Position numbers and translations under genes: made by a program
Part shown: positions 1 to 64,000 of the stretch, in pieces
Numbering within the stretch: position 1 is the stretch's first letter
How the letters are laid out: the number at the start of each line of letters is the position of its first letter
Notes under the pieces: model-generated
Told to the model about the DNA's origin: nothing
What the model saw: the letters and a program-made list of their open reading frames with translations, nothing else
The model's database searches: none
NCBI GenBank assembly: GCA_947650365.1
Contig: OX393550.1
Location: 68,441,744 to 68,505,743, forward strand
DNA: 64,000 bases
From: Chamaelirium japonicum
Lineage: Eukaryota; Streptophyta; Magnoliopsida; Liliales; Melanthiaceae
Reading direction: 5' to 3'

Positions 1-1790
1 TACAAAACAATCTACATGCAAATCTATGATCTTAGCATATGTGCGGACACCCTAGAGGCATACTACGATCTACGGAAGACATGAATGCATCTACTTAGGT
101 GTTTAGTTTCATCATACCTTATAGATCTATGATCTGGAGATTACGGAACGATGAAGAACCGCACTTGAATCGCAAGGGAAACTATCGGATAGCACCTTGT
201 TCTTTGCGAATTGAAGAATCCTCGAAATCCCGTCTCTGAGTGCAGGAATTTCGAGCCGACGGAGGAATCCGTTGCGAAGACGATGGCGAGCCGCACGATT
301 TTCTCCTCCTCTTTCTCCTTTCTTCCTTCTCCTTTCTTCCTCTTCCTTCTCCCTTCTTCTTCCTCTCTTTTCCTTGGCCGAAACCACAAAGGAGGAAACT
401 AGGGGTCGGATTTTGCAAAGGAGAGGGGGAAGCACCATAGGGCCGGCCCTCCCCTACTATTTCCTTTATAGGGCCGGTCTCCCATGGCTCCAAGGAGCCT
501 AGGGCCGGCCCCTAGGTGGATAGGGATGAGGGGGGGTCGGATATAGGTCTCCCGGGTGTCTATCGTGAAGTCCGGACGAAAACGCCCTTCACGAAAAGCG
601 AAAAACTGAAAGTGAGACTGAGTGAGGTGCGCTACTCGGAATCGAGTTCCGTCAGCGCCTGTGAGCTCCTGGAATTATTCCGCTCAATCTAAGATCCATA
701 TTCAATATATTCTGAGCCATATTTGAGTATTTACCAAAATACCCCTACGGCCCGTAACACACGTGAATTAGGTTCTTAGGCTTCGGGTTTGCGCTCCACC
801 GCGCTACTTTGCATCCAACGTATCCAACTAGGTCGAGGAACAATTCCTATACGCAATGACAGGGTGGAACCTTCAGGGTTCGGGATCTCTAGCTGCAACC
901 GGATCCCTGATTAACTGTTCCGGTGACACACCGAAAGTTCCGTTAATCAGCCCTAATCCGATTAACCCGCGTAGCCACCCAGAGTGCGACGCGAGTTGAA
1001 CTCTAGTGATCCTAAACTTATGTTACTCCCTCGTAACCCTGTTCTCTACTATACTCCGATAATCCTTAGTCCCTCCGATTACTGGTGCCATGATACGACT
1101 CGGGCGGTGGGGAGCACTGTCAGATCCCGATCGATCATCTGACTAGGGTTTGATGACTTGTCATCTATAACACCACACACCTTCCGGTGCTATACCTAGC
1201 ATCCGGAACATCGTCAGTCATACTGACAACCACCAGGCCTGGGTTAACTGTGTGGACAGATTGACTCATCAAAATGCACCCATCCAACACTGGACGTCGG
1301 ATAACCTGTAGGGATTACATGTCACTCAAGCGCCAACCGGGTAACCCAACGTACCGTGGTATTGGACTATGGAAGGTCCGCACACGTTGGCACATCAAAG
1401 CACCACTCAACTGGTTGGCCCAGTGAGCATAGTCCCTCAGGGTTAAGGATAGATTATCTATAGTAGTAAGACGATTTCTGCACCAGTGTCTGAATCACTG
1501 AACTGTGCACCGTCTTGGTTCCTGTTCAACACGATCATCGTGCTTGGTCAGGTGAATAAGAATCCCACATTCCCGTGGTGGAGACTTTACCACATCCTCT
1601 ACCTGCCAACAGCTTGTTCTCGGTGAAGCGACCGGCATTACCTAAGCTGTGAACTAGTTCTAGGTCTACACAGAACTGGTCCACTGGGTCTCCCAAGCAT
1701 GGATCCTCCATGCGCCTCAGTGGCCTACTGTGTTCTCTAGGGTCCTTTTATTATATGAGTATTATCATACACTAGAGTAGTATTCTAATT
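1..1790 (-). mobile_element. LTR of a Ty1/copia element, third A/C-like subfamily, left end outside window
   Basis: This stretch follows the same order of landmarks as the LTRs of elements A and C but is clearly diverged. The landmarks are a purine/pyrimidine-rich block, several GGGCCGGCC motifs around 440-510, a segment about a gain of GTGGAACCTTCAGGG near 864, the CACCCAGAGTGCGACGC block near 976, and the blocks near 1220-1700. It ends near 1790 in a TTCTAAT segment that resembles the CAATTCTAACA end of the A LTR. By analogy the element reads on the minus strand. It may be a solo LTR or one LTR of an element that continues to the left. The exact right edge is uncertain by several bases. It holds no host gene. 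Confidence 0.7.
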
Positions 1791-1983
1791 AAAGTAATAA
1801 CCAAAGTCATCTTTATTAATGTTAAACAGAAAATCCACGCTAAGGACACACGAGCTACAACACTCTGTAGTCGCTGACGGAAGAGGTGGCTCCTCCGTAG
1901 GAATTGGACGAGGAAGCTCCACAGGAGGTGGATGCTCCTCAAGTGGTGCCACTGGTGGAACCGGGTGCTCCATAGGAGATGGA
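1791..1983 (-). mobile_element. Element B internal segment, left of the A1 insertion
   Basis: This short piece reads on the minus strand as a proline- and glutamate-rich segment (repeated EEHPPP- and PTEEPP-like motifs). A similar proline-rich end (SRPSPPTEPPL) lies at about 12040-12080 on the other side of A1. The matching composition and strand indicate that A1 landed inside B's coding part. I do not recognise the protein. B's 3' LTR is not seen and should lie left of the window. Confidence 0.55.
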
Positions 1984-4311
1984 TGTTGGAAATAAATCCA
2001 TGGCAGAGGCCCGCAGCGGAAGCAAAGTGATAGGTCCGAGGACCGTAGGCGGTGTGCGTTACATATCATAATTTTCATCGAAACGATCTACATATGCATG
2101 TATGAAACAAGCATGGCAACTACGCGAACCCCTAACGACGATCTAACGCAAAAGAACAATCTAGCATGTATGCATGTTCTAATTATGTTAGATCTACTTG
2201 TTAGAGATCATACCTGCGTGCGGAATCTTTCACCGCAACAAATTTCTTCTTTGTCGATGGAGACGGGCTACGGATCTGCTCGACATAGCTTCGGTGCTAC
2301 AGCCATAACTTTCTGTTCCGAACTCCGATTGGGCTGAAATTTGGACTGCAGGTAACAAACTTCGAGACGCAACTTTTCCAACAAGTTTCACGTCGTTTGG
2401 ACTTCTGTAGCTTCCGGAATCATAGAAACAACACTGATTTTCTGTGCAGATTCTGGACAGCAAAAGGTTGCGGGAGACGCCTTCTAGTTCACCCGATCTC
2501 ACACGATGCACGGCACCTCGTCGATGGATTTCTGAGTGCCTCCATACGACGAGCCTTCTCCTTCTACGAAACACCACGTGAGGAAGACGAGTCGCCATCC
2601 AATGGCGCAAGCGAGGGAGAAAGAGACGAGAGAGAGGATGCGAAGAGAGAAGAAGGGCTTCGGTTTCCCCATGGCTTGCATGGCCAGCCCTAGGGCTTGC
2701 CCATGCATCTAATTTCGTGCCCCCTCTCTCTCCTTCTCATATATAGGGCCGGCCTATCCATATGGATAAGGACAGTATGAATAAGGATGATTGATTCAAA
2801 CATTATCGCTATATATCTCTTCTTTATCTCTATCCTTTCCTTGTTTTTGAAAACGGTCAAAACCAGCCCGTTTTCTGCGCCTCATAACCGGCCCCTTCAT
2901 CGGAGGCAACAACCTTCCGAAACTAATGGGGCCGGCCTTGACCAGTCTCTCAACACTTAGGGTCGGCCCCCTTAGTGCATAGTGGCGCATGGTATGACCA
3001 AAACGCCCTTATGCCACTAGTTGGTCGTTCCTCGTGTACGAGACTTTGCAAGGCACACATAAGTAAAGTGCACCAGTGATTTCACTATTCTCTGAGGTTC
3101 CCGTAGGGTGCCCCTAGTGAAGTCAACTAGTCAACTCGCAATATGTCCCGGTGCATCGCACCCATGTGGCAAAGTCCACTTATGGCAAGGAATTGCTACA
3201 TGCGTCTCTGCACTAACCTAGGGTTTCCCCTTAGTGCACACACGTAGCTACGCATCTACCGTGCACTAGTGCGAAGCACTCACGGAGCGTATGCTTGGAC
3301 TTCTCGCTTCCTCTAACTACGTTCTGTGTTTCGAGGAGATGGTATAAGAACCATACATAATATCGATAAGGTGGAACCTTCAGGGACCAGGGTTCATGGC
3401 TTCCAACTCAGACTCGATCGACACACTACCCGAGTGTACCATCGATCCTCTGAGTCCGAGTTAACCTACGTAGCCACCCAGAGTGCGACGTAGGCTGCAC
3501 TCCAATTCCCCCGGACTTACTATGTTCTCCCTCATACCCCTGCTCTCCGCTTAGTATGGTAAACTTGCTATCCCTCCACTGGTGCCATGATGCAACTCGA
3601 GCAGTAGAGAATACCGTCAGACTCGAGTGCTCATATGACTCGGTTCCTTCCAGGTTAACCATATACATCGTATCTCCGATTACTCTTTCGAGCAACCGGA
3701 TCCGTCACCAGTCCAACTGATGACCACCTGGCCAGGGTTTAATACGACGTAGGTCAGACCAAGGAACGCACCTCCCGTTAGGGGTGTTGATAGCCTGTAG
3801 GAGTGACATGCTGATGCAACGCCAGCCGGCTAACCCAGTACACCGTGGTTTTGGATCACTGCATCCGGATCCTCACACATTGGTGCGCCAAAGCACCACA
3901 CAACTGGTTAGTCCACTAGACATGGTTCCTCAGGGTTTAGGACCGTTTTACCCTAAGCAGAAACACGGTTTAGTGCACTGGTGTCTGCTCACCTATCTGT
4001 GCACCGTGTTGGTTCCGTTCGACCACAGACACTATGCCTGGTAATGACCGTGGTGGAGACACCCACGCTCTGTCATCCCAACAGCTTAACCTGATAGGGC
4101 GACCAACCCTAATCAGAGCCGCGAACGTATTTAGGTTACATGGGACCAGTCCCTTGAGTCTCCCACTCAAGAGGATTACCATGTAGCCATGGCTCTCTGT
4201 TCTGTAATCAGAACACGTACTAAGGTACGTACCAATATGCAATCCTATACTATCAACCATACATAGCTAAACTATAGGTTTTACGAGCTGTAGACCTCAC
4301 CAATTCTAATA
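1984..4311 (-). repeat. A1 3' LTR (left copy)
   Basis: The LTR is 2328 bp, the same length as the copy at 9705-12032. It begins TGTTGGAAAT and ends in CAATTCTAAT/A, next to the polypurine tract ATCTCCCAC as read on the plus strand. A TATA-like CTATATATG (minus strand, 2738-2746) sits beside a GGGCCGGCC motif. Further GGCCGGCC-type motifs lie near 2890-2970. Confidence 0.92.
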
Positions 4312-7300
4312 ATCTCCCACTAGGTCCAACGAGGAATAACGGTGTTGAGCTCTGTAGCTTCTACATGCTGCCCAAAAGCCTTTGCAGGAATTCCCTAGAG
4401 GAATTGACAACATTGTCTGTAGATTTCACCTCAGTACCGCTACTTGCATTTTCTCCTATAACTGTCAGATCAAGTGGAGTTTGTACTTGATGGGTTTCCC
4501 CTCACGGTGGTGCCTAGTCTCCTTGGACCTTGCTTACCGCTCTTCTGTTGTAACAACAGATAACTGAGCTTCTGGTACGCGTCCCAAGTTCTCTAAGAAC
4601 TTCCTAAGCCTTACCACCTGATATACTACTTCGCACGCAACAACGTGCTAAGCCTCTGTGGTAGAGTCTGTGATGCACTTGCTTCACACTTTACCGACTA
4701 CCGCTTCTAATCCCAAGATAAAAATAATCCCTAAAATTGATTTTCTGGAACGCACATCTGACACCAAAGTCAGATCCTGTGTGTCCAATCGATATCAGGA
4801 CCTGTGAAGTGCAAGCTAACTCACAATCCTTACTTAATAAGGATTTCTGAGTATACCCTTTACATCGGCCCAAAGATATGGACTCGGGTTCGACTGAAAC
4901 CGACCCATCTTCCTGCTGCGCAATAGATATCTAGACTCGTAAAACAAATCTGGCTAGAATCTTATCTTCATGCGTAGCCTGTGACAGCAAGAGAATCTTG
5001 CTCTGGTAATCTCGAGTTACCTTGATTCCCAGAATATAACTTGCATCACTAGGGTCTTTCACATCGAATTATGATGACTACATACCTTTACCGTGAACAA
5101 TATCCCTACGTCATTTTCAATCAGTAGGATATCGTTATGGTAAAGTACTACGTACACCCTTGTAGTTCTTTCACTTTTCTTGTACCAACTTGGTTTATCC
5201 TCATTCTGATCAAATCCGTGTGAGCGGATTCTCTTGATCAAAATAGATATTCCAACATGGATGCTTGCATCAGTCCATAAATGGACCGTTGCAACTTGCA
5301 TTTCATATCTTCCTAACCTACTGACACAAACCTGGGGCTACATCATCCATATGTCCTTTCCAAATTCCCGTTAGGGAATAACTGTCTTGACATCCATCAA
5401 CCAGATCTCCCAACTATAATGGGCTGTGATGGATTAAGAGGATCCGAAATAGAATTAGGCATAACTACCAGTGAGATGGTTTTGACATAGTCAATCCCTT
5501 CTCTTTTGGTAACTAATCTAGCTACTTAAGTCTTAACCGGGTGCTCTTCTTATACACCTCCTACACCCGAAGGGTGATAGTGCTATAAGTGTCAAGAATG
5601 TTCCATGCGACATCGATGCATGCTTGCCTCCATGGTCTTTTGTCAGTCAGAGCTGTCGGAAGCTCCCACTACTTCTTCGTAGCTCTAGGGATCATCCTCC
5701 TGAAACTCTGGATTAACTATCGAAGTTTCTCCATAGTATCTTTCAGGAGCTCTGATGATCCCACAACGACGAGGTGGTGGTGGTTCAAAGGAAGCTCCCA
5801 CTACTTCTTCGTAGCTCTAGGGATCATCCTCTTGAAACTCTGGATTAACTATCGAAGTTTCTCCATAGTATCTTTCAGGAGCTCTGATGGTCCCACAACA
5901 ACGAAGTAGTGGTGGTACAAAAGTGAATTGTTTCTACAGTGTCTGATATACTAGTTTCTTGTATCATCTACTCCCACTACGTTTTCAGATGCGCACTCTC
6001 TACCAGTACCCAGTAGTTCACCCAGAACTACCTTACCGGTAAACTTATGGTCTATAATATAATCCTGGTCTAGGTAGATGGTATTCGTAGAAACGATTAC
6101 CTTCCAAACCTCAAGATCATAAAACAGTCCACCTTATGCCTCCTTAGGGTAACCTATAAACAGATATACCTGAAACTACATCTCCATCTCATCCCTCTTG
6201 TCCCTTTGCACAAGTGCAGGACAACCCTATATCTCGAGACTCTATAGTGTCAGCTTTCGCTTAGACCATAGCTCTCTATAGGTCTGAGGCACTGATCTAG
6301 ATAAGAGATAGTTTCAGATATAAGCTACTGTTTTAAGGTATAACTCCACCAAAAGTGGGTAGTACACTTGGCGATATTCATCATACTACAGACCATGTCA
6401 AACAAAGTCCGATTCCTTCTCTCGGACACTTCATTCTGACGTGTCATCCTTGGAGCATTTAACTAGGAGATAATCCCATGCTCCCTCAGGATCCTATGGA
6501 ACTCGTCCGATAGTGACTTAGTCCTTCGATTAAATCGAAGAGACTCCTATCATCTGGACGCTCTTGGAACCATAGACGTCAAAATTAACTAACTCCCATA
6601 TCTTCATGGCCCTTTTAGTTATTCTGCCTTCCAGATTACACTCATAGGTTAGAAGGATCTCCGATGATTCTGTGAATAGAAACTCGGCCTTCTGTCACCT
6701 CTGAATTTATCTGAGGCAGAATATCTAAATCAGAGGGGTCACAAATGGGATAGCTTCTCCGAAGGATTTAGATGAATTTCAATTAGACGCTGCAGCTGTC
6801 ATGAAATCTATTTTCGAATTAGGATTAAATACAAAGAGATTATTCTGATCTATTCCTCTATTAATGAAGCTATCTATTTAGTTTAAGATACACACCAACG
6901 GTGCTGTCTAAAACTAAAAAAAATTATTTACCAAGGAGGAAACAGAACTACATCTCTAAATATCAAAATCCGTGTTTCGAAAAAACTAAGACAATCATAT
7001 CTAACAGCTTCCGCAGCGGCTTATGGCATCAGTACCTATGTTGGGATTCCTTCACTATAAAGTAGCCTTCTGCTTTCCTTGAATCTCTGTAGACCCAAAG
7101 TCTATATTCTAAGAAGCATAAGAACTGCTACTAGATAGCGACTCAAATCCTAACATCCTGAGGCCATACTCAATCTTCAAATACCCCCTACACTCGCCAA
7201 AGCAGAAACACTTCCGTCTTTAGCGTTACCAGACTTAGGAGTCCACACTAGTTTCTGCACTATAATAGTTTTCGATCTCTGATAAGTTACTTCCTTAGGT

Positions 7301-9704
7301 TCTTCTAAAGAAGGCCTATATTAAGCACTAAAGGCTTTGCCTTTAATCTTGATCCCATCCTTTGTCTCTTGGAAATCTTCTTAGAAGTTCTGCGTTTATC
7401 ATCTCTAACTTGTTAAAGCTAAAGTCTCTGATAACGCCTTCGAAGGTTCCAGACAAGGATGCAAGACAGACGTCTTCCACCACCTCGTCATCTGGTACTA
7501 TGTCTTTGGAATCTAGTTCGATCTGGAACTCAAAGATGTGTTCCCGAACAAGCATACCCTCAGACATCTCGGTACCGACAAGTATCTTAGTGGAAAAGCG
7601 ATGAGTCGACTGATTTCGCCTTCCAGACATCTAATGCAAGTAAAACTTAATTAGAGAAGACCCGGCATATCTCTGACTCGCTTCTAAAGAGTTGTCCGCA
7701 AGTCTGCTATAACATAGCACTTGCACATCTCCTTAGACTCTCGCCAGTCTTTATATGCCCTAGTTAGTGCCCTAGTGATATCTCGACCCATTAGGTCTAA
7801 TACAGGGATACTTAGATTACATGCCAATATACGTTTTTACTACCCTATGCATAAGCTAAAGAAAGTGCTTCGGCTCTACGTAGTTAGAGACCCGATAACT
7901 GGTTCTCTTATGGGATAGCGGATAGGGGAACTATATGGTTGAATGAAAATGAATGCAAAATAACTTATTTTATGGATTTTGAAAACAAGCTAATTATATC
8001 CAAATGCCAACGCTACCCTCACAGCGAAGACACCTCTATGGATTAATTTAACCATGTATGTAATATCTCAGAATAGGCTGCACCTGTCCGAGGGGGCAGT
8101 GTGCAGGTCATCCGCTTACACGGGTCTTTCCCTTGACCCTATCCAAATCTGCCAACTAAGGGCTTTGATGGACCATGGTTATTTTTTGGCCAGTACCACG
8201 TGATCACCATTGTCTTCGCAACGAATACCTCACGTGTACTTCGGATGCTTAACCACGAGCCTAGGTAATTACGGAACGGAAGTTCTAACGGCCCTCACGA
8301 GGGTGAGTAAAAGCCTGAACCCTTGGCGCCGTAATCGTCATATCCTGAGGGAGATCACTAAGTAGCTTGGCATGGAAAAACACAGCTCTCACTCGAGGGG
8401 GTTGTTGAGTTATACCCTCCCACCCGAGCACGAAGTGATTGGCCGTGTAGGCCAGAGGATCTCTAAAAGTCCTTTCTTGCACCCCTTATTAAATTTGAGG
8501 GTTATTTAATGCAAGTATGAGTGTACACTAAGGTCACGACAACCTATACACTAGACCCTGGTCATACCGTGCTCCCACTAGCGTTTCAAGCCTTTCGCGA
8601 AGCATTAATCGATCTCGGAATATCATAGTCCCTGCCTCGAGTGGATTTCTCCACTCAAGGGTCACATTACATATCCCAAGAACATCGATGCTTTGCAAAC
8701 TTGGCTATTACGCTAATGCCCTGGAGCCTAGCCTAAGGTCAGACTGACATGAAAGGTCGTCCACTACCATGGCGTCTCGCTTATAAATTTGACGAATGAT
8801 GTCATAGTAGAATTCCAACTCATTCTAGGTTTCGATGCTTGCCAAATAGGCACACCCGACTAATCGGGTGTTGACCTAATGGGGGCATAACCAAATGTAA
8901 GGAATTCATGCTATCATCAAGGGTCAATTAAATAATAGGTGTCACTAGTGGAATCCTATCCTAATAAGGTCGCTAGGACCCGAGGGGAAAGGGCATCCCT
9001 CTAACACAGATAATCATATTATTACATCGGGGTTCTCTACAGAAATATAAAGAACTACTGAAAGAAACAAGCACACAACTGAATCAAGTTCAGGGTTCGA
9101 CCCCTGAACCTGACTGGCACAGCGCAGGCTCTCTGTCTCCTTCGCAAGGCTCCTCGATCCGGTGCAAGCCTCTGTATACGATCTTCTGACGCTTTCTGCC
9201 CTTTGCCGTCATCGTGTACGCTTCGCCGGATCGCCATCGTCCTCCAAGGTTCCGCTCATCTTTCCAGTGGTGGATCTCCACGGCAAGTCCTCATCTTCAA
9301 TCTGTAACCGAAAAAGATCTAGTACGCTTCGAGCAAGTGTTCGCTCGTACACAATTTTCTAGAAAGAAAAAGAAAACAAACCTAGCAAAAGCCTGAGAAT
9401 CAAGGGTGGTAAATCTTCACCTCTTGCCCGACTATGGCTCTAAAATCTATCCACACACAAAAGAAAAAAAAACATCCAGACAAAATCGCTAATACGGGGT
9501 CCGACCCCCGGTAGCAAGCAATCACATATCCAGAATAATTTTAGAAGCGACGCCCTGCAAGAACGATTCATAGAACACACAAAAAATATACTATGCATGA
9601 TCTACTCGTAGAACCCCGATGGCGGCACATACTATTCATACGCGCACATGACGGTTTCATGAAAAACATGAAACGCACACCACTAACCTGGCTCTGATAC
9701 TAAT
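4312..9704 (-). mobile_element. A1 internal region with decayed copia coding remnants
   Basis: Read on the minus strand, the order from right to left is as follows. The primer site is at 9690-9704. A long leader at about 7930-9690 is shared with A2 and with C. Gag-like remnants lie near 7340-7630 (a LSGTFEGV-like stretch matches C's gag LSGAFEGF). Integrase remnants lie near 6050-6800. Reverse transcriptase and RNase H remnants lie near 4330-5500; a YVVLYHNDILLIENDV stretch corresponds to C's LYVDDILLIGNDV. No long open frame is left. The region is 5393 bp, against 5381 bp in A2, and carries the same decay, so the defects predate both insertions. Confidence 0.82.
5659..5922. repeat. 132-bp tandem duplication inside A1
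   Basis: Two consecutive copies of a segment starting GAAGCTCCCACTACTTC begin at 5659 and 5791, a period of 132 bp. The same two-copy arrangement with the same period is present in A2 (about 44844-45107). The matching place in C (about 20210-20340) has a single copy. The duplication is therefore a derived marker of the A family. Confidence 0.88.
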
Positions 9705-12032
9705 TGTTGAAAATAAATCCATGGCAGAGGCCCGCAGCGGAAGCAAAGTGATAGGTCCGAGGACCGTAGGCGGTGTGCGTTACATATCATAATTTTCATC
9801 GAAACGATCTACATATGCATGTATGAAACTAGCATGACAACTACGCGAACCCCTAACGACGATCTAACGCAAAAGAACAATCTAGCATGTATGCATGTTC
9901 TAATTATATTAGATCTACTTGTTAGAGATCATACCTGCGTGCGGAATCTTTCACCGCGGCAAATTTCTTCTTTGTCGATGGAGACAGGCTACGGATCTGC
10001 TCGACATAGCTTCGGTGTGACAGCCATAACTTTCTGCTCTGAACTCCGATTGGGCTAAAATTTGGACTGCAGGTAACCAACTTCGAGACGCAACTTTTCC
10101 AATAAGTTTCACGTCGTTTGGACTTCTGTAGCTCCCGAAATCACAGAAACAACGCTGATTTTCTGTGCAGATTCTAGACAGCAAAAGGTTGCGGGAGACG
10201 CCTTCTAGTTCACCCGATCTCACACGATGCACGGCACCTCGTCGATGGATCTCTGAGTGCCTCCATACGACGAGCCTTCTCCTTCTATGAAACACCACGT
10301 GAGGAAGACGAGTCGCCATCCAATGGCGCAAGCGAGGGAGAAAGAGACGAGAGAGAGGATGCGAAGAGAGAAGAAGGGCTTCGGTTTCCCCATGGCTTGC
10401 ATGGCCAGCCCTAGGGCTTGCCCATGCATCTAATTTCGTGCCCTCTCTCTCTCCTTCTCATATATAGGGCCGGCCTATCCATATGGATAAGGACAGTATG
10501 GATAAGGATGATTGATTCAAACCTTATCCCTATATATCACTTCTTTATCTCTATCCTTTCCTTGTTTTCAAAAACGGTCAAAACCAGCCCGTTTTCTGCG
10601 CCTCATAACCGGCCCCTTCATCGGAGGCAACAACCTTCCGAAACTAATGGGGCCGGCCTTGACCAGTCTCTCAACACTTAGGGCCGGCCCCCTTAGTGCA
10701 TAGTGGCGCATGGTATGACCAAAACGCCTTTATGCCACTAGTTGGCCGTTCCTCGTGTACGAGACTTTGCAAGGCACACATAAGTGAAGTGCACCAGTGA
10801 TTTCACTATTCTCTGAGGTTCCCGTAGGGTGCCCGTAGTGAAGTCAACTAGTCAACTCGCAACATGTCCCGGTGCATCGCACCCATGTGGCAAAGTCCAC
10901 TTATGGCAAGGAATTGCTACATGCGTCTCTGCACTAACCTAGGGTTTCCCCTTAGTGCACACACATAGCTACGCATCTACCGTGCACTAGTGCGAAGCAC
11001 TCATGGAGCGTATGCTTGGACTTCTCGCTTCCTCTAACTATGTTCTGTGTTTCGAGGAGATGGTATAAGAACCATACATAATATCGATAAGGTGGAACCT
11101 TCAGGGACCAGGGTTCATGGCTTCCAACTCAGACTCGATCGACACACTACCCGAGTGTACCATCGATCCTCTGAGTCCGAGTTAACCTACGTAGCCACCC
11201 AGAGTGCGACGTAGGCTGCACTCCAATTCCCCCGGACTTACTATGTTCTCCCTCATACCCCTGCTCTCCGCTTAGTATGGTAAACTCGCTGTCCCTCCAC
11301 TGGTGCCATGATGCAACTCGAGCAGTGGAGAATACCGTCAGACTCGAGTGCTCATATGACTCGGTTCCTTCCAGGTTGACCACATACATCGTATCTCCGA
11401 TTACTCTTTCGAGCAACCGGATCCGTCACCAGTCCAACTGATGACCACCTGGCCAGGGTTTAATACGACGTAGGTCAGACCAAGGAATGCACCTCCCGTT
11501 AGGGGTGTGGATAGCCTGTAGGAGTGACATGCTGATGCAACGCCAGCCGGGTAACCCAGTACACCGTGGTTTTGGATCACTGCATCCGGATCCTCACACA
11601 TTGGTGCGCCAAAGCACCACACAACTGGTTAGTCCACCAGACATGGTTCCTCAGGGTTTAGGACCGTTTTACCCTAAGCAGAAACACGGTTTAGTGCACT
11701 GGTGTCTGCTCACCTATCTGTGCACCGTGTTGGTTCCGTTCGGCCACAGACACTGTGCCTGGTAATGACCGTGGTGGAGACACCCACGCTCTGTCATCCC
11801 AACAGCTTAACCTGATAGGGCGACCAACCCTAATCAGAGCTGCGAACGTATTTAGGTTACATGGGACCAGTCCCTTGAGTCTCCCACTCAAGAGGATTAC
11901 CATGTAGCCATGGCTCTCTGTTCTGTAATCAGAACACGTACTAAGGTACGTACCAATATGCAATCCTATACTATCAACCATACATAGCTAAACTATAGGT
12001 TTTACGAGCTGTAGACCTCACCAATTCTAACA
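9705..12032 (-). repeat. A1 5' LTR (right copy)
   Basis: The LTR is 2328 bp and nearly identical to 1984-4311. It ends in CAATTCTAACA at 12032, and the primer-binding site lies directly to its left. A TATA-like CTATATATG is at 10459-10467 (minus strand) beside GGGCCGGCC. This LTR would drive minus-strand transcription of A1. Confidence 0.92.
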
Positions 12033-12413
12033 GTGGAGGCTCTGTTGGAGGTGATGGCCTGCTATATCTGGCAAGCCTCTGGTGCTGCTTCTCTCTCCAT
12101 GCCAACTCATCCTCAATATCGTGAAGTAAGAGCTGGGTTTCAATATAGCTGGCTTTCAAGGATGACACTAAAGGACTCTGTAAAATCCATTGAACAAAAG
12201 GTTTGGAAGATAGATCTAGGTCATGGGCTCGATCTCGAATCAAAGAGGAGTATCTATGCTCCATCGGAGATCTCGGGAAAAGGGTAGGACATGGCTCAAA
12301 AGATTTATATAGCTTAACAAATTCTTTATAGGTGTGGGTATCTAATGGATCAAGCGAATAATAGGATCGGACGCTATGATAGGACATGACGCCAGATTGC
12401 TCTGATACCAACT
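12033..12413 (-). mobile_element. Element B: primer site and start of coding region
   Basis: A TGGTATCAGAGC primer site (complement of 12398-12409, initiator Met tRNA type) lies 3-4 bases inside the B LTR. A minus-strand frame with an ATG near 12387 starts almost at once after it and runs leftwards with little interruption (MSYHSVRSYYSLDPLD at its start). The protein is charged, contains an ETQLLLHDIEDELAWREKQ helix-like stretch, and becomes proline-rich before A1 cuts in. It is not a gag I can place in a named lineage. B may be a small non-autonomous element encoding only a gag-like protein. Confidence 0.6.
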
Positions 12414-13804
12414 TGATGCAGGCACCGATAAGGTACACTACAATCCTAAACCCTTTTAGGGTTCTCTTTGGTCAATAACTAAGGTTTAGTGATCAATATA
12501 GCGACATATAACTCAAAAGGACAACAACTTAGATTATCTCACGCAGTTCTAAAAAGTCCATGCAATCAACATATAGCAGATTTAAGACTTAAACAAATAA
12601 AGATGTAATATTATCACAAAACTAATTTCAGCAAATAAAAGGTTAAATCGCAGCAATAGATATTGAAATTTAAAGAGAGGCTTGCATCAGAATTTTCACT
12701 AAAAATAGGCTAAATATGTTTGCTAGGGTTACCGACAGGCTATAGATAGCAAAACTAGTAAATAAGCATACGTTAGGGCTTCAACTAGCGATGAAAAGGA
12801 CGATGATGGCTGCGATGAGGAGCGGAGGCAATGGAAACAAATGAAAAACGATGCGGATGCGAGAGGAAAATAAAGTAAAAGATAGATACTGCCTGGGGTT
12901 TTCCGCCGTGGGTCGATTGCGAGGATGCGCCGATGATCCCGTACACGGAGCAAGGCCGGACGTCGGGAGAAGCCGGAACCTTCGGAAAAACAACACCAAA
13001 GCCTTCGCGAGGCGAAGTCGCGGATGCGGCGAGGATCGGGGACACGCGTCTCGCCCGGAAGCACTAACGAAGAGGCACAAATTTCAGCAATGATAAAAAA
13101 AACTGAAATCTTCTTCTATCTTCATCTTTTTGTAGCGTTAGGGTTTTTGTTTTGGATGACTAAGATCAAAGGGGAATAAAGGTGGATGGTGTGGATGCAA
13201 GGGCTAAGAAAGGCAAGGAAAAGGGAGGAAAACAAGGAAAAGAAGAGAGAAAGAAGAGAGGGAACGGATGAGGGGTCGGGTGGCCTCGGGATCCGCACGG
13301 ACAAGAGGGGGGCCGGTGGTGTTTAACGGGAAAAAGAAAGAAGGGGGGGCGGCATCACAATAGAAGCCCTATTGAGCTTAAGATAAGCCCATTTAACTCC
13401 CTACTGAAGCCCATAACTTGCCACGTCATCTAAATTGTGTTATTTCGCTGTCTAACCGTCGTTTTCGAGTTATAATCTCGTCCGTCGGTACCCCGCAAAT
13501 ACACGCACCCAGAATTTTATTAATATCATGCAGAAACTCACCCGAGAAGACTCGGATTCAATCCGAAAAGCCCTCGGATGAGATCATGGACATCCCCCAT
13601 GAATTGGGCAAGAACATAAATAATACTAAGTACTGAAATTAGGCCAAAAATGTAGAAAATGGCCAAAAAACTGAAATAGACGGCTAACAAGTCACATACG
13701 GCTAATGTCATCCAAGCATAAAAATAAAAACGACAGTAAATAAGGTCTCTGGTGATGATCTGAAGATGCGGCGATGATCTGATGATGTTGATCATGCTGC
13801 ATCA
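12414..13804 (-). mobile_element. Element B 5' LTR
   Basis: The LTR is 1391 bp with perfect 8-bp inverted ends, TGATGCAG at the left and CTGCATCA at the right. On the minus strand its CTGCATCA-complement end directly precedes the primer site. To its right gypsy element F resumes, so B lies in F or abuts it. Short frames on either strand inside this LTR (for example 12729-13080) are not supported as genes. A purine-rich block occupies about 13180-13360. The second LTR is not visible, so age cannot be estimated. Confidence 0.8.
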
Positions 13805-16800
13805 TACTGCCTCAAAGGTGATCCGACACTCCACATCCTCGCATTCAAGTAGTCATTAACACCACACGAGGAAGAGAACAACATACTCTATTGCACCTTC
13901 GCCAGCAGCCTCGACAAGCCTTCTCTAGACTGGTATCACAACCTTCGTAAGGGTTTGGTGACCCAGTTCAGAGCCCTCGCGAACCTCTTCGTTCAGCACT
14001 ATCGGCTTAACCTCAAGCCGGAGAAGAAACTTGATTCGCTCTATCGATTGAGGATGGGACCCGACAAGACTCTTCGTAACTTCACACGAAGATTTCGCAA
14101 TGAGCATGCTGCTCTCTTCGGACGACATCTCGATGACCAACTCATACTGTTGGCATTTCAAAATGCTCTCCGCTTTGATCTGGACATCTACAACGACTTC
14201 ATCCGTAATACGCCACCTTCTCTCGGTGCGATGTTTGACTGTATCCAATGGGAGATAGAATTCGAGGATGACCAGATAGCTCAGAAGGTGCACGAGTCCA
14301 GACGATGACTTGTCAAAAGAGAAGTACCAAAGCAGATAGCCAAAGCTCATAATGCTGAAGTACCAGAGCCTCTACCAGCCAAGCGACCGAGGGAGGATAG
14401 TCACAGATCTCCGCCTCCAAGAAGGACAACGTTCATCGATTGGAACCTCCCGATCGAGCAAATTCTTGATCAGATTCAACATGAGGAATTCCTTCGTCGG
14501 CCGAACCCCCTGCAACAAGACACTAAACTCACTGCCGACAAATCTGTGTATTGTGACTTTTATCACAGCCACGATCATCCAACTACTCGATGCTTCCGAC
14601 TAAAGTATCATTTGGAGGATCTGTTGGGTGAAGGCCATCTTCAGGAGTTCGTCAAAAATCGACAAGACCAGCATCCACCTCCTTCTTCAAAGGGAAAGAA
14701 AACCTGCTGGGCCCATACTATCTCTGCTCGAAGTTCATCTCCAATCGTTGTGCGAGCCAATATCTATGGCATCCACGGTATGATGCACCATCAAGATTTG
14801 ATCCGGAAAGAGGTTAATCAACAAGTTCGACGAATCTTCAACATTCGCTTTACAGCCAACAAAGAAGACAGTTGAGTTGAGAAACTAATTAAGGGCTTGG
14901 TGTGGCCGTCAATCATCTTTAATGATCTGGACCTTCAAGAAGTACACACTCCACATCGAGACCCTTTAGTCCTGTGGCTCATCCTCGATGGAAGTATTGT
15001 CAACCGAATCCTCATCGATACCGGCAATTCTATTGACATTATGTTCTCAGATTGCTTTAAGCGTCTGGGACATAAATACGCAAAGCCTCGACGTCGTCCC
15101 CACTATCGTCACCGGCTTCAATGACGAACATATCTTGACTATGGAAGAGACTAGGTTCACGCTTGACCTCAGCAAAGAGACTCGAAACTCGGTGAGGTTT
15201 ACGATCATCGAGGGAACCTGCAACTACAACATCATCCTTGGGCGACCCTTTCTCTACCAAATCAACGTCGTCTCTTCATCATACTATCAAATTCTCAAAT
15301 TCGAAACGGAGGAAGGCATCATCTGCATTTGGGGTGATCAGCAATCCGGACGTTCCTGCGAAGTAGCCATAACGAAGACGGATCGAAAAGTGAATCTTGC
15401 ACAGCCCAAACGTCCAAGGGAAGAAGCTGGCCCATCTACAAGCTAGCAACCAAAGGAGCCCCTACTGCCATAACCTCCTTCTGCTGAGTGGGAGGCTCCA
15501 CCTTCAATCGAAGAGATCGCCCGAGTGAACATCAGCAACGGTGGTCTACTTCGGGAAATATTTATCGGCACCAGTCTTAGCGACACAAAAGCGCAAGACA
15601 TGGTGTCCTTCTCCTCAAGTCCAATACCGATGTCTTCGCATGGAGCTTCGAAGACATGCCCGGGATTAATTCAGATGACGTATGTCATCAACTCTCGATC
15701 AAAGAAGAAGTTCACGCAATCAAGCAGAAACCTCGAACGATCAGACCCGAGCATTTGGCTGTAGTTCAAGAAGAGATCAACAAGTTACTCACGGTAGGCT
15801 TCATTCATGAAGTAAAGTACCCAACTTAGATCTCTAACATTGTCGCTGTCCTAAAGAAAAACGAGAAGATCAGGGTCTGTATCGATTTCACCAATCTCAA
15901 CAAAGTCTGCCTAAAGGATCCGTTCCCCATGCCAAGGATAGATAGACTCATCGACGCCACCGCTGGCCACGAGCTCCTATCTTTTATAGACGGATACTCA
16001 GGCTATAATCAAATCCCATTGCATCTGGATAATCAAGAGAAATTTGCTTCATGACAGACAGAGGTCTCTACTACTACAACGTCATGCCGTTCGGTTTAAG
16101 AACGCATGATCAAATTACTAGAGGTTAGTCACAAAGATGTTCAAAGAACAAATCGACCGCAACGTCAAAGTCTACGTCGACGATCTGCTCACCAAGAGTC
16201 GTACTTGAGATAGTCATCTCTCCGACCTTACTGAAATATCTCAAGTCCTAAGGAAATATCGCATGAAGCTGAATCCAACCAAATATGCCTTTGGAGTTCA
16301 ATCAGGCAAGTTCCTGGGTCATCTAGTGACCAGGAGGGGCATTGAAGCAAACTTAGATCAAATTCGAGCAATCATCAAAATGCCATCGCCCTCCAACCTG
16401 AAGGAGGTTAAGTGCCTCATAGGGAGACTAGCAACCCTCAATCGATTCATCTCCAAATCTTCGGATAAGTACAAGTCACTCTTTGACAAACTATGCAAAA
16501 TAGACAACCGAGATGGAACTCAAACTGTGAGCAAGCCTTCCAAGACGTCAAAAACTATATCACTCAAGCTCCTATTCCGACTGCTCCAATATCGAAAGAA
16601 CCTCACTAGTTATACCTCGCCGTTACTGATCAAGCCATCAATGCAGTCTTAGTTAGTAGGAGGGATGACATCGAACATCCTGTTTATTATATCAGTCATA
16701 CCTTACTGCTGACAGATACTCGCTATTCAAGAATCGAGAAGGTCGCCTTGACTCTGATAACTGCCTTGCGATGACTGCGTCCCTATTTCGTCTCTCACTT

Positions 16801-17792
16801 GGTCACCTTTACCTCTAAACATCCTTTTAAAGGCATCCTCGATAAGGTAAGTCGAGCCGGTCGGATGACCAAGTGGGTGATCAAAATGAGCTCGCTCGAC
16901 ATCCAATTCGAGCCACGCGTCTCCGTCAAAAGGCAAGCCATCGCCGACTTCCTTGCCGATTTCCCCATAGAAGATCATATCTCCTTTGACGATCTAGAAA
17001 TGCACCTTGACGACAACGACGTATTACATTCCAATCCAGGTCCTGAGACCTTCAATCCGAGCCCTGAGGCTCTATTTACAACTATTACGTGATGGAAGCT
17101 CTATACTGAATTGGGATAGTTCTTATATCCCCCGAAATCGACCACCTTCAAAAGGCCGTTCTCCTCGGATTTAACGCTACCAACAACAAAGCTGAATACG
17201 AAACACTTGTCTCTGGGGTGGAGATCGCTCGAGTCTTGGGAATAGATCACCTTACTGTCTATAGTGATTCTCAGTTGGTGATCAAGCAGATCAACGAGGA
17301 TTACATAGCATGGGAAGAGATGATGCAACACTATTTGGTCCTAGTGCAACATCACAAACAGCAATTCTTTGATATCAAGTTTATTTAGATCCCAAGGGCT
17401 GAGAACCATGAAGCAGATGCTCTCGCTAATATTGCCTCGGTACTCGAAAATCTCGTCAACCAGCATCAAATTCAGATTGACTATCAAGAACTGCCCAAGG
17501 CTAGCCTCGAGCACTATTTTATCGCCACTATAAAATGCTGCGGGGGTTGGAGATAGCCAACCTTCACCTTATCCCTGAAGGATGGACAGTCGGATTGGAA
17601 ACGGCCAATCCTCGACTTCTTCAATCATGACATAATGCCTAAAGACTTTATTCAAGTCAAACGGCTCTAAAAAAACTTCCATTCTATTACTTTCGAGAAG
17701 AAGATCTCTATTTCAAATCTCATGGCGGAACACTACTCAAATGTGTTAGCCCTGATTAAATAGAAATAATTTTGGCTGACATCCATGCCGGA
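13805..17792 (+). mobile_element. Element F, part 1: Tat-lineage Ty3/gypsy gag-pro-RT-RNase H region
   Basis: Plus-strand domains appear in Ty3/gypsy order. Gag lies at about 13940-14310 (LVTQFRALANLFVQHY). A zinc-knuckle-like CDFYHSHDHPTTRCFRLK stretch lies at about 14546-14640. Protease lies at about 14960-15300 (LIDTGNSIDIMF, then GRPFLYQINVV). Reverse transcriptase lies at about 15780-16400 (VCIDFTNLNKV, then FGVQSGKFLGHLV). RNase H is at about 16400-16970. A second archaeal-type RNase H is at about 17140-17400 (NNKAEYETLVSGVEIAR, then YSDSQLVIKQI). The start of an integrase finger region reaches 17790 (ADIHAGI). The second RNase H marks the Tat lineage. It is an old fossil with well over ten breaks. 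Confidence 0.88.
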
Positions 17793-18654
17793 ATCGATCC
17801 TCTGAGCTCGAGTTAACCTGCGTAGCCACCCAGAGTGCGACGCAGACTGCACTCCAATTCACCCAGACTTACTATGTTCTCCATCATACCCCTGCTCTCC
17901 GCTTAGTAGTGGTAAACCCGTTGTCCCTCCACTTGATGCCATGATTCACTTCGAGCGGTAGAGACTACCATCAGACTCGAATGATCATATGACTTGGTTC
18001 CTTCCAGGTTGATCTATACATCCTACCTCTGATTACCCCATCGAGTAATCGAACCCGGTCAACAGTCAAACTGATGACCACCAGGCCTGGGTTTGGTACA
18101 GTGTAAGTCACACCAAGGAACGCACCTCCCTTCAGGGGTGTGGATGGCCTGTAGGAGTGACACGCTAATGCAATGCCAGCCGGGTAACCCAGTACACCGT
18201 GGTTTTGGATCACTGCATACGGATCCTCACACATTGGTGCGCCAAAGCACCACGCAACTGGTTAGTCCATCAGACGTGGTTCCTCAGGGTTTAGGACCGT
18301 TTTACCCTAAGCAGAAACATGGCTTAGTGTACCAGTGTCTGCTCACTGATCTGTACACCATGTTAGTTTCGTTCAGCCACAGACACTGTGCCTGGTGATG
18401 ACCATGGTGAAGACATCCCATGAACTGTCATCGCCAACAGCTTATCATGATGAGGCGACCAACCTGATCATAGCTGCGAACTGATTTAGATTATATAGGA
18501 CCAATCCACTCGGTGGACTACCATATAACCATGGCTCTCTGTTCTTAAAAGAACACGTAACTATGTTATGTACCAATATGCATCTTATATAATAATAACT
18601 ATCAATCTTTATTAGACCAAAACATTACAAGCTTAGAACACATCAATCCTAACA
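17793..18654 (-). repeat. C 3' LTR, partial
   Basis: The 862-bp segment matches the inner and right-hand part of the C LTR at 52456-54525, including the CACCCAGAGTGCGACGC and GGTTTTGGATCACTGCAT blocks. It ends CATCAATCCTAACA at 18654. The polypurine tract, read on plus as ATCTCCCACTTGG, follows at once. Only part of the full-length LTR is present. Confidence 0.88.
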
Positions 18655-20504
18655 ATCTCCCACTTGGTCTAGCGAAGTAAAACGGTTTTGACTCCCATCG
18701 CGTCCACATGTCGCTCGAATGCCTTGATAGATATTGCCTTGGTGAAAGGATCAGCAACATTATCTGTAGATGCAATTTGTGTCACCGCTACTCGCCCTTG
18801 CTTTTGAAACTGCCGAATCAAGTGGAATTTGCGCTCGATGTGCTTTCCCTTTTGGTGATGTCTTGGCTCCTTTGCTTGTGCTACCGTCCCACTATTGTCG
18901 CAGTAAAGTACAATAGGTAACCGGGCCTCTGGTACGCACCCCAAATCCATAAGGAATTTTTTGAGCCATACCACCTCTTTGGCTGCATCGCATGCTGCAA
19001 CGTACTCAGCCTCTGTGGTAGAGTTCGCGATGCATTTCTGCTTCACACTCTGCCAACTAACCGCTGCACCTCCTAACATAAACACAAAACCAAATGTCGA
19101 TTTTCTGGATTCCAAATCTGACATAAAGTCAGAATCTGTATATCCAATCGGCGTCCGTTCTTGTGCAGTGTAAACCAACTCATAGTCCCTTGTTCTACGA
19201 AGGTACTTGAGTATACACTTCACTGCTGTCCATTGATCTGGACCCGGATTTGACTGAAACCGACCCATCATGCCTACTGCAAAACAGATATCTGGTCTTG
19301 TACAATACGTAGCATACATTAGACTACCTAATGCCGAAGCATAAGATATCTTCTACATTTCTGCTCTCTCCTCAGGTGCCTTAGGACATTGATCCTTAGA
19401 CAGTTTTACGCCATGTTTAAATGGCACAAAACCCTTCTTAGAGTTTTGCATGTCAAACCTAGCCATAACCTTATCTATATACGCGGCCTGTGACAGCGAG
19501 AGAATCCTGTTCTGGCGATCACGTGTTACCTTGATCCCCAAAACATAACTCGCTTCACCTAGGTCTTTCATATCGAACTGTGTTGACAACCAGACTTTTA
19601 CCGTTGACAATGTTCCAACATCATTTCCAATGAGTAGAATATCGTCTACGTAAAGTATCAAATATACCACTGTAGTCTTATCACTCCTCTTGTATACACA
19701 TGGTTCATCCTCGTTTTGAGTAAATCCATATGACTAGATTGCCTGATCAAAACGGATGTTCTAACTTCTAGATGCTTGCTTTAGTCCATAAATGGACTTC
19801 TGCAACTTGTAAACTAACTGTTCCTGATCCTTTGACTCAAAACTTGGTGGCTGCATCATATAAATATCTTCTTCCAAATTCCCGTTGAGGAATGTTGTCT
19901 TAATATCCATTTGCCAGATCTCCTAGTTATAATGGGCTGCAATGGATAGGAGGATCCGAATAGACTTTATCATAGCTACCGGCGAGAAGGTTTTGTCAAA
20001 GTCGATTCTTTCTCTCTGGGTATAACCCTTGGCAACTAATCTAGCTTTATAAGTCTCAATTGTACCATCGGATCCTCTCTTCTTCTTATACACCCACTTA
20101 CACCCAATAGGTTTAATATTAGATGATGGTGTAACAAGAGTCCAGACTGCGTTATGGGACATTGATGCAATTTCTGTCTCCATGGCCTTTTGCCAGTCAG
20201 AGCTGTCAGAAGCTCCCACTGCCTCATCGTAGCTCAGTGGGTCATCCTCCTAACCTTCTGGATCAACCAATAAGGTTTCTCCATAGTATCTGTCAGGAGC
20301 TCTGATGCTTCTCCCACTGCGACGAGGTGGTGGCTGTGTTACAGAATGAATTGGTTCTACAGTTTCTGGTAAATTAATGTCTGTGATGTCAGCTCCAACT
20401 ATGCTTTTGGATGCGCTATCTGTACTAGTACCCAGCAGCTCATCCAGAACTACCTTACTAGTAAGTTTATGGTCCATAATATAATCATGTTCTAGGAAAA
20501 TGGC
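18655..20504 (-). mobile_element. C pol, 3' part: copia reverse transcriptase and RNase H
   Basis: On the minus strand the reverse transcriptase occupies about 19350-20220 (WKAMETEIASM-like start, PIGCKWVYKKK, RLVAKGYTQ, and LILYVDDILLIGNDV with the catalytic YVDD). RNase H occupies about 18670-19320 (YATYCTRPDICFAVGMM, TEAEYVAACDAAKEVVWLKK, YCDNSGTVAQAKEPRHHQKG, IASTDNVADPFTKA). These are classic Ty1/copia signatures. D inserts at 20505, and C's integrase resumes at 37779. Confidence 0.9.
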
Positions 20505-21734
20505 TGTGGTCGCGGAAAAAGATTCGGGTCGTCTTTATTGCGGATCACACGAGATTACAAATTTTCTTTGATCAGGAGATTGTGGGAGAGATCCTCTGGA
20601 GGGTCCCTTTGATCCGCGTCTCCACGTGGTATTCGTGCGAGAGCTCTGAAGGGGTTGCCCAGGACAGAGGTCTTTACAGGGTGAGGGTTTTTGAGAGGCT
20701 AAGGAGTTTCTGCCGTTGATTTTGTCCCGTCCGTGCTTCGCGCTTTCTCGGCTAGGGAGGCCTTGGGCTTCGTTCCTCGGTCTTCGTGTCTTCCTCGGTC
20801 CTTGCTTGACCTCGACGTCCTTGATCGTCGGTTCGCGGCGTCGATCGTGTTTTTGGCGTCAGCTTTGGCTTTAGCTTTCGGCTTTGGCGTAACTTTGGCG
20901 TGGCTCTGGCGTTTGCTTTGCTTTGGCGCTTGCGCTTGAACGTAAGCGGGTAAAGGCTTGCGATGCTTTAGTTCTTCCGGACTTCACGTCGTATCGGCTA
21001 GAACGTGCGGTGCTTTGCTCGTGACCGTCGTAGTTGCTTGGCTTTGGCACGTGCGTTGCTTTAGCGCGGGCTTTACCGGGGCGTTTGCTTTGGCTTCTTG
21101 CGTCGGCTTTGACTTTAGCTTTGACTCGATCTTCTTCTCGAACGACTGGCGTTGCTTCTTCAAGGCTTCTTTCTTCTTCCGACTTCCTCGACGGTTGTGG
21201 CGTCGGCTTGGCTTTTCGGTGGGGGTAGCACCGATCTTCGTGCGATGGTTGTAGTGTCGACTTTTGTTGATGAAGATGGCGGGGGTAGCACCGGCTTCGG
21301 CACGACGGTTGTAGCGTCGGCTTTTGGTTGACGAAGGCGGCAGGGGTATCACCGGCTTCAGGCTTTCTTCTCCCGGCTTTCTTCTACGTGCAAGGAGTTG
21401 ATGCCTTTGTTGAAGACGACGGGTGTTGTCGGCTTCGATCTTCTTCTCCGGCCTTTGCGTATGGCGTCTTCGGAGCTGATGAAGATCGTTGGAGCAATCG
21501 GGTGATGACAGCTCCGGGTCTTCTTCTCCAAGCTTTCTTCTTCGTGCGAGGAGTCGAAGCTTTGATCTTCGAGTGCAAGGTCTTCACGTTGATGAGGACT
21601 TGAAGGGTCAAGGACTCCCGTAGGATATGCTTGCCGTGCCTCGTGAAGCCTTCGGTCTTCAAGCGTTGGAGCTTCTTCGTAGCGCTCTTTCGTCTTCAGC
21701 TTTTCGGACCCTTGATGCCTTCCCCGACCCCTTC

Positions 21735-21744
21735 TATTTATAGG
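21735..21744 (-). promoter_or_regulatory. Putative TATA box in D left LTR
   Basis: CTATAAATAG on the minus strand is a textbook TATA element in the sense direction of D. The identical box is at 36723-36732 in the right (5') LTR, where it would drive the genomic transcript. Confidence 0.6.
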
Positions 21745-22383
21745 CAAAGGGGGCGGTTGGGGGAGATATTGCTGAAATCTTTTTGTTTCCTCCAATATCT
21801 CCCCTCATAACCATCGAGATATTGTTCCTTTATTTGGGGAAACAAACCCGATTTCCTCCTTTTTAGTTGGAGTGGTTATGGGCTAGATGTGACTCGATCT
21901 TTAAAGATCGAGTTGTTATTCTTGTTGCACTTTTGGATCGGATGGCGACGCAACGTCATCTTGTCCGTTGGATCGAGGGATCGTCGCGGATCTACGGCTA
22001 CGTAGACGTCCACGCCACCTCCCCCCGCATCGAGGCGGTTTTGATTTCTTTTTTCTTTCTTTTCTTTTTCTTGTCTTTTTCTTTTTCTTTTCTTTTTCTT
22101 TTTCTTTTTCTTTTCTTTTTTTTTTCTTTTAGGGCCGGCCCCACCTCTCCATGAAGAGGGGGGCACGGTTTTCTAGAAGGGCCGGCCCCACCTCTCCATG
22201 AAGAGGGGGGCATGGTTTTCTAGAAGGGTCGGCCCCACCTCTCCATGAAGAGGGGGGCACGGTTTTCTAGAAAGGGGGCCGGTGGGCCCCCCCCCCCTCT
22301 TTGTGTCCGAGTTGCGGGTCCGGTGGGACCCGTTTGCTTTGGGTCGGGCCATGGCGCGCGAATTGAGTTCGCACGTGGGCCTA

Positions 22384-22640
22384 GTTCGCACGCAGGCCGT
22401 TGTGTGCGGGCCGAGTTTCGCATACGGGCCGTTATGTGCGGGCCGAGTTTCGCATACGGGCCGTTGTGTGCGGGCCGAGTTTCGCATGCGGGCCGTTGTG
22501 TGCGGGCCGAGTTTCGCATGTGGGCCGTTGTGTGCGGACCGAGTTTCGCATACGGGCCGTTGTGTGCGGGCTGAGTTTCGCATGCGGGCCGTTGTGTGCG
22601 GGCCGAGTTTCGCATGTGGGCCGTTGTGTGCGGGCCCAAG
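22384..22640. repeat. 32-bp tandem array in D left LTR
   Basis: About eight copies of a 32-bp unit (GGGCCGTTGTGTGCGGGCC followed by GAGTTTCGCAT plus two variable bases). Copies differ mainly in the last two bases and at a few C/T sites. The same array with a similar copy number is at about 37370-37625 in the other LTR. It lies at the start of the LTR in D's sense direction, where U3 regulatory repeats are usual. Confidence 0.9.
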
Positions 22641-22870
22641 TTGCATGAGCGAGTCGGGTTCGACCCGAAGGTCATCGAGTGCAAGCCCATTTTTTGTGTA
22701 CAAATCGGGTTCGACCCGAAGGCCGTTGGGTGCGGGCCTATTTTTTTGTGTAAAAATCGGGTTCGACCCGTGGGCTAATTTCGATGCCCACAAGTGCCCC
22801 CTCAAGTTCGAGTGCGCCCGCGGGAAACGCGTAGCGGTTGGACTTGAGTCGCGTATTCGTGGGATTAGGT

Positions 22871-22880
22871 CTTTAAAAGG
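22871..22880 (+). promoter_or_regulatory. TATA-like element of the antisense unit
   Basis: CTTTAAAAGG stands about 85-95 bases upstream of the first ATG in this stretch and before a CTAGGGTTT motif common in plant 5' leaders. This is motif evidence only. Confidence 0.3.
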
Positions 22881-23073
22881 ACCCCTGTTTTTCGTTTCTC
22901 TTCATTATCAGCGATTCCCGGCGGCTTGGAGGCGAGGGCTCTGCTAGGGTTTCTTGCTTCGCAACGATGCCGAGGAGGATGAAGATGGTGACGCCATGGG
23001 GTTCGCGGAGGAGGGAAGATCGCCGGCCCGTGGACGGCGGAGGGTTGCCGGCGAGGTGATTCTTCTCCTCCTC

Positions 23074-23104
<31 letters not shown>

Positions 23105-23659
23105 TTCTTCGCATGGTGCGGGAGGGCACGACGGGCGTGACCGGGGGCTGCTGTGGCGGCCGGCGCGCGGGTTGGAGGCGTGGGAAGGCACGAGTCGGAG
23201 GGTGCGAGGCGCGGGTGCGGCCGGGGGCTGCTGTGGCGGCCGGCGCGCGGGAGGAGGGCGGAAGGGCGTGGGAGCCGGAGCCGGGGGCGGCCGGAGGCGC
23301 GGGGGCTGGCGCCGTGGGCGCAGCGGGCGGCGCGGGGGCTGGCGCCGTGGGCGCAGCGGGCGTGGGCCGGAGCGGCACGACGCCGAGGTCGGGCTGGAGC
23401 GGCCGGGGTTACGGGCTGGAGCGGCAGGGCGCGGGGGCAGCGTGGCAGGGCGCGGGGGCCGGAGGCGGGTGCAGCGGGCGTGGGGCCGGGTCCGCGGGGC
23501 GCGGTGGGCGTAGCCGGAGCCGGGCGCAGCCGGGGTTGCGGGGGCCGGAGGCGGGTGCAGCGGGCGTGGGGCCGAGTCCGCGGGGCGCGGCGGGCGTAGC
23601 CGGAGCCGGGCGCAGCCGGGGTTGCGGGGGCCGGAGCCGGGGGTGGAGGCGGCCGGTGC

Positions 23660-24050
23660 AACAGCCCCCCCTCCTTTACGTGTTTTAATAGGAGAGGATG
23701 GGGTCGTGGCTTTTAGCCATGACCCCCCTCTTTTTATTCTTATTTGTTCGAAGGACGAAAGCCCCCCCCCCGTATGTTTTGATAGGAGAAAGAGAGAGAG
23801 AGGGGGTTGCGGTTTTTTGCCGTGACCCCCCTCTATCTTCTTTATTCGCACAAAGCCCCCCCCTGCTATTTTTAACAGGAGAGAGAAGGGGGGGTCGTGG
23901 CTTTTTGCCATTACCCCCCTCTGTCTTTCTTTATTTGCTGAAGGCCCCCCTTTAATAGGAGAGATAAGGGGGGGGTCGTGGCTTTTTGCCATTACCCCCC
24001 TCTGTCTTTCTTTATTTGCTGAAGGCCCCCCCTTTTGATTTCTTTGTTTC
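23660..24050 (+). repeat. Tandem repeat of about 95 bp with an internal hairpin, in D
   Basis: Four to five imperfect units run in a row. Each has a C-rich run, TAATAGGAGAGA-like spacer, then GGGGTCGTGGCTTTTTGCC with its near-complement ATTACCCCCC, then CTTTATTTGCTGAAGG. The last two units are almost identical. Each unit can fold into a stem with a short loop. It lies just upstream of the putative 3' splice site of the antisense unit. Confidence 0.8.
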
Positions 24051-24098
24051 TGTACTCGGAATCCATCTGACTAGGGCTTTGTGTTCTTTCTTTTTCAG

Positions 24099-27000
24099 AT
24101 CTTGTCATTACGAGAGCTTTCCGAGTTCCGGCTGGATTGTTGATGCGGTCTCCCACGGGAGTACGTACCTTCGCTTCCCCTTCGCGCAAGTCTCCCATCA
24201 CCGTGCTTCGAGACAGGAGACCGGGCTGTCAGTGCTTCAGCTTTTGACGCACGAGCGAGTTTGCGAGGATAGTGTGACCGACGGCTCTTGTCGAGTGTTA
24301 AAACTTGGCGAGCGCATCCTTACTGACGAAGGGTCTTCCCGGCAAATTGTCCGGCCGAGCTTGGGGTTACCGTTTCACCATACTGGAGATGAGTCAGTTC
24401 CGGTCCCTGTTGTTGCTTTGAAGATATGTTCCCGCCGTACGCGATGGGGTGTGGGGATTCAATCGCGTGGAGATGTCACCTATCTGGGAGGTTTCCGGGA
24501 CTGGATGAAAGAGCTATCCAGCGCATTGGAGGCAGAGCCAGGGATGGAGCGTTTGGCGAGGTTTGTGGAGCCAGCTTGTTGGGAGTACAGTCGACCGGAC
24601 GGTATGTACCGGGCTCTGTGTGAGCAGTGGTGCCCCGAGACCAATACCTTTTTGACTGGAGCTGGTGAAATCGGGATCACCCTTCGTGATGTGCATGTCA
24701 TCTCTGGGTGTCCAGAAGTTCGAAGCTATTATCAGGAGGAGGTTCCTTCCCTGGAGGTTTTGACGGACCCAGATGAGTCTCCTAGCTTCTGCCTTTTGCT
24801 TTTTAAGGCGTATGCTATTATAGCGGCGCGCGAGCGGTCAGACCGGGTACTTCACTCGGATTGGGTGGACTTCTGGTTTCGAGGAGAGTATCGTCACGCT
24901 CCTCCTTCGAGTCACCCGATGTGGAGATATGCCTCGTCAAAGAGGCCGGCGCCTGGCACCTTCCGGCGACCGATTGAATCTCTGAAGAAAGAGTGGTGCT
25001 CCATGGCCGGGGCGCAGCGTCCCTGGGAAGTCTTGGGGCTTGAAGAGTGTAGTGATGACTAGCGTGCTGTTTACTGGTCAGCGGGGTTAGTACTCTTCCT
25101 CTGCCGCTTTGCTTTACCCTGGGAAGGGGATGTGGTACGCCCTGGGACCTTCCTTGCAGCTGCTCGGATGGTGACTGGAGAGTTCCTTAATCTGGCGCCG
25201 GCGATCCTCTGCTCGTTGTATGGCGGGCTTAGCGGCACTTATTGGAGTCTATCGAGTGCGGGTATGCAAGAGGGGAAGTAGGCAGAGCCAGTTCCTTTTG
25301 CCCCCTGCATTACCTCTATGGTTGGATTGGGCTCCACTTTCCGAAGGGGATCTTCACGGCGCGTGGACCTTCGACCTCGGTGCCCTTTCTTCCTTGTGTG
25401 GGAGGTGTAATGAACGCTTTTTATGCATGGGAGCGTCCGAAGCTTAGTGCCCGAGAGTGTTTACGGCGCATGGGCCCCTCTGACTTCGAATTTGTATCGG
25501 AAAATGCACTGGCGCCTTCTATGAAATCCCTGGTGTGCGATGGGGCGGAGATGTCCGATCCTTTGTACTGGAGCATGGTGAGTTGCAGGCCTGGGTATCT
25601 TGTTTGGCACCGTGGGGATGTAGTGGAGGTGGCCCGGTACTCTCCCCACCGGTTTGCTCGTCAGTAGGGTTTTCGGCAGGAGTTGCCTGGGACTCCTTTG
25701 CGCCTGCGGTTACGTTACACTCCGCAGGAGGCGTACCGCCTCTGGGGAGCACTTTACGATCGTTTTACTGGGTGTACTTTCTCACCGGGGATTAAGTCGG
25801 GCGGCAAGGATGCCGCAACTCCTGAGTATCGTCGCTGGGTCAACGGGTCAGTGCTTCCCCTCTTGGCTGGCCTTCCGCTAGACGTCCTTGCTAGCAGCGA
25901 GCGGGCTGACTTTCCTTTTGACTCTTTGGCGGGGTCAGAGGATCGTCGTCTTTGGTCCAAGGAGCGATGGTCAGAGAACTCTTGTGGCCGCCGAGAGAGT
26001 ACTTCCCAGGCTTCACTTTCTGTGCAAGAAGTTGAGATGGTTCCGTCCTCCAAGGTTCAGAGTCTTCCTGAGACTCAGGCTTCTTGGAGTGGGTGTGCTT
26101 CTCCCAAGAGGAGAAAGTTGGACCTCTTGTGTGAGGCAGCTTTGACTGGTGCTGGCGAGGCAGGGCCAGCTCGAGACAGAGAGCCAGGGCTTTTTGTCGA
26201 TGGGGTAATCCCTCCTTCTGGGGTATCTTCATCGGACACTGCAGGTATATCTTGTTTTTAGTTTCTCATGAATTTCTGTGCTTGTATTCTTACTTCGTTG
26301 GCTGAGTTGTCCAGCTCTTATTTTGGCAGGGTCTGCTGGACCGAACTGCAAGTCTGCCCCGAAGGGGGTTGGGCAGGAGTGCTCTCCTATCAGAGCAACG
26401 TTGATTGAAGGTGGCGGACTGGATGTTCCCTGGGATAACTTGGAGCTTTTGAGAGCGTGTGGAGCAGATTTTGCCGGCAGTGCTGTCAACCTGGATGATA
26501 TTGACGTGGAGCAGTTGGGCTTTGGGGAGGAAGATGAGATCTCCAGTGTAGGGAGAGAACAGACTCCTCCAGCTAGGTCCGGTACCCCGGCAGAGGCTAC
26601 TCCCGCAGTCGTTTTGTCGGAAGGTTTGCCTGTGCCTCCTCCTTCGGCTCCAGTGGTTCCGCTGACTGTTGTCACGGCGATGGTCCAGGAGGCGGTTCCT
26701 TCACTTGAGCCTTCAGGGCCGGAGCCCACCTTGCCCGTGCGCTCAGAGGCAGACAAGAGAAAGTACAGTTCGCGGGACCTTCTCTCTGTGCTTCTTTTGG
26801 AGAGCTGTCGAAAGTATATCCAGACGACGCTTGCACCCTTCCAGGAAGAGGGCTTTGCCGTTTTGAGCAGCTGGTGGGTCCTCGAGGGGCCTGAGTTTTG
26901 CAAGAGTCTGGCGGCCTTCCAGGTAGATGGCTCTTTGTTTGAGACACAGATGCGTATTCTCTTGGCGGATAGTGAAGCTCATTGCTTGAAACGGGCTTCG

Positions 27001-27303
27001 ATGGAAGATGACCTCCCCCTGATACTGGCAAAGGCCGAGGACGAGGAGCGTCGACTGGAGGCGCAGCATGCACTTGCCACTGCGAGCCTTGTTCGGGCGC
27101 GGAAGAAGCTAGAGGCTGCCCGCGCATCTTTCGAGAAAGCTGAGACGATCGAGGAGTCTTCTAGAGCAGACCTGGCGAAGCAGCGTATCGAGCTGGCGAC
27201 ACATCGGGAGCGGGTAGCTTCTCGGTCTTCAGAGTTGGAGCGCATGGAGGTTACTGACGGCGAGCTGCTCCAACGTCTCAAAGGATTTGATTTGCTTTAC
27301 TAG
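24099..27303 (+). mobile_element. Antisense gene-like unit in D: plant-mobile-domain-like region plus coiled coil
   Basis: This region is coded on the plus strand, opposite to D's gag-pol and convergent with it. The first part (about 24.1-25.7 kb) resembles the plant mobile domain (aminotransferase-like, PF10536 type): WCPETNTFLTGAGEIGITL, RDVHVISGCPEVRSYY, then DWVDFWFRGEY. A serine/proline-rich linker follows. The last part (about 26.9-27.3 kb) is a strongly charged heptad-like helix (RRLEAQHALATASLVRARKK, ERVASRSSELERMEV). Canonical splice signals (CAG/GTATAT near 26.24 kb and TTTTGGCAG near 26.33 kb) bound a short intron-like gap. Antisense extra reading frames between integrase and 3' LTR are known in Tat-lineage elements. 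The unit has a few breaks. Function is unknown; it may be a captured host gene. Confidence 0.65.
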
Positions 27304-27559
27304 CATGTCACATTTCCTTTTCTTTCTTGTCATTTCTGCTGAACAGACTTGTAGTTCTGCTTTTCTTTATCTGGTGATAACTTAATATCATGCATCTATT
27401 TTTTCTTTTTTGGACTTGTATTCTGGAATGGCAGAGCTTGGTTGTGTTTTTCTTTTGTTTGGACTGAACCTTTACAGGCTGCCTACGTACCCTACTGAAA
27501 GGGATCAAGTCACACGTAGTTCCTTTTTTTTTTTTTTTGCAAGGAATGTAGCCCTGCTT
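27304..27559. other. Spacer between convergent antisense unit and D pol
   Basis: This short T-rich region lies where the plus-strand antisense unit and minus-strand integrase both end, so it would hold both 3' ends. It includes a run of about 17 T near 27521-27538. I see no gene in it. Confidence 0.5.
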
Positions 27560-29755
27560 TTAGGCATAGTACCTTTTGAGGTACTTGCCATTGATGGGGC
27601 CGAGTGTAAGCCCTTCTGGCGTGGTGAGAAGATATGCGCCGTTGGAGTAGACCTCTTTAACAGCGTGCGGTCCATCCCATTTGGCGTCGAATTTCTTTCC
27701 TCCTCGATGTGAAAGGATGATGGGGCGTTTGACTGCAAGTACCAATTCTCCTTTTTGGAAGGATCGAGGGCGAATCCTTTTGTTGAAGGCTCGAGTCAGC
27801 CTGGTTTGGTAGCATTCCAGGCGTTGTTGGGCTTCGAGGCGCTTATCATCCAGGGCTTCCAATTCTGCTAGACGAAGTTGAGCGTTGTCGCCATTGACGA
27901 GGCCTTCCTGGACGGCTATCCTGAGTGACGGGATCTGGAGTTCAAGTGGGAGGACAGCTTCTACTCCGTATACCAGCGAGTATGGAGTCGCCTGTGTTGG
28001 CGTGCGAAAAGAGATGCGATATGCCCATAGCGCTTCACCCATGCGTTCATGCCAGTCTTTCTTCGACTTTGAGATGACTTTCTCCAAAAGTTTGCAGAGT
28101 GTTTTGTTGAAAGCTTCAGCTAGGCCATTGGCAGAGGCGTTGTACATGGTTGAACACTGTTGCTTGATATCGAACCTGGCGCAAAATTGGCTGACGGCGG
28201 CGTTCTTGAATTGCTTCCCGTTGTCCGTAACGATATAGCGAGGGATGCCGTACCGAAAGATGATGTCGTTCTGGATGAAGTTGATGACAGAGTGCCTGGT
28301 AACTTCTCACAATGGTACTGCCTCAGCCCATTTGGAGAAGTAATCTGTTGCCGCCAGGATGTAAAGATGCTGCTTGGACGACTTGGGTAGCGGACCGACA
28401 ATATCAAGTCCCCATCCATCAAAGGGCCATGATGCGATGGTTGGATGCAGAGGTTCGGGAGGCTGACGGATGTAGTCGCCATGCAGCTGGCAAGTGTGGC
28501 ATCTTTTTGCAAACTCGAGGGAGTCTTTGATCATAGTGGGCCAGTAGTACCCCATCCGCCTGATGCGGAAGTGCAGCTTTGGACCGGACTGATGTGAGCC
28601 ACAGATCCCGGCATGGACTTCTTCTAGTGCCATTTCCGCTTCTTCTTTTGCAAGACACCTCAGGAGCGCACCATCGTAGCTTCGACGGTACAACTCGTTG
28701 TTGAAGTGGAAGAATTTCAGAGACCGCCGGCGAATGTCGACCTTACGCTTTGGGTCTTCAGGAAGCTTTCCGTGGACAAGAAAGTCTATGAATGGCTGTC
28801 TCCAGTCTAGCTCGTCGGTCACGAAAACGTGTACTGTATTGACTTGGTCCGGGATTTTCATAGGGAGGTCCTCTTCGGTGATCACCATTCTCTTACAGAT
28901 AGGGATGATGAGTTGGCTTTTTTCTGGGAACGGAAGTGTAGCCGCCAAATTTGCAAGCGCATCAGCCTGCTGATTGAGGTTTCTGGGAACATGCTGGATT
29001 GAAGCATCTTTGAGTGTACCAAGGAGTTTCAGGGCTCGTAGGTGCAATGGCACGAGATCTTCTTTGTTGACCTCGTATGCCCCCAATATTTGCTGAATGA
29101 CGAGTTGAGAGTCGCCGAAAACTGTGAGCCCTTGAAGTTTCATATCATTGGCGAGTTCGAGGCCAATGATCAGAGCTTGATATTCCGCCCTGTTGTTGGA
29201 GCATGGCTCTGATAGTAGAAACGAGAAGGGAAGTACTTCGTCGTTTGGTGTGACGAAGATAACTCCCGCTCCTGCTACATCTTGCCTGGCCATACCGTCG
29301 AAGAACATTTTCCAAGAAGGGGCGATGTCGATGCAGAATACTTCTTCGTCTGGGAGATCTTCTGATAGTTCCCATTCTGCTGGAAGGGGGTATTCTGCTA
29401 GGAAGTCTGCGAGAGCTTGACCTTTGACCGCTTTACGAGGGACAAAGGTGATGTCAAACTCAAGGAGGAGCAAAGCCCACTTGGCCAGACATCCGGAGAG
29501 CACTGGTCTCGACATGATGTATTTGAGTGGGTCGGCTTTTGAGATGAGCCTGATGGCGTGAGCTAACATGTAGTGTCGCAGTTTTTTTGTAGCGAAGATG
29601 AGCGCCAGACAGACCTTCTCAATCGGGGAGTAGTGTAGCTCCGCGCCGATGAGAGTACGGCTCAAATAGTAGCATGCTGTTTCCTTGCCTAGCTCGTTGT
29701 CTTGAGCCAGGAGTGCCCCCAAGGACTGTTCCTGGGCGCTGATGTAAAGGACCAA
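27560..29755 (-). mobile_element. D pol: RNase H, second RNase H and integrase
   Basis: On the minus strand from right to left, RNase H (LGALLAQDNELGKETACYYL, YSPIEKVCLALIFATKKLRH) is followed by the archaeal-type RNase H (FFDGMARQDVAGAGVIF, NNRAEYQALIIGLELAND, GDSQLVIQQIL). The integrase zinc-binding region comes next (EEVHAGICGSHQSGPKLHFR, KRCHTCQLHGD). Then come the catalytic core (GLDIVGPLPKSSKQHLYI, ATDYFSKWAEA, NGLAEAFNKTLCKLLEKV) and a C-terminal KGELVLAVKRP segment typical of Ty3/gypsy integrases. The double RNase H places D in the Tat lineage. Confidence 0.92.
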
Positions 29756-29827
29756 TGGCTTTCCTTGGACTGGTGCTGTCAGAACCGGGGGCTTGAGTAA
29801 GTAATCCCTTATGTTTTGGAGGGCTTC

Positions 29828-31340
29828 CTAACAAGCTTCATCCCACTGGAATGCTGCTCCTTTCTTCATGAGGCGACTGAAGGGCCTGCATTTTCCAGCT
29901 AAGTTGGCGATGAACCTTCTGATATATGCTAGATGGCCCTGTAGACCTCGGAGGTCTCGCACGGTTTTCGGGATTGGCATATTGAGGATAGCATCTATTT
30001 TGGATTGATCTATCTCGATGCCTCGATGGCGTACGACAAAGCCGAGAAACTTTCCCGAGGAGACCCCAAATGCGCATTTAAGCGGGTTCATGCGGAGCTG
30101 GTACCTTCGAAGTCGCTTGAAGATTAGCTCGAGGTCTTGAAGATGTGTTGACTTTTGTCTTGATTTTACCACGAGGTCGTCGACGTAGCATTCTATATTC
30201 TGATGAAGGATATCGTCGAAAATTTTTTGCATGGCTCGTTGGTAAGTGGCTCCTGCATTTTTCAGGCCGAAAGGCATGACTTTGTAGCAGTAGATCCCTT
30301 TTGGCGTGCGGAATGCCGTAAGCTCTTCGTCTTTGGGCGCCATCCGGATCTGGTTGTAGCCCGAGGACCCATCCATGAAGGTTAGTGCTTCATGGCCTGT
30401 TGTCGCATCCACCATTAGTTCTGTGATTGGCAGTGGGAAGTCATCTTTGGGGCATGCATTGTTTAAGTCCCTGAAGTCCACGCATACTCTGATCTGGCCG
30501 TTCTTCTTCTTGACTGGGACCACGCTGGAGATCCACGTTGGATACTTAACTTCTCGGATAAAGCCGGCTTCAATGAGCTTGTTGACTTCGCCCTCTATTT
30601 GCGGTACCAGCTCCGGCCGGTAGCGTCTTTGTTCTTGCTTGACGGCGCTAGCTCCATGCCTGACGGCAAGCTGATGTACTGCAATCTTGGGGTCAAGTCC
30701 GGGCATTTCCTTGTAGGACCATGCGAAGACATCTCTGTATTCTTGGAGTAGCCTGATGTATGCAGCTTCCTCTTCGGGAGTTAGGAGTGCACTTATGAAT
30801 GTAGGCCGAGGATCCTCTTGCGTACCCAAGTTGATTTCCTTCAAATCGTCGACGGTAGATTGCCCCCCTTCTTCGAGGACCGGCGGGGCGTCGAGCAACT
30901 CGTCGTCCGAAGTAGAAGATGCGTCGATTGGAGAGTCGGAAATGGTGATATGATTAACAGAGACCATGATTATGTCGGTGATGTCGCCAGTTTCGTAGAA
31001 TGATAAGGGTGGGTGGGTGGGTATGATTTTTCTCACCTCAGTGGGTGGCTTTCCCAAACGGTCGAATACTGACCTTTGCTTTGCTTGTCTAATTGGCCCA
31101 AGTCTTTTGAATACTGATATGGGATTTTGACTTGCCTGGTTTTTGATGCTCTTCTTTTGCTTTTGAGGTATGGTCCGACGCCGAGCTCGATATCGCCTTC
31201 TTTTGGCGCCCTTTGTACCGGGATGAATATTGGTAGAGTGTGCATCGGAAGCTGACGATCCCTCTTCCGCTTCATTCACCAACTTCACCTCAATGTAGTT
31301 AGAGGTGAAGGTCTTCTCTCCTGTTATCTTGATGACCACC
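29828..31340 (-). mobile_element. D reverse transcriptase
   Basis: On the minus strand this shows the Ty3/gypsy RT signature: YPTWISSVVPVKKKNGQIRV, CVDFRDLNNACPKDDFPLP, FMDGSSGYNQIRMAP, FGLKNAGATYQRAMQ, CYVDDLVVKSRQ (catalytic YVDD) and FGVSSGKFLGFVVRHRGIE. An N-terminal extension is rich in acidic and serine residues. It lies between protease and RNase H as expected. Confidence 0.95.
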
Positions 31341-31366
31341 GGGGTTTGACGAGAGCCGATGCCTCG

Positions 31367-32330
31367 CTAATTTGGTGGTATCTGCTCGCCACCCTGGAGT
31401 AAATGGGCTTGAGTCTTAGTCATCCCGTGTGGTATTGGAGCTGGCAGGAGCGTACTCATATGTGCAGCACTGCCTTCGTCGTAACCAGCTTTGAACAGCA
31501 GCTTGGCAGTATTTTGCCCCCAGCTTCCTTTTGGCTTGAATGTGAGTTGGCTGGATTCGAAGGGATTGATGGGTTTTGGTGAACTTGAAGCTTGCCCCAG
31601 GCTGGGTAGTGACAGTGTCATCTCTTGCAGAGTGATGACATTAGCTTCCGATAGCGGCTGGACCATCCCTTTTGGCGGGGCAAAAGGTGGTGGTTCATCT
31701 TTGCGAAGCCACTGAGGTGTGAGGCGTAAGACTGTCGTAGCTTGGGCAGGTAATGGAGTGTGCTTCATGGATCTTGGCTTGGAGCTGATGCGCATTCTTC
31801 GTCTCGGCGCTAGCACTTCTTTGACTTCGTGTATCGCCTTAGATGGTGGTACCGAATTTGGAGTTGGCGGAGCTTCATCCTGCTCCATACTTTTAGCTTT
31901 CTGAGTTCGAGGAGTTTTAGCTGGAAGGACTTCTGCAACAAGGACCTTTGCTTGGTAAAATTTGGCATCGGCGAGGTGCGCTTCAGCCTCATTGAATGGC
32001 TTATCGTCTGCAACAATGCACTTTTCCAGACCTTCCTCGTAGTACTTGAGGCATTGGTGCCAGGTAGACACTACGACACCGTTTTCGTGCAGCCACGGTC
32101 TTCCCAGCAAAAGGTGATATGATGTTTGACAGTCAATGACGTGGAAAAGAACCATCGTGTCAAGCTGACTGATAGAGAGTTTTAGACGAATGATCCCTAT
32201 GGTGGACTGTCCTCCTTGGTTGAACCCTTGAATGACCAGCTGGCTTTGTGAGAGCTGGTCGGTGGTGATGCCGATCTGGCGCATTGTTTGGATAGGCATG
32301 ATGTTGACGGCGGAGCCGTAATCCAACAGG
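31367..32330 (-). mobile_element. D protease region
   Basis: On the minus strand a retropepsin-like active-site segment (DYGSAVNIMPIQTMRQIGIT) is followed by the usual downstream GRPWLHENGVVVSTWHQCLK segment seen in Tat-type proteases. A long linker toward RT follows. The retroviral-type protease matures the polyprotein. Confidence 0.8.
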
Positions 32331-32389
32331 ATTCGATTTACCGGCTTCTCGTTGATGTATCCCGAGACATAGACAGGTCGATTGTGCAG

Positions 32390-33060
32390 TCATGTTCCGA
32401 GCTGCAGATCTTCGTCTGAGAAAGTTATTGCTGCGTTACATGAGACAATAGTTTCGTCCTTCTCGGCGTTTTTCCTCGTTCTTTTGTAGCTGTCTGGGTC
32501 TGTCAAAGCCTCGGCCATTGCTATGCGAGCTTTCTCTGGGAGGTATAGTGCTTCTATGAGTGGCAAGTGTAGAATTGCCTCATCGTAAGCGGCAGTGCTT
32601 TCTTTGTCGGAATCATCCTCATCGTTGATGGTGTTGCTTTCTTTGGAATGCTTGATCCTATCTTCTTCTTCCGGCGCCACATGAATCTCAACCATGCAAC
32701 AGGAGGCTTCGTGCAGCTGATCAGCTGGGAGGAAGTAATCGGGGAAGAACTCTTGCAACGTTGCCGGTTCCGGGGGGTTTTGCAGGAGGAGATCATCAGG
32801 ATCTGCTGGCGGTACTTTGAATCCCCTCCTTCCTGGAGCTTTGCTTTTCTTTTTGTAAGTTCTTCGTTCCGGAAGCTTTCTTGTTACTCGATCGAACTTG
32901 CGACTTCTTGGCATCCATGGCCTTCGTCTGCGAGGCAACACGACCCATGCATCTTCATCAGTGGATTCTTCGTTACCAAGGTGAAGCTCTGGAGTGGGAG
33001 TGGTAGGTCCTTCATGGGTCGGGGAGACCTGCTCCTCTGGGGACATTGGTGGTTCGCCTT
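32390..33060 (-). mobile_element. D linker between gag and protease
   Basis: This minus-strand segment is acidic and proline-rich, with an RRRRPWMPRSRKF basic patch and a DEAILHLPLIEALYLPEKA stretch. I cannot name a domain. It sits between the gag and protease parts, as in other large Tat elements. Confidence 0.6.
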
Positions 33061-33416
33061 CTGACTCCCAACCGGTGGGCTTGATTTCTTCTATTGAGAC
33101 AGACGAAGGTTTGGAATAGAGGACGTAGTAGTCGAATTTACCTGAAGGCTGGCCTAACAGACCGTCCTCCGGGTCTCCTTGCTCGTACCTTGTCTGGAGA
33201 TTTGTGGGTTCTCCATGAGTCGGGGAGCCTTGCTCCTCTGGGGACCTTGGTGGTTCGCCTTCTGACTCCCAGCCGGTGGGCTCGATTTCTTCTATTGAGA
33301 CAGGCGAAGGTCTGGAGTAGAGGACGTAGTAGTCGAATTTACCTGAAGGCTAGCCTAACAGACCGACCTCCGGGTCTCCTTGCTCGTACCTTGTCTGGAG
33401 ATTTCGTTGGGACATA
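33015..33416. repeat. About 201-bp tandem duplication in D
   Basis: Two consecutive copies of about 201 bp carry the same landmarks. GGGTCTCCTTGCTCGTACC occurs at 33171 and again at 33372, and GGTTCGCCTTCTGACTCCC occurs in both copies. The copies are very similar, so the duplication is recent. It lies at the gag/linker boundary. Confidence 0.85.
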
Positions 33417-35421
33417 GCTTTGTTTGAGAGAGACGTCGATGTAGGCGACGGTTGCCCCCAGGGCAGTGACGTTTCTTTCTCAGCGAGCTTAGGAGCGTAC
33501 TGTTGTCGTCTTGAGATCTTCCGTTGTGGAGCTAACTTCGCAATTGGCCTTTGACGATTGATGCGCAACTTGGGCCTTCTCTGGTGGGTAGCAACGAGTA
33601 TTGGTTGAAACGAACCGAAGGTGATGGATGTCATGTTTGCCGTTGCAACGTCGCTGGAGTCGATCTCGATTTTTTCTTGCTTTGCGAGTGCCATGATCTT
33701 CTCTTTGAAGACGAAACACTTCTCAATAGGATGGCTGACCAGCCGGTGGTATTTGCAGAAGAGCGGATCGTTGACCCGATGCATATGTTCGGGCCTTTTT
33801 GAAGGAGGAAGCTCGATCATCTTTTCTTGTAGCAGTTGATCGAATATGGAGGAGACTTCCGAGTCTGGAAATGGATACTCTTTGGCCTCGAGTTCTTCTA
33901 GAGTCATCTTCGACTGTCTTTGGGGTGGAGGCGGTGGTATGGCAGCTCCCTTTTCTTGATCCGACTTACCGCTGATTTTGAGTGGCTTGGAGGCCGAGGC
34001 GATGTCGGCGACGTTAACTTGCTTTGATTTGGGTGCCGGCGGTTTGTCTTTCTTTTCCTCCTTCAGGAAGTCTTTGGTCTTCGAGTCCCCGCGATTTGTT
34101 AAGCTGAGCTCCATGTCATGGGCTCGAGTTGCAAGTTCTTCGAAAGACCGAGGCTTGATCCCCTTGAGGATGTAGAGTAAGCCCCAGTGCATGCCTTGGG
34201 TGCACATCTCGATAGCCGAGTCTTCCGACAAACGGTCTCGCGAATTCAGGGCGAGATTCCTCCATCAATCGATGTAGTCGATTACTGATTCGTCCTTCCT
34301 TTGCTTGACGGCAGTAAGCTCGATCATGCTAACGATGCACCGAGTGCTGTAGAAGTGGTTGAGGAATTCCCTCTCCATCTGATCCCAGCTGTCAATGGAT
34401 CCTGGAGGAAGATCAACATACCAGTCAAAAGCATTACCCTTGAGTGTGCGAACGAACTGCTTCACTATCTCATCGCCGTATGTGCCGGCGTTGTTGCAAG
34501 TTTCGACGAAGTGGGCAATGTGTTGCCTTGGGTTCCCCTTTCCGTCGAAGTGTTGAAACTTTGGTGGCTGGAACCCGGTAGGGAAGCGCAGCTGCTGGAT
34601 TCTTGCGGTATAAGGCTTTGAGTATGCCGCCGTGATCGGAGGTAGGCTGCCGCCGTGGGAACGCATCATGTCAGCCACCAGTGCTTGTATTTGCTGGGCA
34701 TTCATCGTTGCTGTCACTGAAGGTTGCGCGGCTATCGAGACCGGCACGGGAGCCGAGGAAAGTGCAGGAGTAATTGCTAGTGTTGCCGGGCCAACTTCTG
34801 CAAGAGCAGGAGTTGGAGACGGGGCTGGAGCAGCTACTGGAGAAGCAGGAGGTTGACCGAATGTTGCGACATCCCTGGCACTCAGCCTCTGAAGCAAGGT
34901 GTTGATGTGACGATCCTTTTCTTCCATTAGTCGGATGAACTGAGCCATGTGTTCACCCATTTGCATGACTTGGAGCTGGAGAGCGGACGGAGGATGATGT
35001 CGCAGGACGTCTCGATGTTGCACGCCCGCACCCTCGCCATCGTCGTCGGAGACGTAGTTACGTTGACTTGCTTCTGCTTGATGACGGATGTTTGCCCCCA
35101 GCAAGGGAGGTGCAAAGTCCGCTGGAGAACCCGAACGGGCTCGGGGTTGGGGCTGGTCCTCCCCAAATTTCTGGACAGATGTTCCAGGATTGAGGCTCGT
35201 TTCTTCATGCACCAAGGCCTCATTGGCGCCTTGGCGGGCATCTTCGACAGCAGTTTCTGGCGTGAAAAGTCCGCAAGAGTTTGAGTACGCCGAGTGTAGA
35301 CGCGTACTACCGGGGGAATGACATCCTCCGGATTTTCTGGATCACCGTGTTGGAGTAGTGGAGACTCGGCGATAGGTGAGAGGCTTGTTGGAGCAAACGT
35401 ATCGTCGTTCGTTCCGGCCAT
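33350..35421 (-). mobile_element. D gag
   Basis: On the minus strand gag begins with MAGTNDDTFAPTSLSPIAE, close to the primer site. A proline/alanine-rich region leads into the retrotransposon gag domain (FPTGFQPPKFQHFDGKGNPR, AFDWYVDLPPGSIDSWDQME, FLNHFYSTRCIVSMIEL). Further on a zinc-finger-like CKYHRLVSHPIEKCFVFKEK stretch is followed by a basic tail. Gag forms the virus-like particle. It is mostly readable with a few breaks. Confidence 0.88.
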
Positions 35422-35469
35422 GGCGAACTTGAAGCAACTCCTTCAAATGTATGGATGAAAGGAGAGGAG

Positions 35470-35493
35470 GTCCCCCTGGGCGTGCCAGAAATC
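35470..35493 (-). promoter_or_regulatory. D primer-binding site
   Basis: On the minus strand GATTTC then TGGCACGCCCAGGGGGACC follows the 5' LTR directly. TGG matches the complement of a tRNA CCA end. I cannot assign the tRNA from memory. Confidence 0.7.
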
Positions 35494-37778
35494 TGTGGTC
35501 GCGGAAAAAGATTCGGGTCGTCTTTATTGCGGATCACACGAGATTACAAATTTTCTTTGATCAGGAGATTGTGGGAGAGATCCTCTGGAGGGTCCCTTTG
35601 ATCCGCGTCTCCACGTGGTATTCGTGCGAGAGCTCTGAAGGGGTTGCCCAGGACAGAGGTCTTTACAGGGTGAGGGTTTTTGAGAGGCTAAGGAGTTTCT
35701 GCCGTTGATTTTGTCCCATCCGTGCTTCGCGCTTTCTCGGCTAGGGAGGCCTTGGGCTTCGTTCCTCGGTCTTCGTGTCTTCCTCGGTCCTTGCTTGACC
35801 TTGACGTCCTTGATCGTCGGTTCGCGGCGTCGATCGTGTTTTTGGCGTCAGCTTTGGCTTTAGCTTTCGGCTTTGGCGTAGCTTTGGCGTGGCTCTGGTG
35901 TTTGCTTTGCTTTGGCGCTTGCGCTTGAACGTAAGCGGGTAGAGGCTTGCGATGCTTTAGTTCTTCCGGACTTCGCGTCGTATCGGCTAGAACGTGCGGT
36001 GCTTTGCTCGTGACCGTCGTAGTTGCTTGGTTTTGGCACGTGCGTTGCTTTAGCGCGGGCTTTACCGGGGCATTTGCTTTGGCTTCTTGCATCGGCTTTG
36101 ACTTTAGCTTTGACTCGATCTTCTTCTCGAACGACTGGCGTTGCTTCTTCAAGGCTTCTTTCTTCTTCCGACTTCCTCGACGGTTGTGGCGTCGACTTGG
36201 CTTTTCGGTGGGGGTAGCACCGATCTTCGTGCGACGGTTGTAGTGTCGACTTTTGTTGATGAAGACGGCGGGGGTAGCACCGGCTTCAGCACGACGGTTG
36301 TAGCGTCGGCTTTTGGTTGACGAAGGCGGCAGGGGTATCACCGGCTTCAGGCTTTCTTCTCCCGGCTTTCTTCTACGTGCAAGGAGTTGATGCCTTTGTT
36401 GAAGACGACGGGTGTTGTCGGCTTCGATCTTCTTCTCCGGCCTTTGCGTATGGCATCTTCGGAGCTGATGAAGATCGTTGGAGCAATCGGGTGATGACAG
36501 CTCCGGGTCTTCTTCTCCAAGCTTTCTTCTTCGTGCGAGGAGTCGAAGCTTTGATCTTCGAGTGCAAGGTCTTCACGTTGATGAGGACTTGAAGGGTCAA
36601 GGACTCCCGTAGGATATGCTTGCCGTGCCTCGTGAAGCCTTCGGTCTTCAAGCGTTGGAGCTTCTTTGTAGCGCTCTTTCGTCTTCAGCTTTTCGGACCC
36701 TTGATGCCTTCCCCGACCCCTTCTATTTATAGGCAAAGGGGGCGGTTGGGGGAGATATTGCTGAAATCTTTTTGTTTCCTCCAATATCTCCCCTCATAAC
36801 CATCGAGATATTGTTCCTTTATTTGGGGAAACAAACCCGATTTCCTCCTTTTTAGTTGGAGTGGTTATGGGCTAGATGTGACTCGATCTTTAAAGATCGA
36901 GTTGTTATTCTTGTTGCACTTTTGGATCGGATGGCGACGCAACGTCATCTTGTCCGTTGGATCGAAGGATCGTCGCGGATCTACGGCTACGTAGACGTCC
37001 ACGCCACCTCCCCCCGCATCGAGGCGGTTTTGATTTCTTTTTCCTTTCTTTTTTTTTTCTTTTCTTTTTCTTTTTCTTTTCTTTTTCTTTTTCTTTTTCT
37101 TTTCTTTTTTTTTTCTTTTAGGGCCGGCCCCACCTCTCCATGAAGAGGGGGGCACGGTTTTCTAGAAGGGTCGGCCCCACCTCTCCATGAAGAGGGGGGC
37201 ACGGTTTTCTAGAAGGGCCGGCCCCACCTCTCCATGAAGAGGGGGGCACGGTTTTCTAGAAGGGGGGCCGGTGGGCCCCCCCCTCTTTGTGTCCGAGTTG
37301 CGGGTCCGGTGGGACCCGTTTGCTTTGGGTCGGGCCATGGCGCGCGAATTGAGTTCGCACGTGGGCCTAGTTCGCACGCGGGCCGTTGTGTGCGGGCCGA
37401 GTTTCACATACGGGCCGTTGTGTGCGGGCCGAGTTTCGCATACGGGCCGTTGTGTGCGGACCGAGTTTCGCATGCGAGCCGTTGTGTGCGGGCCGAGTTT
37501 CGCATGTGGGCCGTTGTGTGCGGGCCGAGTTTCGCATACGGGCCGTTGTGTGCGGGCCGAGTTTCGCATGCGGGCCGTTGTGTGCGGGCCGAGTTTCGCA
37601 TGTGGGCCGTTGTGTGCGGGCCCAAGTTGCATGAGCGAGTCGGGTTCGACCCGAAGGTCATCGAGTGCAAGCCCATTTTTTGTGTACAAATCGGGTTCGA
37701 CCCGAAGGCCGTTGGGTGCGGGCCTATTTTTTTGTGTAAAAATCGGGTTCGACCCGTGGGCTAATTTCGATGCCCACA
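35494..37778 (-). repeat. D 5' LTR (right copy)
   Basis: The LTR is 2285 bp and about 98.5-99 percent identical by eye to 20505-22792, with the same TATA box (36723-36732), pyrimidine tract, GGGCCGGCC units (37120-37265) and 32-bp array. The right-flanking ATGGC is the second half of the target duplication. Confidence 0.93.
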
Positions 37779-39770
37779 ATGGCATTCGTTGAAACGATTA
37801 CCTTCTTTTCCTCAGGATCATAGAATAGTCCACCTTTAGTCTCTTTGGGATACCCTACAAACAGACATGCTTTGGACTTTGGCTCCATCTTTTCCCTCTT
37901 GTCTATCTGCACATGTGCAGGACATCCCCATATTCTGAAATGTTGTAGTGTTGGCTTTTGCCTTGACCACAGTTCTCTAGGGGTCTGAGGCACTGATTTA
38001 GACGGAACGTGGTTCAGAACATATGCTGCTGTCTGAAAGGCATATCCCCAAAAGGTCATTGGTAAACAGGCATAACTCATCATGCTTCGAACCATGTCCA
38101 ACAAGGTTCGATTCCTTCTCTCAGAGACTCCATTCTGTTGTGGGGTACCTGGAGCAGTTAACTGGGATGTTATCCCATGCTCCACCAAATACTCAAGGAA
38201 CTCGTCAGATAGGTATTCACCTCCTCGATCAAATCGAAGGGCTTTTATACATTTACTTGTTTGCTTTTCTACTTCAGCCCTGAACTCTTTGAACATGTCA
38301 AAGGATTCCGACTTCCGATGCATAAGGTAAATGTAACCATATTTTGAGTAATCATCAGTAAAAATGATAAAGTACTCATGGACTCCTATCGCCTTGACGC
38401 TCATGGGTCCACATATATCTGAATGGATTAATTCCAATACCTCAGTAGCTCTCACTCCTTTGCCTTTGAAGGCCCTCTTGGTCATCTTGCCTTCCAGGCA
38501 GGATTCACAGGTGGGAAGGATCTTCGTAGGATATGTTTCCAGAAACCCGGCCTTTACCAACCTATGGATTCTGTCTAAGGCAATATGCCCAAGCCGTAAG
38601 TGCCACAATTGGGTTAAATTCTCCGAAGGTTTCTTACGCTTAGATGAATTAACATTAAATACTGAAGTTATTATGTTATCTTTTTCAAATTTAGGACTGA
38701 CTACATAGAGATGATTATGAACCATTCCTCTTATTATAAAAGTTTCATTCAGCTTAAACGACACACCAGAAGCATCAAAATAAACTGAATAACCTTCATT
38801 AACTAAAGAAGAAACAGAAATCAAGCTACGTCTTAAGGACGGTACATAAAAAACATCTATAAGTGTCAAAGTCTTATTATTCGAAAAACTAAAAATTAAC
38901 GTCTCCAATAACTTCAGCAGCAGTCACGGCCTCAGTCCCCATGCTTAAGGTCACCTCTCCATCAAGCAACCTTCTGCTTTCCCGAAACCCCTGAAGAGAG
39001 TTACAGGCATAGTTAGTGGATCCTGAATCCACAATCCAACTAGCAAAAGAACTATTACTTGAAAGAAATGATTCAACAACTAAGAGTTGTAGATTATCTT
39101 CACCAGCATTCTGAGGCTTCTTGCAGTCCTTCTTACAATAACCCTTCTGGCCACACCGGAAACACTTCATGCCCGGTTTCTTTGATTCTCCAGACCCAGA
39201 GGCCCCAGCAGAGTCCTGCACAAGCGCTGACTTAGGTTTCTTCTTATGTTTCTTGCCCTAAGGTTTACCAGACTTCTTAAAGGATCTGTGTTGCACGTGA
39301 AGTGCTTCGCCCTTCTGCTTGAAGCCATCCTCAGCTGCCTGGAGAGCTCCCAGAAGCTCTGCATTTGTCATAGCCAACTTGTTTAAATTAAAGTTGGTGA
39401 CAAAGCCTTCAAAGGCTCCAGACAGTGACGAGAGGAAGATGTCTGTCATCACCTCGCCATCTAGCACAATGTCCATGGTTGCTAGTTCGTTCTGGAACCC
39501 AAACATTTTCATCATGTGTTCCTGAACCAGCGTCCCATTGGACATCTTAGTGCCGACGAGTTTCTTGATGGTAAGGTATCGCGTAACGCGATTGTGACCT
39601 TCAAACATCTCCTTCAGATACAACATCATGTCAGAAGCGTCTGGCATCTCCTCGACCTGCTACTGCAGAGTTGTTTGCAAGGATGCTATAATATAGCATT
39701 TACATATTTCATTAGATTCCTTCCAGTCAGTGAAAGCCTTTAACTGTGCCTCTGTGGCATCGGGTCCTGG
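37779..39770 (-). mobile_element. C integrase, protease and gag C-terminal part
   Basis: On the minus strand, right to left, the gag domain (about 39260-39650: LSSLSGAFEGFVTNFNLNKL) is followed by a zinc-knuckle-like segment (CFRCGQKGYCKKDC, near 39150). A protease active site follows (SWIVDSGSTNYACNS, near 39040). Next is the GAG-pre-integrase finger (LWHLRLGHIALDRI, CESCLEGKMTKRAF). The last is the integrase core with its three acidic positions in ELIHSDICGPM, FTDDYSKYGYIYLM and QQNGVSERRNRTLLDMVRSM, then RELWSRQKPTLQHFRIWGCP. The integrase stretch (about 37780-38900) is a long open frame. Gag-PR-IN-RT-RNH order is copia. Confidence 0.92.
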
Positions 39771-39774
39771 TAAA

Positions 39775-40531
39775 TATGGATGCAAATTTTGGCAAGAAGT
39801 CTACAAACAGCGGGACCCACCGGCCCTGCCTGGTGGGCCCCCCAAAGACAACAGCGGGACCCACCGGCCTTGCCTGGTAGGCCCCCGAAGACAATAGCGG
39901 GACCCACCGGCCCTGCCTGGTGGGCCCCCAAAGACAACGGCGGGACCCACCGACCCTGCCTGGTGGGCCCACGAAGACTACCGCGGAACCCACCGGCCCT
40001 GCCTAGTGGGCCCAAGTGTCTGTGGAATCCCCCAGGAGACAGTAGCGGGGCCCACCAGCTTTACCTGGAGGATCCCCAGATACGACAGTAGAAATCACCA
40101 TTTGCCACCAGAAAATCCTATAAATAGCAGCCCTTCAAATGTAAATAGATCCGATTTCCAATTCTGATATCTGATTTTCAGAAACCAGAGCTCTGGATTT
40201 CAGTTTTTATCCCTTCTCCTCCTCTCTTCGAGCTTCTTCTTCTTGTCTTTGAAGAGATCAGAGAGGTTTCAGTGATACTCGGCCTGTCAAGATCACTTCG
40301 ATACAAGTGTTAGTGAATTCGGGTTGCTCCCTATAGCACGGAGACGTAGGCTTCGGCTGAACTCCGAGATCACCTCTAAGTGTCAACTCTCTCTGATTGC
40401 ATCTTTATCTGCTTGTGTATTGAGAACTGCAACTTCAATCAATCAATAGATCGAACAACGATCTTCGACTCGAACCTTCAATTGACTGGTGAGGCCGAGT
40501 CTTCGGGTCGGCACGAAGATTTTCTCCCACA
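39775..40531 (+). mobile_element. Solo LTR of the E/F gypsy family inside C gag
   Basis: The 757-bp sequence is collinear with the E LTR at 62781-63593. Shared parts are the ATGCAAATTTTGGC start, about six copies of a 43-44-bp unit (39808-40085), CTATAAATAG (40118-40127), the TGTTAGTGAATTCGGGTTGC and GTAGGCTTCGGCTGAACTC blocks, and the end CTCCCACA. Flanks GTAAA (39770-39774) and GCAAA (40532-40536) are a probable 5-bp target duplication. No internal region follows, so it is a solo LTR, the usual product of LTR-LTR recombination. Confidence 0.88.
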
Positions 40532-41162
40532 GCAAATCTGGCTCAGGATCATTCAAGGCTGTCATGTGTTTACCAATCCTTAAGACCAGGTACAAGTTGC
40601 GCTTCCAGTCCTCATAGTTGGGACCGGTAAGTTTGTGGTCATTTAGGATAGCGGACAGGGGGTCTAACTTGGTCATCTGAAAATAAAAGATTGAATAATG
40701 AGTATGCATGAAAACTTATTTTATGCATTTTTAAAACAAGCTAATTATATCCATATGTCAACGCTACCCTCAAGCGAAGCCATCTCTATGGATTAATTAA
40801 CCATGTATGTAAGATCTTGGAGTAAGCTACACCTGTCCGAGGGGGCAGTGTGCAGGTCTTCCGCTTACATGGGTCTTTCCCTTGACCCTATCCAAATCTG
40901 CCAACTACGGGCTTTGATGGACCATGGTTATCTTTTGACCAGTACCACGTGATCACCGTTGTCTTCGCAACGAATACCTCACGTGTACTTATGATGCTTA
41001 CCCACGAGCTTAGGCAATTACGGCACGGGAATTCTAACGGCCCCCACGAGGGTAAGTAAAGCCTGAACACTTGGCACCGTAACCGCCATATCCCGAAGGA
41101 AATTACTAAGTAGCTTGGCATAGAAAAACATAGCTCTCACCCGAGGGGGTTGTTGAGTTATG
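40532..41162 (-). mobile_element. C gag start and leader, left of A2
   Basis: On the minus strand gag begins near 40680 (MTKLDPLSAILNDHKLTGPN, YEDWKRNLYLVL), typical of copia gag. Upstream (40690-41162) is the leader. It matches the A1 leader at about 7930-8410 and ends at A2. TTATG at 41158-41162 is one half of the A2 target duplication. Confidence 0.85.
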
Positions 41163-43490
41163 TGTTGGAAATAAATCCATGGTAGAGGCCCACAGCGGAA
41201 GCAAAGTGAAGGTCCGAGGACCGTAGGCGGTGTGCGTTACATATCATAATTTTCATCGAAACGATCTATATATGCATGTATGAAACTACCATGGCAACTA
41301 CGCGAACCCCTAACGACGATCTAACGCAAAAGAACAATCTAGCATGTATGCATGTTCTAATTATGTTAGATCTACTTGTTAGAGATCATACCTGCGTGCG
41401 GAATCTTTCACCGCGACAAATTTCTTCTTTGTCGATGGAGACGGGCTACGGATCTGCTCGACATAGCTTCGGTGCAACGGCCATAACTTTTTGCTCCGAA
41501 CTCCGATTGGGCTAAAATTTGGACTGAAGGTAGCCAACTTCGAGACGCAACATTTGCAACAAATTTCACATCGTTTGGACTTCTGTAGCTCCCGGAATCA
41601 CAGAAACAATGCTGATTTTCTGTGCAGATTCTGGACAGCAAAAGGTTGCGGGAGACGCCTTCTAGTTCACCCGATCTCACACGATGCACAGCACCTCGTC
41701 GATGGATTTCTGAGTGCCTCCATACGACGAGCCTTCTCCTTCTACGAAACACCATGTGAGGAAGACGAGTCGCCATCCAATGGCGCAAGCAAGGGAGAGA
41801 GAGACGAGAGAGGAGATGCGAAGAGAGAAGAGGGGCTTCGGTTTTCCCATGGCTTGCATGGCCGGCCCTAGGGCTTGCCCTTGCATCTTATTTCGTGCCC
41901 CCTCTCTCTCCTTCTCATATATAGGGCCGGCCTATCCATATGGATAAGGACAGTATGGATAAGGATGATTGATTCAAATCTTATCCCTATATATCTCTTC
42001 TTTATCTCTATCATTTCCTTGTTTTCGAAAACGGTCAAAACCAGCCCGTTTTCTGCACCTCATAACCGGCCCCTTCATCGGAGGCAACAACCTCCCGAAA
42101 CTAATGGGGCCGGCCTTGACCAGTCTCTCAACACTTAGGGCCGGCCCCCTTAGTGCATAGTGACGCATGGTATGACCAAAACGCCCTTATGCCACTAGTT
42201 GGCCGTTCCTCGTGTATGAGACTTTGCAAGGCACACATAAGTGAAGTGCACCAGTGATTTCACTATTCTCTGAGGTTCCTGTAGGGTGCCCCTAGTGAAG
42301 TCAACTAGTCAACTCGCAATATGTCCCGGTGCATCGCACCCATGTGGCAAAGTCCACTTATGGCAAGGAATTGCTACATGTGTCTCTGCACTAACCTAGG
42401 GTTTCCCCTTAGTGCACACACGTAGCTACGCATCTACCATGCACTAGTGCGAAGCACTCACGGAGCGTATGCTTGGTCTTCTCGCTTCCTCTAACTACGT
42501 TCTGTGTTTCGAGGAGATGGTATAAGAACCATACATAATGTCGATAAGGTGGAACCTTCAGGGACCAGGGTTCATGGCTTCCAACTCAGACTCGATCGAC
42601 ACACTACCCGAGTGTACCATCGATCCTTGAGTCTGAGTTAACCTGCGTAGCCACCCAGAGTGCGACGCAGGCTGCACTCCAATTCCCCCGGACTTACTAT
42701 GTTCTCCCTTATACCCCTGCTCTCCGCTTAGTATGGTAAACCCGATGTCCCTCCACTTGGTGCCATAACGTAACTCGAGCGGTGGAGAATACCGTCAGAC
42801 TCGAGTGCTCATATGACTCGGTTCCTTCCAGGTTGACCATATACATCGTACCTCCGATTACTCTGACGAGCAACCGGATCCATCATCAGTCCAACTGATG
42901 ACCACCTGGCCAGGGTTTAATACGACGTAGGTCAGACCAAGGAACGCACCTCCCGTTAGGGGTGTGGATAGCCTGCAGGAGTGACACGCTGATGCAACGC
43001 CAGCCGGGTAACCCAGTACATCGTGGTTTTGGATCACTGCATCCGGATCCTCACACATTGGTGCGCCAAAGCACCACACAACTGGTTAGTCCACCAGACA
43101 TGGTTCCTCAGGGTTTATGACCGTTTTACCCTAAGCAGAAACACGGTTTAGTGCACCGATGTCTGCTCATCGATCTGTGCACCGTGTTGGTTCCGTTCGG
43201 CCACAGACACTGTGCCTGGTAATGATCGTGGTGGAGACACCCACGTTCTGTCATCCCAACAGCTTATCCTGATAGGGCTACCAACCCTTATCAGAGCTGC
43301 GAACGTATTTAGGTTACATAGGACCAGTCCCTTGAGTCTCCCACTCAAGTGGATTACCATGTAGCCATGGCTCTCTATTCTGTAATCAGAACACGTACTA
43401 AGGTACGTACCTAGATGCAATCTTATACTATCGACCATATATAGCTAAACTATAGGTTTTTACGAGATATAGATCTCACCAATTCTAACA
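41163..43490 (-). repeat. A2 3' LTR
   Basis: The LTR is 2328 bp (TGTTGGAAAT...CTAACA) and is followed by the ATCTCCCACTAGG polypurine tract as read on plus. A TATA-like CTATATATG (minus) is at 41916-41924 beside GGGCCGGCC. Confidence 0.93.
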
Positions 43491-46400
43491 ATCTCCCACT
43501 AGGTCTAACGAGGAATAACGGTGTTGAGCTCTGTAGCTTCTACATGCTGCCCAAAAGCCTTTACAGGAATTCCCTAAAGGAATTAACAATATTGTCTGTA
43601 GATTCCACCTCAGTACCGCTACTTGCATTTCCTCCTATAACTGTCAGATCAAGTTGAGTTTGTACTTGATGGGTTTCCCCTCACGGTGGTGCCTAGTCTC
43701 CTTGGACCTTGCTTACCGCTCTTCTGTTGTAACAACAGATAACTGAGCCTCTGGTATGTGTCCCAAGTTCTCAAAGAACTTCCTAAGTCTTACCACCTGA
43801 TATACTACCTCGCACGCAACAACGTGCTAAGCCTCTGTGGTAGAGTCTGTGATGCACTCTTGCTTCACACTCTACCAACAACCGCTTCTAATCCCAAAAT
43901 AAAAACAATTCCTGAAATTGATTCTCTGGAATGCACATCTGACACCAAAGTCAAACCTTGTGCATCCAATCGATATCAGGACCTGTGAAGTGCAAGCTAA
44001 CTCACAATCCTCACTTAATAAGGATTTCTAAGTATACCCTTCACTTTAGTCCAGTGATTTGGACCCGGGTTCGACTGAAACCGACCCATCATTCCTGCTG
44101 CGCAATAGATATCTAGCCTCGTAAACTGAATCTGGCTAGAATCTTATCTTCATGCGTAGCCTGTGACAGCAAGAGAACCTTGCTCTGGTAATCTTGAGTT
44201 ACCTTGATTCCCAGAACATAACTCGCCTCACTAGGGTCTTTCACATCGAATTGTGATGACTACAAACCTTTACCGTAAACAATATTCTTACATCATTTTC
44301 AATCAGTAGAATATCGTTAATGTAAAGTACTAAATACACCATTGTAGCTATTTCACCTTTCTTGTACCACTTTGGTTTATCCCCATTCTGATCAAATTCA
44401 TGTAAGCGGATTCCCTTGATCAAAATAGATATTCCAACCTGGATGCTTGCATCAGTCCATAAATAGACCTTTGCAACTTGCATCACATATCTTCCTGACC
44501 TACTGACACAAAGCCTGGGGCTGCTTCATCCAATGTCCTTTTTCAAATTCCCGTTAAGGAATAACTGTCTTGACATCCATCAACCAGATCTTCCAACTTT
44601 AATGGACTGTGATGAATTTAAGAGGATCCGATATAGACTTAGGCATAGCTACCAGTGAGATGGTTTTGACATAGTCAATCCCTTCTCCTTTGGCAACTAA
44701 TCTAGCTACTTAAGTCTTAATCAGGTGCTCTTCTTATACACCTTCTACACCCTGAAGGGTGATAGTGCTATAAGTGTCAAGATTGTTCCAAGGGATATTG
44801 ATGCAAATTTACCTCCATGGTCTTTTGTCAGTTAGAGCTGTCGATAGCTCCCACTACTTTTTCGTAGCTCTAGGGATCATCCTCCTGAAACTCTGGATTA
44901 ACTATCAAAGTTTCTCCATAGTATCTTTCAGGAGCTCTGATGGTCCCACAACGACGAGGCGGTGGTGGTACAAAGGAAGCTCCCACTAGTTCTTCGTAGC
45001 TCTAAGGATCATCCTCCTGAAACTTTGGATTAACTATCGAAGTTTCTCCATAGTATCTTTCAGGAGCTCTGATGGTCCCACAACGACGAAGTGGTGGTGG
45101 TACAAAAGTGAATCGTTTCTACAGTACCTGGTGTACTAGTTTCTTATATCATCTACTCCCACTACGTTTTCAGATGCGCACTCTCTACCAGTACCCAGTA
45201 GTTCACCCAGAACTACCTTACTGATAAACTTATGGTCTATAATATAATCCTGGTCTAGGTAGATGGTGTTCGTAGAAACGATTACATTCCAAACCTCAAG
45301 ATCATAGAACAGTCCACCTTATGCCTCCTAAGGGTAACCTACAAACAGATATACCTGGAACTACATCTCTATCTCATCCCTCTTGTCCCTTTGCACAAGT
45401 GCAGGACAACCCTATATCTCGAAACTCTATAGTGTCAGCTTTCGCTTAGACCATAGCTCTCTATAAGTCTGAGGCACTGATCTAGATGAGAGATAGTTTC
45501 AGATATAAGCTACTGTTTTAAGGTACAATCCCACCAAAGGTAGGTAGTACACTTGGCAATATTCATCATACTATAGACCATGTCAAACAGAGTCCGATTC
45601 CTTCTCTCGGAGACTTCATTCTGACGTGTCATCCTTGGAGAATTTAACTGGGAGATAATCCCATGCTCCTTTAGGATCCTATGGAACTCGTCCGATAGTG
45701 ACTTATTCCTTTGATTAAATCGAAGAGTCTTCTATTGTCTAGACGCTCTTGGAACCATAGACGTCAAAATTAACTGACCCCCATACCTTTTGTGGCCCTT
45801 TTAGTTATTATGTCTTCCAGATTACACTCAGAGGTTAGAAGGATCTCCGATGAATCTGTGAACAGAAACCCGGCCTTCTGTTATCTCTGAATTTATCTAA
45901 GGCAGAATATCTAAATCAGAGGGGTCACAAATGGGATAGCTTCTCCGAAAGATTTAGATGAATTTCAATTAGACGCTACAACTGTCATGAAATCTATTTC
46001 CGAATTAGGATTAAATACAAAGAGATTATTCTGATCTATTCCTCTAGTAATGAAGCTATCTATTCAGTTTAAGATACACACCAACGGTGCTGTCTAAAAC
46101 TAAAAACTTCATTTACCCGGGAGAAAACAGAACTATATTTCTAAAGATTAAAATCCATGTTTCGGAAAAACTAAGACAATCATATCTAACAGCTTCCGCA
46201 GCGGCTTATGGCATCAGTACCTATGTTAGGATTCCTTCACTATAAAGTAGCCTTCTCCTTTCCTTGAATCTCTGTAGATCCGAAGTCTACATTCCAAGAA
46301 GCATAAGAACTGCTACTAGATAGCGACTCAACTCCTAACATCCTGAGGCCATACTCAATCTTTAAATACCCCCTATGCTCGCCACAGTGGAAATACTTCC

Positions 46401-48871
46401 GTCCTTGGCGTTACCAGACTTAGGATTCCACATCAGTTTCTGCACTAGAATAGTTTTCGATCTCTTATAAGTTATTCCCTTAGGTTCTTCTAAAGAAGAC
46501 CTAGGTTAAGCACTAAAGGCATTGCCTTTAATCTTGATCCCATCCTTTTGTCTCTTAGAAATCTCCTTAGAAGTTCTGCGTTTGTCATTTCTAGCTTGTT
46601 AAAGCTAAAGTCTCTGACAACGCCTTTGAGTTTCCAGACAAGGATGCAAGACAGACGTCTTCCACCACCTCGTCATCTGGTACTATGTCTTTGGAATCTA
46701 GTTCGATCTGGAACTCAAGTATGTGTTCCCGAATAAACATACCCTCAGACATCTCGGTACCGACAAGTATCTTGGTGGATAAGCGATGAGTCTACCGACT
46801 TCGCCTAGCAGACATCTTATGCAAGTAAAACTTTATTAGAGAAGACCCGGCATATCTCTGACTCGCTTCTAAAGAGTTGTCCGCAAGTCTGCTATAACAT
46901 AGCACTTGCACATCTCCTTAGACTCTTGCTAGTCGTCATATGCCCTAGTAATATCTGGACCCGTTAGGTCTAGTACAGGGATATTTAGATTGGAAGCCAA
47001 TGTACGTTTACTACCCTAAGCATAAGCTAAAGATAGCGCTTCTGCTCTACGTAGTTAGAGACCCGATAACTGGTTCTCTTATGGGATAGCGGATAGGGGA
47101 ACTATATGGTTGAATGAAAAGGAATGCAAAATGACTTATTTTATGGATTTTTGAAAACAAGCTAATTATATCCAAATGTCAGCGCTACCCTCACAGTGAA
47201 GATACCTCTATGGATTAATTTAACCATGTATGTAAGATCTCAGAATAGGCTGCACCTGTCCGAGGGGGCAGTGTGCAGGTCATCCGCTTACACGGGTCTT
47301 TTCCTTGACCATATCCAAATCTGCCAACTAAGGGCTTTGATGAACCATGGTTATTTTTTGGCCAGTACCACATGATCACCATTGTCTTCGCAACGAATAC
47401 CTCATGTGTACTTCGGATGCTTAACCACGAGCCTAGGCAATTACGGAACGGAAGTTCTAACGGCCCCCACGAGGGTGAGTAAAAGCCTGAACCCTTGGCG
47501 CCGTAATCGCCATATCCCGAGGGAGATCACTAAGTAGCTTGGCATGGAAAAACACAGCTCTCACCCGAGGGGGTTGTTGAGTTATGCCCTCCCACCCGAG
47601 CACGAAGTGATTGGCCGTGGAGGCCAGAGGATCTCTAAAAGTCATCTCTTGCATCCCTTATTAAATTTGAGGGTTATTTAATGCAAGTATGAGTGTATAC
47701 TAAGGTCACGACAACCTATACACTAGACCCTGGTCATATCGTGCTCCCACTAGCGTTTCAAGCCTTTCGTGAAGCATTAATCGATCTCGGAATATCATAG
47801 TCCCTGCCTCCAGTGGATTTCTCCAATCAAGGGTCACATTACATATCCCAAGAACATCGATGCTTCGCAAACTTGGCTATCACACTAATACCCTGGAGCC
47901 TAACCTAAGGTCAGACTGAAAGGAAAGGTCTTCCACTACCATGGCGCCTTGCTTATAAATTTGACGAATGATGTCATAGTAGAATTCTAACTCATTCTAG
48001 GTTTCGATGCTTGCCAAATAGGCACACCCGACTAATCGGGTGTTGACCTAATGGGGGCATAACCAAATGTGAGGAATTCATGCTATCATCAAGGGTCAAT
48101 TAAATAATAGGCGTCACTAGTAGAATCCTATCCTAATAAGGTCGCTAGGACCCGAGGGGAAAGGGCATCCCTCTAACACAGATAATAAAATTATTGCATC
48201 GGGGTTCTCTACAGAAATATAAAGAACTACTGAAAGAAACAAGCACACAACTGAATCAAGTTCAGGGTCCGACCCCTGAACCTGACTGGCACAGCGCAGG
48301 CTCTCTGTCTCCTTCGCAAGGTCCTCGATCCGGTGCAAGCCTCTGTATACGATCTCCTGACGCTTTATGCCCTTTGCCATCATCGTGTACGCTTCGCCGG
48401 ATCGTCATCGTCCTCCAAGGTTCCGCTCGTCCTCCCGGTAGTGGATCTTCACGGCAAGTCCTCCTCTTCAATCTGTAACCAAAAATGATCTAGTACGCTT
48501 CGAGCAAGTGCTCGCTCGTACACAATTTCCTAGAACAAAAAGGAAAACAAACCTAATAACAAGCCAGGGAATCAAGGGTGGTCAACTTCCACCACTTGCC
48601 CGTCTATGGCTCTAAAACTATCCACACACAGAAGAAAAACATCCAGACAATATTTGCTAACACGGGGTCCGACCCCCGGTAGCAAGCAATCATATATCCA
48701 GAATAATTTTAGAAGCGGTGCCCTGCAAGAACGATTCATAGAACACACAAAAAATATACTATGCATGATCTTCTCGTAGAACCCCGATGGCGGCACATAC
48801 TATTCATGCGCGCACATGACGGTTTCATGAAAAACATGAAACGCACACCACTAGCGAACTCTGATACCAAT
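43491..48871 (-). mobile_element. A2 internal region
   Basis: The region is collinear with A1 4312-9704. Remnants of RNase H and RT lie near 43500-44700, of integrase near 45250-46000, and of gag near 46550-46800. The leader is at 47100-48850, and the primer site is adjacent to 48872. The 132-bp duplication lies at about 44844-45107. No intact coding frame was seen. Confidence 0.85.
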
Positions 48872-51198
48872 TGTTGGAAATAAATCCATGGTAGAGGCCC
48901 ACAGCGAAAGCAAAGTGAAGGTCCGAGGACCGTAGGCGGTGTGCGTTACATATCATAATTTTCATCGAAACGATCTACATATGCATGTATGAAACTAGCA
49001 TGGCAACTACGCGAACCCCTAATGACGATCTAACGCAAAAGAACAATCTAGCATGTATGCATGTTCTAATTATGTTAGATCTACTTGTTAGAGATCATAC
49101 CTGCGTGCGAAATCTTTCACCGTGACAAATTTCTTCTTTGTCGATGGAGACGGGCTACGGATCTGCTCGACATAGCTTCGGTGCGACGGCCATAACTTTC
49201 TGCTCCAAACTCCGATTGGGCTAAAATTTGGACTGCAGGTAGCCAACTTCAAGATGCAACTTTTTCAATAAGTTTCACATCGTTTGGACTTCTGTAGCTC
49301 CCTGAATCACAGAAACAACGCTGATTTTCTGTGCAGATTCTGGACAACAAAAGGTTGCGGAAGACGCCTTCTAGTTCACCCGATCTCACACGATGCATGG
49401 CACCTCGTCGATGGATCTCTGAGTGCCTCCATACAACGAGCCTTCTCCTTCTACGAAACACCATGTGAGGAAGACGAGTCGCCATCCAATGGCGCAAGCG
49501 AGGGAGAGAGAGACGAGAGAGGAGATGCGAAGAGAGAAGAGGGGCTTCGGTTTCCCCATGGCTTGCATGGCCGGCCCTAGGGCTTACCCTTGCATCTTAT
49601 TTCGTGGCCCCTCTCTCTCCTTCTCATATATAGGGCCGGCCTATCCATATGGATACGGACAGTATGGATAAGGATGATTGATTCAAACCTTATCCCTATA
49701 TATCTCTTCTTTATCTCTATCCTTTCCTTGTTTTCGAAAACGGTCAAAACCAGCCCGTTTTCTGCGCCTCATAACCGGCCCCTTCATCGGAGGCAACAAC
49801 CTCCTGAAACTAATGGGGCCGGCCTTGACCAGTATCTCAACACTTAAGGCCGGCCCCCTTAGTGCATAGTGGCGCATGGTATGACCAAAACGCCCTTATG
49901 TCACTAGTTGGTCGTTCCTCGTGTATGAGACTTTGCAAGGCACACATAAGTGAAGTGCACCAGTGATTTCACTATTCTCTGAGGTTCCCGTAGGGTGCCC
50001 CTAGTGAAGTCAACTAGTCAACTCGCAACATGTCCCGGTGCATCGCACCCATGTGGCAAAGTCCACTTATGGCAAGAAATTGCTACATGCGTCTCTGCAC
50101 TAACCTAGGGTTTCCCCTTAGTGCACACACGTAGCTACGCATCTACCGTGCACTAGTGCGAAGCACTCACGGAGCGTATGCTTGGTCTTCTCGCTTCCTC
50201 TAACTACGTTCTGTGTTTCGAGGAGATGGTATAAGAACCATACATAATGTCGATAAGGTGGAACCTTCAGGGACCAGGGTTCATGGCTTCCAACTCAGAC
50301 TCGATCGAACACTACCCGAGTGTACCATCGATCCTTGAGTCCGAGTTAACCTGCGTAGCCACCCAGAGTGCGACGCAGACTACACTCCAATTCCCCCGGA
50401 CTTACTATGTTCTCCCTCATACCCCTGCTCTCCGCTTAGTATGGTAAACCCGATGTCCCTCCCCTTGGTGCCATGACGCAACTCGAGCGGTGGAGAATAC
50501 CGTCAGACTCGAGTGCTCATATGACTCGGTTCCTTCCAGGTTGACCATATACATCGTACCTCTTATTACTCTGACGAGCAACCGGATCCGTCATCAGTCC
50601 AACTGATGACCACCTGGCCAGGGTTTAATACGACGTAGGTCAGACCAAGGAACGCACCTCCCGTTAGGGGTGTGGATAGCCTGCAAGAGTGACACGCTGA
50701 TGCAACGCCAGCCGGGTAACCCAGTACACCGTGGTTTTGGATCACTGCATCCGGATCCTCACACATTGGTGCGCCAAAGCACCACACAACTGGTTAGTCC
50801 ACCAGACATGGTTCCTCAGGGTTTATGACCGTTTTACCCTAAGCAGAAACACGGTTTAGTGCACCGATGTCTGCTCATCGATCTGTGCACCGTGTTGGTT
50901 CCGTTCGGCCACAGACACTGTGCTTGGTAATGACCGTGGTGGAGACACCCACGCTCTGTCATCCCAACAGCTTATCCTGATAGGGCGACCAACCCTTATC
51001 AGAGCTGCGAACGTATTTAGGTTACATGGGACTAGTCCATTGAGTCTCCCACTCAAGTGGATTACCATGTAGCCATGGCTCTCTATTCTGTAATCAGAAC
51101 ACGTACTAAGGTACGTACCTAGATGCAATCTTATACTATCAACCATACATAGCTAAACTATAGGTTTTTACGAGCTATAGACCTCACCAATTCTAACA
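48872..51198 (-). repeat. A2 5' LTR
   Basis: The LTR is 2327 bp and nearly identical to 41163-43490. A TATA-like CTATATATG (minus) is at 49625-49633. It ends in CTAACA followed by the target duplication TTATG. Confidence 0.93.
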
Positions 51199-52455
51199 TT
51201 ATGCCCTTCCACCCGAGCACGAAGTGATTAGCCGTGGAGGCCAGAGGATCTCTAAAATTCCTCTTACATCCCTTATATATATGAGAGTTATTTTGCGAGT
51301 ATGAATTTATGCAAATGCAAAGGTAACGACCTATATACTAGACCCTGGTCACACCATGCTCCCACTAGCGTTCAAGCCCTTCGCCTAGCATTAATCATTT
51401 TCGGAATATCATAGTCCCTGCCTCAAGTGGATTTCTCCATTCAAATGTCACATTACATATTCCGAGAATATCGATGCTCTGCAATATTGGTTATCAAGCT
51501 AATGCTCTGGAGCTAAGCCTAGAGTCAGACTCACTGAAAAGGACTCCCACTAGTCATGGAGCCTCGCTTATAAATTTGACAATTGATGTTCAATGGATCT
51601 CCATCTCATCTTTGATTTCGATGCTGGCCAAATAGGCACACCCGACTAGTCGGGTGCTGATCTAATGGTGGCATAACCATATGTGATGGGATCCCACTAA
51701 CATCAAAAGTTAACTAAATAATATGCGTCATCTAGCGGGATCCTATCCTCAAACAGTCGCTTGGACCGGAGGGAAAAGACATCCCTCTGAAAACTGATAA
51801 TCATATTATCTGATCGGGGTTCGATATGAAACATAATGAACTAATAGAGAAAGCAACCATTAAAACTGAATTAAGTTCAGGGTCCGACCCCTGAATCTAA
51901 TTAGCACAGCGCAGGCCTCTAGCTTTATTCGCAAGGTCCCTCGGTCCGACTCCTCCGTCGCGCTCGCGAACACTTTATCGGATCGTCTTCATCCTCCAGG
52001 ATTCCGCTTACGCTCCCGATGGTGGATTTCTTTGGCACATCTTTCTTCTCGATTTGTAACCGAAAAAGTCTTGTACGCTTCGAGCAAGTGCTCGCTCGTA
52101 CATAATTTCCTAGAAAGAAAAGAAAACACACCTAGAAAAAAGGTCATGGGAACCGAGGATGGTCAACCCCCATCACTCGCCCAATCTACGGCTCAATTAC
52201 ATATCCACACACATAGAGAGCAAATCCAGACATTGGCTAACTCGAGGTCCGACCCTCGGTAGCAAGCACAAAACATAGATCTAGATTTTTTATAGCGGCG
52301 CCCTGCAAGAATGATTAATAGAACAAGCACAATCTATACATATGCATGATCTAAGCGTAAGAACCCCGAAGATTTCATGCATTCATCATGCACACACATG
52401 TTGGTTTCATGAAAAAACATGAAACGCACACCCCTAATGCGGCTCTGATACCAAT
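51199..52455 (-). mobile_element. C leader and primer-binding site, right of A2
   Basis: The C leader continues from A2 and is collinear with the A1 leader at about 8410-9704 (shared CACCCGAGCACGAAGTGATT and AGGCACACCCGACTA blocks). On the minus strand a TTGGTATCAGAGCC primer site of initiator-Met-tRNA type adjoins the 5' LTR. Confidence 0.85.
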
Positions 52456-54525
52456 TATTGGAAATTAATCCATGATAGAGGCTTGCAGCGGAAACGATTT
52501 TGCGGTCGAAAGACCGTTCATGGTGCATGTTACACGATTTAAACTTTCATCGAAACTAATCTACATATGTATGCATGTGTATGCACGTGAATCGAACACC
52601 CTAACGGCAATCTAGCATAATGATTAACTAGCATGCATGCAAATCATAATACTCGCTAGATCTACATGTTAGATTACACATACCTTTCGTACGGATCTTT
52701 TAACCGCGGAGAATTGTCTTCTTTGTCGATGGAAACGGAAGATCGTTCGCGAAGATGTCGATGGTACGAATGGAGATGTTGTCTTCTTGTTCACCCGATC
52801 TCACACGATGCACGAAACATCGCTCTCGGATCTCTGAGTACCTCCGAAGAACAACCCTTCTCCTTCTTCAGAACTCCACGCGAGCAAGACGAAGTTGCAA
52901 GCGGGAAATATGAGAGAGATTAGGGAGAGAACTAGAGAGATGAGAGATGGAGGGGGTTCGGTTTTGGCATCCATATGACCGGCCCCATATAGCCCTATAT
53001 ATAGGGCCGGCCTACCCCCTTGGATAAGGATCCAAGGGGATAAAGACCTCCCATAATTATCTCTCCAATCTTACCATTTTTATCTCTCCTTGTATTTATC
53101 CGTTTTCCCACTTTTTAGGGCTCGATCTTAACCGTTTCAAACCCTATCCCTATCTATATGGCCGGCCCTATAGATGAGGGATTCTCATCCCTACAACATA
53201 GGGCCGGCCCTAGCAAGGTCTCCCACTGCTAGGGTCGGCCAAGAGTGAGGTCCGGCAGAGTGAGGTTTTTACCAAAACGCCCTGACGCCTCATTTTGACC
53301 ATTTCTACCTTGCGATACCTAGCGACCATTACTTAAGTGATTTCTACTAGTTACCTTGCTATTAACTGAGGCCACCGGAGGGTGCCTTTAGCAAAGTCAA
53401 CTAGTCAACTCGCAACATACACCGGTGCATCGTACCTATGCAGCGAAGTTCACTTATGGCTAGGGATTACTACATGCGCCTCTGTACTAGTCTCGGGTAT
53501 TACCCTTAGTACTCGTATGTAGTTACGCATCTACCGTACTCTAGTGCCAAGCACACACGGAGCGTATACTTCCTCTTAATGCTAATGGTGTTCCGAGGAG
53601 ATGGTTCAAGAACCGTACATAATGTTGATAAGGTGGAACCATCAGGGACCGGGGTTCATGGCTTCCAACTCAAGCTCGATCGACACACTACCCGAGTGTA
53701 CCATCAATCCTCTGAGCTCGAGTTAACCTACGTAGCCACCCAGAGTGCGACGCAGGTTGCACTCCAATTCACCCAGACTTACTATATTCTCCATCATACC
53801 CTTGCTCTCCGCTTAGTAGTGCTAAACCCGCTGTCCCTCCACTTGATGCCATGATTCACTTCGAGCGGTGGAGACTACCGTCAGACTCGAATGATCATAT
53901 GACTTGGTTCCTTCCAGGTTGACCTATACATCGTACCTCTGATTACCCCGTCGAGTAATCAAACCCGGTCAACAGTCAAACTGATGACCACCAGGCCTGG
54001 GTTTGGTACAGTGTAAGTCACACCAAGGAACACACCTCCCTTCAGGGGTGTGGATGGCCTGCAGGAGTGACACGCTAATGCAACGCTAGCCGGGTAACCC
54101 AGTACACCGTGGTTTTGGATCACTGCATACGGATCCTCACACATTGGTGCGCCAAAGCACCACGCAACTGGTTAGTCCATCATACGTGGTTCCTCAGGGT
54201 TTAGGACCGTTTTACCCTAAGCAGAAACACGGCTTAGTGTACCAGTGTCCGCTCACTGATCTGTACACCGTGTTAGTTCCGTTCAGCCATAGACACTGTG
54301 CTTGGTGATGACCATGGTGAAGACATCCCATGAACTGTCATCGCCAACAGCTTATCATGATGAGGCGACCAACCTGATCATAGCTGCGAACTGATTTAGA
54401 TTATATGGGACCAATCCACTCAGTCTTCAACTCAGTGGACTACCATATAACCATGGCTCTATATTCTTAAAAGAACACATAACTATGTTACGTACCAATA
54501 TGCTTAGAACACATCAATCCTAACA
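52456..54525 (-). repeat. C 5' LTR
   Basis: This 2070-bp LTR is related to the A LTR but is a different subfamily. It has a TATA-like CTATATATAG at 52995-53004, GGGCCGGCC motifs near 53003, 53160 and 53208, and ends CATCAATCCTAACA. Its inner part matches 17793-18654 at roughly 96-97 percent by eye, suggesting an age somewhat greater than D. Confidence 0.88.
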
Positions 54526-56214
54526 ACTCAACGTGACACGTGGCAGCACCATACTCATCAATAACAAAATGACAAGGCATGAGACACGAAGAGACTCAGA
54601 CATTGAAGCGATAGGCAACCAAAGTGACATTAAGACAAAATGCCACATGTCCATTTGTCTGATCGATTGACAGGCAGGCAATCGATCGAAGAATCTACAA
54701 ACTCAAAGATATCCGATCGGTCGCTTTCGACCGATCGGTCACTACTGACCGATCGGTCACTACTGACCGATCGGTCACTACTGACCGATCGGTTGTGCAC
54801 AATCGATCGGTTGACTTTGACCGATCATTGAAGACTTAGACCGATCAACAAGCAGGCGATCGATCGAAAAACCAACGGATCGGGCAAAAAACCCATATTT
54901 TCACTCGATCACTCATTTCATGACTAGTTGAAGACACCCGATCGGTTGCGCACAACCGATTGAAGACTTAGACCGATCGATAGGTAGGCGATCAGTCAAA
55001 AAACCAAAGGATCGGGCAGAAAATCTATGTTTTTGCCCGATCACTCATTTTATGACTGGTTGAAGATACCCGATCAGTTGCCCATAACCGATCGGTCGAC
55101 TTTAACCGATCACTGAAGACTTAGACCAATCGGTAGGCAGACAATCGGTCGAAAAACCAAAGGATTGGGTACAAAACCCATGTTTTCGCCCGATCACTCA
55201 TTTCATGACCGGTTGAAGACACCCGATTGGGTGCGCACAACCGATCGGTCGACTTTGACTGATCACTGAAGACTTAGACCAATTGATAGGCAGGCGATCG
55301 GTCGAAAAACCAAAGGATCGGGCAGAAAACCCATGTTTTCACCCTATCACTCATTTTATGACCAGTTGAAGATACCCGATCGGTTGTGCACAACCGATCG
55401 GTCGACTTTGATCGATCAATGAAGACTTATACTGATCGACAAGCAGACGATCGATCGAAAAACCAAAGGATCGGATAGAAAACCCGTGTTTTTGCTCGAT
55501 CACCCGATTGCTGACAGGTTGAAGACACCCGATCGGTTGCGTACAACCGATCGGACGACTTTGACCCATTGAAAACTCAGATCGATCGACATGCAGGCGA
55601 TCGGTCGAACATCCAAAGGATCTGATGGAAAACCCATGTTTTCGCCCGATGACTTGATTCCAGACCGATTGAAAACACCCGATCGGTTAAAAAACCAAAG
55701 GATCCGGCAAAAAAACCATATTTTTGCCCGATCACTCGATTCCAGACCGATTGAAAACACCCGATCGGTCGCCCTCGACCGACCGGTCAAAAACCAAAGG
55801 ATCGAGCAGAAAACCTATGTTTTCGCCCGATCACTCCAATCTTAATCGGTTGAAAACACCCGATCGGTCGTTGACACCCAATCGGTCACAAATACCCGAT
55901 CGGTCGCTAACACTCGATCGATCGAAGACACCTGATCGGTCCGCCTCGACCGATCAGTCGAAGACACCCGATCACTCACCCTCGACCGATCGGTCGTAGA
56001 TACCCGGTCGGTCGTCCTCGACCAATCAGTCACAGACACTCGATCAGTCGCTCATACCCAATCGATCGACGACGTCTGGTGAGTAATCAATGAAGCCAAC
56101 CCTTGGCAGGGGGTTTGATAACAATTGCCGAGGGGAAGGAGTGTTTTTCCCTGAATTTTGTACCATGATTCCAAGTCAGCCAGATCAACCTCTAGCTAAC
56201 TTAGAAGGGGTAAC
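54526..56214 (+). mobile_element. Element F, part 2: 3' untranslated region with CCGATCGGT tandem array
   Basis: After about 130 bp of ordinary sequence an array begins, rich in the palindrome ACCGATCGGT. The main repeat is about 150 bp: CGATCACTCATTT-type landmarks recur near 54906, 55038, 55189, 55344, 55497 and 55648. A shorter sub-array of 18 bp (CCGATCGGTCACTACTGA) lies at 54730-54795, and shorter irregular units lie at 55850-56070. A polypurine tract (TTAGAAGGGG, near 56201) precedes the LTR. Tandem arrays between coding region and 3' LTR are known in Tat-lineage elements and can seed satellites. Frames here encode only repeats. Confidence 0.75.
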
Positions 56215-56769
56215 TGTGAGTGCAAAATTTGGCCAATGCCTAAAGACGGAACCCACTAGCCCTGCCTGGGGGTCCACAAAGACGACAACGAGACCCACTA
56301 GCTCTGCCTGGGGGTCCGCAAAGAAGATAACGGGGCCCACCGGCCCTACCTGGATCCTGTTAAAGCGCTTGCAAAAACCTTCCCGAGCCCAGGATATTTC
56401 CCCAAACCTCAATAAATAGCAGACCAACTGAATATTCCAGATCGATTATCTGATTTCTGAATCGGATTTTCAAAACCAGAGCTCAGACCTCTCTCTTCTA
56501 AGACAAGTGATACTCGGCCTATCGGGATCACAACATTTCAAGTGTTAGTGAATTCAGGTTGCACCTTATAGCACGGAGATGTAGGCTTCGGCTGAACTCC
56601 AAGATCACATCTCATGTCAACTTCATCTCTTTCAATCACTTCTAAATCTAAGTCCACAAACCCTCAGCTACTTCAGCACCCAAGTCTAAAAACCACACTC
56701 GAACCGACGATCGAATCGATTGGCTGGTTGGATGGAGTCCTTGGGTCGGCACAAGAATCATCCCCCACA
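56215..56769 (+). repeat. F 3' LTR
   Basis: The 555-bp LTR begins TGTGAGTGCAAAATTTGG and ends TCATCCCCCACA. It has about three copies of the 43-bp CCCTGCCTGGGGGTCC-type unit and a CAATAAATAG TATA-like box near 56410. The blocks GTAGGCTTCGGCTGAACTCC and GGGTCGGCACAAGAATCATC are shared with E and the solo LTR. It is the shortest and most diverged of the three family LTRs here. Confidence 0.8.
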
Positions 56770-56811
56770 TGTACGTCCAATCTTGCACGACAGTGAGCAC
56801 CTGATAATTAC

Positions 56812-56848
56812 TCTGTGTGTGTGCGCGCGCGCGTGTGTGTGTGTGTTT
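56812..56848. repeat. (TG)n/(CG)n microsatellite
   Basis: A mixed TG and CG dinucleotide run directly precedes the left end of the foldback MITE. Confidence 0.9.
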
Positions 56849-56851
56849 AGG

Positions 56852-57355
<504 letters not shown>

Positions 57356-57989
57356 CTAGGCAGATAAGGAGTCCCATCAAAAAGGAAGTATCTTGATATA
57401 GGTGAAGGATGGATGGTTTAGGAACGTGTAGATTTAAAGAAGAACAAGGTAAGTTTTGGATTGTTGGTGGAAATTTGGAAAGCTGATGAGGCTGAGATTT
57501 TGTATGTTGGTGGGTTTACGTGTTAGGAAGCTAGGGTAGAAATTTGATCGTGATATATTCATTGGATTGGGAGATATGAATTACGAAAGGTGAAATCACA
57601 TGGATGTTGCAGAAGCAAATAGAACACAATCACCTGGGTGGGTTGAACAAGTGGAACGACTAAATATGCCTAATTAAAAATACACTTTGATGGATTTTTT
57701 ATTTTTGATGTTTTTGTGAGTTTCTAGCACACAATACTAAAAATTTCTCGAAGTGTAATGCAACAATTAAAGATGTGAGCCAGGATTCTGACGTTCTATT
57801 GAAATTGTGTTGCATTGTACGATATTTTGTGGGTGTGAATCGTTGATACATCCGGACACATGGGACTCATACTTACAATTCAATCTCATCGAGAGTGCTT
57901 TGTGCACATAATATATGCCAGCAAATAAAACTAGTCTTTTTATAAAAAAAAAAACTAGTCTATTTATCATTTTTCCTTCTGAATGTTAG
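57356..57989. other. No convincing gene; possible upstream intron of a host gene
   Basis: This is A/T-rich single-copy-looking sequence. A strong 5' splice-site match (CAAG/GTAAGTTTT) is at about 57449, and a 3' splice-site match (TTCTGAATGTTAG) ends at 57989. I could not build an upstream exon in a frame consistent with the next exon, so only the region is noted. Confidence 0.35.
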
Positions 57990-58152
57990 GCCGTTGTTTA
58001 CTTCAATATATGATATGAAGCACCATGGATTCGGCCAACATCAAGCCCCCCTTTTGCTGGATAAAGCTTCTTCCACCTCGAGCAATCAGCCTCCATCTGA
58101 AAGCAGTGCATCAACTGGGCATCAAAACATCTTGAGACTGGATACACTCACT
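57990..58152 (+). CDS. Putative penultimate exon of an unrecognised host gene
   Basis: An open stretch is bounded by TGAATGTTAG on the left and a GTAATCC donor on the right. It would encode YDMKHHGFGQHQAPLLL followed by a serine-rich segment (KASSTSSNQPPSESSASTGH) and ILRLDTLT. The base composition is less AT-rich than both flanks, which fits an exon. It ends at a codon boundary (phase 0), matching the start phase of the next exon. No family is recognised. It could be a pseudogene fragment or chance; no start codon or upstream exon was found. Confidence 0.38.
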
Positions 58153-58238
58153 GTAATCCAAAGCTTACCATGCTTTGTATCCACTTTCTATAATTTTCTG
58201 GTTTTACTGAAACTAATACAGATGTTGCCTCATAATAG

Positions 58239-58370
58239 GAAGGACAGCTGGTGACTAGCAACCCATCACTAGGACAACGCATGCCGATGCCGATATCATG
58301 CGACGAGGACTTAGCATACTTCTCAAAGTTGGTGGAACACTCGAGCTTTAACAAGGATTTGGAATTCTAA
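58239..58370 (+). CDS. Putative terminal exon of the same host gene
   Basis: After an 86-bp AT-rich intron-like gap (58153-58238, ending CATAATAG), a 43-codon frame in phase 0 reads EGQLVTSNPSLGQRMPMPIS, then CDEDLAYFSKLVEHSSFNKD and LEF, with stop TAA at 58368-58370. An alternative acceptor (AATACAG, 58231) would give an early stop, so the one used here is chosen by frame. AATAAA at 58457-58462 and T-rich sequence downstream suit a 3' untranslated region. The gene is not recognised. Confidence 0.38.
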   Translation, partial: EGQLVTSNPSLGQRMPMPISCDEDLAYFSKLVEHSSFNKDLEF

Positions 58371-58456
58371 AAAACACTGGATGTTGTGATGCCATTAATC
58401 GTGTGGACGGATCATCTATATTTCATTCTGATCCTCTTTTTTTCATGTCTATTTAA

Positions 58457-58462
58457 AATAAA
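58457..58462 (+). terminator. Possible polyadenylation signal
   Basis: AATAAA lies 87 bases past the putative stop codon. Such motifs are common by chance in AT-rich DNA. Confidence 0.3.
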
Positions 58463-58900
58463 TACAATTTGGAGGATGTTTTAGGATGCAATTTTATGTA
58501 AGGAGTAACTATAATGCTTTCTTTATACAAGCATGATCGCCGATTATTATGTTGGTATTTGTAATTCCTTGAGTAGATGGTTATATTAATTGTTTTCTTC
58601 TAAACTAAAATTTATTTTGGAATCGCTTCAAATCCTTGAAAAACGTGACACGATAAAAGCGATCAAACCATACATAAATCGATACGATCGAGAAACCCTA
58701 ACTATCCCTGCAAAACCGACCCATCACATGCATCTCAAATAAGAATCTTGAACCGTGTGATGGATTGTCGAGTCTCTAGAAATACTTTGACTTTGCTGTG
58801 ATGCAGTTGACTGATCGTTAGGATTGCGAGCATGATCACGACCCAACAAAACAAAATTACATGTAATTTCTTACCAAATTAAACCAATAAAGTGAGACCC
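58463..58900. other. AT-rich region without a recognised feature
   Basis: I see no coding frame, RNA gene or repeat boundary here. The first part may be the 3' end and downstream flank of the putative host gene. Confidence 0.5.
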
Positions 58901-60380
58901 CGCAATGCAGTAACATAAGGGGCTACTAGGACAAACTTGAAAGATTACCCAATGGTACGTACAGTTGCCTGCGATATTCCAAGCTTCGAAATGGTCCGAT
59001 TGACCAGTGGGGGTCACTCAGTAGAAAGTCCTAGCGGAATAAGGGGCCACTAGACCAAGTATGAAAAAGTACTCGAAGATGCTTCAAGTCTCTGAGGAAG
59101 TCTGATGACTACTACAGCTGTCGAAAAATCCTAGTGGATTAAGAAGCCAATAGGTCGGGGATGAAAGATAACCCAAGGATACGTACGGTCAAGGTTCAAA
59201 ATTTTCATTTCGACCAATTTCGACATTGCAGGATATGCAAATATTACATGGAAATATTTTTATAGGATGGAAATATTACAGTTTTGTAGAAATAACTGGA
59301 ATACATATAAAAAAAATAGAATTTTATAACAAAACATAGAGGTAATCATAAATTAAGAATATACACATACTTTGGAACGCTTAAATCACATTTCTACACT
59401 ATGTAGAGGTATGGGTTTCCACATAACATGTCTTTCTATACATGTACTAGTGATACATAACTGTATGATCTCCACCATATCAAAAATTGAAATGATTTCA
59501 TTAATATTTATATTTGATTTTTTTTTCAAAAAAACTTAAAAATTTTTAAAGATAAGATAAATTCAGCAATTGAATCCCAAAATCAGATTAAGAATATCAA
59601 ACATGGATAGATTAGATATTAATACACCATCATGTTATCAATTAAACAACTGAAAATGAATTAACTGAGAGAAATATAAGATTTACTGTTTTTAATTTAT
59701 TGGCGGAGAATGCTTCGATCCCATTGAACAAACAATTCGATGCATTTTCATTGATTTGATCTCCTCAAATTGGTGTTAGATGGAAGATCCAATACCTAGA
59801 AAAAAAAATTAAAAAAAAAAATCATGCCACAGAACTCAAACATACTGCTCAAAGGGTTTAGGATTTTGAAAAAATTTTAAATATTTATGACCCCCACATT
59901 TCGTTTCGTGGGTCAGAAAAATAGAAATATCTTAAAAAAATTCAAAAGTTTTTGAACCATGCATATGGTTGCCCGAGATACTTAAAGCCTCTAAAGGGAT
60001 CCGATTGACCGGTGGGGGGTCACTTGGTTTTAGAAAATCCTAATGGAATAAGGGGCCACTAGGTCAGGGATGAAAGATCACATGAGGATATTACCAGTTG
60101 CATGAGATACTCCAATTTTTAATTGGGGTCCCGATTGACCAATGGGATGTCACTCGGTTTTAAAAAATTCTAGATTACAAGCTAGGATGTCTAAGTATGA
60201 ATAGGGGGTCACTAGCCCAAGTATGAAAGAATACTCGAAGATGCTCTTAGCCTCCTGGGCAGTTTGATGACTACAAGAGTTGTCAAAAATCTAGTGGATT
60301 CTTAGGCCACCATGTTGGCAATGAAAGATTACCTAAGGGTGCACATGGTTGCCCAAGATATTCCAAGCCTCAAATAGTTC
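58901..60380. repeat. Degenerate tandem repeat, interrupted by an AT-rich insertion
   Basis: Related segments recur at about 58910, 59035, 59130, 59970, 60040, 60110, 60200 and 60290. Common elements are AATAAGGGGCCACTAG, GATTGACC(A/G)GTGGG, GATGACTAC..GAG/CTGTC and a GAAAGAT.ACC stretch followed by GGTTGCCCGAGATA. Two unit types appear to alternate in a higher-order repeat of about 230-250 bp. It lies directly upstream of the copia fossil and may be part of its leader or an older array. No coding capacity. Confidence 0.6.
59199..59963. mobile_element. Candidate TIR-bounded MITE-like insertion
   Basis: An AT-rich segment of about 765 bp splits the tandem repeat above. Its left edge reads GGTTCAAAATTTTCATTTCG and its right edge is the near-mirror CAAAAGTTTTTGAACC, giving a 9-bp terminal inverted repeat GGTTCAAAA. 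The repeat's GGTTGCCCGAGATA landmark resumes just after it. Flanking duplication is unclear. It holds no coding frame; a non-autonomous DNA transposon is the most likely class. Confidence 0.45.
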
Positions 60381-62780
60381 GATCATGGCTACAACCTACT
60401 TGTAAGAAGGTTAATGACACTTGTACGATTCGATCTTAAGGTCTGTCGATTGGGGAAATCAGTGAAGTAGATCCTTATATGATGATAGTATACCCTAGAA
60501 GGGTATGATTCACCTTGGGGCATGCTCAACCTTTGCTTGGAGGCGTCCAAAGCATGCAAAATCGGAGCTAGTGCACACTGCAGTGTGGGGACCGACTTAG
60601 GTAACCTCTTTTGGTTGATCTCAATATTTTGTTACATTTTATTGATGATGCTACCATGAAGCTATGGGTTTACTTATTGAAGCACAAGTCATATATATTT
60701 GGTACGTTTAAGAAGTGGAAGGCTTTGGTGGAAACGAAGACCGGCTTGAAGGTGAAGTGTTTGAGGTCCCATAGTGGCGGGGAGTACTGCGATAGCTCTT
60801 TTGAGAGGTATTGTGCAAAAAGTGAGATAAAGCATCAAAATACTACTCACAGGACACCGCATCCGAATAGATATACTGAAATGATGAATATAACCATCTA
60901 GGAGCATGAGGATACATGCTGGGTTGCCAAAACAATTAGCACAACGACATACTTGGTCAACAAAGGGCCATCAACAACTCTGAAGCTTAGATAACCAAAA
61001 GAAGAGTTGACAAAAAGAAGGTGGATTTGGTGCACCTCCACGTATTTGGTTGTACATCGTGTGTCCACATTGATTGTAAAGAAAGAAACAAATTAGACGC
61101 AAAGTCTAGAAAATGCATATTCATTGAATATGTGAGTCATGTGTTTGGATACCTGTTTTAGGATTTGGTATACCAGAAAGTCATCAAAAGCAACATCATG
61201 ATATTTAATGAAAGAGCTATGCACAAGGAGAGTGCAAAACAAGAAAAAAATCCGGAAAGCTCAGAATATGTAGAGATTGAATAAGTGTTCACAAGTATTG
61301 TTCTGAATCCCCTGGAAGCAAAAGAGAGCACACAAGAATCGGTTGGCCCACTACAACTGAGAAGATCGACTAGGAGTAGACATTATCAACCCCATCAGAG
61401 ATACGAATCTCCACTCAGTTACTTGCTACTGACAGATGGTGATGTGTCTGAGTAATATAAGGAAGCATTGCAGGTAGAGACCAATAAAAAGTGGGAGCAA
61501 GGCATGGATGATTAGATGAAATTACTATAGAATAATCGGACATAGGATCTAGTAGAGTTAGCTGAAGGCAAGAGAGCCTTGAGTAACAAGTGGGTTTACA
61601 TATTAAAGGGATAGTGTGATGGTTCAAAGTGGTACAAGGTTAGGTTGGTGATAAAAAAGTCTCCAATCGAAGGTAGGTATTGACTACTCATACATATTTT
61701 TCTCAGTGGTGAAGTTGACGACTATCAGATATATGCTTAGTTTTGTGGCGGCAAAAGATATTCATCTAGAGTAACTATATGTGAATATATTGTTTCTACA
61801 CGAGTATCTCATTAAGGATATCTACATGAAGCAACCATAGGAATACACTGAGACCGGCAAGGAAGACCTATTGTATAGGCTCAAGAAGAGTTTGTATGGC
61901 TTGAAGCAGGCACCGAGGTAGTTCTATTTAAGATTTGATAGATTCATGAAAGAAACTAGATTCATGGGTTGCCATAGGGATAAATGTTGCTACTTCTGGG
62001 ATTACTGATCATCCTACATCATATTGTTGTTGTATGTTGATGACATGCTTATTGTGTGATCAAGCATGTATGTGATTAAAATGCTGAAGTGGAAACTCTC
62101 AGAAGAGTTTGATATGAAGAATTTGGGTACGGTAAAGCAAATCCTTAGGATGCACATTATCAATGATAGTCTAAAAAGGCTAGAAAAGCTATCTCAAGTA
62201 GAGTCATTGGCAAGGTACTCAAGTGATTTAATATAATGGATACTAAGCTAGTTAGCACTCTAATGAGATGTCACTTCAAGTTGTCCAAAAGCTTGGTGCA
62301 AGAACACGAAAAGAAAAGCTAGAAATAAGCAAATTGTATTCATATCAGCTATGGGGAGTCGTATATATGCAATGGTGTGCAAAAAACCGGACATTGCTCA
62401 AGCAGTGGGAGTCGTCAGTAGATTCATGAATAACCCATGCAAGAAGCATTGGAAAAGCGGTGAAGTGGATCATAAGGTATCTAGAAGATACCAAGGACAT
62501 AGATTTGTGCTGTGTTGGGTCTGAGATCAAACTAAAAGGATACATTTACTCAAATTATACAAAAGACTTGGATGACATGAGAAGCATGATAGGGTATGTT
62601 TTTACTTTGGATAGTGGAGTCATTAGTTGGGTCTCAAGGTTACATGAGATTATGCCACTTTCGACTACAGAAGCTGAGCATGTTGATGGGATAGAAGTGA
62701 GTAAGGAGATGATATGGCTTCAAAAATTCATGAAGGAATTAGGAAAGAAGTAGGAGGATTGCACACTTTACAACGATAAC
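60381..62780 (+). mobile_element. Old Ty1/copia fossil (integrase, RT, RNase H remnants)
   Basis: Plus-strand remnants lie in copia order. Integrase core is at about 60600-61150 (FIDDATMKLWVYLLKHKS, FGTFKKWKALVETKTGLKVK), followed by a linker with RRSTRSRHYQPHQRYE. Reverse transcriptase is at about 61440-62200 (SLYGLKQAPR, LLYVDDMLIV). RNase H is at about 62390-62760 (KWIIRYLEDTKDIDLC, PLSTTEAEHVDGIEVSKEMI). The sequence resembles the Tork/Tnt1 kind. It is heavily decayed, with well over fifteen breaks, lacks gag and LTRs, and is cut on the right by E. Confidence 0.85.
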
Positions 62781-63593
62781 TGTGGGTGCAAATTTTGACC
62801 AGAAGCCTCACATACAGCGGAACCCACCAGCCCTGCCTGGAGGGCCCACAGAGACGACAGCGGGACCCGCCAGCCCTGCTTGGAGGGCCCACAGAGATGA
62901 CAGCAGGACCCACCAGCCCTGCATGGAGGGCCCACTGAGATGACAGCGGGACCCACCAGCCCTTCCTGGAGGGTCCACTGAGATGACAGCGGGACCCACC
63001 CGCCCTGCCTGGAGGGTCTACTGTGATGACAGCGGGACCCACCAGCCCTGCCTGGAGGATCCCCTGAGACGACGGCAGGACCCACCAGCCCTGCCTGGGG
63101 GGTCCACAGAGACGACAGCGGGACCCACCAGTCCTGCCTGGGGGATCCCCGGATACGACAGCAGAAACCGCCATCTGCCCCTATTCTCCTCCCAGAGAAC
63201 TCTATAAATAGCAGACCCTACAACTGTAACAGGATCGAATATCTGATTCCTGAATCAGACTTTCAAATACCCAGAGCTCTGATATCCTAACCCTTCGATA
63301 TTCCTTTTCCCTCGATCTTCTTTTCGAAGAGACCAGTGACACTCGGCCTGTCGAGGTCACTTCGAGTAAAGTGTTAGTGAATTCGGATTGCTCCCTATAG
63401 CACGGAGACGTAGGCTTCGGCTGAACTCTGAGATCACATCTCGCGTCAACAGTCTTCCAATATTCAGAAACTCAACTCAAAGACATCGACATCTGAACTT
63501 GCAGACTAGACAAACGTTCGATCAGACCTTTGACTCAACTCGATTGACTGGTTGGGCGGAGTCTTCGGGTCAGCACGAAGATCATCCCCCACA
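62781..63593 (+). repeat. E 5' LTR
   Basis: The 813-bp LTR runs from TGTGGGTGCAAATTTTGACC to ATCATCCCCCACA. It contains eight to nine copies of a 43-bp unit (62815-63165; core GGACCCACCAGCCCTGCCTG), a CTATAAATAG TATA box at 63202-63211, and the GTAGGCTTCGGCTGAACTC block shared with the family. Confidence 0.9.
63202..63211 (+). promoter_or_regulatory. Putative TATA box in E LTR
   Basis: CTATAAATAG followed by GCAG. The same CTATAAATAGCAG is present in the solo LTR (40118-40127), so it is conserved in the family. Confidence 0.6.
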
Positions 63594-63596
63594 GTT

Positions 63597-63614
63597 TGGC
63601 ATCGTCTGTGGGAT
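63597..63614 (+). promoter_or_regulatory. E primer-binding site
   Basis: TGGCATCGTCTGTGGGAT lies three bases past the LTR end. It resembles the TTGGCGCCGTCTGTGGGA primer region common in Tat-type gypsy elements. Confidence 0.7.
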
Positions 63615-63761
63615 CGATAGAGAAGTTCGCTTCGCTCTACGACAAATATCAGATCGGTTGAGCAAACAATCGATCTTGATAACCAAACTCCCCGGCCCTC
63701 TCGGTTGAGCAGACAACTGTTAGGACACCGGCGATCTGGTTGCTTCCTCCGCCTTCTCTAA

Positions 63762-64000
63762 ATGGCGAAGACAAGGCATCAGGATCATCCAGAGAAAAGT
63801 AACACGCTACAAAATCAACCTTGTCCAGAAACTCGTTCAATGAGTCAACGACTCAACTTCGGACAGCCTCTTACTCTCCCCGAGATAGCAGCTCGTTCGA
63901 GGAGCGGAAGATCGGTCGATCGATCGATTCTCCCGCCTCTTCGACAGTCGATCGGGCAAACTGTCCCCACTCCCACGGAGGACCCTCCGACCACTTACCA
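63762..64000 (+). CDS. E gag N-terminus, open to the window edge
   Basis: An ATG at 63762 opens a frame with no stop up to 64000, at least 79 codons. It starts MAKTRHQDHPEKSNTLQNQP and continues with a serine/arginine-rich, proline-rich stretch (AARSRSGRSVDRS). Its position about 150 bases after the primer site and its composition fit the N-terminal arm of a Tat gag. The conserved gag domain would lie beyond the window. Confidence 0.6.
   Translation, partial: MAKTRHQDHPEKSNTLQNQPCPETRSMSQRLNFGQPLTLPEIAARSRSGRSVDRSILPPLRQSIGQTVPTPTEDPPTTY

Follow-up and report, generated by a model that had tools for sequence, protein, structure and literature searches.

A probable multi-exon antisense gene with a plant mobile domain in a Tat-lineage LTR retrotransposon of Chamaelirium japonicum

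Is the antisense unit between the 3′ LTR and the gag-pol region of a Ty3/gypsy retrotransposon in Chamaelirium japonicum a gene, and if so, how is it built and does it serve the element? The unit lies in a window of 64,000 nucleotides (the whole stretch analysed; contig OX393550.1, positions 68,441,744 to 68,505,743) and was described in the original prediction as a captured, separately transcribed gene of the element, here called D. Its strand, place and parts were found as described. We consider the unit likely to be an accessory gene, with a presumed promoter and at least three exons, carried antisense by an LTR retrotransposon of the Tat lineage and probably of Ogre type (Table 1).

Element D occupies positions 20505-37778 on the minus strand, with TG..CA ends and a 5-bp duplication, ATGGC, on both sides; LTR divergence is 0.0133. 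Minus-strand Pfam matches were obtained for gag (PF03732), reverse transcriptase (RT), two RNase H domains (the second RVT_3) and the zinc finger of the integrase. The gag-pol region is spread over several frames in D's copy, and a single one of these holds RT_RNaseH, RVT_3 and Integrase_H2C2 in this order. The second RNase H, termed aRH and located between RH and INT in Ogre as well as Retand according to PMC6317226, identifies D as a Tat-lineage Ty3/gypsy element. Within Tat, D is probably of Ogre type; the Ogre trait of an extra ORF with a plant mobile domain (PMD), which is common but not universal, is present in D and its relatives. On the plus strand, convergent with gag-pol, the antisense unit starts at the inner border of the 3′ LTR and closes with a stop codon at 27301-27303; on the minus strand, the following frame ends at 27560. 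The unit stops before this frame, which gave no integrase match with Pfam and which we take, by its place and by eye, to be the end of the integrase.

Table 1. Features of element D and of the proposed antisense gene (positions in the window)
Feature	Position	Strand	Description
3′ LTR of D	20505..22792	-	LTR pair 98.56% identical, TG..CA ends, ATGGC both sides
TATA-like box of antisense gene	22870..22880	+	TCTTTAAAAGG in 22/22 covering rows; presumed promoter
CTAGGGTTT motif	22944..22952	+	in 33/34 covering rows; presumed 5′ leader
Exon 1 (proposed)	22967..23055	+	ATG, 29 codons + 2 bases, arginine-rich peptide; phase fits exon 2
Intron 1 (proposed)	23056..24098	+	G+C-rich, repetitive
Exon 2	24099..26244	+	plant mobile domain between an N-terminal region and a linker bearing a PKRRK stretch; relatives have 715 codons
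Intron 2	26245..26329	+	85 nt, GT-AG, phase-compatible
Exon 3	26330..27303	+	323 codons + stop; C-terminal half helical, perhaps a coiled coil
gag-pol region of D	27560..35421	-	Pfam gag, RT, RNase H, RVT_3, H2C2
5′ LTR of D	35494..37778	-	LTR pair 98.56% identical, TG..CA ends, ATGGC both sides

For the comparison of family copies, 40 copies were drawn from the top places of genome searches and do not represent a random sample. The exon alignment comprised 38 copies and D; L019 and L048 were left out with most of the region missing, and L031 was partial. The exon 1 set consisted of 35 rows, with no match in L010, L019, L025 and L031 and incomplete sequences in L032 and L037.

The gene model comprises three exons with matching phases, preceded by the predicted leader, of which both the TATA-like box and the second motif recur across the family. 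An exon upstream of exon 2 is likely because the first in-frame ATG sits deep in exon 2, about 136 codons from its start, in D and in 8/9 rows; in L043 an ATG is found at codon 22. The proposed exon 1 is stop-free in all 35 complete rows, and its shared variants (6 synonymous, 4 non-synonymous) test its coding status weakly. The predicted splice-site motifs held for intron 2, each of whose borders, donor as well as acceptor, is preserved in 38/39 rows, but less well for intron 1, where 16 of the 35 complete rows have a GT donor and 19 a GC donor; with these GC donors, intron 1 is weakly supported. The intron 1 acceptor is CAG in 31/31 rows shown (of 39). The bin 23001-24000 has a G+C content of 70%, in line with the CpG-rich first block of the original prediction, but nearly the whole bin is intron 1 in the model and not coding. 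With considerable confidence, we infer that the antisense gene is transcribed and spliced.

D's own antisense copy is a dead pseudogene, its frame being broken in exon 2 by one frameshift and two in-frame stops; these had been overlooked when D itself was thought to carry a working gene. Exon 2 is fully open in 16/39 rows, exon 3 in 35/39 and both large exons in 13/39, and the five other frames of exon 2 contain 13-30 stops per row. Between 24099 and 27303, seven indels were found among the 38 copies, each in a single copy, D's own frameshift being additional.

The proposed mobile-domain region was confirmed by profile search. PF10536 matched exon 2 of D with an E value of 1e-9 (38.5 bits; cut-off 34.9 bits) and exon 2 of two relatives with an open frame with E values of 5.1e-17 and 1.6e-16 (62.5 and 60.9 bits); with matches above the curated cut-off, the exon 2 product belongs to the plant mobile domain family. 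A PMD protein of full length (332.6 bits) is also encoded in this genome, and the PMD of D aligns collinearly with it over three blocks. A profile search of solved structures with exon 2 returned no sequences at E ≤1, and an AlphaFold model of exon 2 based on nine close copies was unusable (pLDDT 28.8).

Selection was assessed by contrasting variants shared by at least three rows with singletons, variants in exactly two rows being discarded for the exon 2 and RT counts; this tells constraint in source copies apart from decay after insertion. In exon 2, 137 synonymous and 38 non-synonymous variants were shared, as compared to 104 and 206 among the singletons (Fisher P 6e-22; neutral expectation N/S 2.17), and the PMD core had 58 synonymous versus 3 non-synonymous shared variants. 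Codon-model omega was 0.35 for exon 2, 0.25 for its core and 0.75 for exon 3. The RT yardstick (19 copies and D, 20 rows; L063 gave no RT and was dropped) had shared variants of 5:1, from few events. Because shared variants are mostly synonymous and singletons look neutral, the coding function was selected during amplification: exon 2 is under strong purifying selection in the source copies. The codon-level constraint across family copies, for which the original prediction had proposed to look, is thereby established for exon 2 and points to a contribution of the PMD to the element's multiplication.

The predicted coiled-coil end is the least constrained part of the antisense unit, with shared variants in exon 3 of 28:39 (P 0.10), which is near neutral. 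AlphaFold modelled a long helix at 201-276 of exon 3, with ten-residue blocks of pLDDT up to 85 (mean for exon 3, 51), but the crude heptad score was equalled by 70/500 shuffles and is not beyond chance; a coiled coil may be present and is only partly supported. Strong constraint in exon 2 and its near absence in exon 3 would suit a gene consisting of exon 2 alone, that is a plain antisense ORF; exon 3 would then be an ORF of its own or one in decay, and the introns would go unused. Single antisense ORFs have been described for other Tat elements (PMC11963269, PMC7264820), and a search of the 1.5 Gb genome for retrocopies spliced at the exon 2-exon 3 junction gave none at ≤3 mismatches (0 forward, 0 reverse), versus 376 places (183 + 193) for the unspliced intron 2 border at the same tolerance. 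Nevertheless, this reading is unlikely in view of the late first ATG of exon 2, which makes an upstream exon likely, the phase-matched borders of intron 2 in 38/39 rows, and exon 3 being open in nearly all rows though its other frames hold 8-18 (forward) or 2-12 (reverse) stops.

A constrained coil exon in a second, unrelated element family (Transposase_28) of the same genome, whose plan is similar to that of D's antisense gene, also argues against it. This exon had shared variants of 62:39 versus 81:100 for its own singletons (P 0.009), which are given here in place of a neutral expectation taken from D's exon 3. In the counts first made for this family, variants in at least two rows were classed as shared; L079 was left out of the alignment, and L080 and L091 stop short of the end of the last exon. 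The genome contains 137 PF04195 matches, and an integrase was found beside the Transposase_28 gene at one of two loci examined. The coil exon of the Transposase_28 family had no detectable homology to the last exon of D. Counted against the three-exon gene were the retrocopy search, the GC donor of intron 1, the near-neutral exon 3, the failed AlphaFold model of exon 2 and the limited number of rows with an open exon 2.

Recent capture of a host gene by D's family is improbable. PMD proteins are also encoded by host genes (PMC5418596), and the same genome holds a 693-codon frame with a full PMD. However, D's PMD is far from the 14 other PMD loci examined: in a set of 48 sequences the best profile match had an E value of 2e-8, and of six further loci four match only weakly, over one block; the exon 3 profile gave no match to six other PMD loci. 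Moreover, a PMD is a reported trait of such elements, found in extra ORFs of 57% of Ogre elements (PMC6317226) and forming two clades exclusively encoded by Gypsy elements across angiosperms (PMC5418596). PMD genes in Ogre/Tat elements having been published, D's PMD is no new capture, contrary to what had been supposed. A function of the antisense RNA alone in double-stranded RNA control, as proposed for convergent units in section 8 of PMC7264820 and in keeping with a unit convergent with gag-pol inside the span of its transcript, is highly improbable given the selection on amino acids in the PMD core, but an RNA role could coexist with that of the protein.

For the preferred reading, an antisense accessory gene, the presumed promoter would lie just inside the 3′ LTR, followed by at least three exons, of which the first is short and basic, a long one holds the PMD, and the last is helical and ends tail-to-tail with pol. 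As the genomic RNA would be the opposite strand, the introns would escape splicing in the transposition intermediate, and the element could thus carry an intron-containing gene through every copying round. The basic stretches make a nuclear product somewhat probable. The function that we tentatively consider likeliest, at somewhat less than even odds, is that of a nuclear protein which maintains transcription of the element, either in competition with the host PMD module (MAIN/MAIL1 with PP7L) or by recruiting it; an action on host silencing would follow by analogy with MAIN and MAIL1, which are PMD proteins of the host. The selection result ties the transposon-borne PMD to this silencing module in a testable way.

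By a small balance, we also favour a wider reading for angiosperm Tat retrotransposons: their antisense ORFs would not be independent but would make up one accessory gene of several exons, with domain exons first and a helical or coiled-coil exon last. Two or more lineages whose domains are unrelated (PMD, Transposase_28) would use this common plan, and antisense placement would be what lets a retroelement keep real introns. If so, ORF-based annotation has split proteins, for example by counting Transposase_28 and Smc-like ORFs apart, and full-length proteins and transcripts can be sought directly.

Descriptions of antisense ORFs in Tat elements go back to the 1990s, with their function unsettled (references in PMC7264820). 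The additional PMD ORFs known from Ogre/Tat elements (PMC6317226) and the Gypsy PMD clades A1/A2 (PMC5418596) resemble D in that PF10536 is encoded by an extra ORF, within a Tat element that also has a second RNase H. In D, however, that ORF forms a single exon of the three-exon antisense model, whose last exon is helical, a structure that excerpts of those papers do not mention. The Transposase_28 antisense ORFs of Retand (PMC11963269) likewise lie antisense between pol and 3′ LTR in a region with tandem repeats. These Retand elements carry PF04195, whereas Pfam found none in the antisense unit of D or two relatives, which sets D apart from Retand with Transposase_28. PMC11963269, which also lists Smc-type antisense ORFs, counts ORFs singly, and the word "intron" is absent from its text. 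Grande gene23, reported to be transcribed antisense from its own promoter and to have a nuclear product (PMC7264820), is set beside D by description only. The MAIN/MAIL1/PP7L module of Arabidopsis has the PMD in common with D's gene but consists of host genes of clade PMD-C, unlike the element-borne gene of D (PMC5418596, PMC7156037). Against these systems, what may be new here is the multi-exon structure, together with the similar plan in the unrelated Transposase_28 family.

Element D, a Tat-lineage LTR retrotransposon, was found to be inserted in a copia-like element, homology to which was present on both flanks (see the table for coordinates). The minus-strand order was gag, RT, RNase H, a second RNase H (RVT_3 type) and an integrase zinc finger; gag-pol was broken up across several frames, and the integrase core had no Pfam match in D. 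Over 2287 sites, the LTR pair differed at 29 by a transition and at one by a transversion (K 0.0133), which at a substitution rate of 1.3e-8 per site per year places the insertion at about 0.5 million years ago. This excess of transitions (29 to 1) is that expected from the decay of methylated cytosines. Both LTRs contain a 32-bp tandem array, and a 10-kb stretch belonging to the nested repeats occurs twice in the window with 94% identity.

Coordinates of the features discussed, counted within the window
Feature	Position	Strand	Remark
Element D, LTR retrotransposon	20505-37778	minus	flanking duplication ATGGC
LTRs of D	20505-22792; 35494-37778
Exon 1, proposed	22967-23055	plus
Intron 1, predicted	23056-24098	plus
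Exon 2	24099-26244	plus	diversity taken over 24100-26243
Intron 2, predicted	26245-26329	plus
Exon 3	26330-27303	plus
RT segment used for diversity	30035-30514	minus
10-kb stretch, two copies	1984-12032; 41163-51198

Between pol and the 3′ LTR of D, four long frames in succession were found on the plus strand, the first of which contains the plant mobile domain (PMD, PF10536) named in the original prediction (38.5 bits; Pfam cut-off 34.9). Forty copies of the region were fetched from the same genome, and 38 of them were aligned with D over 24040-27320. Since the 38 copies all share a single length difference from D in exon 2, the frameshift in this exon is private to D, in which exon 2 also has two in-frame stops, one of them present in two other copies. 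In the relatives of D, exon 2 is a single exon of 715 codons; among the 39 aligned rows, D included, exon 2 was fully open in 16, exon 3 in 35 and both in 13. D thus has a pseudogene copy of an antisense gene that is open in part of the family.

The GT donor of the predicted intron 2 is present in 38 of 39 rows, the AG acceptor has the same count, and the phase is compatible, with one base left by exon 2 and two supplied by exon 3. The acceptor before exon 2 is pyrimidine-rich and reads CAG in all 31 rows displayed of the 39. Due to the position of the first in-frame ATG, about 136 codons inside exon 2 (D and 8 of 9 rows inspected), a further exon upstream is likely. The exon proposed runs from an ATG at 22967 over 29 codons and two bases to 23055, with the third base coming from exon 2. 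Among 35 rows (copies L009-L048, a single retrotransposon family), the intron 1 donor at position 23056 was GT in 16 and GC in 19, and the GC-type donors retain the G at +5 and T at +6 that belong to the splice-donor consensus. The shared variants of exon 1 (6 synonymous, 4 non-synonymous) are too few for a good test, and intron 1 is a plausible candidate rather than an established intron. A TATA-like motif and the motif CTAGGGTTT upstream of exon 1 are common to the whole family. Within the presumed intron 1 lie a block rich in G+C and a tandem repeat of 81 bp.

For the analysis of selection, variants in one row (singletons) were taken as mostly post-insertion and those in at least three rows (shared) as mostly from source elements. 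Exon 2 had 137 synonymous, 38 non-synonymous and 2 stop variants among the shared, versus 104, 206 and 10 among the singletons (P 6e-22). The neutral N/S expected from the singleton spectrum was 2.17, and N/S of the shared variants in the other two forward frames was 7.1 and 6.0. Constraint was strongest over the PMD part, at codons 131-390, where the shared variants were 58 synonymous and 3 non-synonymous, and weakened toward the linker (codons 586-715; 14 and 14). Codon-model omega, pooled over all branches, rose from 0.25 in the PMD core to 0.35 in exon 2 as a whole and 0.75 in exon 3. The shared variants of exon 3 (28 synonymous, 39 non-synonymous, no stops) were indistinguishable from neutral (P 0.10) and from its own singletons (P 0.64). 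RT, used as a yardstick in 20 rows, had few shared events, 5 synonymous to 1 non-synonymous, in the same direction as exon 2. In the same 20 rows, third-position diversity was about twice as high in exon 2 (0.056) as in RT (0.026), which may point to the antisense region having been exchanged between elements, or to a sampling effect.

The exon 2 profile matched L001, a full-length PMD frame of the same genome (332.6 bits to PF10536), in three collinear blocks (169-206, 328-380 and 511-536), so that most of the PMD seems to be retained in divergent form. Against six further PMD loci, exon 2 gave four weak matches over one block, one match under the inclusion threshold and one without any; exon 3 matched none of the six. 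Most rows inspected retain an SPKRRKLD stretch in exon 2, which we take to resemble a classical nuclear localisation signal. AlphaFold gave no usable model for exon 2; for exon 3 it predicted a helix at 201-276 and more helices up to 322 (mean pLDDT 51). Because 70 of 500 shuffles scored at least as high on the simple heptad measure as the C-terminal end, the coiled coil of the original prediction is here termed a predicted helical end, possibly a coiled coil.

Transposase_28 frames gave 137 matches in the genome, two of which were confirmed as PF04195, and exons were compared in 15 loci (L077, L078 and L080-L092; example gene L077:1797-3000, minus strand). The layout comprises three exons separated by two short introns: the domain exon, an exon of 137 nt and a last exon of 182 codons. 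The domain exon ends at a CAG/GTATCT border or near variant, with a GT donor in 15/15 loci; the 137-nt exon has an AG acceptor and a GT donor in 14/15 each, the last exon an AG acceptor in 14/15, and phase appears kept at both junctions by our own reading. Over the part covered, the last exon was stop-free and in frame in 13/15 loci, and 2 of 500 shuffles scored at least as high as its heptad pattern. With variants in at least two rows counted as shared, the last exon had 62 synonymous, 39 non-synonymous and 2 stop variants, versus 81, 100 and 1 among singletons (P 0.009); the end of the Transposase_28 exon had 42 to 28 shared and 34 to 46 singleton variants, synonymous to non-synonymous (P 0.035). 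No constraint was seen in the 137-nt exon (15 to 14 shared, one shared stop). Two loci were inspected for their neighbouring frames. In L077, the integrase (rve and H2C2) is convergent with the antisense gene; in L078, perhaps a deleted or non-autonomous element, a gag-like frame (L078:2-823, plus strand) lies by eye beside the gene in the place expected for the integrase. Similarity between the last exons of the two families was undetectable. Because the Transposase_28 loci show a similar exon plan, two families with unrelated main domains have antisense genes that appear to contain introns and end in a helical or coiled-coil exon.

As the genomic RNA of D is the minus strand and the gene is on the plus strand, the predicted introns stay in this RNA. 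The unspliced exon 2-intron 2 border occurred at 376 genomic places and the spliced exon 2-exon 3 junction at none, which fits such retention; the genome thus holds no independent trace of the predicted splicing. The constraint on the PMD among source elements indicates that the encoded protein helps the element multiply, presumably with a degree of bias toward the copy that makes it; as for the mechanism, our best guess is that the protein may compete with the host PMD module.

Ogre extra ORFs with PMD and Retand extra ORFs with Transposase_28 (PMC6317226) and antisense Smc-like ORFs (PMC11963269) are already published, and Grande gene23 has been described as transcribed in the antisense direction (PMC7264820). 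PMD is described as the commonest uncommon domain in plant LTR elements (PMC9289625), and PMD clades exclusive to Gypsy were reported together with a silencing role of MAIL1 and MAIN (PMC5418596), of which PP7L is a partner (PMC7156037). A search by title and abstract found no published account of introns in such antisense genes, most subscription literature lying outside its scope and absence being unproven; the word 'intron' is absent from the accessible text of PMC11963269 and PMC7264820, the latter of which calls for a look at antisense and spliced transcripts. As in D, the second RNase H of Ogre and Retand, both of the Tat lineage, is placed between RNase H and integrase (PMC6317226), and the intron 1 repeat of D resembles the tandem arrays of Retand elements between pol and the 3′ LTR (PMC11963269).
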